In this document: positions 1 through 64,000 of the stretch, one piece after another
Layout of the letters: each line of letters opens with the position of its first letter
Numbering within the stretch: position 1 is the first letter of the stretch
DNA from: Acanthochlamys bracteata
Lineage: Eukaryota; Streptophyta; Magnoliopsida; Pandanales; Velloziaceae
Direction: 5' to 3'
Length of the DNA: 64,000 nt
Assembly (NCBI GenBank): GCA_019914995.1
Contig: CM034138.1
Location: 4,402,001-4,466,000, forward strand
Notes under the pieces: model-generated
Seen by the model: only the letters and a program-made list of their open reading frames with translations
The model's database searches: none
What the model was told of the DNA's origin: nothing
Translations under genes and position numbers: made by a program

Positions 1-25
1 TTTATAAGAAATTAATTTTCGTGAG

Positions 26-700
26 TCACATTTGGGATGGGATGCTGCAAACAATACGATCGTTGCTGATGAGTGGTAGGATGCAAAGATTAAGGTACAT
101 CAGTTGCTTGTTATCTATAAACTAGTTTATTATTTTTTCTAATATTAGTATCTTGCTGATCTTTTGTTATTTGAATAGTAACTATAAGTTGAAGAAGTTT
201 AAAGGTAAGAATTTTTTCTTAATTTGTGATCGGTACAGAAGCCTATTTCAGGAAATTATTGTTTCGGGTCGTAGAGAAAGATCAACAACACAAGTTGAGA
301 AAGATGTTGCAGGTGAAGTTACTCTCAACCAAGAAGACAATAGTAATAGTTATGATGCTTTTGGTGATCAATAGTCACCAGTTGTTGCTACTGAGAAAGC
401 CTTGTTTCCTTTGAGCTTGAGGTATGTTTCCAATGCAACAAAGAGAAGGCGGTCTCTACATAAAAGTTTGGATACTTTTGTGGTTGTCATAAGCTCGACC
501 GAGCGGACAACGCATACGGGAGAAGAAGGAGGACCTCCAAAAAATTATAAAAAACGCATGCGTATACATAACGAAATGGTTGGAAATAGAATCGATTCGG
601 GCACGCGATTCTGAAGTTACATCACAAATCTTCTAATTAAACAAACTAATCATTATCCCTTTTCAGATGAGCCAGATGACGCAAGTCATTTCGCATTGTT
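26..700 (+). pseudogene. Harbinger-associated Myb/SANT-like ORF, degenerate
   Basis: Reading from about base 26 gives LGWDAANNTIVADEW, a stop, then DAKIKVHQ. This matches the conserved core of the plant Myb/SANT-like domain (GLGWD..NT..A.DEWW..KI) carried by PIF/Harbinger elements as their second ORF. The part further downstream (about 226-600) has the loose, polar, lysine-rich look of the C-terminal half of such proteins. Stops and frame changes break it throughout. It lies just upstream of transposase remnants on the same strand, the usual ORF pair of these elements. It was probably a DNA-binding partner of the transposase and is now non-functional. The 5' end of the element lies outside the window. 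Confidence 0.6.
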
Positions 701-1209
701 AGAGTTTACTTATAAGGAGTATTTGAGAAGAACATCGTGAGACGGTGTTATTTGTGTTGACATATTATGAGAAGTTTAATTTGTTTGTATCTTTATGATT
801 GTTTAGCTGTCAGCATACTAATTATTTTTTTTTACCTTAATGAACTAAGTTTTATGTTTGCTTGTTGAATTAGAATTTGTCCTTATAATAATATTATTTA
901 AAACGAATGTTTGTTTAATTAATGAAGAGTTTGTGGTAATTTTATTGTTTGTTTTGCGATTATTTCTTAATACTGATTAATGTATTTATATTTGTTGTTA
1001 AATGAATCGTTCAGATGATGCGATGGATATTTCCATGCCTTTGTGGATGAAATGGATATTTGCATGGCTTCATATTCAATTTCTGAAAATGATGAGAATA
1101 ACTAAAGCGAAATATTGATGGACACAACTCATGAATGAGGTAAGTTGTCATGCAGTGACTATATGTGTTGACAGAAAGATGAAAAATCGGTACTATACAT
1201 TCATATGCA

Positions 1210-2330
1210 TAGATCATTGATTTATTTCAGAAACATTTTTGGATGAGGAAAGCCCTTTTTCAAGCATTCTACCAATGCTTGAGAGATGACTATGGTTTAC
1301 AACCAACTAGATCAACACCGAGAAAACCGTTGCAATATTTCTTTGACTTGTGCCATACCTTTGCAAATATATTACTTCAATAGATGTTTAATCATTTAAA
1401 AGAAATAATTTCTAGCATTTTTGTAATGTGTTGGAAACTATATTACAATTATCAAAAGATTTATTTAGAGCACCTCCCTGATATAATGAAAAGATTTATC
1501 ACAAACTAGATAATACACAATATCTTCTGTGGTGTCAAGTAAATATTTTATTTTGCCATGATATCAACGACTATTTCTTATGATGCGAGTAATTTATTTT
1601 TGTTAATTTGAATATTGAATATTTTATTGCAAGACTGTATTGTAGTAATCGACGAGACTAATATAAAGACTATACTACAGCTTGTAAAGCAGATATCTTA
1701 TATTGACCGTAAAGAATATGTTATTTAGAACATTCTCGATGTCTGTGATTTTAGTATTTGCTTCACATTTGTATTGGCTAGATGAAAAGGAAGTGCTCAC
1801 GATACAAATTTTAACGAAGCATTATGTAACACAGGGCATGAATTTCCTCGTTCTTTAGACACAAAGTATTATCTAGTGATGCCTGTTATGGACACAGATC
1901 AGTTTATATGGCGCTCTATACAAGTGAAGGCATAAGATTTCATCTGATCGACTTTCGATGCACAGGTACAGCTCAGCTGTTGAAACTAATGGGTCCAAAA
2001 AAAATTTTCAGCAGACTCCCTTCTTCTTACAGAAGTATTATAATTGAAGGTACTTTTGGCGTATGAAAAGCTTATTTTAAAATTTTAGAAAATATGCCAC
2101 CATATCACTTTGATATTTAACGAGATATTATCATTGCTACATTGATAATTCATAATTTCATCATAAAGTAAGATAGGTATGATGATGCATTCTTAGTAGC
2201 AGAACGTGAAAGTTTTGTTCCATCAATCGTAGAAGTATCGTGCCGTACTATGCCGATAAAGATAGATGCTGATGATACAATTTATATTGCAATGATATTG
2301 TTATGAGAATATCAAGTGTATGATTACTTT
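1210..2330 (+). pseudogene. PIF/Harbinger DDE transposase remnant
   Basis: Pieces of a Harbinger (ALP1-like nuclease family) transposase can be read across several frames. Around 1840-1930 the segment FPRSLDTKYYLVMPV matches the family's 'YYLVDAGY' block, and the following lines carry the degenerate 'PYRG.RYHL' block. Around 2010-2160, SRLPSSYRSIIIEGTFGV and ENMPPYHFDI followed by RDIIIATLIIHNFI match the 'SLRNVIERTFGVLK...PY....Q..IV.AC..LHNFI' block. In-frame stops occur in all parts. The catalytic glutamate region (I-E-G-TFGV) is still recognisable, but no continuous reading frame remains. This is an old copy of the same two-ORF element type seen at 39.5-45.2 kb. Confidence 0.7.
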
Positions 2331-2920
2331 CAACGAATTTGTGACTACTTGTTCATATTCTTGTAAATATTTAACGAGAAAAAAATATTCTTCTAGTAAA
2401 TACAAAATTCTATATGCTTTACTATTTAGATATTTTTAAAATTATGAGTGTTTAGTAAATAAATTATACTAAAAAAATATGATGAAAAATCTTATATTAA
2501 ATAATTTGAACTTAATCAAGTATTTATATAAAATAATTTAATTTGAGTGTTTTAATTTTTAATAAAAAAATAGAAAGTCATTCTATTAAATATACTATTT
2601 TTTAAAATAAATATTTAATTAAAAATATGTCATAATAATACTTACATAAATAACTACACACTACAAAATAATTCAATTATTTACATATCTTTCTCTATTG
2701 AAAAATATTTTATCTAAAAATACCTTTAAATATTTGTTTAGTAAAGTTATTTTTAACTTCACTTTTTAATAGCTACTTTTTATTCACAAAACTTTCGTTA
2801 CAAAAAAATTTAATTTAAAAAATACTACTAAAAGCCGCATGCGGTGAGTTGGAAGCAAATCAGATTCTGAACTGCTGTGGACACGCCACGTCTATGCATT
2901 TTCTCCTTTCTCGAAGTTCG
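2331..2920. other. AT-rich spacer
   Basis: Very AT-rich DNA between the Harbinger remnant and the SnRK1 gamma-like gene, with poly(A)/poly(T) runs and no reading frame of note. The last 100-150 bases become more mixed in composition, which fits the promoter and 5' UTR of the gene that starts at 3035. Confidence 0.5.
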
Positions 2921-3034
2921 TAACCATGTCTTGCTTTCCTTCCACTCTAACAAAATAAACACATCGTCGTAATTCAGAAGAATTGTAAAATTTCCAGTCC
3001 CTCTATTGATCGAAATAAGGAATTGAAGATCACA

Positions 3035-6000
3035 ATGGACCTAAGGCAAGTTGAGGTGATCGCCAACGAAGAAGACGACAAATCGTCCCCCGCCGTAAAC
3101 AATGAGTCTCCGGAACAAGGCAGGGCTGCTGTCGCAGAAAAAGGTGGAGATATGCGGCAGCCGCACTCTGACCATGGTTATGCGCTTCAGTCTCTTCTCG
3201 ATCGCATTCCTGTCACCTCTATCCCTGGCTCTCGTTGCTCTTCCAGTAAGTGATCATTCTTTGATGTAGAAGTGCTTCCTTCATAAGAATCAGGTTTTGG
3301 AGAACAAGCAGGTTTCTGGAGAACTTCGATTGATTTCTAAACCAAAAATTGATCATGTTGACCAAGAAATCGGTCGAAAAATGGTTAAAACAGTGTGGCG
3401 TTCAGCGTGAAGAATAAAGCTTTGTTGCCAAGTGTTTGGTCTGTGTTTCGAATTAAAAATATTGGTTTCTAAGTTAAGGTTTTAATCTTGCAAAAAGAAC
3501 TTAGCGAAAGAGTTTGCTTTCTTTTTTATTTTATTTTTTGTCGTTTTTTTTTCCAGAAAGAAATATGTTCTGCTTTCAAATATAATGGATTTTAGGCGGC
3601 CATATTTGATATGGTATAGCTTTTGGATAAACAAACGATCAATGCAGTGAGCTTTAATTGTGAAAACTGTGTGTTGTTAGGTACAAATGTGTTTTGTAGC
3701 TGGATGAAGGTTGAACTGACCCCAACATCATGATGCCAGGAAGGATGTGAATTAACACATATATTATTGGCATATACTTGATCTTGTAGTCAATCTCATG
3801 CAAATATTTTATGCAGAAGGTTCACATCAATGTCTTTGTCGATGTTTGCCTTTGGTTATCAATCAGAAAGCTATCTGCATATTCATCCATCCAGAATCTT
3901 CATTGTGAATGATTGTCTAACTATTTTCTAAAGGAACTGTGTGCATGAGTAGAGTAGTTCCAAATTGCACAAATGTCTGTTTAAATGGTTTTTGTATAAA
4001 AAGGTAACGTATGTTTATCTTTAATGCAAATTGGTGGTTATAGATAAGTGTAACTAAGAAATGATATTATGAAAGTGAGCAATTTGTTTACCTTTTTCTT
4101 AAGATCTTTTATGCTGCTATATCATTACTGTAGAAGCACCTTGGCTATATCTAATTAAGGAAATTCATGATCTTGTGTTCAGGCAATATTGTGGAGATTA
4201 AACTCAATGACTGCATTCTAGATGCAATCAATCTGCTATATGATCGAAATATCTCTCGTGCACCAATTGTAGACAATGTGAAATCTGATTTTGGCGAATT
4301 TATCGATCGTGATATTGGTTTCATCAAATTTTCCAATATGATCTTGTGGTCTCTGAAGGTAACAAAGTTGTCGTTTCTTTATAAATTCCAATCTTCATGC
4401 TGAACATAAGCAAATTGAGAAATGACAAATCCTTACACTAAATGTTGTCTTCTCACGGAACAAACTTAATTCTTGAGTCATGTCAGCTAAAAATGTATTT
4501 AGTATTATTTATAACTCCACTTCTAGCTTGAAAAGCTAACTTAGAGATTTAACTTAAACTCCTAATTTCATTATCTTTCAATTATCTTCTTGTTCATCAG
4601 GAGCTTGACAATAGAAAATTTAGTTCAAAGGAGAGTAGCAAGGGACTTCGACCCACCCTTGAGCAGCTTCCTCAAATACAGCAAACTAAGGTTGGTGAAA
4701 TTTCTGTTTACAAGTTTTTCATCCACAATTTGACAAATATTTGACGTATACATCCTCATGAAATGGCTACATAACTTGATATAGGCTAGTAGATTATCTT
4801 CCCGTTTAACTTGAAAACCGCTAATAACTTTAACCCTTTATGAAATACTTTGTAGAACATTGATATTGGTCTCTTTAGATCAGAGATCAGCTTGAAAATC
4901 AAGTCAGTGCATTCCAGTGGTAACTCATCCTAAATTTCTGGCAGATTATTGACCTTGCCAACTCTTGCATGTGGGAACCTTTCTTCCCTGTTCGCTCAGA
5001 TGCCTCACTCTTTCATGTACTACTTCTCTTTTCAAAGCACCCTAGACTGGAGGTTGTACCTGTCATGGAGTCCCCTGGAAATTCCATAGTTGGCTTCATT
5101 ACTAAGGTAATTTGCTCCACAGACTTTGTATACTTTCGTTGCTACAGATGATTACTGGCCTCTTATTGAGAAAATAAGGTGTTCTATCTGTCTAGAGTGC
5201 AGTGGTTAATGTGCTACTCCAGTCTAGTGGACTCAATTGGTTTGATCAAATTGCAGATAAGGCCCTTTATGAATACAGGTATGATTCATCTAAGATAGAA
5301 TTAATTGTACCAGGATGATTTCTGTTAGAGTTTTACCTATACATCATAAATTCCCTTGAAGTTGTATAACAGTGGGATTTTTTAAATCGAAGTATATGGA
5401 ATATGTTATTTCTAATATTACAGGAATTAAACTTTAGGTGAAATGATCAGAAGTTTTGGCCTTCCAGAATCCAAATAAAGGGCCAGTCGTCAGTTCCCTT
5501 GAACTGCAAAGTTTAAAATTAAACATTATTTTGATCAGTTTGTAATTCTTCTGTGTATAAGAAATATACTTTCAATTCAAGAGGTGATTCTGATTAATTT
5601 GTCTTCTCTGATCAGGTTTCCTAAAGATGGCGGCCTGCATTTTGTTTATGCAGATGAAAGTTTAGTAGATGCTTTGTATGTACTCTGGGATAAACAAATC
5701 AGTGAACTTCCTGTAGTTGATAGAGAATCTGGATCTTTGATTGGTAGTTTTAGATGCAGCTCAACATGTCTTCTCATTGATGATGCCAACCTTTTCAAAA
5801 ATCGAAAGTGAGTTCCTCCTTGATCTTTCTTGAATTTAGCTAGCAAACTATGCGTATGCTGCACTTGTAGTTACATCTTAATGGTTTTCCAGTGTCATGT
5901 CTCATAGTAATGGATAAACTATACAACTTTGAACTTAAAGGATGATAGTTTGTAGCCTTATGATTCAAGACAAGTCAAAATGGGTGTGATGTTGGGAATT

Positions 6001-6705
6001 TTTCTAATTTAGGCAATGGTTAACACTAATAGCCCCTGAACTATATGTCAGACCAGAACATGTCAAATATCTAGCACTTGCTACAAGAATTCTTGTGTTT
6101 TTGCTTTTTATATCAACTACAGATTGCCTGTGTGTGGGCATGAGGTGTAGCTCCTATAGTCCTTAGATGTTTGGGATTCCCTGTATAATTTCTTTAGGAA
6201 AATTGTTATTGCAAGATGCTTGTTTGGAGTGCAGATTCCTTGATATTATCCTTGGTGCAAAGCCTAGCATATTCATTTGAAAGAATCAATCACCTATGTT
6301 TATGATCGATATAGGTCCACCAGAGTGGGGGAGTTTCTCAAATTAGAGAACGATAAAGCTGATCTGTACAGTAGACCAGACAATGAGGATATAGAAGCAG
6401 AGGCACTGTCTGTTGATCTTCGTCTAAAGAGTAGCTATCTTCCTAGGATGGATGCTCCAACTACTAGCCTGTTATCAGACACTCTAAAAGAAGCAATGGA
6501 GAAATTGATGGAAACTAAGAGTAGCTGCAGCTACCTAGTCAATGAATCCGGACAACTGAAGGGCGTTCTCACGCTTAGAGAGATTATCTCACAGTTTGCG
6601 CCACCTGCTATGGATGCAAGCTTCAATGGAGGTAGCTTCTTTGTGTCAGTTCTTGAACAGGTTGGCAGTCATGTAGAAAGTGGTAAGATTATCCAAAAGG
6701 CCTAA
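3035..6705 (+). CDS. KING1: SNF1-related protein kinase regulatory subunit gamma-1-like (CBS-domain protein)
   Basis: Seven exons join in frame: 3035-3245, 4183-4358, 4601-4690, 4945-5106, 5196-5278, 5616-5807, 6315-6705, giving 434 residues. All introns are GT..AG. The ATG at 3035 is the first in frame; the TTG just upstream is not a start. Four CBS repeats follow a polar N terminus and the motif LQSLLDRIPV: about residues 71-125 (ISRAPIVD, IDRDIGFI), 160-225 (EVVPVMESPGNSIVGFITK, SGLNWFD), 242-305 (DKQISELPVVD) and 325-415 (SCSYLVNESGQLKGVLTLRE). This arrangement is that of the plant KINgamma/SNF4-like subunit of the SnRK1 energy-sensing kinase, acting in cytosol and nucleus. Exon 7 must begin at 6315, after TATAG, so that KNR-K-STRVGEFLK is continuous; the open frame extends upstream into the intron by chance. 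Function is by family; nucleotide binding is not tested. Confidence 0.85.
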
Positions 6706-8074
6706 TGTTTGCCATGCCAACAAGCTTACTGCTCTGCTGATCATACTCAAGTTCTCGAGATTCTAGCCCAGAAGCTATCGAATAGCTACTTCATATGTAG
6801 CCCAAAGTGTAGGGTCTCACCATTGTATCAATAGTACATGGTAACATTCAACGCAGTGGCTCTTCAGCAGTTGTGTAAGCCTCATCTATAGGAAAATCAT
6901 ATGCTAATGGAAAGCTCAGTCTACTGATATAAAAATATTGTCACTGTTTTTCTTTTTCATTAGAAAAAAGATACACAAAACTCGAGTGAATTTTGTAATA
7001 ACTGGATATCGACAATCACAAAACAGACAAATTTGCACTTAGCAGAGAAGCTAAATCCCAACTTACGTGCACATGTATTCCAATATCGCTTCAATACTAC
7101 CAGAACACTTTGGTTATTTATGCTTCACTTGGGTTTTTAGTTAGGTTCCGGAGTACTTTAAAAACAAATTTTTTTGAAACAAAATAATATTTTTATAATT
7201 TTAAAAATAATTTTTATTTTTATTTTAAAAAATAATAATAATAATAAATATTATATTATGATGAAGAATTTTTAAAACTTTGTAAAAGTATTTAAAAAAT
7301 ATTTTAAAATATAAAATAAAATTAGAATAAATGGAATTTATAAACAATGCTAAACAGGCACTTAGTTTGAACTGGGACAGTTTCTGCGATCTTGAAATTC
7401 AAAAAATAAAACAATAGGTAATAATTCTTTTCATGTATTTTTCTTTTGTTTTCATTTTTTTTCTGAATTTTTATTTTAAGAAAAGACCTTGTAGTTTTTT
7501 AAGTAATCAAAAATTGTTCTTTACTTATATACAAAAACTTCCTCCTAACACCTCTACTACTAAAAATCCTGTCAACTCTTTAACTAAAAATCGTATAACT
7601 CTTTCGGCAATAGTATCAGTAACGATTGCGATCTCAACAAAAATATAAAGAATTCTTAACGTAAAGAAATCTCGTCGACTAAAATCAAAAGAAAGTGAGA
7701 TTAATCGACGAAGATGCATGACCTAAAATGCAACAACATAGAAATGCAACACAACTATTCCTACCCTCAAAAATTCCAATTCATAAGGTCAAATGTTTCT
7801 CTATGAAAGTGACTTCAAGTTTCAAACTTCAACCACAGAGAACCTTGATATTCTTATCTGCAAATGCATGAGCAAAGAACTTTATGATTCGCATGCCCCT
7901 GACCTTTTTAAATCTAGTCCTGAACCAACCTTATACTACCTGCAGAAACGGATTCCTAACTCAAATAGCTCTATTACAGTTAGAAACAAATTCAAAGATT
8001 CATCGATCCTCTGCTGCAAAATCTGTAGACAGCACGCCAAAAACCAAAAGAAGCAAAAAGAAAACTTGGGATGT
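6706..8074. other. 3' flank of the gamma-subunit gene and AT-rich spacer
   Basis: The first 250 bases or so are of gene-like composition and probably hold the 3' UTR. From about 7140 the DNA is AT-rich, with A/T homopolymers and a TAA-rich stretch near 7230-7250. Short open frames at 7433-8117 have no recognisable content. Confidence 0.5.
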
Positions 8075-8341
8075 TAAGGACGTGTTTACCAACACCCCTA
8101 AACTCCACTTCCCTTAAACTCAAGTTTCACATAAATACATATAAAAATTAAAATAAATTTTTTTATCAATAAAATTTTTTTAAAAATTCAAATTTAAAAC
8201 TTACTAAAAATATACAATTAATATAAAATTTTATTTTTTATTAAATATTTTTATTTTTTATTTTATTTTTTAAATTTACTTCCTAAAAACTCTACTTCAC
8301 CTAAAAACTCCACTTTACACCCCTTGGTAAACACGCCCTAA
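8075..8341. mobile_element. Tourist-like MITE with TAA target duplication
   Basis: The left end GGACGTGTTTACC (from 8078) is matched by the inverted right end GGTAAACACGCCC (ending 8338). Both ends are directly flanked by TAA (8075-8077 and 8339-8341). The interior is AT-rich and non-coding. Three-base TAA/TTA duplications and short TIRs are the signature of Harbinger-derived (Tourist) MITEs. A related copy lies at 32011-32252. Confidence 0.7.
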
Positions 8342-9620
8342 ACTGACTAAAATATTAGAAATAGAAGAAACAAAGCAGAGGTTTAGGACTTGTTTCAAAT
8401 ATATCGAATTTCATTTATTCTCTTCAGATTTTAATTTCGGTCACTTTACGTATTTTAATTGTCACTTTAAACTTCACTTTTACTTTCACACCGAATTTCA
8501 TTTCTATTAAATTTAAAATTTAAAATTTACTTCACGTGTTTCAAATATCACTCCAAATTCTGCTTCTATTGAACTTTATATTTCTCACTAAATTTTATTT
8601 TCATAAATTTAATTTTGCAAAGCTCGATTATATATATTTAAAATACGTTCTTATCGTATATGATTAGACACCTACAAAGCTCGAAAAGAGTACTCAGAAA
8701 GAAAGAAAATAGTAGATAAAGAAACCTAACCAAATGAAAAATTTTAGAAAAATTTTTAGAGAAGAGGATGAAAAGTACGGAATAGTAGCTACTCAAAAGT
8801 TCTATATACTTTTCTAATAAATAGGAATAAAAAAGTTATTATATTTTTGTAGGCGGGAGTCAGTAATAAACAAGTTTAGCTGATGAGAGAAGATAGGTGT
8901 GGTAATATATTACCCGATCTAAAAAAGCGACCTGAAATCGACCCATATAATCAGGGTTAGGTTAAAAAATTTGACTCGTATAAATATATGAATTGGATTA
9001 GAATTAAAAAAATTTGACCCGATTATTAAATAGGTCAACTATGGTTAACCCGAAATTGACCCATTAACTCGAATTATCATATCTTGAAGGAACAATATTT
9101 GATTTTTTCTTTCCGTATATTAAAATATCGGCAAAAAAATAATTGATAATAATAATTTATAAATTATTAAATTATATGGTATTTATAATTAATCATTATT
9201 TTTATATCTTAATAAAATAGTGTAGGATAAGAATTATAATATTATCGAAAATATTACTATGTAGGTGTTTCTGTAATGACGAATTTGGATTTTGTATAAA
9301 AATTTTTAACAAAATTTTGTTAGACAGCTATGTTTATCAAAATATTTATCGAAATTATTAGTATCTATTTATAATTATAAAATTTCAGCTGTCAACACAT
9401 ATTTTCAAAAAATAAATTTTTTTTGGATATTTTAAGGACCGAAGAAGATATTAAAGAGTGCACATTTTGACAGGCATTCACTTTCATTTTGAAAATATAG
9501 AACTAAAAATTAATAATTTAATTATTAAATAAGTTGACCTGAATTTGATTCGGTTATTAATAGGTTAGGTTAGGGTTAGACAGTTATTGTAATAGTTTGA
9601 CTTGTTGTGGGCTAAGCTAA
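8342..9620. other. AT-rich spacer with a TIR-element-like repeat segment
   Basis: No gene is visible. Around 8936-9060 lies a segment (TTGACTCGTATAAATATATG, then AATTGGATTAG, then TTTGACCCGATTATTAAATA) that recurs in diverged form at 12925-13010 in the same orientation and at 27310-27440 inverted. It is therefore a dispersed repeat, probably part of a non-autonomous DNA transposon. Confidence 0.4.
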
Positions 9621-9629
9621 GCCATACTT

Positions 9630-12600
9630 GAAGATAGAGGCCCTAACATGCAATGTTTCCTTCTCCTCTTCTATTTTTCTCTTTCTTCACCTGACAGCCA
9701 CCCTTCTCGGTCTCCTTCTCGGCGTCCGATCAGTCCCGTTCGATGCCCATTTCTCTTCTTTTTTAATCCGGCGTGCATCTCATCACCCTCTTCTTTGTCT
9801 TCCTACATCAATTTTGCCGGATTTAGCTAAAAAATCACCAAGCCAAAAACCCCAACCTTCGCCGAAGTTTTTCGCCGGCAATTGGACTGCACCGAGCTGC
9901 TAAAAATCATCTCCTCACCCCACTGAAGGTTTTCTCTCTCTCAATTGAGCTCGATTTTTGCTTAGGAGAGAATGAGCACGATTTCTTCCGAGCCGTCGTG
10001 TAAATGACCGATTCCGGTGCCGATAATGGTTTTTAGTTTAACCATCGATTCTATTAAACTCTACTACTCTTGAGGACCGTTTCATTGTTAATTTCTCTCT
10101 TGTCGGAAAGTTCGTCGGGATCCGGCAAGACCGGCGGCCAAGGTAAGTTGTAGTACTCTCTTGTGTCGTTTGATCTTGTCTTTGAGCCTATAGGTAACCC
10201 GTTTTGTCATAGGTGTTCTTGGATTGAAAATCGGCAAGGTCGTTGGCGTGCTACGATGTCGATTTGGAAGTATGATTGATTATTGATTCGGGTAAGCTTT
10301 CTAAATTCGCTAGTGCTAGTACTAATCAAGAATTATTGTGTTGATGATTGTGGACTTAAATATGTAATTATTAGATTTTTGGATTAATAGTGCCTTACAT
10401 CAGATTGGGCTATGTTTGAATATAGATGTGAATGTGAATGGTTTCGATTACCAAATTAAGTATGGTGGTATTTATCTACTTCAGAATTGGACGTAGCTTT
10501 GGAACCTTTTAGTGTGGCTTGGTGATAACTTACGGATTTAGGTGAATTGCGTGGACGTTCAGGTGAGGGTTACTTTCGTTTTTTTCTTCTTAGCTTATCG
10601 TTAGGTTTTCAACGCAAGTAACATCTGTTTTGGAAACTCCGGCATGATTTGCCACAAAATGCCTATGTGCGTGCTTGCATAAGATCAGGATAGTAACAGT
10701 AATTATGATAATATGTTAGAATTTGAGTAAGTTTTGTTATTGGTGAGAATCTCATTTTTATATGTTATATAAGTTAAATTTTGAGATATACGAATGCATG
10801 ATATGCATAAGATGTTCTTTTACATAATGCATGGCAGGCAAACATAGCATTGATAGTAGGCTCTTGTAGTTGCTAGTGTGTGTATGTTCAACAGACATGT
10901 TAAGTTTATATCAGTTATGATTTATGCTAAATGCCATAAGAAATCTTAGGCCTAACATATTAGCATTCTAAATATGAGTTATAGATATAAGAATTTTGAT
11001 CCAAATTATATCTGTTGTTTCTAATGATGAATGGTCTAGCATGCTTAAACCTGTTGTTTCCAATGATGAATGGTCTAGCATGCTTAAACAGGATTTTGAA
11101 TCGAGTGACTTGTAAGAGTATGATAGAAATAAATTGTATGATGCAGTATGGGTTTCTAGAAAACATGCATAATTCTCTTGTGGAGCATGCATATAGGGAC
11201 TGATGAATCCTTGCAACAGGATACATGCTAACATTATGTGTAAATATTATTCTTCTATTGCTTGCATGTGATTTTGAAGCATAGATTATACCACATAGTA
11301 TACGCACATGTATATGGACATATGGTTGTGAATGAACCTAATAGAGGCTTTATGCCTGGTGGATCATGATGCATACGCATATGACCTACAACTAATGCAT
11401 GTAGAGGCTCGAGTTCGATTGACCTTATACATGGACACTCGCGCTGCACGAGGATAGGCGAGTCAGGGGCTGAGATCAGAAACCCAATGGGTGTAGGGTG
11501 GGCACCCACCTATGGCCATAGTATTGTTAGGCTCATCCGGTTCGATCACCCGGAATGGTTATATCTCACCGAGGCAGGAGTAGCTTGGTTGGTAGGTTGA
11601 GCTGGAGACTTGGTCTCGGTCTTTGTTTTATGATTATTATCCTAATTCCCTAATCAGTGTCACGTCATGTAGATAGATACATGTGCATACACGATGACAT
11701 ATGTAGATGTTATAGACATGCATTGATTTTTTACTCTATCTCAATTGTTGACAAATAATAGATTATAGATATCGATACTTATGCATGCATAATCATACGT
11801 ACAGATAATATTGTCATGCTTGATATATATTACATGTAATTATGTATCCCTGTTTTTGGACAACTTGCTACACGAGAAACGTAAAGGCAAATGCATAAGA
11901 CTTTAATTGAGGCATACATATATCTAGCTTACATTCTCAGCTTGCTTGCATGTGTGTATGTTGATAGCATTATAATGCAAGTCGGAGACATGGTCTCGCC
12001 TTATCATTTGATTATATGACTTTAACTCCTCGGTTCATGACGCACATTGCATGTGGTATACTCGAGTGGATGAACTACATGTATATTATTCGTATTGATA
12101 GACATATGCATACATTTGGATAACATCAGGATTTATGCTTGTATATTTATTATGCGTGTATGAATATGAATATGTAAGAATTTAGAACTCCTATAACATA
12201 ATTATTTGTTACGAGGAAAGGGTTTGTGTTGCCTGTCATGCTTTCCGTATTTGTCCTTATTAGAACTAGGGCGATAAGGGATGGCCTAGAATTAGATAAG
12301 GCACGATCTAATCTATCGTTGTATTTCCTTCATATAGAGAGAAATAATAATAGGGTAATGCATTAGACACTTTAAACGGTGCATCCCTGATTTATTACTT
12401 CACTGAGACTGGGCTCAGCCTTTTCTTCTTTGGCCTCCCTAAGATAATACGGGATTTAGCTGAAGATTAATGAATTCTCGCTACCGTGGATCAGAGTGGC
12501 GCTATAAGGGTACGTTTTTGTGTTTTATAATTCATTTAGTTGGCTCTGTAACACTCGATGGACTGTTTTGTTTTTATTATTCTTTGTAACTTATCGGCTT

Positions 12601-12760
12601 GATAGCCAGTTTGTTTATTTATTTGTTTTCTCCTTTGTTGGAATGTATTACCGCATGTCGCGGTTGTATATGTTATTAAGTCATTCTTGTGTTTTATTTA
12701 TTCGTGTTATTGATACGAATTTGTGATATTGTTGTTGTGGTTTTATTGTTAGGTTCATCT
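9630..12760 (+). mobile_element. Probable solo LTR of a Ty3-type retrotransposon
   Basis: A long non-coding stretch of more balanced composition than its surroundings. It starts with a C/T-rich leader (9650-9960). It then has GGGATCCGGCAAGACCGGCG followed by a donor-like AAGGTAAGTTG (about 10115-10150), and a second GTTCAGGTGAGGGTT at 10558. This order is familiar from the long LTRs of plant Ty3 (Tekay/Del-like) elements. No gag-pol frames are seen on either side. The exact ends and target duplication were not found, so both limits are approximate. It could also be an unrelated non-coding transcript. Confidence 0.35.
11012..11089. repeat. Tandem duplication, two 39-bp units
   Basis: CTGTTGTTTC(T/C)AATGATGA and the rest of a 39-base unit occur twice in direct succession (11012-11050 and 11051-11089) with one visible difference. 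It lies inside the putative LTR. Confidence 0.85.
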
Positions 12761-12889
12761 CTTTAAATTTTAAGGGAAGGTCTGTCAAAATTTTCTAAAA
12801 ATTTGGATTGTGATGTTTTGAGTCGATTTTGTGTTAGGCTTACTAAACTTGGTCAAACTTAGGTTCTACTTAGGCTTGGTTTAGTCTAG

Positions 12890-13025
12890 TGCCGGTTATG
12901 GCCCAGATTGGTTCACGATAATTTTGACCAGTATAAATTTATGAGTTGGATTAGGGTTGAACAAATTTGACCTAATTATTAATTAGTTGACCCAAAACCG
13001 ATCTACAAATCCAAAATTACCACTT
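12890..13025. repeat. Second copy of dispersed repeat segment
   Basis: TTGACCAGTATAAATTTATG, then AGTTGGATTAG, then TTTGACCTAATTATTAATTA resembles the segment at 8936-9060 in the same orientation. It is probably a fragment of the same transposon family. Confidence 0.45.
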
Positions 13026-13079
13026 TTAAGAGAAGGCAGCGGTGCAATTCTCAGTCCAAATGTTTTCTCTACCACTAAT

Positions 13080-13592
13080 CAAGGTTGTTAAAATCGGGAT
13101 CTTAGGTAGGATCGTTTCGCTTGAGTATGATCGTAAAATCGGAATCTTAAAGTAAGATCGTAAGATTTTACATACCGATAAATTTTATAAATTTTTTTCA
13201 ATACCATTAAGGATATTTTATAAAAGTTTTTCTAATATTTTTTCTAAAAAAAATTTGAGTACATTTAAAATTTTTTAAAATTTTATTAAAAAAATCCTCT
13301 ATATTTTATAGAAAATTTCTCAAAATTATACTTTTTCAGAAAATCTTCAAAATTTTATAGAAAACTCTCTAAGAGTTTATAAAAACTCTTTCAAATATAG
13401 TTAATTACAAAATTTTCTTCGAAAGTAAAATCGTATAAGATCGTAAAAAGATCGGGATCTTACCGATTTTAAGATTTAAATCGGGATCCATGTGGGATTT
13501 TACTCAAAAAGAATTTTACCTAAGATCGGGATCTTTGGATAAAGTAAAATCATAAAATTTTAAAGATTTAAATCAAAATTTTGATAACCTTG
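13080..13592. mobile_element. hAT-like MITE, copy 1, with 8-bp target duplication
   Basis: The element starts CAAGGTTGTTAAAATC and ends GATTTAAATCAAAATTTTGATAACCTTG in two parts, so the ends are inverted repeats (CAAGGTTGTTAAAAT / ATTTTGATAACCTTG). The 8-base CCACTAAT occurs directly before (13072-13079) and after (13593-13600). Eight-base duplications point to the hAT superfamily. The interior has inverted 'GATCGTAAAATCGGGATCTTA'-type motifs and no ORF. A second copy is at 21428-21951. Confidence 0.85.
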
Positions 13593-13600
13593 CCACTAAT

Positions 13601-15210
13601 CATAGTTTAGTGCAAAATAATATATTTATAGGTCAGCACAAGTCCAAGAAAATTAATTATTTTAAGTTTAGTAAAACTTGCACAAAAAAAAAACACAAAT
13701 CTGAAAGCAGCGTGTCAATTATATGATTTATGTTAATATAAATTTATAAACTTAAAATTTGATAAAATTAGAATTCAAAAATAAATTATAATAATAATTA
13801 AAATATATAACTTTTTTATAAATTATGATAGAAATAAAATTTAATATAAAAATGAAAGAATAATATTAAACAATATTTAAAATATAATATATAATTTAGA
13901 AAAGAAGAATAAAATTAGGGGGCAATTAATATTCTATAATTTGAACTATTAAAAAATAATATAGCAACAACAACGTAGAGATCGGAGCATGTGCGTTTTT
14001 AGGGTATGTTTGGATACATGGTTAATAAATAAGACTAAGAGGATTAATTAGAAAAATAATAAGAGGACGGATATGAAAGGGTAACTATTTAACCTTACAA
14101 TGTTTGGATATATAGTAAGAATAACAAACTAACTATGTTTGGATAGATAGATAAATGAATAAACAAAAAAAGTAAACTTTTTATAAAAAGACTTAAACAT
14201 TCTTTTTATTTATATTAATCTAACTTTTATTAATATAATTTTAAATTAATTTAAGTAATATAACTTAAACTAACTTTATTAATATAACATTTAGATTAAT
14301 TTTTTATATTAATTTAATTTTTTATTAATGTTTGATATAATTTAATAAAATTAAATAAATTTTAAATTAAAAAATTTGGTCATATAATTTTATTATTTTC
14401 TCTACCAACTAAAATCAATTAAACTTAAATAAATATAAAATTTATAAATTATATAATAAAAAATAACAGTATTAATTAAAATAAATATTTAATTAAAAAA
14501 TATCTATTAAAATAAATATTAAAAAAATTAAATATTTAACAAATAAAAGGATAAAAGGGGAAGCAAATTTGCTTCCCCATTTATCACTATGTATACCCAC
14601 CGATTTGGTAGATACATAATTTACCATAAAATATGGTGAGGGAAGGGGAACAATTCTCTTTTCCTTCCATTAATGAAATCAAAACAAACCTAAGTACACA
14701 TATTTTTTTATTAAAATTTATTTAAATTTAAAAAATATAGAAAATTTTAGATTACAAATTTTATTATTATTTAGTTTTTTAGATAAAAAATAAAACTTCT
14801 TTTTTAAAATATAACATAAATAGTTTTTATTTTAAAAAAAATTATTTTAAAAATACTTCCAAACGCTCCCACATAATCCAACCAATTTAAATTGGACAAA
14901 ATAATTTGTGGCAATTTCTTTTATTCGAAGTTAAAGATAACATATTCACAACTGAAAATTTATCGATTTAATGTAACAAGATTAGAAATTAAAATAAAAA
15001 AGTTTAAAAAATTAATTTTCAATTTTTTAAAATAAATTTAGAAATTTTTTATTAAATATAAAACTTATATAAAATTTTATTTATTTAAATAATTTAAACG
15101 GAAAACTTTTAGCTTTAAATTTTAAAATAAGAGTTTTACAACTTGAGTTTAATTTTTGTGTTTATTTTATTCTAAAAATAATTTAAAAAAATTCTTTAAA
15201 AAAAAATGTG
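13601..15210. other. AT-rich spacer with a possible MITE
   Basis: Extremely AT-rich. Around 14002 (GGGTATGTTTGGATACATGG) and 14676-14692 (ATCAAAACAAACCTAA) there are imperfect inverted ends of the 'gtttgga' type common to MITEs, but flanking duplications do not agree. No coding sequence is seen. Confidence 0.4.
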
Positions 15211-15218
15211 TTTAAACT

Positions 15219-15811
15219 ATAGCTGTAAAATCTGGACCGGCCCGAAACCGTCAATCCGAATTTATAATAAAACCGTTTATGCAATCGACCCGCTCTGACC
15301 CATTTCGACCCGCTCGTCCGAGTCGAACCGGATTAAGTTAAATATTAAAGAATTTAAATTTGTGATATATTGATGCAAAAATAATTATTAGTAGTCTTAT
15401 ATTGAAATATAATATGTAGCTTATATTTAATATTTAGATTTGATAAAGCAAAAAATAAATTTGTTATATTTTATTTGTAAATATTTATTATTAGTGATTT
15501 TTAAGTTTTTATATTACTAATTTTGTTAAATTGTAAGAAAAATAACAAAATTATTTTTAAAAAAAATTTTATAAATTTATTATTAAAATATTTTTTTGTT
15601 TTTTATATATTTTTTGTTAGTTCTTTTATTTTATGCATTCTAACAAAAAAAAAATTTATTATTTTTTCTTTTGAAATAATAAGCGTTCCCACTACCGTCG
15701 CTTTAATATTTTTGACATAACGGTTCAACCCATTCATCCAATGGGTCAACTCGTGATCCGTTGACGCGGACAATTTTTTGATTCAATGTTCGATCTGTTT
15801 TTTACGGCTAT
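15219..15811. mobile_element. hAT-like non-autonomous element
   Basis: The left end ATAGCTGTAAAATCTGGACC and the inverted right end (reverse complement ATAGCCGTAAAAAACAGATC) match imperfectly. TTTAAACT lies before the left end (15211-15218) and again just after the right end (15814-15821), two bases off exact abutment. The subterminal parts carry repeated GACCCG/CGACCC motifs. An 8-base duplication suggests hAT. The interior is AT-rich and non-coding. Confidence 0.6.
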
Positions 15812-15821
15812 GATTTAAACT

Positions 15822-16799
15822 ATAAATAAACACGCTTTAAACGATCTGTATCAATGATGGGAAATAGTAGCAGCACTGAGCGTAATAAAGGTGAAGCAGC
15901 AATAGTGGCGATGTGACTCGAGTTTTCTATGTTACGATTTTGATAATTAAGTTAGGAATCTAATCTATACTCTAATACCATATTAGAATTGTTAAAACTT
16001 CATATTTTTATTTAATCAAACTCTAATAATATTAAAATTCTAATCCAATAGGAACAGTTAATTCACACAAATATCAACTCTTTTGTAGTTTGTTGGAGGC
16101 CTATCTGGCTATGCATGGTTTGTGGAGTACGTGCATGCTAAACTCCTTTGATGAATTCAGATAGCTCATAACAGTGAGCTAACACTCTTTTTTTGGTTGG
16201 CCGCTTTCTAGGTGGTGCACTACCTTAATCTATCTAGCCTAACATAATAGGAGCTGTTCTCTTTCTCTTGGAAAGAAAGAATCTAAATACATAAATATTT
16301 CGGCATATTTCAATTAACAATGCCTAAGATCAATATGAATAATGCTATACATACTCCCCTCTTGGACGTCCCTCCCTCCTTCTGTACCATCTTTTGAGCT
16401 GTATGCTCGTGTGATAAAATGGTTTTGGAATGGGTATTTGCATATATGGACGATTTTAAAAAGCAAAAAAAGTCATACATAAAAAAGTACTTCAGAAAGT
16501 ATCCATAATATATTTGCAATTACAAATCTTTCAAAAAGTAGAAATAATAAAAACAAATGTACGTACAACGTGAGAGATGTAAGTTCCAATTTTAATTGGG
16601 ATACAAATTAATACACATGAAGATGCAAATTACTTGTAGATGGAAGTAGATGGTAGGTCTTTCTGAGTTCGAATCCCAGGCACCCGCCGGCCGCCTCCTT
16701 CAGGTACTCCAAATCAAGAACTCCGGCTTCGTAGCAGCCTTCTCCTTATAACGTATGTGCATCAAGAACAGCAAGTGCAAGATGTAACTTGGAAGTTGG
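15822..16799. other. Spacer with a SINE/tRNA-like B-box fragment
   Basis: Unique-looking DNA without a convincing gene. At 16667-16676 the decamer GTTCGAATCC is a perfect polymerase III B-box type sequence, within CTGAGTTCGAATCCCAGGC. No A box or cloverleaf could be found upstream, so a SINE fragment is more likely than a tRNA gene. Confidence 0.4.
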
Positions 16800-17379
16800 T
16801 GTTAGAAATTGTAAAGCCACTATGTAAATTAGTGGTTCATTAGAATGCAACAAGTTAAATATGTATTCATATTGGAATGCCAAAGATCAAGAAAGATGAA
16901 CCAATACCCAAGAAGTTGGAAAGCCAACGGTTAAAGACTTTGAAACATCTTTTGGAAGATGGAAAGCCAAAGGACTTGAATAGTAGTGGGGAGATGAATG
17001 GACAACCGTTTGGAAGTTTAAGAGTCTTCTTGAGGCATTATATATATGAATGAGAGGCATTTGTTTGGGATAATAAGAAAAAAAGAGGTAATGAGAAAGG
17101 ATCATTCTTACATCAAGTGTGAGAAAGAAACAAAGCATTCTAATGAGAGTTCCCACTTAAAGTGTAACACAAAAGTTTGTAATTGCTTTAGTTTAGTGAT
17201 TTCCTTGAAGGCTAGTTTGTCTTCCCGTGGGTTTTTCTCGTTTTTCCTCACGTAAATCTTTTGTCTTTGTGGTTGTCTTGCTCTTGTCTCAATTATCGTA
17301 TTGCTTAAGCAAGATCCTTGAGTGTGTTTATATTTCCGCTGCGTCTATCGACAACAGAACACACTCGCTATTTCCAACA
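16800..17379 (+). repeat. Copia 5' LTR
   Basis: 580 bases, TG..CA ends, about 96% identical by my count to 19980-20560. It contains TATATATGAA near 17040 as a possible promoter element for the retroelement transcript. Confidence 0.92.
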
Positions 17380-17381
17380 AG

Positions 17382-17394
17382 TGGTATCAGAGCC
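17382..17394 (+). other. Copia primer binding site (initiator methionine tRNA)
   Basis: TGGTATCAGAGCC lies two bases after the 5' LTR. This is the standard plant copia primer binding site, complementary to the 3' end of tRNA-iMet. Confidence 0.9.
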
Positions 17395-17399
17395 AGGTT

Positions 17400-19900
17400 T
17401 GTTGCGATGATAAGCAAGTACAGGATTGAAAAGAAATGCATGACTATGGCAAGTAAGGTTGGAGGTGCGGATCCCTCGAATGTCCCTTACTTGTGTAGTG
17501 TACTAATGATGGTGAGGCTCTAGTGGGAGAGACAGTAATTGCTGCTTGTGACAAGTCGTTAACTTGCTGGAGTCAGTTCCATCAAGCTTATGGCAAATGA
17601 TGGAAGGGAATGCATCATCAGTAAGGTACGTTTTGTTTTTTGTCTTACGAAAAATTTGTTATTTGTAGGATAATTAGATGACCTGGACTGCAAGACTTGC
17701 GGTGGAGGCGAGATCATTGAGGTTATCAAGAACGGGTAGAAAAACTGAAGGTTAAAATAATCGATTCAAATCTTTATAAAGTGCGTGGGGTGACACGGAT
17801 GCAGTAGATGCTTGTGTTGTATTGGGCAATATTGAGGATATCATACGAGTGTGGCACCTGAAATTTGGGCACATCTCGGAACGTGATTTAAAGATCCTCA
17901 GTGATCGAAAGTTCCTAACGGAACTGTCCGATATAAAGTTGTCATTCTGCGATGAGTGTGTCACCGGTGAGCAGCACTGTGAAAGATTTGGAGTCATTTT
18001 TAGTTGAAAGACAAGATCGACTTGTTTCACTCGGATTGGAACTTATATGTTTCTAATCCGAAGGAAGTCGGATGTCTTTGAGGTATTCAAATTCTTTAAA
18101 ACCCGGGCGGAACTTGATTCAGCAGTAGAATTAAGTCCGTAAGATGCCTATGGTATGCTGAAGATGTTTGGGGTATCACCTATGGGATCTCACTACCCAT
18201 ACGGTTATCTTCAGCAGGGATGTCATCTTTGCGGAGAACCAATTGCAAAGAGTGACTGAAGGCGATGATGTAAGGGAGGGGAAGGCATCACTCCTAGCGG
18301 TGATCACATCGGTACTGGACGAGAATGATAGGAAAGACGATCCTAATCTGGAGCCTGAACCAACTGATGAGCACATGGAAGAGGATGGAGTTCCCAGGCC
18401 TACATCTCTTAGGCGTTCCACTCGCAAGAGAAACACACCTGAGAGGTATGAGGACTATTTTATGAAGTTATCTCAATCTGTATATTGCTTATTCACAGAA
18501 GAAGGAGAGTCATTTTCTCTCAAGGAAGTGCTAGAGAGTCCAGATGCGTCTCTGTGGATGAAAGCTATGCAGGAAAAGCTTGAGTCGCTTCATAAAAATA
18601 GGACATGGGAATTGGTCCCTCTACTCCAAAGTCGTAAGACTATTGTGAATAAATGAATCTACAAGATCAAGTGAGGCAGGAATGATCAAGTAGAATGGTA
18701 TTGTGCTCAGCTGGTGGTGAGTGGCTACGCCCAGATGGAAGAGATCGATTTTGATGAGATCTTCTCTCCAGTGCTACGTTTTAATGTGGTCTTAGCGCTG
18801 TGTACATCGTCGGTTCTCCATCTTGAACAGCTCAATGTCAAAACGATATTTTTGCACGGGGAGCTTGAAAATGAGAAATATATGGTCCAGCCAGAAGGCT
18901 TTGCTGTGAAGGCAGGGAGGATCTGGTTTGTCGGTTGGCCAAATCTCTTTTTGAGCTTAAGCAAGCACTATGATGTTGCTATAAGAGATTTGATTCTTGT
19001 ATCGGGAGCTTTGAATACAGCAAGCTGGTCTTAAACTCTTATGTGTACATCAAGAGATTTGAGGGAGGTGAATTTGTCATCTTGCTGCTGTATGTGGATG
19101 ATATGTTTGTGGCAGGTTCAAGCATGGGTCGCATCCAATAATTGAAGGCTCAAATGGCTAGTGAATTCGATACCAAGAACTTGGGGCCGACAAACAGAGA
19201 ATCCTATGGATGCAGATATGGCGAGATAGAGACAATAGAGAGATTCGGCTATCTCAGATTAGTTATCTGAGGATGTTGAAACGGTTCAACATGTATGGTG
19301 GTAAGTCGATATCTACCCCACTCTCTATTAGTCTTAAACTATTCTTTTTATTATCCCCTAGCCAAGAGAAAGAGAAGATAGGGATATCTCGGATACCATA
19401 TGCATCAGTAGTGGTATGCCTAATGTATATCATGATTTGCACTCAGCCTGACATTACAAATGCAGTGGAAGTGGTAAGTAGATTCATGGCATGTCCTGGC
19501 ATTGAGCCTTGGAAGGCGGTAAAAAGGTCCTTGGTATGTGAAATGAACCTTGAATGCTTCATTGTGTTACAGAGGATCTGGATTTATTGTCAAAGAGTTT
19601 GTTGATAGTCTATGCAGGTGATTTGGATAGGAGGTTGTTTTTAGTGGGAGCATTGATATGCTCAAAATTTCTACCAAAGGTAACCCTGCGGATGCCTTAA
19701 CTGAGGCGGTAACTCTTGACATATTTTTTGTGTTGTAGATCTCTGTATGGAATCACAATGGAGAACAGCATTGGAAGCCGAAAGGAATCACTTCAAGATA
19801 GCAATGGAACCGGACGAAGATAGGCAACGATATGAGGTAAATGGAAGTCAGCTAGCATACGTGCTAGCCCTGCTCCTCTCAATCGTACCTATTTTCAGTG
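17400..19900 (+). pseudogene. Copia gag-pol remnant
   Basis: Fragments in transcription order: a gag-like piece at 17440-17610 (SKVGGADPSNVPYLCSV); a GAG-pre-integrase piece at 17820-18005 (VWHLKFGHISERDLKILSD and CDECVTGEQH); a gap where the integrase core should be; the integrase-to-RT linker at 18168-18460 (SLRRSTRKRNTPERYEDY); then reverse transcriptase at 18520-19190 (PDASLWMKAMQEKLESL, RTWELV, FDEIFSPVLRF, and YVDDMFVAGSS near 19090). The RT/RNase H linker follows at 19210-19560 (ISTPLS, YASVVVCLMYIMICTQPDI). Several stops and frameshifts separate the pieces. The YVDD catalytic motif survives. No functional polyprotein can be made. Confidence 0.85.
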
Positions 19901-19979
19901 TCATCGAATTTTGACGCTTACGTATCGGTTTCTTGTTATTCTTGGATTGCAATTTACAAAGTGTCTTTAAGTGGAAGAT

Positions 19980-20560
19980 TGTTAGAAATTGTAAAGCCAC
20001 TATGTAAATTAGTGGTTCATTAGAATGCAACAAGTTAAATATGTATTCATATTGGAATGCCAAAGATCAAGGAAGATGAACCATCACCCAAGAAGTTGGA
20101 AAGCCAACGGCTAAGGACTTTGAAACATCTTTTGGAAGATGGAAAGCTAAAGGACTTGAATAGTAGTGGGGAGATGAATGGACAACCGTTTGGAAGTTTA
20201 AAAGTCTTCTTGAGGCATTATATATATGAATAAGAGGCATTTGCTTGGGATAATAAGAAAAAAAAAGGCAATGAGAAAGGACCATTCTCACATCAAGTGT
20301 GAGAAAGAAACAAAGCATTCTAATGAAAGTTCCTACTTAAAGTGTAACACAAAAATTTGTAATTGCTTTAGTTTAGTGATTTCCTTGAAGGCTAGTTTGT
20401 CTTCCCGTGGGGTTTTTCTCATTTTTCCCCACGTAAATCTTTTGTCTTTGTGGTTGTCTTGCTCTTGTCTCAATTATCGTATTGCTTAAGCAAGATCCTT
20501 GAGTGTGTTTATATTTCCGCTGCGTCTATCAACAACAGAACACACTCGCTATTTTCAACA
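19980..20560 (+). repeat. Copia 3' LTR
   Basis: 581 bases, paired with 16800-17379. It is preceded by the purine-rich AAGTGGAAGAT, the probable polypurine tract, and followed by the target duplication GTTGG. Confidence 0.92.
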
Positions 20561-20800
20561 GTTGGAATCTTCTCTCCTCTTCTTTTTCTTCGCCTTTGCT
20601 GCTGCGTTCTCTTCTCCATTTTCAAAGATTGACTGAAAGATATATAATTGATATGATAAATTAAGCAGACTGTAGCCTTTCTTCGGCTTTGGCTCTTCTG
20701 TTCACCGGAGGTACCGCCGAAAATGAAACAACTAACCCAGCAACTATCAAAAATGAAATGAAATGAGATTGCTTGTTTGATGTTATCTATGTTGAAGGAA

Positions 20801-20984
20801 TGTTAGAATATCCTATCCGAAAATTAGATTTTTTTTTCATTTAAAACTCTCATAGCATTTAATATCTTTTCCGGTTTATAACTCTCCCTATTTAGTTATA
20901 CAAAGAGTTCATATATTGGTACTTGTATTGTATTGAAGGATTGATGAATAAATTAAAATAATTTTTTGATCATAGTATCAGAGC
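20801..20984 (+). mobile_element. Short copia-type LTR with primer binding site (TRIM-like remnant)
   Basis: A 172-base block from TGTTAGAATATCC to TTTGATCA (20801-20972) has TG..CA ends. It is directly followed by TAGTATCAGAGC (20973-20984), one mismatch from the tRNA-iMet primer binding site. No second LTR was found within the next 2 kb. The small LTR size is like that of TRIM or small copia elements. Confidence 0.55.
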
Positions 20985-21427
20985 AAAACTTTAAATCTAT
21001 CTATCATTATCGTAGAAAATAACACACTCCGACGATTAAAAACTTCAAACAGATCTATCTGCCGTCATCGTGGAAGATAACGACTCCGACTGTTTAATTT
21101 CGACCAGATCTCTAACCATATCTATCTATCGTCGTCGTGTAAGATGACGACTTTGACGGTTAGACTTCTACAAATCTATTCGTCTGCTATTGTAAAGATA
21201 CAGTTATAATAATTAAAAACTCCGACCATTAAATTCAGTTATCGAATTTGAGATTTACCATAAAAAGGACAGCAAACCGTGCCCGCCGATTCCTCCTCGC
21301 CGCCGCTTTCTTGCCGCTACTTTCTCCTCACCGCTGCTCTTAGCTGACAAATTTGACCTCGTCACCACTACTATCGCCGTCGTCATCGCCACCGTCTTCT
21401 CGATCCTAGATCCAACACCGCTGCCTT
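20985..21427. other. Spacer downstream of the short LTR
   Basis: Contains repeated CGTCGT/GACGACTCCGAC-like patches (21000-21180) and a C-rich stretch near 21280-21420 with GCCGCC codon-like runs. It may be leader or gag-region debris of the short-LTR element. No frame is preserved. Confidence 0.3.
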
Positions 21428-21951
21428 CAAGGTTGTCAAAATCGAAATCTTAGGTAGGATCGTTTCACTTGAGTATGATCGTAAAATCGGGATCTTAAAG
21501 TAATATCGTAAGATTTTACATACCGATAAATTTTATGAAATTTTTTTAACACCATTAAAAATCTTTTATAAAAGTTTTTCTAATATTTTTTCTAAAAAAA
21601 TTTTTAGTACATTTTTAAAAAATTTAAATTTTGTTTAAATTTCATAAAAAATTACTCTATTTTATAGAAAATTTCTCAAAATTATAATTTTTCAGAAAAC
21701 CTTCAAAATTTTAATAAAAAACTCTCTAAGATTTTATAAAAAAACTCTTTCACATATAGTTAATTATAAAAAATTCTTCAAAAGTAAAATCGTATAAGAT
21801 CGTAAAAAGATCGGGATCTTACCGATTTTAAGATTTAAATCAGGATTTATATGAGGTTTTACTCAAAAAAGATTTTACTTGAGATCGGAATCGTTTAGGT
21901 TTTGTAAAATCGTAAGATTTTAAGATTTAAATCGGGATTTTGATAACCTTG
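21428..21951. mobile_element. hAT-like MITE, copy 2
   Basis: Starts CAAGGTTGTCAAAATC and ends GATTTTGATAACCTTG, inverted repeats of each other, and is closely similar to 13080-13592 along its whole length in the same orientation. Flanks GCTGCCTT and ACTGCCGT agree at 6 of 8 positions, a decayed target duplication. Confidence 0.85.
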
Positions 21952-22860
21952 ACTGCCGTGCCTTTACCGCTCACTGTCATTGCCGTGCTAGTCAAGAGAT
22001 TTCCTATCGTCGCAGTTCGATTGCTGGAGTTTTTCTCGTTGGATTAAATCATATCGCTACTCGATCTGATTTTCTTACCATTTGATCTATGCTCAATCAA
22101 TCACCGCTCATTGTCTGATCCAACTCAGATTGCACAGGAACCAACCTGCTTGCTAGACTTCAACCAACCTAGGCCCTACTTGAAGTTGCTCCAATTAGAC
22201 TCTACCAACCCAGCCGAACCGAACCAGTCCTGCTGTTCAAATTCGATCCAAATCCAACCAGACCAAGCAGATTTGATTCAGTCCAATCTTAACTACACCA
22301 GACCAAACCAAATTTGGTTTAAATTAGATCACAACCGATCCAGACTTAACGCAGTCGATTTGGTTCAATTTAGATTTATTAGGACTGAACTAGATCAGAT
22401 TAAATCTAACGGGTTGAACGAGATTGGGTTTAATATTAGATCCGACTAGACCAGATCAAATTAAACCAAATAGAATAGGTTTAAATAGTATTCTCATCAA
22501 TAATCTCTGTGTTTACAATTGACGATGTCTTTTTTAATGATTAATACAGGTGTAGCAGTTAAATAATTTATTTGGTTGTACTTATATGATTGACTAGCCA
22601 ATTTTTCTACCATTCATTCACAGAGAAAGGGATGCTGCAAACTTGGTAACTTCCCCTTCCAATATGTACTTATATGTAGAATTGTATTTTTCAATTACTA
22701 TTGTCTCGATCTCAAAATAATATAACCATAGTGTGACTCTTGCTTAGACGCGTGGATTACTAGAATGGACGACCTGCGTTGATTGTAATCTAGACTATAA
22801 GAGTTTAGTGACAAAATGAGTCAACAATAAAACCAAAAAACAACAATGAACTTGGGGTTG
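21952..22860. other. Spacer upstream of the DFR promoter
   Basis: Includes a stretch (about 22110-22450) rich in CCAACC/GACCAGA/GATC tri- and tetranucleotide patterns that leaves frames open by composition alone. No homology is recognisable. Confidence 0.4.
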
Positions 22861-22888
22861 TGTGGGGGTTAATAACGTTTGGTATGCT

Positions 22889-22903
22889 CACATGTCACCT
22901 ACC
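22889..22903 (+). promoter_or_regulatory. bHLH E-box next to MYB AC-element in the DFR promoter
   Basis: CACATG (22889-22894) and ACCTACC (22897-22903) are two bases apart, about 180 bases before the ATG at 23080. A bHLH E-box beside a MYB AC-element is the kind of site used by MYB-bHLH-WD40 complexes on anthocyanin genes. Function here is inferred. Confidence 0.6.
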
Positions 22904-22952
22904 ACTTATAACATGAACACAAGCAAAAAGTAAAAAGCTATCAATTTTCTGT

Positions 22953-22960
22953 TATATAAA
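22953..22960 (+). promoter_or_regulatory. TATA box of the DFR gene, upstream copy
   Basis: TATATAAA lies about 120 bases before the ATG at 23080, leaving a leader of plausible length. Confidence 0.55.
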
Positions 22961-23613
22961 CACCTTTATATATAAGAATCCAAGTTAAATAGACGAATGC
23001 AACTGATTGAAGAGTATACACTTAATTAGCAAAGGAAAACAAATTTGATCAGTTTATTTTGAAGTATTAATTGGAAATAATGGGAGTAATGCAGAGAGAT
23101 GATGATCATGAGGTACAGATGAAAGGTCCTGTGGTTGTGACCGGAGCTAGTGGATTCATCGGTTCATGGCTTGTCATGAAACTTCTCCAGAAGGGGTACA
23201 CTGTTAGAGCTACTGCAAGAAATCCTAGTAAGTTTAACGTACATCTCCATATGTTTAGTCTAAAGCATGTATACTTAAATTAGTCTAATTTGGTTTCAAA
23301 TAGCCAAGTGTGATCACGATCAAAATTAGCGTGCTATTCATCAAGATCAAAATTATGTGAGACATCGATTAAGGTAGCGTTTAGAGTACTTTTCAACTAT
23401 ATTTTATTCTAATTTTTTATTTCACGTTTCTCAATTAATTTTATAATATTATACATATTTTTTTAAAATTTAAAAAGTACTACAAAATTTCACGTCGTAA
23501 GTTTTTGTTCATATTTATTTTTATTTTTTTAAATAAAAAAATAAACCTCATTTATAAAAAAAAATTCAAAAAATTATATTTTATAGATACTCCTAAGCAT
23601 CTCCTAAGTCAAA

Positions 23614-23615
<2 letters not shown>

Positions 23616-23658
<43 letters not shown>

Positions 23659-23849
23659 TATGGAGGGATAAGGGCACTCTCTTTTTAGGAATATTTTCTT
23701 TCCGATTTATGGTTGGAATGACTTCCAAATTCAATCTCCACAGTTAAATATGAAGAACTATGAGTTAGAAACATTCGCATAAAATTTCAGCTCGATTGGA
23801 CCACGAATTCACCTTCATCTGGTCACTTGATCAAGATAACAGAAATGAT

Positions 23850-23883
<34 letters not shown>

Positions 23884-24087
23884 ATCATTTCTGTCATCTT
23901 GATCAAATGAAGGTGAATTCGTGATCCGATTGAGCCAAAATTTTATGAATATATTTTTAACTCATAATTCTTTATATCTAACAGTGGAGATTAAATTTGA
24001 AAATTATCCCGGCCATAAACCGGAAGAGAGTGCTCATAAAAAAAAAATATCTCTATCTCTCCCATATATATATATATATATATATAT
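23616..24087. mobile_element. Palindromic foldback element flanked by (TA)n, copy A, in DFR intron 1
   Basis: Between (TA)n tracts at 23616-23661 and 24064-24087 lies a roughly 400-base near-palindrome (23662-24063). The left arm runs from GGAGGGATAAGGGCACTCTC to CAGAAATGATACAATATA; the right arm reads TATTGTATCATTTCTGTCAT onward in reverse. The centre is another (AT)n at 23852-23880. The arms contain the same motifs as the copy at 49705-50120. Non-coding. Location between TA repeats is like the Micron-type MITEs of rice. Confidence 0.8.
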
Positions 24088-24089
24088 TT

Positions 24090-24940
24090 CTCCATCATTT
24101 TGAATACAAGTCTTAATTAATAGTAACATGATAATAAGGAAAATGCATTCATCCGACCAATTTGACTTAAGCAGTAGCGACCTACACTTTGCTAGTCGCT
24201 GTTGTATACAACAGTGGCCAGTTTGACTTAGTTGCTGTAGTTAACAGTGACCTGTTCTATTTGGTCGCAGTTGCCTTTGTTAATAGCGACCGTGCTGCCC
24301 AGCTGGTCAAAGACTTCTATATATCCATATCTCACTCATTATAGATTCCCTCCATCCGCCACAAGAAGAAAAACAATGAACATTTACTTGAAATACAACT
24401 TGTCAATCGCAACTTCGTGGTCGTTTGGGATTTCTTAAAAAATAAGTTTTTAGAGAAAATAAAATTTGACGAATTTTTAAAATAAACTTGCTATTTTTCA
24501 AATTAAAAAAATATACATATGATGACCTATAACGTATAATTATTTATATCTTTCAATTTTAAGAAAAAAATCTAGAGCTCTATAAAAGCTTCTTAAAAAA
24601 AATGTAAGCCTGAAAAAGAGATGGAATGAGTTGGTAAAAGCTGCGCCAAACATTTCCGAACTTTAGAGCAAAACAAAGGGAAACCACGCTACACATGCAT
24701 GTATAACTGTCGGTATATATGTAGTCCTGTCAACTCTTCAATACCTTACATCTCTACATGTATAATCTTAATCTAATACAACTAGCAAACAAGACTGTAA
24801 TTTATAAGTCAATTAAGTTGCATGCATGGATAAGTTTTAGATGAATGTTAGAATGTTCACGTACCGGTACCACCAAACCGTTATTTCATTAGCATCAACA
24901 TGTACAAAGGTATACAGCAATCAGTCTACCATTTTCCTTC
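24090..24940. other. Intron 1 / intergenic stretch with GCGACC motifs
   Basis: Around 24160-24300 the motif (G/T)AGCGACC and its inverse GGTCGC recur among TTTGACTTA repeats, like the subterminal repeats of some plant DNA transposons. The rest up to the second promoter copy is AT-rich with nothing recognisable. Confidence 0.35.
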
Positions 24941-24944
24941 AGCT

Positions 24945-24951
24945 ACCTACC
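24945..24951 (+). promoter_or_regulatory. MYB AC-element before the second DFR exon 1
   Basis: ACCTACC recurs about 120 bases before the degenerate exon 1 copy at 25070, with a TATA-like ACTATATATGC near 24975. This suggests that the promoter was duplicated with the exon. Confidence 0.45.
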
Positions 24952-25069
24952 AGTTTTTCTTGTCGTTAGCTTGTACTATATATGCAAACACTCAAAAGAT
25001 CTAAGAAAGCAGTTACGTCTAGATAAAGAGTTCTTGAGTAGGGAGAACTAGCAAGCTAGAAATCAATCA

Positions 25070-25218
25070 ATGGAGATTGTAGTGAGGAGAGATGACGGGA
25101 TGTAGAGATCAAGGGTCCTGTGGTTAGTACTGAGTTAGTGGATTCATTGTTTCATGGCTTGTCATGAAGCTTCTCCGGCCCGAAATGTACGCTGTTAGAG
25201 CTACTGCAAGAGATCCTA
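25070..25218 (+). pseudogene. Duplicate, broken DFR exon 1
   Basis: ATGGAGATTGTAGTGAGGAG and what follows align with exon 1 at 23080-23227: GGTCCTGTGGTT, TAGTGGATTCAT, TCATGGCTTGTCATGAA, GTTAGAGCTACTGCAAGA and GATCCTAG are shared. Here there are in-frame TAG stops, a one-base deletion in the VTGASG region, and the donor GTAAGT has become GCGAGT. It lies only about 170 bases from exon 2, the normal distance, so it may be the original exon 1, with the intact copy 2 kb upstream the duplicate. Confidence 0.85.
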
Positions 25219-26798
25219 GCGAGTCAATATTTTGCGTATATGATCATTAAGTTTCGTTCACAGAAGAAGGAAAAAGGTCCATATATGTTCTTGCGAGGAA
25301 TTGATTAATTGATCTATATTCTGATGCATAATATGGCTGAAACTATGCATCTTCTAACGTAAAATGAATAAATGCGCACTTGCAGGTGATGTGAAGAAGA
25401 CGAAGCCTTTGAGAGAGCTGCCTGGTGCAGAGAACCTGCTGAGCTTTTGAAGAGGGGATCTCAGTGAGGAAGGCAGCTTTGATGAAGCCATACACGGTTG
25501 CACTGCTGTTTTCCATGTTGCCACTCCTATGGACTTCGAATCAAAAGACCCAGAGGTGTACTTCGCAGAAATCAAAAGAATAAATAAAATAAAAAATCAA
25601 TAAAAGCATTGGAAACTAAATGTCTGTGGTTATATGTATGACAAAATTTGTTTATTCATAATATACAGAATGAAGTGATCAAGCCCACAATTGAAGGTAT
25701 GTTGAGTATAATGAGAGCTTGCAAGAGGTCAGGCACAGTCAAGCGCATCATTTATACTTCCTCTGCCGGAACAGTGAACGTCGAAGAACACCAGCAAGAC
25801 GAATACGATGAGAGCAACTGGAGTGACTTGGAATTCATCCGCAGAGTCAAGATGACCGGATGGGTAAAAATTATAATAAGATATATACTCAAATTAGTAG
25901 TGTCCGTAAAACTGTTTATAGTTTGGATCTATATTTTTTCTTGCTTAATTGCAGATGTATTTCGTATCGAAAACACTGACAGAGAAAGCAGCGTGGCAGT
26001 ATGCAAGAGAGTACAACTTGGATTTGATCACAATCATCCCTACACTTGTTGTTGGCCCCTTCATTTCAACAGGAATGCCTCCAAGTCCAATCACAGCATT
26101 GGCTCTCATAACAGGTTCGAATTTGTTTAACTTCAGCTTTTATATTGAGTTGTTCTTTCATTTCTTTGTACAAAATGAAATTATTGGTATGACTTGTGAA
26201 TTACTTATTGATATCGTTTGTCGTACAGGAAATGAAGCACATTACTCAATACTGAAGCGGATTCAATTTGTTCACTTGGATGATTTATGTGAGGCCCATA
26301 TTTTTCTCTTGGAACATCCTGAAGCTAATGGAAGATACATATGCTCTTCATATGATGCTACTATCTATGACTTAGCCAAGATGATCAAAGCCAGATACCC
26401 TGAATACAATATTCCCCAGAAGTAAGTGAAGATGTTTCAAAAATTATAAAGTCAATGTTGTTCTTATTTTAGTTCAGCTTTACTTGTTTTACCAATTTCA
26501 CTATGTTGTGATATGTAGGTTTGAAGGAATTGACAGGAGCATTAAGCGGGTTCACTTCTCATCGAAGAAATTGAATGATCTAGGCTTCAAGTATAGGTAC
26601 AGTTTAGAAGGCATGTTTGATGGAGCAATCGAGTGTTGCAGGGAGAACAAGATGATACCAAATCAGACAACTGATCAGAAGACCAAGACTTCTAAGAACA
26701 AAGATGATCGTCTTGAGGCGAAAGAACCAACTTCTATGGCAACTAAAGGGACAATGAATTGGGTGGAAGAGAACTGGAAGAGGTTGCTGCTTAACTAG

Positions 26799-29600
26799 TA
26801 TATTACAAGATTGTTGCTAATTTACTTCGATACTGTTAATCCCTTTCCTTCCCATTTACATGAAATAGAAAGATGTTTTCCACTATTAACAGGACTTCTC
26901 AGATCCAAGTACTGAATTTTTTATGTCAAACCGTTCAAAACACTTAACTAGCTGTTTACATGCCGAATTACCATATTGATACCCATCCTTACGTCATTTA
27001 AGTCGGTGGCAAGCAATAATTTCTGGTGCCTTTGACATTGCTTTTTCAGAAATTAACTTTTTAATTTTTAATTTTATATTTTTTAATACACCTTTTATAA
27101 GTATTTAGAGAGTTTATTTAAAATTTAGAAAATATAAAAAAATTTATGTAGTAAAATTTTTTTATTATTTATTTTTATTATTTTTTAGGTAAAAAAGTAA
27201 AATTTATTTGTCAAAAAAGATAAAAATACTTTCCTTTCTAAAAAGTTTCATCTCAAAAGCACTCCTATACACCTTATTATGTGGCAAACGAATTAACAGA
27301 CTGAGTTTAGATCAACCAATATAGTAATCGAGTTAAAATTAATCAATACTAATCCAATCCATATATTTATATAGATCAAAATTGTCAATCCTAACTCAAT
27401 CTATTTAAAAATCAAACTAAATTCGAATCGACCTATTTAATAATTAAAAATAAGTAAAAAATTAATTAAAATAAATAAACTATATATATATATATATAAT
27501 TAAAGTTTAATATTATTATTTTAAGTATTTTTAATTATTAAGTAATATATGCTATATAAATAATTATATGGTTAAAAGAGTTATTCGAGTCAACCCGAAT
27601 TTGAGCCAAATCTGTTTAAATTTTCGTGTCCAATTCCAATTGACCAAAGAGTGATCCGATCCGGTTAATGTTAGACCCTAACTCGATTTTTCCTAACTCG
27701 ACTTTTCGAATCGATTTTAGATCAGATTTGAGGGTCGAATCATATATTCTCACTTTTAAATTTCTTATAGTTTGGACGGAAAAGCTTATGAGCTTTGAAG
27801 CATGTGTGGGTTGAACATGAAAACGTTGGAAAGCCAGTTCCATCGCTTTATGCAATACTTGACGGTGCTTATGGGTATACTTTTTATTCTCCAAAAACTC
27901 TCACTTTTTTCAATAATTTTTTTATAATATTTTATTAAACTTTTTAAAAATTAAAAAGTACATATGAAATTATATTGTACAATTTTTATTATTTTTTAAA
28001 TAAAAGAATCAAACTCATTTTAAAAAAATCTCTAAAATATATTTTATTTTAAAAACTATTATCATAAGCAATTTCAAGATGTTCCCTTAATACGCTACAA
28101 ATAGTTTGGCTGGAACGCACACCTTAACGTTGATGTGTTGCACTCCAGTTGGATATTAGACAACAATTTCGATTTGATTTTTGCATACTTAATTCAGGGC
28201 TTCCTTATTACTCCCCCCAAAAAAATGAAAGATTTAAAAAATAAAAGAAAAAAGAATTTAGGGCTTCCTTAAACTATTATCTTTCTCCTGTAATGAGAAA
28301 AGATCAGACAACCAGAGTTTATTGAAGTAACTAGGCTACATCCGTATTGAATTTGTTTTTCTAATCACATTTTTAAAAAAGAATATTTTTCTACTCACAA
28401 TTAGGTGAGAAAAAATAAAAACACTTTCGATTCAGTTTTTAGCTCCGAAAGATGACAAAAGTTTCAACTTAAAAGTTGAAACTTATTTGACAAAAATTAC
28501 TTTTTTAATTTTTTTAAAAAAAATAGCTATAAATTTTTTTTAAAAAAAAAAAGCGCGGTGTATTTGGATAAATTTAACTTTTTTTGAAAAAATTAAATAA
28601 AATGTTTGGTAAAAAAGAGCTGAAAAGTTAAATAAAAATATATAAATAATTAAAATATCCTTAACTATATAATAAGTTATATATAATTTATAAATCCTTT
28701 TTATGTATTATTTATTTTTTTAATATTTCCTAACACTAATAACAAATTCATGAATATTTTGTAATAATTAATATTATAAATTAATAATTAGTTATAAACA
28801 TGTAACTAAATTAATTTATAGATATATTTATTATTATTTATTTGTTATGAAAAGTAATGAACTAGTAAGTTGTAAAATGTAAAATATGCTTTGCTACTAA
28901 ATACTTGCAAAAGTTTATGAACGTCTACGTCATCATTTATTAGAATATTTTTTTGTTTTTATTTTTTTTGGTGAGCCTCACTAGAAGTTTGAAATGTTGG
29001 AACATCTAACATTAAAGGCATAGCATAAAAGCATTATGATAACAGAAACTTAATCTACTCAAAGCTCACAAAAAAAGAATTAAAACAAAAATCTCCTGCA
29101 ACATGTTGAAATCACATAAATCCATTGGACATTTCATTCTTAAGGGCACCATCTAGTGGATTTGCAAAGAAAGCAAGAAGAACAACCAACAAATAATGAA
29201 TCCGAAACTAATAGGTACTGTTCACTTGGACTACCAACACCTTCACATGCTAAATGAATAAGAAATATATAAACCCACACTCACAAGCCAAACAAACATA
29301 AAAATGAATGAAATTTGGAATTATTCAAGATCTATTCACTAGACAATTTCAGTCTTCTAAAGGAAAAATATAAGACCCCAACAAATTCATTAACATCTGA
29401 GGTATATAATGCTGACATATCTTAATCACACATTCTGCACAGAAAGGAGTATATTGTGTTAGCTATATAAATACAGAATCTAGTATATGGATATGTTATG
29501 GACAAAAAATAAAACTAATCCTTCATTTGGCTGGATGCTTGAGGGAAAAAGATCCCCTACCATCCAAATTCATATTTTTGATATGGAGCAACCCACTTTT
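26799..29600. other. Spacer downstream of DFR, AT-rich, transposon debris
   Basis: Begins with the DFR 3' UTR. Around 27270-27690 is a transposon-like segment (TAATCCAATCCATATATTTA, then CGACCTATTTAATAATTA; inverted relative to 8936-9060, with further GACC/GGTC motifs to about 27670). A short (TA)n lies at 27481-27499. From 27900 to 28850 the sequence is almost pure A/T with MITE-like patches. No gene is visible. Confidence 0.45.
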
Positions 29601-29624
29601 TTGGCTTCTCAAACTACAACTACA

Positions 29625-31172
29625 CTAGATTTGATGCCAGAGCTTCTTCAAGACTGTCTGCATCAAACTCAGCCGTTAAAAGTCTATCAAGTCTCAGCTT
29701 CATGAAGCTGCAAGAAACCAAGAAAGAAAAATTATTTAAGAGGCGTGAAAGCAAGAAACTCAACAATGACTTACACAAGCTTAACAAACAGCATGACTTT
29801 GGTGGGATGACTTAGCTAGAAATGCATGCAAACTAGTAAAAAAAAATAAAGAATCTAGCATTTCTACCTACACCGAGCCCATAATTTTCTTTATAATAAC
29901 AAAAGCATGACCTTTGTTTTTCAGAAAAGCAACTCAAAGAGGACAAATAAAAGTAGATACAAAATCAAACCAAAGCTAGGCAACAACAAATCAATATATA
30001 TTTCGGTAAACAAGACAGAAAGCAATTGAATAGAAAAGAAAACAACAATAAGAAAACAAGGTGAAATGGAAAGGCAAAATCTGAAGGAATGCATAATATT
30101 GAAAGCAGAAGAGTTACTATTAAAAGATGTGGAAGTAAATTTAAAACATTGGGATAGGCACTAGATAAAGACAACATAAAGCAAAAAGCTGTGAAGTGAA
30201 ATAAGATTGCAGAAATTATATAGGACAAGGGTACCATAAGAAACTAGAGACATGAAGAACACAAACAGAAAAATCTATTAATCATAAAAAAATTAAGAAA
30301 TGCTTCAGAAAAGGGTAGAATCTAATTGAAACAAAATTCTCCATTCATTCTATCAAAATGCCTTAGAACAATCATCTTGATAACCTATAAGAAAGTAATA
30401 AAAGAAAATGTGCCTACTTATCAGCAAGCCTACTGGTACAATATGATTAATCCATGCTTTAAAAAATTTTATATTGGAGAAAGGCTATAAACCCTCCGTC
30501 ACAAGTACTGAGGCAAATCAATATTAGTTGTAGGAAATGTCAAGAACTACTCACCTTTTTTATGTGCTTCTAGTCAACGTTATAGATTTCCACCCTGCAG
30601 GTGATGGATATCCTGACTGCGCTGCTCCATAGCAGAATTTTCACCTGCACGTTAATCATAAGAATGAAGTTTAAGAAATAACCATAAGAACAATCTGACT
30701 TGATGCATACCAGTGAGAAACTATAACAAATCAATTATGTACAGAAATCTTAAACCTAGAGAAATCTAGATGAATATCTCAGTGGAAATCTCGAACCTTA
30801 AGAATGTGGAGAGAAGAGCAAAATAAGGAGAAAGTGGTGAGAAAGAGAATTAGAACCTGTTTAGAGTCGTATATTTCTTCAATTCTAAAATATAAGGATA
30901 TCTTTCGGTACTACACTAAAAAAACTTTAAAATGATCACAAAAATCTATCAAAATTGAAAGGATAGTAGCACTGCAATTGATTTAGTTTAAGGAGCATCA
31001 AAATCTCAGATTATTAGAGAAGGATTTACATCACTGATTCGGTCTTTCATCAATAGCAATAGAATTTGAAACGGATTAAGAGAGAAGAAGTGTCAATGAT
31101 CGAAAGAAAGTGAAGGGAAACGAAATACTCACAAGCTAGAGCAGCGGCGAATGAGATTGAGAGAGCACCCAT
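29625..31172 (-). pseudogene. Small three-exon gene of unknown family, apparently broken
   Basis: On the minus strand ATG at 31172 opens MGALSISFAAALA (exon 31133-31172, donor GTGAGT). Exon 30555-30644 has acceptor GTGCAG and donor GTGAGT and continues CENSAMEQRSQDIHHLQGGN, L, then TAA and, two codons on, TGA, then LEAHKK. Exon 29625-29707 (acceptor TTGCAG) reads FMKLRLDRLLTAEFDADSLE and on to LASNLV and a stop. The two stops are each one C-to-T change from CAA and CGA, and joining exon 3 needs one extra base. The conserved-looking tail suggests a roughly 70-residue coiled-coil protein that has decayed. If the TAA is real and used, a 34-residue product remains. I do not recognise the family. 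A G/C-rich promoter-like stretch lies upstream (31190-31370). Confidence 0.4.
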
Positions 31173-31389
31173 TTTATGAAGCGAAACGAATTGCGGATAA
31201 GGTGGCGAACAACTAACTCCGTTTTAGTAGTGGTGAAGAGAAGGAGTGGAGGGTGCGAAAATTGGCATCGGAGAAGAAACACGCTCGCCAAAACAAGGGA
31301 TAGCTGGCGGGGTGGGGCGGAGCCGAGCGGAGAAGAAAATCCTAGGCATCGGGTCTGCGTGAGAGAATGAAAGAAATGGCTGGACACAG

Positions 31390-32010
31390 ATATATATATC
31401 TGTATAATTTATGAACTTAGCAGGGTCACGAAAGACATTTTTGACACCCAGAAAAAAGTCACGCGAGAAGTTTTCAGAAAAATTACTCAGAGTAATTTTT
31501 TTATTTTCACTTATAAATCAAAAAAATTATTTATAAATTATTCATTCAAATATTTGAATATTACTGTTTAAAATTTTTTTTAATTTATAAATTGAAAAAA
31601 ATCTATCCAAACAACGCCTAAATTTGATAATGAGTGCGTTGGTAAAAAACTTCAAATAAATATTTATTTAGAAACTACTAGGACAGTCTCTCTATATAGA
31701 TAACAAATATTCTCAGAAAATGGAATTCATATATAATAAAAATTTATTAAAAAAAGTTATAAATATATAATAAAAATTTGAAAATATGCCCACATAAAAT
31801 CAAGGGGGCCGTACAAAAGCTCACAAAATTTTAATTTTATTAATATAGATTTGAAAATCTTTCAAATATATTTTTGTAGCTGAACCGGTAAGAATAGTGC
31901 TTTTTTATTTAAAAAACATGTTAGAGTCCTACTAGGTGAATTTATCTTACAAACTTTTAAATTTTGTTTTTAAGTGATGATCTAATGTGAATATGTGCGA
32001 TTGAATCTAA
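31390..32010. other. AT-rich spacer
   Basis: No gene is seen. 31480-31620 has inverted AT motifs ending CCAAACAACGCC, like a degenerate MITE end. Confidence 0.4.
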
Positions 32011-32252
32011 AGGCGTGTTTACATACTCTTTCAAACTCATTTTTTTTAAACTCACTTTTATCATAAAATATATTATAAAATTAAAATAAATTATTTTTAT
32101 TAAAAATTTATTTTTTAAAATTTAATGTTAAAACTTACGTATAATATAAAATAATTATAAATTATTATTTTTTATTAAATATTTTTAATTTTTAATTTTA
32201 TTTTTTAAACTTATTTTTAAAAAAATAAATTTATCCTACAGTAAATACGGCC
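32011..32252. mobile_element. Tourist-like MITE, related to the copy at 8075
   Basis: The left end AGGCGTGTTTAC and inverted right end (GTAAATACGGCC) are flanked by TAA on both sides (32008-32010 and 32253-32255). The interior is AT-rich with TTTTTATTAAAAATT-like motifs shared with 8075-8341. Confidence 0.65.
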
Positions 32253-32255
32253 TAA

Positions 32256-33589
32256 TGCGATCCATGTGAACTCTATTGTAATCGAATGTGACCCGTACGA
32301 TCTTATTTTATTTGCAGGTGTGGCATTGTCGCACTTGGCTCATATTAGTGACCATATGTTTTGCGAACTATTGTATCCGAGTACGATCGTCTGTGATCGT
32401 GCCACTAATGCGATCGACACATGAATGTATAGACTAGCAATACAAATTCTCAGTAAGTCTCTTTTTGGAATAAATTTTAAAAAAATCTTTCTTTGGAACT
32501 CAAGTTCAAATCTCTTAAACGAGAGATCGCTATTTTACCAATTAAATTGCAACATAAATATGTCGAAGTTGCCTTTGCGTCCTTATGTGATCCTACGTGA
32601 ACGTGTTTTTTTAAAATTTTATACAATTTTATTTTCTTCAATAAAGTTTTACTATACTTTTATTTTGTTCATTTTTTTATACATGTAAAAGACATAGTAT
32701 TTTTTTGAATCGATATTTATTCGAACTTGTTTACTTATGCATTTAAAATTTGACTATATAGTTAATAAAAATCAGCTTTAAGTTTTAAAAAGCGTTAATC
32801 TCTGAGCTAAAACTAAATAGAAGATATTGTTATTTTTTATCATCCAAACGTGACTTTAAAAACGTAACTTTGAAAGAAAACAAATTCGAAGTGGATGTAA
32901 TCTACTTGATCAAATAACCCTTACGAGAACTGCAGACAGCTAGGAGAAATGGCTCATAGAACTTAGGTCCGAAGACCCGGTACAAATTACCACACACAAG
33001 TTCCTTCCGTTATCAACATTATGACGGCTAGAATCACATATTGCTCATCGTAGATGATTCTTCTTAAATAAATTCAGAGCAAATGTAATAAAAACAAGAC
33101 CTCTTCTTCCCTGCTTAGAAGCATCAGAAATCCCAGAACAAGGCACTGATGCACAAAATCAAGTCAGGACTTGCTAGCTCAATAGTTGGTAAAAAACATA
33201 AGTCACATCTCTAAATTCCTGAGACTTCAAGAGTAAAATTTTGACCCTGGCTATTAAATTATGAGTAGTAGGTCATCTCTATGCATCTTTCCAGATGACT
33301 TTTCTTCAGTTTGTATAATCGGAAACTTCCTACATCCTATAGGATATCTGCATACCAGTAGATACAGGTAAACTACATGCTAGCTAATAGCTGTTCAATA
33401 ACTTACAATTTGTCCATTTCTCAAAGCACGAAAGAGTCTTGAGAGGAGTTCGATGCTACAGCTGCTATCTTTCTTTGGAATTAAATCTGTTCCAAGCTTC
33501 CTGTGAGAAAAAGTGTGAACATCATAATTGCAGTATATCTGGATTCTTATGCCTGAATATTCCCAAAAAAGCAGTAAATGCCTCAGTAT
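32256..33589. other. Spacer between MITE and the JAC1-like pseudogene
   Basis: No gene recognised. The part after about 33060 is of more gene-like composition and may be 3' flank of the minus-strand JAC1-like gene. Confidence 0.4.
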
Positions 33590-36500
33590 GGTGAGGACAA
33601 GGGGGTAGAATATAGACTTCAAATTCATGGAACTCTTTAATTTTTGCCTAGCTTAATTGCAAAAGCACTTGCTCTCAGCAGCAGTCTCAGCGCTCAAGTT
33701 TATGCCAGAGCATTATAATAGAGCAAATTCATAAGCTAAAACTGCCAAAAAGCTGAGATCATCAAACTGTCTTCTCTTTATGGATTAAGCCTTTCCTAAA
33801 CACTAGTGGTGGCATTTTCCATAGAGAATACATTCAGTATACTATTAGGATGAGCTTCTTCAGCAAATGTGAACTATTCCTAGGGAATTGCATAACCAAG
33901 TGCAGTGCAAAAAGTTACTTGTGAATTACAATGCACCCCAACCATAATAATGTGATTTAAAATTTCTCATCAACCTAATTGTCTCACTCCAGCTGAGTTC
34001 CATGCTTCGAAGAGTTAGTATTTCCATGTTTGAACACATAAGCACGAATATATGAATATTCACTTTAGCAATGATACTGCTTAGAATACTAAAATTAAGT
34101 GTGTCTAGCAGCGCAATCAACCAAGATCAAACCTTAAAGGAGATAAAAAAAACTTTCTCACAAATGTACTCCTCTTGGATAGTAGCACCCCTCTGCTGCA
34201 GCTTATCTGGATGGACACACAGAGTTGCCTTCCTGTATGCGTTCTTTACAGCAACAGCTGTTATGATCTCAGTCAATGGTGTTGGCTGCCAACCACTATC
34301 ATGCCCAAGTATCTGGACACATAAACTTGCTGAACGCCTGAATTTCAATGTAAATGACACCATCTGACACATATAATAGCAGATTGTTGGACGACCTCTC
34401 TAGAATGAGCCGCCAACCTCTTAGAATACCAGGACTAAGGAAATAAATTAAGACATTACTTTGGCATTGTTGTTTAAAACTTGGTAGTCCAAAAGAGCTT
34501 ACAAAGTTTTGGTGTTCATAATAGCTTTATCCAGGTTAAGCCATGTTTATGTGCACATTGACAGCTTTTTCCTCGGCCTCAGTGCTGCTTTCCTTTCAGT
34601 GACTTCCTGCTCAGGGACGTCTGTAACTATTTTGGACTTCTTTCTCACTGCTGATTAATTCCTAAAACCATTCATCTTTTATCCATTCTCCAGCTCCAGG
34701 GTTCAAGGTATGAGGCAATCTAACATCCTTCAATCGAACTTCCTCATTAAACTTAGAGTCTGCATCAATTCCCTTTGTCTTTTTGCTACTTTCGTAACCA
34801 GGTTTTAGCTCCTTTGCACCTCCATCCCTGAATCACCAAGAGCCACAGCTTCTGGAACTTCTTTTCCACTGCTTCCATTTCCTCCCAGAGAAACCGCAGA
34901 GCTGCAGTTGTTATTGTTTGTCAAGCTATCACTATCACCAAGCTTCTTCTGCCTTTGAGCATTCTCTCTGTTTTTTTTTCCCAATCGGCTTTTTGGCAGT
35001 TGTCAGCCTAGCTTGAGCCTGCTCCATTACTTCTGGCAGCTCCAGAAGCTGCAGCAGCAGTAGCAGCGTCCTGCTGCACATCAAGAAAGCTAGGGGAATC
35101 CTTTTTTGAATACTCAGCATGCAAACAAACTTTTGTTACACCATCTCTTGGCTGCTTATGATGATTTCTCTTAGCTGATGAAAACAAAATCTGATCATCT
35201 AATCCAACTTTTGAGTTGATGGCACTCCTGTTGCAGAACCTCCTTCTTGATTAAACAGGGAGGAGTCTTGATGGTGGTGGGACTTGCTTGGGACGAATCT
35301 GAAGATTTACATCTGAGATTGTTACATAAGTATCAGTATAACAAATATCCCACTGGAAGTACAATAATGGCTACACGAGTATGAATAAGACTTGATGGCA
35401 GGAGTATCCTCGGTTTCACATTATTTAGTAGCTACAGATGTCTTATCTTTATGCTCACCTACTTAACTTCGTGACTAGAAACAGAAGATGTTTCTTTGAC
35501 CAGTTCTTCCTGCTTTACATCACTGTTTCCAATATTAAAACCTGCATTCCCACCAAGGTTGCTCAGACCCATGTTCAATGAAGCATCAGCATCTCCACTA
35601 AGTAAATTACAAGAGGAATCAACAAAACAGGTATATCCTGAATTGTCATGAGCTTGAGGAATCGGCAATTTTTTGGAGTTGTCCAAACTTCTGCTATCTT
35701 TCCTTCGCCATCCAATATTGTGAGAGATACTGTTCAGAAGTGGACCATTAACTGAAGTGTCAGAATTCAATGAAAAATGTTGCTTATTAGAGGATACAGA
35801 GTTCTCCATGCAAGGGCCACTTTCTGTAGAAGTAGTTACTTCTCTTGCATAGTGGTCAAAGAAAATTTCTGAATCCCTGCTGTGAAAAAAAATAGATAAA
35901 TAAACAATAAGAGGTAAGCATTAACAATTACTGACTCTAATGAAGAACCTATGGCATCACAACCAAGCAGTAAACAACATAAAACCCAGCAAGAAGTAAG
36001 AAGAAAGCAAGTCATGAAATGTGCCATACTGCACATAGCTTACACCAAAACCAAATATTTTGGAATAAAATAAACAGGTCAAGAATTTGCGCAACACAGT
36101 CAAACATGGAAGGAATTTTAAGAGTATTTGGAACAGGGTGCAAACATGGAAGGAGTTTTAGCAGGCATATGGTACATGGCATCTTGGAAAAAATAGGTCA
36201 CAGATGATTTACAGCACAAGCTCCTACAGACCTTGTAAAAAGCCTATCCAAGCAATAGGACCTGAAACTCTCATGTTTCCTCCAACAGCAGTTTTTCCCA
36301 TCCATGGTTTTCCATGTAAATTCCCTATGTATCTATCGCTCTTCTCTTCATGTGCACGGATTTATGTTGATTATCTACTTTACCGTGCATCATCAAAAAT
36401 TATTGATAGGTTTAGGGTGCGTTTTGGATTGCTTATGAAATAGAGTTTTTCTGAAATGAGGGATATTTTTGTCTTTTTTAAAAAACGAGCTCTTTTTTTT

Positions 36501-38812
36501 TTACTTCCAAAAAAATAATAAAAATATGCAATAAAAAGATCTCTTCGTAAAATTTTTTTACATTATCTAAATTTTTAAATAAATTTTCTAAACACTTATT
36601 TTTTTAAATATGCATTGAAAAACATAAAATGGAGAAAAGTTAAAGAGCTGTTTTTGGTATGCACTACCAAACGCAGCCTTATAAGCCATCTAACGATTTA
36701 CCACATCAAGATGCTTGACAAAAGGATGGAGGCACAAGCTTTTGTGGTCCATAGAAGCGAGTAATAGCGGTATAATATAGTAGTTGCACAAAGAGATGTT
36801 TGTACTACTATTAAGTGGAACATCCATCATGATCATGCAGCTGTTTTAAGATTTTTCAACGACCATGCAGCCACTGCTATCGCATATTAGGTCATTTAAT
36901 GATGCTCTAACCATAGCCTAGTTCTTTATTTTTAAAGCCAAACTTCGCTGCTCTAGACAATGTAGGTACATCTCTATCTATCAATGTTGCAAACAATGGA
37001 GCGGGTAAGACTTAGCTTTGCATCAAGTTCAAGAGAATGCTCCAAGCACTATTTGGGTAACAGATGCTTATACACAAGCAGACCCCACTTAGTGGGACAA
37101 CGCCTATAGTAGCTGTTCTTCTTGGTGTATGCATATGTCAAAACCAAGTATTAATAAACCTATTGATAATCCATTATATACCTTTTCACATACACCTTAA
37201 ATAAGCCGTCCACCTTCAAACACAAATTTGGGGGTGGTTTATCTCTCCATATCCAATCATGCAACCAAGAAAAAACTAAATGAGGTACAAAAGAGTTAGC
37301 ATAGGTTTCTCGTCCAAGATTAGCATTTTTAAAGCCAATTATTTATTACATGATTTTTTATTTCTCACACTACGTGGTATCCATAACAGCATCTTCTCTT
37401 TTCTAGTATAAATATTATACTTATAACGTACATGTTTGCATCACTAAATTCCTAAGAGTAATAGTATACTCCCCCTACAAACTCCCTATGAGATACCATC
37501 TAGAGAGTTTTAACTTTTTAAAATCCCAAACTTGAATCATGACCTAATCATCACTTTAGCTATAAAGACTGCAATTGAACTCAATTCCACATATAACTCA
37601 TGTATCTCAAAATTTGCTCCCGTTTTAACAGTTCAAGAATTCAAAAACATATATGATACAAACTTCAAAATGAGTCAAAATTTGGATCATTTTGTAGATC
37701 CTAAAGTTTAGACCACGATTGAAGTACTACATTAATTTCAAAAAGGTCATTATCATATCAGAAATTGCAAACAAGCTCAAACAAGCTAGTAACTGCAGAA
37801 GATGGCACGAATCACCATCTACGAACTTAGCAACAGTTAATTGCTTCCTAAAAAAATCATTTTAGCAGCTGACCTGGTAAAGTATTTCTTTATTTTGGAT
37901 GGTAAATCCAACACCATCTAACTATCAAATAATTAAACAAAACAAAACAAACAGTCATGTGTATTCATGAAGTCTAGAAACGTCTTGAAATTCTGAACAA
38001 CAGAGTGAGAACTTCTCATAGAAACCCCCTCATTTTAAGCTACATATAAAGAGATAAACAGAAAAAATTCACCTCAATGAATCTTTACCTAATATTCTCA
38101 CAAAAACCTAAAACTAATACCCTCAAAAGGGACAAAAGAAAATTATTTTACCTGGCCAAGAATTTATATTAACTTGACATAGTAACAATCAAAATTTTCA
38201 GAATCTAATCAAATGAACAACCAACAGGTATCACCAAAATGAGTCATGTTTTTTGCAAAATTGATAAAGTAAATCTGTTACATTCAAACAGGGATGCGTC
38301 CTTTTGCTTCACCTGTAGGAATCTCATTTCCAACAATTAATCAACAAATAAAACCAGAACTTCTCTACAGCTTAAGAGCTATATGGATTTACCTTTTACA
38401 TCCTCCCCTAACAAAATTCCGTTTTCCATCAAGAAATTAAACCAAAAGATTTAATTATTCTTTAAAAGAAAAATTAAACTCACTTGGGGTGCTCCTGCTT
38501 CGAAACCCGTTGCTCTTCTTCCTGCTCTACGTGACCAATCGCAGCGAGCTCCTCGTAAGACACACCACTATCAGCACTAAAACCTCCAAAAATTTCATCA
38601 CAATCAGTGACTTCTCCGTCGGCAGTGATATCGATGACCGCAGGTGCCGGAGGTACATTGAGAAACGGAATATAGCAAGTAGTGGAGAGTCCCCCAAATA
38701 TCTCCCCGTAGAATTCATCTGAGGGCTTCGGTGGGCCACCGAACACGTCAGTATACCGCGCTGCTGTTCCACTTCCACGACTCACCGGCTTCTTTGTTGT
38801 CGTTCTCTCCAT
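33590..38812 (-). pseudogene. JAC1: JAC1-like (auxilin-type J-domain) pseudogene
   Basis: JAC1 is a clathrin-uncoating-type J protein needed for chloroplast accumulation movement. Exon 1 (38484-38812) starts MERTTTKKP and holds YTDVFGGPPKPSDEFYGEIF and DCDEIFGGFS, the acidic motifs of this family. Exon 2 (about 35459-35876) joins in frame (KDSEIFFDHY) but ends EVK-stop at its donor. The next exon (35312 down to about 34560) keeps IRPKQVPPPSR, AEYSKKDSPSFLDVQQDAAT and EVMEQAQARLTTAK, but in different frames with stops; four bases are missing between AASGAA and EVMEQ. The J domain (34350-34130) keeps [20 protein letters not shown] and [12 protein letters not shown] with HPD intact, but its helix I region and the end after CEKVF are scrambled. 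Likely a decayed gene or paralogue. A MITE sits in the long first intron. Confidence 0.75.
36415..36678. mobile_element. Tourist-like MITE with TTA target duplication
   Basis: The left end GGGTGCGTTTTGGATTGCTT and inverted right end (TGCACTACCAAACGCAGCC) are directly flanked by TTA (36412-36414 and 36679-36681). The interior has the A/T-rich 'AAAATGAG..TTTTTACTTCC' arrangement seen in other short elements of this window. It lies in intron 1 of the JAC1-like pseudogene. Confidence 0.75.
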
Positions 38813-39465
38813 TGCTGGGTTTCTCCGTTCCGTCTCTCTCACTCTATACATAGCAGGGAGAGAGAGACGAGAGAAAAATGAAGTGTGGAGTTTAGCAGGC
38901 AGCTCCACAGCTGCAGTCAGCCAAGCTTTTCTTATTTTTATTTTAACAAAGCATCTTTTAATTTTATTTTGCAATTATGCCCAAGATAAATCAATTTAGC
39001 ATGTTCGATAACTAAAAGACGAAATAGTCATAGTTGGTAAACAAGGATCGATTTTGTTAGCAAGGTGCAGAATATATTGTCAAATATTTCATATGATTCT
39101 ACGAGATCTTTTTTCCTTCAAAGTAACGAATTCTAACCAATTAAAAAAATTATCTGTTAAGAAATTATTTTAATTCCATTAGAAATAAGAATATAGAATA
39201 TTACACATTTAATGATCAAATAAAATAGAGATTCAGCAACTAAAAATGAATCAATTCTTTCAAATTATGAGTAAATTCTATGCTGTAGAATTATTATATT
39301 TGTAATATTACTAAATAGAAAACCTCAGTTTTAAAAAACATCAGAAGAAGCCTTTTTTATCAAAAACTTTTTTTTTTCTAACAATTGACAATAACCCCTT
39401 AACCACTGTAGCCATGTTTTACATGACGTTTGATATGACGTTTGATATAAGCCCCGTTTGATATA
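38813..39465. other. Promoter-side spacer of the JAC1-like gene
   Basis: 38820-38940 is C/T-rich on the plus strand (GA-rich leader on the minus strand), fitting a 5' UTR. Beyond that it is AT-rich without features. A short direct repeat TGACGTTTGATATGACGTTTGATAT in two halves lies at about 39424-39448. Confidence 0.4.
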
Positions 39466-40169
39466 GACCTGTTTGGACGTGCTGAAATTTTTATATTTTT
39501 AAAATAAAGCTGTTTTAAAATATTGTAAGCGGCTATATAATTTTTGCTATAAAAGCAGCTTTATGCTGAAAAGTATTTCGATAAATTTTTACTGTATCGT
39601 GCTTTTTAATATTGAAAGCTAAATAAAGTGTTTGGCTAAGCTTATGATTATTTCTATATGAGATATATAATAACTGAAATGCCTCTAAATATATAGTAAT
39701 TGATATATTATGAAAATTTTAATTTTTTTTAATATAGTATTTATTTTTATAAAATTTAATAATTTTATTATATAAAAATTATATAAATAATAATTATATT
39801 AATATTTATCAATTTATTAACAAATTATATTATTGATATCAATCAACAATTAATATGAATAATATTAATTATATAATTATTATTATTAAATTTGAAAAAT
39901 ATATTTAAATAATTATAAAAAAATTTTATATTATTTTGTAAATTTAGATTATTACGATAAAATTAGTAAATAATTTTGATATGTATTTAAATCTGTATAG
40001 AAATTATAGATTTATTTTTATAGTATAAAATTGTTAAATAAATATTAAATAACTAATATAGTCAATTGTTAACAATATCAAATAAACTTTAATATAGATA
40101 TTATACGGTCATACATATTGTAACAAAATAAAATATAATCATAAGATCAAACAGAAACACAACATTCAT

Positions 40170-40924
40170 AAATGTCTATATATTTCATTTGCAATTGCAT
40201 CACGACATGCATCTCACCTATCATTATGATCGAATTCATCCTCGGGTTGAACGTTTGATATACTAGAAGATGCTTCAAATGTTGACGGTAGATAAGTTTT
40301 AAGCTCTGCATTTGTAAATGCTTCATCTGCTGCTTTAATTCTGATATAATTAAAGTATCGCCATTGTCGCAATAATAATATTACGTTGTATCTCTTTTGA
40401 GTATGGCAGCATATCTCTTAAAATTGCAAAAAGCGCCTTCCATACGCCAAATGTACGTTCAATGATAGTTCTGCATGAAGAATGTAGAAAATTGAACTTT
40501 TCTTTTCTCCCTCTAGGTGCCCGCATTTATGGTGTATTGGCACTCTATGAAAATGTCGATGAATCGTCTCACCCGAATGATTAAATATTTTCTGATTTAC
40601 TCTATTTTCTATACTATATGCACACGTTACGAGAAAGATAGCAATTTTTTCATGAACAGACATTCCATGTATTGCATCTAAGTCGTACAATCCTGCCAAC
40701 TCATCACATAGTTGTAAAAAAACAGGTACCTTCAATCGAAAATTTTGATAGCAACGAACTTCGTCTCCTTCCAATATCTTATTTATGAAAACGTTACCCG
40801 TGCGTATAGATATACCACACGGACGTTTACATAGATGTCGATCGTAGTACTGAATTGCTGCATAATTTGCTTGTTCAGATAAGTCTGTCCATTCTTCTTC
40901 ACTATCACTAGCCCATGGATCCAT
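40170..40924 (-). pseudogene. Harbinger transposase, internally deleted
   Basis: From ATG at 40924: MDPWASDSEEEW, then LKVPVFLQLCDELAGLYDLD, MSVHEKIAIFLVTCAYSIEN and FNHSGETIHRHFHRV, the N-terminal helical domain of plant Harbinger (ALP1-like) transposases. The frame then jumps to a RVPIHHK piece and further on, in another frame at about 40470-40400, RTIIERTFGVWK, AILRDMLPYSKEIQR. The region with the first two catalytic aspartates is missing; the glutamate block remains. About 170 residues stay open in the first frame. It cannot be catalytically active. Confidence 0.85.
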
Positions 40925-41439
40925 TTAACTACAAATATAAAAATTAATTTTAAGTGACAATATTAACTACAAAAATACGTATAAACTCACAATTTTCAAA
41001 AACAATAATATTATAATTGGTATCAAAATTTTTTCTAATAATACAATTTTGATCATATTATATACTACCACCATAATACAATATACTAACATCATACTAT
41101 CAAAATAATATTTTAAACGTTTAATTAAATCACAGTAACAACGTACCAACATCATATACCCACCACAAAATTATTCCAAAATATTTATAATATTATTTAA
41201 CGAACATCATATTACCACAACAGTAATATTCCAATAATGTTTACAATAATACTACATAACAATCATAACAACATACAATAACTACCATCAACATCATACA
41301 GTAATATCATTTTACAACCATAACAACATTCCAATAATATTTACAACATACTAATTTTATAATACTACTAGCACAATAATATTCCACAATTTTCAAATTA
41401 CAATAAACAATAACTAATTTAGGATTTGCCCGGTCTAAA

Positions 41440-42330
41440 ATAGTTAAAGTGAAAATTCAGCCAATTATAGCGAGCTGCAGCATTAGAATAACTCATAAAG
41501 ACTTCAGGATTTTCTTTTTAATCAATACACATGCTGCATAATGGGCTAGGGGGCTATCGGCCTCTATTTCCGGAATAGTGTCCAATATCGCCAAATATTG
41601 ACGGATGGTGGGTATCGATAACGTCATTACGTGTCTTTGACGCATTATCTCTGTCGTGTTACCGATATGCTCCTTTCCAGATGATCCGGAACACTTTCGC
41701 TTCCTACCACTACTTCCTGATCTTAGAGGATTTTGAGATATAGAGAAAACTGTTGAAAGAGATCACTATCAGTTACTATAGGAGAGGGAACCTGAAATGC
41801 AGGTTGAAGTTCTTCATTAGATCGAACGTCGTCGCTATCTCCGCTGCCTTCCAAATCCGATGGGTTTGAAGATGCAGTCTTCTGTTGGACTTGTGATGGT
41901 GCCCAAGCCCGCAAACCATTGGCAACAAGGTCATCAAACAACACCGGGTACCATTGCGATATATAGATAAATCTTTACCATTAAATTTTTTGAACTTAGG
42001 GTATGCCTAAAGAAAGAAAGAGTTCATTAATTCAACAATTAATTAAATAATCATAATACATCTATACGATTAGACAAAAATATCTTATTTTTTTCTTCCC
42101 ACCACTCGTCATCTGAAGCAATTGTGTTGTGAATTTAATCCCATCCCAAACCAGACTCTACACGAACCAATGATTTATAATTATTGTAATCACTCTTCAT
42201 ATCATCCCAATAATTTTTTAATTGTTTTCGCCCAACCTCCTGGCCATAAAATTCTTCAAATAATGTTTTGATATTTGCCTAGCCTTGCACATTAAAATGG
42301 GTTCATGGCCTATTCCTCTTAGATATCTCT
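41440..42330 (-). pseudogene. Myb/SANT-like ORF of the Harbinger element
   Basis: Minus-strand pieces: at about 42170-42100 GLGWD, stop, IHNTIASDDEWWEEK; at 41990-41940 YPKFKKFNG; at 41944-41723 LFDDLVANGLRAWAPSQ and SDSDDVRSNEELQ-like acidic text; at 41740-41480 SGRKRKCSGSSGKEHIGNT and IPTIRQYLAIL. These are, in order, the Myb/SANT-like domain, linker, basic region and C-terminal helical part of Harbinger ORF proteins. One stop and frame changes break it. In intact elements this protein guides the transposase to the nucleus and to DNA. Confidence 0.75.
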
Positions 42331-42339
42331 TGTTCACAA

Positions 42340-44150
42340 TATCCCTAAAAAATTATTATATAGCCCAGTAAGGACAAACATACAAAAATATACCTCAAAA
42401 TTCATTAATTGTTAATAAGAATAACCAACAATTCCTCAATAATCATCATAGGGCAGCAAGGCTGAGCATAGACAGCACCACCAGGCAAAAATCTCTCAAA
42501 AAAATCATATGGCAGCAAGGATAGCATAGGCAACACTATCACAAACCCTCAAAATTTATCATAGGGCAGTAAGGCTGAGCCTAGGCAGCACACCACAACA
42601 ACTCAAAAAACAGGCTAGTAAGGAAAGAACCACATTATAAGGCAAAAAATCCTCAAAATTCATCATAGGACAGTAAGGCTGAGTCTAGACAGCACCACCA
42701 CAACAACTCAAGAAACATGCCAGTAAGAAAAGAACCACATTATAAGGCAAAAAACTCTCAAAATTCATCATAGGGCAGCAAGGCTGAGCATAGGCAGTAC
42801 CACCACAACAATTCAAAAAAATAGGCCAGTAAGAAAAGCATCTAAGTTGAGAATTGTATAAGGCAAAAATCCATTCAAAAGTCATCATAGAGTCAACAAG
42901 AATAGCTAATAAGGCAATACTACCACAATAACTAAAAACAGACCAACAAGAATACCCAACATTCGCTAAAAAAATCATCATAGAGTTAGCAAAAATAAGT
43001 ATAGGCAACAACCAATATATTTGGCTAAGATAAGTGTAGCATCCATTCTACTATTATGATATTATTAACTATCAATCTAGCTAAACATCTAATTCAAAAT
43101 AACAATTCCTGCTATGCCATCCAAAAGGGACTGTAAGATTATAAGGCAACCAAACATCTCATTTTAGTAATGTATAAGACAACAAAACCCTTAGAAATCA
43201 TCATATGGGCAGCAAGGATAAGTATAGGCAACAACCAAATATATTTCGCTAAGATAAGTGTAGCATCCATTCCACTATCGTGATATTATTAACTATCAAG
43301 CTAGCCAAACATTTAATTCAAAGTAACAAATCCTGACATGCCATCCAAAATGTGCTGCAAGATAATAAGGCTACCAAACATCTCATTTTAGCAATGTATA
43401 AGACAACAAATCCTCATAAAATATTATAGGGGCAGCAAGGTTATGCAACAATCCTCAAAAATCCCGATAGAGCCAAGTAGCGCAAGTTTAGGCAAATATA
43501 CATCAATATTCATTACTTGCCAGCAAGGATAGCCAACGATCTCTCAAAATTCATCATAGGGCCGCAAGTGTTTTTATATGCAACACCACTTCAAAAACTA
43601 AACCAAACCAGTAAGGATAGCCAACAATTCCTCAAAAATCATCAACCGGCCAGTAAGGACAAGTATAGGCAACATATCTCAAAAAGTATTTACTTGATAG
43701 TAAAGATAACCAACAATCTCTCAATAATCATCACAGAGCCAGTAAGAGTGTTTATAGACAACACCACTTTAAAAATTAAGCCAAACTAGCAACGATAACC
43801 AACTATCCATAAAAAATCATCAACAGGTAAGCAAAGACAAGCATAGGCAAATATACCTCAAAATTCATTAATTGCCAGTAAGGATAACCAATAATCCCTC
43901 AAAATTTATCATTGGGCCAGTTAGGGTAAGTATAGGCAGCAACCATATATATTTGGTTAAGATAAGTGTAGCATCTATTTTACTATCATGATATCAATAA
44001 CCATCAAGTTAGCCAAATATCTCGTTCAAGGTAACAATCTCTGCTATGTCGTCCAAAAAGGGCTGTAAAGTAATAAGGCAACCAGTAAGAATACACAAAA
44101 ATCCCTCAAATTTCATCAAAAGACCAGTAAGTACCAAACAATTCTATCAG
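42340..44150. repeat. Complex minisatellite inside the Harbinger element
   Basis: Variants of CATAGGGCAGCAAGGCTGAG / CATAGGCAGCACCACC recur every 45-100 bases from about 42445 to 44130 (for example 42447, 42558, 42665, 42770, 43558, 43640). A longer unit of about 150-180 bases (GCTAAGATAAGTGTAGCATC to GCCATCCAAAA..GCTG.AAG) appears three times: about 43022-43190, 43250-43410 and 43957-44095. Units are diverged and partly deleted, so the array is old. It has no coding capacity. Confidence 0.8.
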
Positions 44151-45204
44151 CCACTAAAACGCCAAAACTGAGTAAAAAAATAAACAGCAATAAGTTCAAT
44201 CATTTACATACAACAATACACACAGAGTTGAAAACTACAAGTAAATCTAAAATTTACAAATAACTTCACCAAGCAACTCTTTTCAACAGAAAATAACCAT
44301 AAAATCTTTTAAATGATCAATTATTCTTAATACCTGTCAAAATTTTAACGTATTTAGTTTTGCAAAGATCCGAATTAATTCTTAATACCTGCACGGAGAC
44401 AAAAACACCGACAATCTTTCGAAAATCCTTAGAAGCAATCGATTGAAGAAAGAAAACTATAATTTGTGAACATTTTGATCAATTCAGATGCAAACAAAGA
44501 AGAAAAAAAATTTATAGAATGAATAAATCAATAGATTTTGACAAAAATAATCAACGTAACAAAAAATAAACATAAATAACGATCACAGTCACTAACACTG
44601 TCAAAAATTTTTTAAAATCGCACAAATTCATCCGTCCATCCATATGAATGAAATCAACAAAAAAATAACTAATCAACACAAAATTAATACATAAATAAAA
44701 AACTAAATAATTAAATCTAAATAAGAAAAAAGAATTTTATCGTTTACTCAAGACAGCGCTTCAATTCCGTTGCCGTCGAAATGAAAATCCTATAGAGACC
44801 GAGATCGGACTGGAAACGATCTATAGGGATGGAGAGATTGGACGGAAAATTGATAGGCGTTGTAGACGGAGAGATCGAAAAAAACGATTGGGAGGAGGAG
44901 GCAGCGAAGTGATCGGGAGGGAGGAGGCCTCGAAATGAAAAAATAAGGAATTAGGACAAATAGTAGAAAATATATATTAGTTTGTAATTTTATAAAACTA
45001 ATATGGATAAAATAATTATTTTTTGTACCTAAAGCAAAAAGCCGCGTGCGGCTTTATTTGAAAAGCACCGAATCGATGCTTTTTATTTTTAACTGTTAAA
45101 AGCCGCTGCTTACGGTTTAAAGCATTTTTTGCCAAACACTTCTAATATTGTGCTGTGCTTTTTTCGAACTTAAAGCTTAGAAAAAGTCGCCAAACAGGTC
45201 CATA

Positions 45205-46479
45205 GTCTTTGGACTTTTCAGGTCCAAAGAGCTACGCATAGCATTTCAAAAAATCTAAAATATAATAATTTATATGTTGTAAATAATTATATATATAAAT
45301 TTTAAAAATTAGAAATTATTTTTAAAAAAATTTATATTTTCAAAAGTTTTTATTTCAGCTATCATTCTAAATTGCTGAAAATGTAATTTATAATTTTTAT
45401 TGTAAAATTTAGTTCTTGTTTTAATTTCAATTTACGAGCATTTAGAAGTGATTTTAAAATATTGTTTTAATAAAAAAATATTTTTATCATATTTTAAAAT
45501 AATTTTATATTTTTTATTATAAAATAATAAAAATAATTTTTTTTACTTCTATTACCTCGAAAAACGTTTTATTAATTTTTATATTCAATCAATTAAGATT
45601 CGTTTGACACTACTTTTGAATTTTTTAATTTTTAGTTTTATATTTTTAATATATTTTTTATAAGTTTTAAAAAATTTATTTAAATTTTTAAATAATATAA
45701 AAAGAATGTAAGTCATAAAATTTTTTATTAGTTTTTTAATTAAAAACACAACTTATTTTAAAAAATTTTATTTTAAAAAAAAATTTTCGAACGCCCCTAC
45801 GAATAGCCATGTGCCGTTTCAGGCTCAAGCAATTCAATCCGTTAGCTAGAAATAGTGATAGCATTTGACGGGCGTTGAATGGTCAACGTAGTTGGAGTCC
45901 CATTAAGGGCCAGTTTTGTATTATTTATAAAAAACTTACTTCTATATTTTTGTTATTTTTTTAATTTTAAAAAATTTCTACATATTTTAATTGTTTTTTA
46001 AAAGTGAAAATAATTAAATTATATATTTTATTATTAAAATATATGAAATAATAACTTTATGTATATAAATATATTTATTAATTTTATTAGTTTTTTAAGC
46101 TAAAAAGTAAACTTATTTCTAAAGAAACTTATAAGATTTTCTTACACTAAAAATAAAATTCAATATTTTGAAAAATCCCAAAAAATTCTAATTTTATCTT
46201 GGACAGGCCGACAGAATAGCCCACTTAATACAACGATACTACAATTCCAAATAATACCCTTATGCAGGGGTAGCTTTTGGGATCAAACTCGGTACATTTA
46301 CATGTTCGGTCTATATACTAGTACTGCCAGTTTTACTGATCTTGCACACCAAGCAAGGGAGCTACCAAACAGCTAAATCGAACTCCTCTTGAGTCCCTCT
46401 GAACCCTTGAAAAGCACAAAAAGGAAAAAAGAAAAACCAAATCCATCGAAGAAGAAGATCATCAGTATCAGAATCAGAG
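45205..46479. other. AT-rich spacer and promoter of the proteasome gene
   Basis: 45600-45800 resembles a degenerate MITE (TTCGTTTGACACTAC at the left, TTTCGAACGCCCCTACG at the right). The 120 bases before 46480 are mixed in composition and should hold the 5' UTR. I see no clear TATA box. Confidence 0.4.
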
Positions 46480-49400
46480 ATGTTCCGGAACCAGTATGAC
46501 ACTGATGTCACAACATGGTCGCCGGCTGGGAGATTGTTCCAAGTTGAGTACGCGATGGAAGCAGTCAAGCAAGGTTCTGCCGCGATCGGTCTCCGATCGC
46601 TGACGCACGCTGTGTTGGCTTCTGTGAACAAGGCTGCTTCGGAGCTTTCCTCTCACCAGCGCAAGATCTTCAAGATTGATGATCATGTCGGTGCGGCAAT
46701 CGCTGGATTGACTGCTGACGGACGTGTTCTATCGAGGTTTCTAAGGAACGAGTGCATCAATCACTCGTTTGTCTATGATTCTCCGCTGCCTGTGTCGAGA
46801 CTTGTTCTGCATCTAGCCGACAAGGCTCAGGTTTGTTGTTTACGATCGATTTTGTTTTTTTCCTCTTGATTTCATACTGGAATTTGGTCGCGTTTTGTTC
46901 TTTGAGTAATTCATTGTGGAATCTGCTGGCTTGGTTAAGGAATTTATTAAATTGGTTGAAAAGAGAATGGGTTTACTTTGACTTAAGTAAGCAATTCACA
47001 TTTGGATTAGGGTTGGAGCTGAGGTTATTGAAATTTGAAATTGTACTGTATTTGTTGAGCTTCTTCTTAGGTAATTTAGAGCAGAATATACTGAGTTAGG
47101 TGTGGTATTGGATGATTGGTAAAAGAATAACTCAAGCTTGGACCTTTCTATATCTCTCCTCTTTGTAATCAAATTGAAAATTTGTTCTAGGTTAGAGTTT
47201 TGGAAGATTCTTTTTGTGCTCTATATGTGTGTGATTTGCTCATAAGTTGAGCTATTTTTTGCAACATTTTACTCTATGCTGGATTATGCATTCCTGTTAT
47301 AGCACTTCATATATATGACGTCTTGTGATTTTGTGGAAAGCTTGTTAACATGTGATTCCTGCTATCAATGGAATATGTGACTTGAGATTCTATTATTTTT
47401 CAGTTGCACTTTATCTTATCCTGACAATTTATATTTTTGTAAATGTGCATTTTAAGTTGGGACTGTCTCGTCAGTTGGTTGGTGCTGATGTGACAGTGAA
47501 GGTGGAACTTGTATTCTAGTGAATGTCTTTGGATAAATCTCATGGTGTCTGGTCAACTCATGGAAATTAAGTAGTGTCAGAGTGTAACTGGACAATAACT
47601 ACTTTATGCTAGTGGACTTAGGAAAGTAATCGAGCACCAAAAATAAGTTATTTGGTCACTTTTGGATAGAAGTCAATTTGCAGGTATGGGCAAGTGTTTC
47701 TCCATGGTTTGAACTGTTTAAGCGTGTGAGTTTTCTGAAATTTTTTGATGAAGCAAATATGGGAAGAATTTATTAATAGCTATGCTCATACCACTGAATA
47801 ACTCAACACCACTTTTTTGTTTAGTGTGAGGATGCATCTACTCTAAGATCGTAGGAGTCATGAATAATTCTATCATTGAGTAGTATTCAGTGGCCCCTTG
47901 CTACCCCCAAACTTGACAACTCTAAATGACTATTACTGAATAGGAATGGGGTAGGATGATTTTATGTTCTTACCTAAAGGAAATTTTCGGAATTGAGTCG
48001 TTGAGTGTTGTTGTTATTTCAATCTAGGGAATAAATTATCTAGCGAAGGAATTGCAACTTTGAAAATTGATCAAAACATATGGTTTACATTATGTAATAT
48101 TCTGGAATTGTTTGTTATGGTTCTGTGGCCTGGTTTTCTGGAACTTCAAATGTATTTGAGTATGATTACCTGCATGCTTCTTTTCTGGAACTTCATTATT
48201 CAGCTACAATTGCTAGCAAAGTCAAATTTAGCGCAAAATTCGCTTAGAAGAATATTTTAAGAATGTTAATTTCTACTAGATGGTCCTTCTGAAGTTTTAA
48301 GTAAGCATATGCATGATAGTCTCCTTCATGTTTATCATTTGAGTTTATGTTGTGGTAGATTCCATATAGAATTCATCTCTAATTATCAAGATATGTTAGA
48401 ATAATCATGTCTGAAGTTTGGAGATTTTTTAGTTTGCTATCAGGTCTTATTGAAGTTTTTGGTTCTTAAACCTAATGTCATTCATCTATTTTCTTTTTAG
48501 TTTAGTTTGTGCTCACTTGGCAGTCATTATGTTACTTAGCTACATTTACATGCTGATTTGCAGAGTTCAGTAGTAGATAGGTTGACAGAGCTGGGGTTGT
48601 AAGGTCAGTAGAACTTTGAACTCTTAAGAGGCTGGATTCCACAATTATTACAATGTTAGCATACTAACAATGAGAAGTTACATTATTAAGTTCAGGGACT
48701 AGGGAAACCCAAAAAGCAGGAGGTTGTTTGAACATTCAGGGACTAAAGTTATTGATTATTGAAAGTTCATCAACCATATAATAACTTTGGCCATAATGAA
48801 TTGTGCTCAAGTAGGATTTTGAATTTTTGTTCCAGTTAATACTATAGGTACTCCTTTTACGTACTTGCTTGTTTATTCATTTTTTGTCTTATTAATTGTA
48901 ACGTAGAGAAGGGTTGACATAGACCACCTAGAGGAAACCCAAAAGTCAGGTCGTCTTTTGAACGTTCAGGGACCAAAATTATTGATTGTTGAAAGTTCAT
49001 CAACTATTCAGGAACTTTGTCCGTAATGAATACTCAATAAGGAAGAATGTTTTGAATTTTTGTTTCAATTAATACTATAGGTACTCCTTTTACGTACTCC
49101 CTTATTTATTCATTTTTTTTATTGTAAAATAGGGAAGGGTTGACATAGACTGCCTCGGCGTGGGTACTAAAAGATGGAAAATAGATTTAATAAAAATTGT
49201 AAGACAGTAACTGGAGTTGATTTTTTTTCCTTAGCACAAGATCTGAAATATTTGTGGTGTTTGCTTTAGTTTCTGCAAGTTGTAATCATTCAAACCAGTT
49301 AAAAGATGAGGTTCAAATGAAAATTAAAGGTGGCATATTCTTAGTCAAGTAGACGTGCATATAATAAGTTGCATAGTAAGGATAGAAATTGTATGCCAAA

Positions 49401-50116
49401 ACATCTTATGTGGCTTTCTTAAGATTCTGCTGTTGCCAACCTAGTTTCTTGGACAAACATTTACTGATAATCTTCCCTTTCTTGGGATTTCCTTCTATAC
49501 ATTTTCTTGTACTAGCATTGTAAAAAGACTGGAGCTTATCGATACATAATTTGCTAAAATAATTCTCATAAGATTTAGGGCACGTTTGGCACTCCATTTC
49601 ATTTCAATTTTTCGTTTCAATAAACTTAAAGTAAACGTTTTAAAGAATTTAAAAAGTACAGGTGAATTTACGTCGTAAAATCTTTATATATATATATATA
49701 TATAGGGGAGGGATAGGGGCACTCCTTTTTTAGGAGAACTTCCTCCCCGGTTTATGGTCAGGGGTGATCTCCAAATTCAATCTTCACCGTTGGATATGAA
49801 AAAGTATGAGTTAGAAATATATTCATAAAATTTCAGCTCAATCGGATTACGAATTCACATTCATCCGGTCACTTGATCAAGATGACAGAAAGTAAAAAAA
49901 CTTAAAAATATATATATTGTATCATTTCTGTCATCTTGATCAAGTGTCCGGATGGACGTGAATTCGTAGTCCGATTGAGTTGAAATTTTATATATATATT
50001 TCTAACTCATAGTTCTTCATATCCAACGGTGGAGATTAGATTTGGAGGTCATTCCGATCATAAATCAGGGAGGGAGTGTCCGAGAATGCCCTTAAGGAGA
50101 GAGTGCCCCTATCCCT

Positions 50117-50159
<43 letters not shown>

Positions 50160-51120
50160 ATATATATATATAAATATATATATATGTTTATATATAAAAA
50201 CCTCAAAAAAAACCTCAAAATAAGCTTCCTTTAAGAAAAACTCCTTATTTTAAGCACTACCAAATGAATGGCTTGAAATATTACGTAAAGAGAGTTGTGC
50301 TGAAATAAGAAGTCTTAGCATTTGCTACAATAATCTTGTGAAACTTAAGCTGCTCATTAGCTTTAGGCTTGAACTATTACTGAATAAGAAGTCTTCGCAT
50401 TCCAAATTCTGAGGCATCAGAATTAAAGTTGGGATGATAAGAGTCCCTGATACAGCAATCAGCTTGTGTCTTTGGAATTGTCATTTGCCAAGGTTCTTCA
50501 GATTGTGGAAGGACTTAGGTTGTCTGACATTTACATTCTCTCTACTTCTCTTCAATTAACTTTATGGCTACATATACAACTTTCTGAATTTTGTATGTCA
50601 CCATCCACATTTAAGTTGGGATGATAGAGTTTCTGAATGACTCTTCCTAAAGTTTACCTTTCACTTTCTCCTCTATAAGGTGTGCACACAGCGTTCTTGG
50701 AAGAGACCTTATGGAGTGGGCCTTCTTTTAGCTGGACTAGATGAGTCCGGCGCCCACCTCTACTACAACTGCCCCAGTGGTAACTACTTTGAATACCAGG
50801 CTTTTGCAATAGGATCTCGCTCACAGGCTGCCAAGACTTACTTGGAAAGGAGGTTTGACAACTTCAACAAATATTCAAGGGAGGAGCTCATCAAGGATGC
50901 ACTATTTGCCATTAGGGAGACTCTGCAAGGAGAGAAGTTGACAAGTTCCATCTGCACTGTTGCTGTTGTTGGTGTCGACGAACCATTTCACACAATAGAT
51001 CAGCAGACTATTCAGGAGATGATTGATGCAATGGAGATCAAGGACGAAGCTCCTGCAGCAGAGCTGGGAGAACAAACGGAAGAGGAGCAAGGGGCAGATG
51101 CTGCACCGATGGACATTTGA
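46480..51120 (+). CDS. PAF1: 20S proteasome subunit alpha type-1 (alpha 6, PAF)
   Basis: Two exons, 46480-46830 and 50680-51120, join in frame ([19 protein letters not shown]) and give 263 residues. The N terminus [15 protein letters not shown] then [17 protein letters not shown] is the alpha-subunit signature, with the gate-forming YD motif. [20 protein letters not shown] and [16 protein letters not shown] are core alpha-subunit strands and helices. There is no propeptide or catalytic Thr, as expected for an alpha subunit. The tail is acidic ([13 protein letters not shown]), as in this subunit in other plants. It forms part of the outer ring of the 20S core in cytosol and nucleus. The intron is about 3.85 kb and holds a tandem duplication and nested transposons. 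Many species have more introns here, so the two-exon form is notable. Confidence 0.93.
48702..49152. repeat. Tandem duplication of about 230 bp in the proteasome intron
   Basis: Units at about 48702-48929 and 48932-49152 share AAACCCAAAA, TTATTGATTATTGAAAGTTC, TTAATACTATAGGTACTCCT and GAAGGGTTGACATAGAC in the same order, with about 230 bases between equivalent points. Divergence is moderate. Confidence 0.8.
49578..50270. mobile_element. Probable MITE containing a nested foldback element
   Basis: Left end GGGCACGTTTGGCACTCC after TTA (49575-49577). The right part TAAGCACTACCAAATGAATG near 50250-50270 is roughly its inverse. The body is split by the (TA)n-flanked foldback element. The right limit is uncertain. 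Confidence 0.45.
49684..50156. mobile_element. Palindromic foldback element flanked by (TA)n, copy B
   Basis: Element 49705-50120 between (TA)n tracts 49684-49704 and 50121-50156. Terminal inverted repeats: AGGGATAGGGGCACTCC at the left, GGAGAGAGTGCCCCTATCCC at the right. The arms hold TATGAGTTAGAAATATATTC / TCTAACTCATAGTTCTTCAT and the central GACAGAAAGT..TTTCTGTCATC. The same arms and order are seen in copy A in DFR intron 1. Non-coding; lies in the proteasome intron. Confidence 0.85.
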
Positions 51121-52779
51121 ATCAAATAGGAATTTCTTATGGTGAATGTCATCCGAAACATGTTACAACTTGTTTTTACATTCCATAGATGCTTTCTCGA
51201 TTCTGCTGCTTTGCCTTTGGTTCCATACATGAAATTTCTAGATGGCTTTATACATTTACCCTTTCTTCTGAACTCGAGAATTGTATGGGCTAATACTAGA
51301 TGCATTACTTTAAGCTGAAGTTGAAAACAATTGATCTGCTTTAAATTTTAAAATATGGTTTCTGCTGTAAAAGTCAGTCTTACAGGTTGGAATGGTATGT
51401 GTTTTCTGACGATATGCTGGATGCTATATCATCACGAGTGAAGTGGCCCTCATTAGTAACAAATCATTCTAAATTGAAGTATACCACGAACTCTATTATT
51501 GCTGGTTCCTACAGATAATATTACCTAACGTCTTTGTCACAAAATGATCAATGCATCACATTCACAAGTATCTCCAAGTATTTTGAATTAAGGATCTCAA
51601 AAATAGCAGTTGGTTATATGCATGCTGTCGAGGATGAAACACATGCATATTATCATACAGAAGGTGAAAATATATATTATTAAATAATGATCGATATATG
51701 TATATGCTTTCTACAACCTTCCACTAGACTACACTAGTACAAACTCATGCATTGTTTAGATAAGGATTCTAGCTACAACATTTATATAGTTTTTTCTAGA
51801 ATAATGTATGAACTTACTTACCACACTCACCGTATGGGCAATATCAAGTCCCATTTGTGATACATAAATTAATTTTCAAACTAACATTTGATATCTCTCT
51901 TTGTTGGTGTATAGAATTAGGATACTATTCCAAACCATGATTCTGAATGATTGAAATGTTAGATAGTTTACAATCAAGCATCTATATTTTAGACAGTAAA
52001 CTCAATAGATATTTTCTTTGAGATAAATATGTACCTTTTTTTTATTAAGCCACTTCAATACTAAAGAAATATTTTAATCCTCTTAGATCCTTCATCTAAC
52101 TCAGAGGCTAAATATTTCTATAGTTAAGAACCTCCTCCACATCATCCTCTGTTATTATTATATTTCAACATAAATTATTAAGGTTGCTACTTCAATGCTG
52201 ATGTTTTAAAGATAGTGTATGGTATGAGTTACTCTACTTGAACCCACTTTTTCATGCTGAATCATCCAAAGCATGCACGAGACTGTTCCATTGTATGTAA
52301 TGCTTTCTGTAGTCTACACATGACTCTAGACCAAGAAGGTACATCATATCCTAGTGAAAAATTTATATACTTATTTGTTGGTGCCACTATGAGAAACACA
52401 TTTTTAACAATTAATGTAATGGTTGGTTTAGTTTTCTATAGCTGATCATCTTAGCATAATAGAGTTTCTTTTCTCTCTTTTGATAGCACTAGAGAAGAGG
52501 ATGAGACTGATAACGCGCATTGATTTTACTTTAACGTCTTCCAACTTGTTATGGTCAAGTTATCATAAATCAGACAAGTAACTGGGCTTTGAAGTCACTT
52601 GTCTATTAAGATGTTGCAGCTGTTATTCTATAATAAGGAAGTCATCATAAGGACACACTTGATGTTGCTTCTATGGATAGTAAGCGGAGGCCTTATTGTT
52701 GGCACATAATAAGATACCGAAGAATAATTCTTAAAGTAGTGGCATGGAGTAGCAAAATAAAAATAAACAAGTACAGTAT
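51121..52779. other. 3' flank of the proteasome gene and spacer
   Basis: The first 200-300 bases probably form the 3' UTR. The rest has no recognisable gene. 52620-52780 may already belong to the copia remnant downstream. Confidence 0.4.
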
Positions 52780-54010
52780 TTTGCTTGTAGGAACCTTGGT
52801 TACCACAAGCGTGTGTGCAAGTCTTTGGCCAAAAGGGGAGATACAAAAACCTCTACGACTCAAGCATACGTGGAATGCAATTATGATGAAGTTGAGGCTC
52901 TAATTGGTGAGGTTGTTGCTACTAAAGACAAGACTAAATTTCCAAATGTCTAGATTTTAGATCAGAAACATCTTAGCACATGATTCCTAACACGGATTGG
53001 TTTCATGAGTATGAAGCCATTTATAAAGAAATGTATGTATGAGTAGTGGCCACATTTTGAAATTTGATGAACATAGTTCTATAATGTTCAAGGGAGAAGA
53101 TGGAAGAATTCGCTTCATAAATAAGATACATCACATATTTGGCCTAATAACAATTATTATCTCTTATATAATCCAATTATCTATAGGACTCAAATTGAGA
53201 CCAGATTTATGACTATCATTCTAGATATACAAGAAGTCTTAAGGGTAGAAAAGAATTGGTTCCAATATATATCAAATGCTTGGGATGACACTTTCATATT
53301 TAGATGTAGGTGTGCGATCTTGTAATAGTGTAGAGGAGGTAACTCGCATGTGGTACTTTAAGTTGGGACACATTTAGAGTGTGACCTTAAAAACCTTTGT
53401 GATCAAAAACTTACTTGGGCGATCTGAAGTTAAGTTGCCATTTTCTGAAGTGCGTGTCACCATAAAATAGTATCGTACAATGTTTGGAAGATCATTCTTT
53501 AGGGTTAAAACCATTCTTCACTTGGTTCACTAGAGTGTGTGGGAGTCACCGCAAATTTCACTTAAAGATGTCAAACATTTAGTAGTATTTATGAATAATG
53601 TTTCAAGAAGAAACTAGGTATATCCAATTCAAAAGATGTCAGAAGTCTTTAGTATGTTCAAGTACTTCAAGGCATGGGTGAAAATTATTCCAGCAATGAG
53701 ATCAAGTGCTTAAGGTTGGACAAAGAACGAGAGAATACATTAGCGTAACTTTCTTATTTTCTTAGCCAAATAAGAAAGCAAGCATTAGTCTACAGTATTT
53801 CATACTCCATAGTCAAATGGAGTTGCTAAGTGGTTCACTAGGACATTACTTGACTGAGTAAGAGCTATGCTTAAAAAGGACATATTTACCAAACTCTTTT
53901 GAAGATACAGTCAAGACTGTTTGTTATGTTTTAAATCGTATTCATTTTCACTATTATTAGGTTGAAGATGCCAATGAAATGATGGACTGGTTAGTTTAAT
54001 CATTATTTTT
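52780..54010 (+). pseudogene. Copia gag-pol remnant, degenerate
   Basis: Pieces in plus-strand order: a zinc-knuckle-like remnant near 52785-52820 (HKRVCKSLAKRGDT); a protease-side piece ending in CNYDEVEALIGEVVATKDKT (52870-52940); a GAG-pre-integrase piece at 53330-53400 (SVEEVTRMWYFKLGHI); integrase fragments at 53550-53710 (SLKDVKHLVVFMNNVSRR, FKAWVKII) and at 53790-53880 (STVFHTP, SNGVAKWFTRTLLD, VRAMLKKDIF). The last matches the copia 'TPQ.NGV.ER.NRTL.E..R.ML' block. Stops and frameshifts are frequent and no LTRs were found. It resembles the family inserted at 16.8 kb. Confidence 0.75.
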
Positions 54011-54339
54011 AGCTTTATGAAATTGTAAACCTTGTGCCAGTAATACCTAGCATATCAGACCGAGTAAAAGAGAAAAGTAACAAAAATTACCCCTTTATTC
54101 AAGTTCAAACTTCTTAATAAGAGTTATGACCAAGTTTGATGGAGAAATATTGCTTGGTCGTCCAAGTGCACCAACCATTACAAGAGTAGCCATGTATATA
54201 AAGCAAACATTGCAACCATTTAAGGTTGTGATTAGGTCAATGAACCAAGATTAACCTCAACCAAATACAATCCTTGTTGAGGACATGTAATACCGGATGA
54301 GTGAACTAAGATAAAAAATTTACTATAAGATTCATTGAT

Positions 54340-55880
54340 ATATTAGAGAGCCCAATCAAATCCAAAACTTTAAGTGTAGCAATATAAATTACTTAGTATA
54401 TGAACCACATTTCATCTTTTTTTTATCCATGTGAGATAATATTACTCATTTTTATACCCAATTATTTTTCTCTTAAGAATGAGTTATATATATATTTTTT
54501 TCCCATCCAAGCACCACTATCATACACCAAAATCCTTTAGAGTCCAACTTGTTTTATATCATCACTCAATATATAGAGCTTCCAATGGAGTCAATTGTTG
54601 CTCTTAACTAGCTCACTAATCAAGTAATGAAAGCTACAATATACGTTGATCACTAAATATAGCAACAGAGCCATCAGTTCTGATACAATTGTTGATGAGA
54701 ATCTAATCCAAGACAACAACTTCACTCCAAAGTTCAGCACATGTATTAGAAATTATAGTTAGACACCAAAAGTTTAAACCAAAGGGTATAAAAAACTTTT
54801 TAATATGTGAACTGTTTTTCATCTTACCTTTCTATTTATATTGGACTATTCTAACCCATCCTTATATATATAGCAATCTCTCACTTAATAAGTCATTCAC
54901 ATCATTCTTTCTTTTCCAAACACATCAAGAGCCTTCAGAGCTTAAGTTACGCTTGAATCATCTTTCATCATGTGGAAGCTCATAAGAACCATACTGCTTT
55001 TAACTATGAGCCTTTAAATCCTAATTTGCTCTATATCATCACTCACTATTTAGAATCTCATGAAGTCATACTGCTCTTAAAAGGAAACCTTGAGAGATCT
55101 AACTTGCTCCGAATCACCACTCAATATATGGCATCTTGGGAGTCACATTGTTCTTACTTGGAAGCCTTCATAGCCTAACTTATTCTAAATCTCACTTATC
55201 ATGTGGAAGCTTATGGAGTTACATTAGCTTTAACCAACTCTCCACGCCACCAATAGAAGTCACAACTTGCACCAGTCACTTGGAAAAACAGCCCAAGTAT
55301 TGATTCTAACACCAATGTACGGGAGATATAATCATATAATATTGGAGGACCTAACCAAACTAAGAACTTTACTTCAAAGTCCAACCTATACACTAACAAG
55401 TTCAATCAAATCCAAAAGTTTAAACCAATCGATTTAGAAAACTTCTATTCTATGAACCACTTTTTATTTTGTCTATCTATATAGGGCTCATCCAACTACC
55501 TTTTACACTCAATAGTTTCTCCCTTAAGAATGGATCACCCACATCATTTCTCCTTATACAAGCATTATGACTGCATACCAAAAGCCTTGAAAGCTTAATT
55601 TACTTTGAATCACTACTCAACATATGCTGGTCGCTCGAGATCCCAATCGAAGCTACCTCCGATACCACTGATGAAAAGATACAGTACCAAGGAAGCCAAC
55701 CAAGATAAGAGTTCACTCTAAGAGTCACCCGATATAATAGAAAGCCTAATGTAATCCAAGAGGTTAAACCAACATGTCAAAAAATTTTCTACTATAGATT
55801 TGTCTTTCATCTTTTCTTTTTATCTATATGTAACTTCTAACTAAATTTTATACTCAACGTAAGTTTTATTTTTTTCCAAG
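54340..55880. repeat. Four diverged copies of a 140-160-bp repeat block
   Basis: Blocks near 54345-54490, 54765-54915, 55395-55550 and 55735-55870 each run: AATC(C)AAAAGTTTAAACCAA-like text, a short spacer, a GAACCAC/TTTCATCTTTT motif, TATCTATAT and then TCTCCCTTAAGAATG-like text. Between them, units with CATGTGGAAGCT / ATCACTCAATATAT / CTTGAGAGATCTAACTTGCT also recur (54575-55230). The pattern is a dispersed plant repeat accumulated in place. I cannot name the family. Confidence 0.6.
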
Positions 55881-58800
55881 TAACATGAAGGACTTTAAGT
55901 AAAGCATATGCAATTTGTAAACCTTGTGCCATTTACCTCGAAACTGCCAAATGATATCAGTAGAATGAAAGGAAAAATCAATCAAAATTATTGCTTCATT
56001 CAAATGCAAATTATGTATTGGAAGTGCTTAACACGAGAAGCTTTTCTAAAAATAAAAGTTAATTTTGAAATTTTCAAAAAATGAGTTTAACTTTTTTCAT
56101 CTTAAAACATAATAAAATTTATACATATGGTGTATACTTTATTTATATAGTTTAGATTAAAAAATTATAAAAAAGAAAATATATTTTTTCTCTACCAAAG
56201 GAGTGCATTGAGAGAATGCACTAGAAACGCTCCCAAACTACACCGTAAGAGAAAATATGATGCTGCCACATCCAAATGCGTTAACCGTCACAAGAGCAGC
56301 ATGTACACATAAAGTGTATATCAAGGCATTTATCAGTGCTATGAAAAGAATATCAGGTCAACCAACCAAGATTATCCTCAATCGAAACTAAGTATTATGC
56401 ATAACTTACAAAATTTGAGGAAAATCATCATGTCTTAGCCTTATAACAAATGAAAAAAGTCATTATGAAATGAAGATTTTCTAAAACGGAAGATATTTTT
56501 ATTCTATTTCGAAAAATGAGTTCTATTCTTTTACCTAAAAATATAATAAAAATAAGTAATAACAAGATCTTACATTATAAAATATTTTTATACTTTCTAA
56601 ATCTTTAAATAAAATTTGTAAGATGTTGTACAAGATTTATTGAATATGAAATAAAATGAAAATGTGAAACATACCCTATAAACAACGCCAAACGACTCCT
56701 TAGCAGTTTTCGAATTGACTTCATTTTCCATTCTCAGGTAAAAGATTTCACTGTTAAAATGATCTTTCCTGCTGAGAGTTATGGTCAATAAAAAAAGAAC
56801 ATATTTAGGGTGTGTTTCAGTCATCCAAAACTTTAGTTTCTCCTACTAAAATTAGAGTTTCTGAAAGTTTATATATTTTATTTACACAAAAAATTGAGAA
56901 TAGTTTCACACACAGAATTTCAATTTTTTTAGTTGCTAACCTTCCAATATAGTACTATTTTTTAATTTTTAACTCACTTCTAAAAATAATTAAAATATAA
57001 AAATTTAACTCTACTTTCAATCTATTTTCTAAAAAATTTTATTTTTTATTTTTTAATTATGCAATAAAACACGGATACAAAATTACTCGCATGGCTCCCT
57101 CAGCAATTTTAGAGTGTTCCTATCACATATAGCAGAATGATCAGGACAGCAATACGATACAATCACCACCACCATAAGAAAAAAATAAAGCAGCAATTGA
57201 GAAGAATAAACCACGAGTAAGAACCTAACAGAAATCACCGAATCCAATATATATGGTTATTTTGCTTCATTTCTACTATTGAAATTATATAATTGATGAA
57301 GACAAATATATTCTTGTAACCATTTGTGCAAATTTTGTGTAGGAAGTTTCGAAAACTTGTAAGACCAAAGAATCAATTCAATTTCAGAAAGGAAAACAGA
57401 AGAAAAACCCTGATTAAATATGTCATAACCAGTAAAAAAGAGAACCAAATAGAAAATAAAAAATAAATTTTTAATTAATCAAATATAAATTAAAAAAGTA
57501 GAAACTAATAATATTTCGTGCCTTTTGGTGCCGCTGAAAACGAAGGAAGTAAGCGGGCATAGAAGAAAAGTATTCCAAACTAACCAAAAACAAACAGCCA
57601 TTGCTTATGTTTTTTATTTGACTTTCTTTTAAAATTTTTATTTTTAAATATTTTTATAAAAACTTCAATTTTGTAAATATTTAAAATTGTGAATAAACTG
57701 ATGTCATAAAGTATTTTGTATATATAATTATTTAATTAGAAAATAAAAATTCGGTTTCCATTAAATTTATAAAAATTATCAAAACTTTCATTTTTTAAGT
57801 AATACTAAAAAACCAATAAAAAACATTTTTTTCACCTAAACTCGTCTCCGTATTGTCATTGATTTGCTTTCTAGTTAGAAGAATCCCTGCGATGCAGTTT
57901 TTAAGTTTTATTATTATCGTAAATGGTTATATTTTCTAGTTTCTATTATTTGAAACATAAAATTAATAAGGCAAATTCTAGTCATATAAGCATCTACAGA
58001 AACATATTGTTAGGTAGTTTTGAAAAACCATTTTCAATATAAATTTTGAAAACTTATGAAACTACAAATTTTTATTTGAACAAGTTTTGGAAGCCAATTA
58101 AAGGTTGAAAACCAAAAGTTGAAAACTTTGCCAAAACGCATTTTTAAGTTTGCCTTTTTCAAAAAAAAAAAAAAAAAAAAAAACCGCCTAAACCACCACA
58201 TAACCAAACAAGCCCAAAAGTGATGGTTACAAATATGAAATTGTTAGTAGTATTCTTTTTTTAAAATAAAATTTTTTGTATATCTTGGTGAATATGAAAA
58301 TTTTATTTTGCATTATATTTATAAAAAAATGTAATGACATGGAGTATGTTTGGGAGTGCTTATGGAACAAATCTTTTTTAAAATAGAGTTATTTTTATTC
58401 TATTTCGAAAAATAAATTTTATTTTTTTACCAAAAAGTAATAACACTAAGTAATAATAACATCTTACGATATAAATTTTTTATAATTTTTAAATTTTTAA
58501 ATAAATTTTATAAAATATTATAAAAAAATTATTTAAAAATATGAAATAATATAGAGGAATGAAAAACGTTTGAAACGCAAAGCTAAACACATCAATAGTA
58601 GTTTCACTACTAATGATTGTAGTGTAAAGTTGTAACGAAATAATAATTTTGTACTTTCCGTCGTGTGTCTCCCCATTAGGACGGTGAAAAACAATCTTGT
58701 ATATGATTAGTTCACAAAATTATATTAATTATATTGTTTTTACTGACCTCGCTCTCTCTTTCACTATTTTGCTCGGAGTTTGGATTAAGCAGGTCACGTC

Positions 58801-59280
58801 CATTTTTTTTAACATTATTGGTTCTGACTGAATCATCTGGATCAAATCTAAAAATTATCAACAAAAAGTACAAATTAGTCTAAATTTACAAAGCAATGCA
58901 GTCTTGCATCGACCCAATTGACCATAATTGACTCGTACGAGGTTTGAAAAGAACTATTGAACGGTCCAAATAGATCAATTCGAATATGAATTAAAAAGAT
59001 TAAGTTTTTATTTATTCGTTTTCAAGACTAGAAAAGGGCGTTTGATAAAGCTTTTAAAAAAAATTCAAAATTTTATTTCATATTTTTTAATATATTTTTT
59101 ATAAAATTTTTAAAATTTATTTTAAAAAATTAAAAATAAAAAATTCTATATATTTTTATATTACTTATTTATATTATATTTTTAAAATAAAAATAAAATT
59201 CAATTTTTAAAAAATATAAAAATATTAACTATTTGAAAAAAATTTTATTTAAAAATATTAGTATACCACCCCCAAGTCAC
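55881..59280. other. AT-rich spacer with MITE-like segments
   Basis: No gene is visible. 56010-56240 and 58347-58578 are short segments with TTTGGGAGTGCTT-like left ends and AACGCTCCCAAAC / CGTTTGAAACG-like right ends, in the style of the other MITEs here. A run of 23 A lies at 58161-58183. 57530-57600 is slightly GC-richer without a frame. Confidence 0.4.
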
Positions 59281-62200
59281 TGCTTGGATTTTAGCTGCAG
59301 CGTCACCTACCGATCCCCTTATTAGATCACTCTACCCCTATTCGATTCTCGCTTCCACTGCTCTGCGCATGTCGTTTTTGACTCTCTGGGCGCTGCTCTC
59401 TGCACTCGATCACTCTGCTCGTTGAGATTCTCTCCGCCGGCGATTGGCTCCAGCACTGCGATGCTCTGCTACTCCGCCGCTTCTATTGACGCTTGCTGCT
59501 CTGCCACTTCGATTAGTTGGACTGTTTGCTTGATCCATTTACTGACAGTTGCTAGATCGATAGCTGGATCGATAGCTAGTATGTTTTTTTCTTTTGTTTT
59601 CGATTAATAATGTTGAATGGTGGATTTAAGAGTCTAACTTCTGAAATATATTGCTTTGTAAATACTGAAAATGAATTGAATCTTGATGATCTTGGTGTGG
59701 ATGATGAGGAAGATGAGGAGCGAGGAACTCTGCGTAGTGTTTCTCTATACTAATACAAGTGCTGTATTCTTTAATTTGGTAATATTTGTTAAACAATCTT
59801 GTTGATCTTGCTACTTAACTCATTGTGCTGAAATCTATCTTCTATAAGAATCTGGTTTACCATAGATCTTTCAACTGATATGCCACTCATTCTTCATATG
59901 TCTAGATGCCTGGATGCTGTATGCCTAGTTCTGGATGCCATATGCCTAGTGCTGGATGCTAGGGACTGCTGGATGCATGGATGCAAATTGCAAAGGGCTG
60001 CTGGATGCCTAGATACAAAGGACTGTTTAGGTCCTAATATGTGGTAGGTACTTGGTACCAAGCTTGAATTTCTAGGACTTGAATAGATCAGTGTTCTATT
60101 TTAATATTACCATTGTTAAACCTGTGTTACAATGTTTCTATATACTTGAAATCTGAATCCTGAAATTATGGTTGTTGTTGTGTTGTAACTTGTGTTGAGT
60201 TGTGGCATTATCTGGAAGAGTGGAAAGTTTTATAGCCTTTATTTGTTGATGGTTTATGGTTGTTGTTCAGATGTTGTGCTTTTTAAAATACTTGCTGCTG
60301 GACGCCTGGTTAAGGAAAGTAAGCAGCATATAGCATGTTGTTAATAGTCATTTATATTTTTCTTGGAAGCAAGCTTGATGGAGAGACACTAGTGTCAGAT
60401 CCAGAATTTCAGAGAATGGTTCATGGTTGTTGTTCAGTTGTTGTCTTGTAACTTGTGTTGTGTTATGCTGTTGGATGGTTTATTTTATTATTTGTTTGTA
60501 GTTGTTGTAATAGCACTTGCTGGAAGCTTAGAATAGTGGCAGTTGGTAGAACACTACTCAATAGGTTGGGACCCATTTAAATGCAATTTGGGTGGACGTT
60601 CGGTTTGGGTCTGCTAACTATGTCTGTGAAACGACATTTTTTCAAAATTTGTTTTTCTAGTCACATTTAAATGAAAGACAAATCCAATATCTTTCCTTCA
60701 GTTTTTAATTTTAAGGTGAAGTCTCTCTAATATTCAAACTTAATTTTTATTCAATCTTATGGCGTAATTCTCAGTGCATTTGTACAAGATTTTGAACAAG
60801 CTTTGATTTAAAAGAAAAGAATAGTATGGATGTTTCTCTATATTTATAAATAAATATCAATACTAAACACAACTCACATATAGTAAAATTTTACTGGAAA
60901 TAGTCGGTAAAAATACACACAAAAAATTAAGAAAATACGCACTTAAAGAATTGCATAGGATCACACAAGGTCTTAATTGTCGCACAATTTTAATTAATAA
61001 TAGTCATTGTGAAATCTTTTAAGGATATATTGTAATCCGATTGATAAGGATAGTGGTCTCTTATTTAAATGATCCAAGTTTGAATCTTTATAAGAGAATT
61101 TATTTTAAATAGTTGTCTGCTCCATGTTCTATCTCAACCTGATTATTAGTTGTGTTAGCAGCATTGATTTTATCATATTCCTGTTCTAAAATTTGCAAAT
61201 TTCAACTGCTTGTTGTTTCACCTATATGTGTTGTTTGAATTAACATTCTATGTTTCAACCGTTGAGATTGCTGTTGTTTCAAGTTACCTTTGGCTAAACA
61301 GATGACTTTAACATGATATGCATACATTAAATTCACAAAGCAACTTGGTCTCTTCCTGATATTCCCTCTAGAATGTCAATGTGGTTGGTATTTGAAGGTT
61401 CCTGTTGTTTTTTGTGCACTACTATGTTCAGATAAAGCAAGGGGAAACATTTACTGTTCTCTCTCTCAATGTGTACCTGTATATTGGTCTTCATGTGAAA
61501 CAGCCAAACTTGAGGAAGACTCCTAAGAAACTCCAGTGTTGGACAATTATACCTTACTTCAAAAATGCTTTCTGTAGTTTCTAGTAGGCAATCATACAAT
61601 GTCATCCTTCATTAAATTCCTCAATCATACAGTCTTTCTTAGTCCCAAATCTTTTCATGTGGTTCACCAAAATGTCGTGGATAGTTGGGGTTACTGCTGC
61701 TGAACTTTTTAGTCATATGAGGGTTCCTTTCTAGGTGCTTCAAATTCTTCGAAACCTTCATGCTTTTGTTTTTCTTTTCTTTTCTTTGCTGTTGACCACA
61801 TATGTTTTTCTTTTTCTTTTTTTTTCTTGACTGTGTAAGCTGTCCTTGTCTGTATCCCCATAAATGTTAGTGCACCTTGTTCTGGTCGGATTGATTTCTT
61901 TTATATTTCTTGCAAAATCAATTATATGCTCGGAAAGGCAGTGGGGAAAACATTGGACTTAGTATTAGGGTCAACAATGTTGATCCAATATCTGAATGAG
62001 AGGCTTAAAAACAATCATGCTGGCTTCTTCTTGGGTTTCTTTGCCCCTATGGTCACAACTGGGAGCTTCTGTACGACCCAGCTATGTGCAAAATGGTGTT
62101 GCTACCACAACAGAAGGCACGCCGTACCTCAGCAATTGCTACCTTACAAGATACTGTCTCTAAGGTCATACACTTCTTGTTTGGTGTATGAGTTGGAATT

Positions 62201-62480
62201 TGACTTGCAGTTAAATTAGCTAACACTACGAGCTATGATATCTGAGTTCCCCTTGGTTGAGATAAAAGTTGAAGACTTGTGCAATACAGGCAACTTGGAG
62301 GTGATACACATTTGTTATTGCCAGTGAAAGATTTATTGTTATATCGTACCTAATGATGTTTGAGACTTAGTGAAACTTTTGCGGGAAACAGGTTTTGTGT
62401 AACGACTTATTGTAATGTGATAATGGTTTCTACATCGTGTATTATTCATTTTTCATTTATGCTAATTTACAACTCATTTC
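59281..62480. other. Transcribed-looking stretch without a recognised product
   Basis: 59330-59560 is C/T-rich and clearly GC-richer than its surroundings, like a promoter/5' UTR on the plus strand, with an open frame at 59422-59607 of no known type. Near 59640-59740 a frame reads LTSEIYCFVNTENELNLDDL and then GVDDEEDEERGTLRSVSLY before a stop, an acidic tail that looks protein-like. Composition stays gene-like to about 62480, with T/G-rich text. Another frame, 61926-62219, is unrecognised. It could be a non-coding transcript, an unrecognised gene, or a retroelement part. Confidence 0.3.
59901..60020. repeat. Short CTGGATGC minisatellite
   Basis: Variants of (C)TGGATGC(C)TATGCCTAGT / GGACTGCTGGATGC follow each other at least six times, imperfectly, with spacing of 15-30 bases. 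Confidence 0.7.
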
Positions 62481-63580
62481 ATTAATAACGTTTCTGTTTG
62501 TGTCTTTCTGATCAAAAAGCATTACAGTACGTAAGTTTATAGATCATTCATTCATCTCTCAAACATGCAGCACACATCAATATTTATAATTATATAAAAG
62601 AAATTTACAAAGTCATTGTGTTACAAAATATATCAAAAATTCTAATAATATACACAAAAAATTACAAAAATTTAATAGTATATGATTTATTATATATTAA
62701 AGAATATTTAAATTATTTATATTTTCTTTCAGTATTATAAGTATTTTTTTTAAAACATATCCTTCAACATATTTTGTAAAAAAACCAATTTTATCAAAAA
62801 TACTTAAAAAAAGCTCTTTCTTAACAAGAGGCTTAAACCTGCTTTTTTAGAAAAAAATGGAAAACAAGCTACTTATTGAATAATAACCGTATATTTAAAA
62901 CTTAACCAAACGCATCATTAGCTTGAGAACAACAGGAATTCAGAGCGTGGAGAAACTAGGGCAAAGAATGGATGAGTCGCAATATATAGTAACATCAATT
63001 ACTTAAGTGGTTTTTTAATTGATTTTATTATTTAATCACATGCTCCATTGGGCTGGATAGGCTCTTTCAGTAACAAACAAAGATACCGCACACGCGCTCT
63101 AGTTGGCCTAAGTGATTCTTCAGTGAGGCTCAAAGATAGCCCACTTAAAGAAACAGACATCTTGGTCGCTCTAAAATAATCAAAAAATTAAGAAGCAAAA
63201 GAGTTCATTGTACAACAAATAAAATTTTTAAATAGGGCAGTAATAACTACTGATCGTTCAGTTTTTAGTTATAAGTTAATCAAATTAATCTTTTCTATCA
63301 ACTAATAATAGCGTGGGCCATTGCCGGTGGGTCCCACGATTCACCCAATTGCACGCCTCCTTGCCTTCTTTCGTTTTGTCTTCCTCCTCCCGTGTTTTGT
63401 TTTCCGCCTTCACTTGCTTCTTCCTCCCTGAGAAAACCAAATCTGTCAAATTAATTTTAATTTTAATTTCAATCTCCGTCAAAGTTCCTTCAAAATTGAG
63501 ACCGAACCAACAACTTCTCCAAATCTGACAAACCCTTTCTTCTCTCCATCGATTCCTTTCTTCTCTGAAGCTTCAATTAA
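62481..63580. other. Spacer and promoter of RER1
   Basis: AT-rich to about 62930, then mixed. 63330-63580 is C/T-rich with TCTTCTTCC-type runs typical of a plant 5' UTR. Confidence 0.5.
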
Positions 63581-63586
63581 TTTCCT

Positions 63587-63689
63587 GGTAAGCTATATCA
63601 AACAATCAATCTACAGATTTTCTCTCTTTCTCCATTCAACTTGCTTTTGTTTCCGTAATATTGGATCTAGGTTTTTGTTTTAGTTTCAG
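63587..63689 (+). other. Probable 5' UTR intron of RER1
   Basis: Donor CTG|GTAAGC at 63587 and acceptor TTTAGTTTCAG ending at 63689, with a T-rich tract before it and nine bases before the ATG. Leader introns of this kind are common in plant housekeeping genes. Confidence 0.5.
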
Positions 63690-63697
63690 ATCTGGTA

Positions 63698-64000
63698 ATG
63701 GAAGGGACTGGGGGAGATGGCGGTGGGGGAGGCGGAGCTGCTGCAACTGCGGCGGCGGCGAAGTGGAGAAACGATTTCTCAAGGGCGTTCCAGTACTATC
63801 TCGATCGTTCAACGCCGCATCCGCTCGGCCGTTGGATGGGAACGCTTGCGGTCGCTATCGTGTACGTGCTACGGGTGTACTTCGTCCAAGGGTTCTATGT
63901 TGTCTCGTATGGATTGGGGATCTACTTGCTCAATCTGTTGATCGGGTTCTTGTCGCCGATGGTGGACCCTGAGCTTGAGGCAGTTGACGGGCCAGCGTTG
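63698..64000 (+). CDS. RER1: RER1 protein (retrieval of ER membrane proteins), 5' part
   Basis: From ATG at 63698 the frame is open for 101 codons to the window edge. After a Gly/Ala-rich N terminus ([20 protein letters not shown]) it reads [25 protein letters not shown], then two hydrophobic segments ([20 protein letters not shown] and [19 protein letters not shown]) and [14 protein letters not shown]. This is the conserved first half of RER1, a four-pass Golgi membrane protein that returns ER membrane proteins from the cis-Golgi through COPI vesicles. The ATG is the first after the leader intron and gives the expected distance to the YLD.STPH motif. The Gly tract is longer than in some homologues. 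The rest of the gene lies beyond the window. Confidence 0.93.

Follow-up and report, generated by a model that had tools for sequence, protein, structure and literature searches.

An in-frame stop codon in a DFR gene

The presence of an in-frame TGA in a DFR gene that seems otherwise complete raises the question of whether the gene has been lost, how recently, and at what cost to the plant. The locus lies in a window of 64,000 nucleotides (the whole stretch that was analysed) from the Acanthochlamys bracteata assembly, which comprises 195.5 Mb in 557 contigs; we call the DFR locus of the window C13. A preliminary description had joined six exons over 382 codons, final stop included, with TGA as codon 71. 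Both statements agree with the assembly: all five introns have GT-AG borders, and a position check places the TGA at 25448-25450, where it is real in the assembly. Between the exon 1 used in this model, here E1A, and exon 2 downstream lie 2.16 kb.

23080..23227, forward strand: E1A, distal exon 1, 148 nt, open from the ATG to the GT donor
25386..25555, forward strand: exon 2, 170 nt, contains the TGA
25448..25450, forward strand: in-frame TGA, codon 71 of the model joining E1A to exons 2-6; TGG in the C14 copy
25669..25863, forward strand: exon 3, 195 nt
25955..26114, forward strand: exon 4, 160 nt
26229..26421, forward strand: exon 5, 193 nt
26519..26798, forward strand: exon 6, 280 nt, final TAG included

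The TGA is the sole internal stop of the joined model. We compared the site in the copy on contig C14 (see below), the DFRs of Panicum (8fem) and Vitis (2c29), and the ketoreductase 9m3k. All four have the Trp that had been described as conserved, encoded by TGG in C14. The C13 model lacks the uninterrupted frame of a plant DFR, being interrupted at codon 71; the C14 frame is open. Because the reading frame around it has been verified, the stop is no chance pattern, although it may be a base-calling error. The motifs reported as kept are indeed found in the joined model: GxxGxxG (within E1A), TSSAG, the substrate-site Asn, and YxxxK. We take the glycine motif to be the NADPH motif of DFR, the Ser-Tyr-Lys set its catalytic residues, and the Asn its substrate site. 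They are also present in the C14 copy, and the glycine motif is broken in a second first exon of C13, E1B. Position 133 of DFR is treated in PMC11356453.

Exons 3-6 match DFR structures very strongly (Panicum 8fem, E 3.3e-108; Vitis 2c29, E 2.1e-107), followed by the ketoreductase 9m3k (E 2e-101) and anthocyanidin reductase (E 2.6e-55). In sequence, both these exons and the C14 protein resemble DFR more than they do ANR, CCR, or vestitone reductase. The far better DFR scores of exons 3-6 led us to reject a DFR-like paralogue (ANR or CCR), and the presence of introns an intronless retrocopy. A Pfam scan of three short pieces of the window gave no family for any of the three, and all 24 families that NCBIfam listed for the C14 protein scored under their cut-offs. 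Despite the strong match, the window locus differs from the Panicum and Vitis DFRs in having a premature TGA at the conserved Trp, a decayed native exon 1, and a second exon 1 upstream.

An open DFR copy in a collinear region

The preliminary description proposed that the stop would block anthocyanin and proanthocyanidin synthesis from this locus, and left other DFR loci to be looked for. We searched the genome for them. With exons 3-6 as the protein query, the 60 candidates scored yielded 43 matches; among these 60, only the C13 locus and C14 exceed 50% identity to exons 3-6. The DNA search with positions 24900-26900 returned three matches (the query itself, C14, and E1A), and no second haplotype of the C13 DFR locus was seen in this search of the assembly. 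The C14 gene (C14:3332732-3331105, minus strand) shares the six-exon structure of the window locus, with GT-AG introns, and its frame is open over 374 codons plus a stop. Three more stretches of the window, within 33374-38904, also run collinear to this part of C14, with the relative orientation unchanged. C13 and C14 therefore look like a homeologous pair, of which C14 is the apparently intact paralogue within the collinear block; their dS over exons 2-5 is 0.418.

The C14 copy presumably carries DFR function. The restriction of the block to "this locus" was thus well worded, and a block across the whole plant does not follow from the stop, because the homeologue on C14 is open. A further fragment of 56 aa, on C10, matches anthocyanidin reductase best among PDB entries, and the genome may thus also have the proanthocyanidin branch.

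Two first exons

The description of the gene as "otherwise intact", with no other lesions, did not survive closer inspection. It had skipped a nearer exon 1, E1B, which lies directly upstream of exon 2 and has decayed. The features around the two first exons are as follows.

22885..23079, forward strand: putative distal promoter, from a pattern scan; weak match to the C14 promoter
23655..24075, no strand: palindromic MITE-like repeat between the first exons, with two long inverted arms
24835..25069, forward strand: native (proximal) promoter, collinear with the promoter of the C14 gene
25070..25218, forward strand: E1B, native exon 1, decayed

The frame opened by the ATG of E1B ends at codon 12, and conserved pieces run on in the two other frames. 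Relative to E1A and the C14 exon, E1B has two one-base gaps and an in-frame insertion of 3 bases, Val replaces a Gly of the NADPH motif, and the donor site reads gcgagt where E1A and C14 have gtaagt. The stretch 24835-26907, with the promoter, E1B, intron 1, and exons 2-6, aligns to the C14 DFR at 74% over 2127 columns; the alignment of E1A to C14 is limited to the exon and a few flanking bases. E1B is therefore the exon 1 native to this gene. E1A is an additional, homologous copy that has its own start codon and donor and precedes the shared exons. Third-position differences among 47 are nearly equal (14 for E1A-E1B, 13 for E1A-C14, and 13 for E1B-C14), which makes the exon-1 duplication about as old as the split between C13 and C14.

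Between the first exons, faint tblastn matches at 24642-24743 were considered as a remnant of exons 2-6 from a complete upstream copy. They were rejected because the best score was matched by 46 of 300 shuffles and is within chance, as were exon-by-exon DNA scores in 20 of 20 comparisons. The MITE-like repeat has at least 166 matches in its own genome, with 40 of 1537 candidates scored.

Counted from the ATG of E1A, TATATAAA lies at -127, ACCTACC at -183, and CACATG at -191, which gives the putative distal promoter an E-box and a MYB-type element near -190. Such elements are of the kind bound by MYB and bHLH pigment regulators. Over 25 bases the distal region matches the C14 promoter (E 0.010, a score reached by 9 of 1000 shuffles); its similarity to the native promoter of E1B is not significant (137 of 1000 shuffles as high). 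Promoter homology of the distal region is a weak lead.

Constraint and decay

The coding sequence of C13 was compared with that of C14. The dN/dS is 0.093 in exons 2-5 (bootstrap 95% CI 0.052-0.157), 0.136 in the conserved part of exon 6 (0.038-0.376), and 0.075 in 35 core codons of E1A (0-0.237). Values for whole exons are higher where the ends are variable (E1A 0.302, exon 6 0.321, exon 4 0.189). In the core of exon 1, the changes unique to each copy at codon positions 1, 2, and 3 number 2, 0, and 4 in E1A, 1, 0, and 5 in C14, and 3, 5, and 1 in E1B; E1B departs from E1A and C14 pooled (Fisher one-sided P 0.006, two-sided 0.0075). The 13 N-terminal codons, which are poorly alignable, give the opposite of the core (E1B 1, 1, 5; E1A 2, 2, 2; C14 0, 1, 0). 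Disabling lesions are concentrated in E1B, which has four of the five when the lost Gly is counted (P 0.0013) and three of the four when only frameshifts and the donor are (P ~0.008, calculated by hand). These figures indicate that the E1A core and exons 2-5 stayed constrained and that the E1B core did not.

We also simulated neutral decay at a lineage distance of 0.21, in 4000 runs with substitutions only. At most one stop arose in exons 2-6 in 1.2% of the 4000 runs, and the probability that all 18 splice bases remain unhit under neutrality at this distance is 2.3%. Given the low dN/dS and these simulations, exons 2-6 appear to have been maintained through most of the period after the two loci separated, during which E1B was decaying. 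A neutral exon 1 retains its ATG, frame, and donor in 15.7% of the simulations, and the open frame of E1A taken alone would prove little; the constraint on its core would prove more.

A recent or segregating loss had been suggested. Recency finds support in the dN/dS of 0.093 and the neutral simulation; the TGA itself may be fixed, segregating, or an error. Where C14 and the three PDB chains (8fem, 2c29, and 9m3k) all agree, the window model carries seven missense changes (D48N, V134I, A180T, L216P, Q235R, D320G, and K332N), or eight changes with the stop at codon 71. Where the window model agrees with all three chains, C14 has four (V31I, P61R, V174M, and T177S). Eight changes against four may be a weak hint of relaxed constraint on the window copy. 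Relative-rate counts are uneven with Panicum as reference (15 vs 6, chi-square 3.86), and not with Vitis (13 vs 10) or 9m3k (10 vs 12).

Explanations for the C13 locus

The explanation we consider probable is that a duplicated promoter and exon 1 replaced the native ones, and that the resulting chimaeric homeologue was disabled recently. It starts from observations: the sequences, their collinearity, the lesions, and the constraint. The promoter and exon 1 of C13 would have come to be present twice, the copies diverging at about the time the C13 and C14 loci did. A transcript from the distal copy would be spliced from the GT donor of E1A to the acceptor of exon 2, giving the frame of the preliminary description. 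Because such a transcript can splice straight to exon 2, E1B would have become dispensable and could decay, with E1A and exons 2-6 under purifying selection; this order of events is the likely one. A later nonsense change in exon 2 would then have disabled the shared coding part, translation ending after 70 residues. As four further exon junctions lie downstream of the stop, nonsense-mediated decay would be expected to act on the mRNA. The homeologue on C14 would have stayed open, presumably covering DFR function. The case for E1A as a working exon would lie in its core codons, because dN/dS over the whole of E1A is 0.30 and its frame could survive neutrally at the 15.7% rate given above.

The two first exons in tandem also suit a different history, in which E1A is all that is left of a full upstream DFR copy after deletion of its exons 2-6. 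The downstream copy would then be an ordinary pseudogene, damaged in exons 1 and 2, and the two would never have formed one transcription unit. The frame of E1A could have survived by chance under this history (15.7%), yet exons 2-5 are constrained (0.093) despite several lesions in the native exon 1, the E1A core is constrained too, and remnants of exons 2-6 between the first exons are at chance level (46/300), although old ones could have eroded. We regard such decay of a tandem pair as somewhat unlikely. The high constraint, together with the TGA being the sole disabling lesion in E1A and exons 2-6, would also fit a TGA that is either miscalled or still segregating, in a gene that functions in other individuals. 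Against this stand the seven missense changes (including L216P and D320G) compared with four in C14, a weak hint of relaxed constraint, and we think this account quite unlikely.

It is highly improbable that the stop is bypassed through splicing and a shortened DFR still made. Exon 2 has five in-frame AGs downstream of the TGA, but the nearest costs 23 codons and each costs at least 23 residues. Frame-restoring exon skipping was rejected: the frame shifts when exon 2 (170 nt) is left out by itself or together with exon 3, and leaving out exons 2-4, which is in frame, loses the catalytic residues. We give low probability to a bolder proposal, that C13 was a working DFR gene whose swapped promoter and first exon had it regulated unlike C14, with a young, segregating TGA that alters where or when pigment is made. 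If the stop does segregate, the C13/C14 pair would allow a test of the role of one DFR copy. Under the explanation by first-exon replacement, the locus is for the most part a common case of duplicate loss, unusual in how its first exon evolved.

Relation to other DFR genes

Broken DFR genes are already known. PMC4993499 describes a DFR null allele of Brassica rapa in which a palindromic insertion brings an in-frame TGA, linked to loss of purple colour. The likeness is a DFR coding sequence broken by an in-frame TGA; the window differs in that a single codon is changed and a second copy is open. DFR pseudogenes occur in Dracaena cambodiana clusters, according to PMC13078043. There, too, non-functional members stand alongside other DFR genes, but the Dracaena clusters are tandem arrays of whole genes, whereas in the window exon 1 alone is doubled, with the open copy located on a different contig. 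The accessible text of PMC12027299 excludes pseudogenes and says nothing further on them, and that of an onion paper (PMC5146992) gives no DFR stop. A limited literature search found no closely similar case in which a copy of exon 1 persisted after the native exon had decayed. The apparent replacement of the first exon is a more interesting point than the stop.

The locus corrects a likely over-reading, as the stop alone does not predict anthocyanin loss in a genome with a second, open DFR. It may also illustrate, on a small scale, how a gene is kept alive by a copy of its first exon during the decay of the native exon 1. It is also a caution that a gene model can look intact by skipping a decayed exon.

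Other features of the window

About 6.5 kb (26907-33374) separate DFR from the next collinear block of the window, compared with about 145 bases in C14; the difference is due to an insertion in C13 or a deletion in C14. At 41771-44084 lie tandem repeats whose periods range from about 89 to 224 bases; they are also found at the far end of the examined C14 stretch, in the opposite orientation relative to the gene blocks. A retroelement polyprotein fragment lies at 18162-18656 (SH3_retrovirus, 26.2 bits, just under the cut-off of 27). A proteasome alpha-subunit gene (Pfam PF00227 and PF10584) is represented by two exons, at 46411-46869 and 50641-51120.
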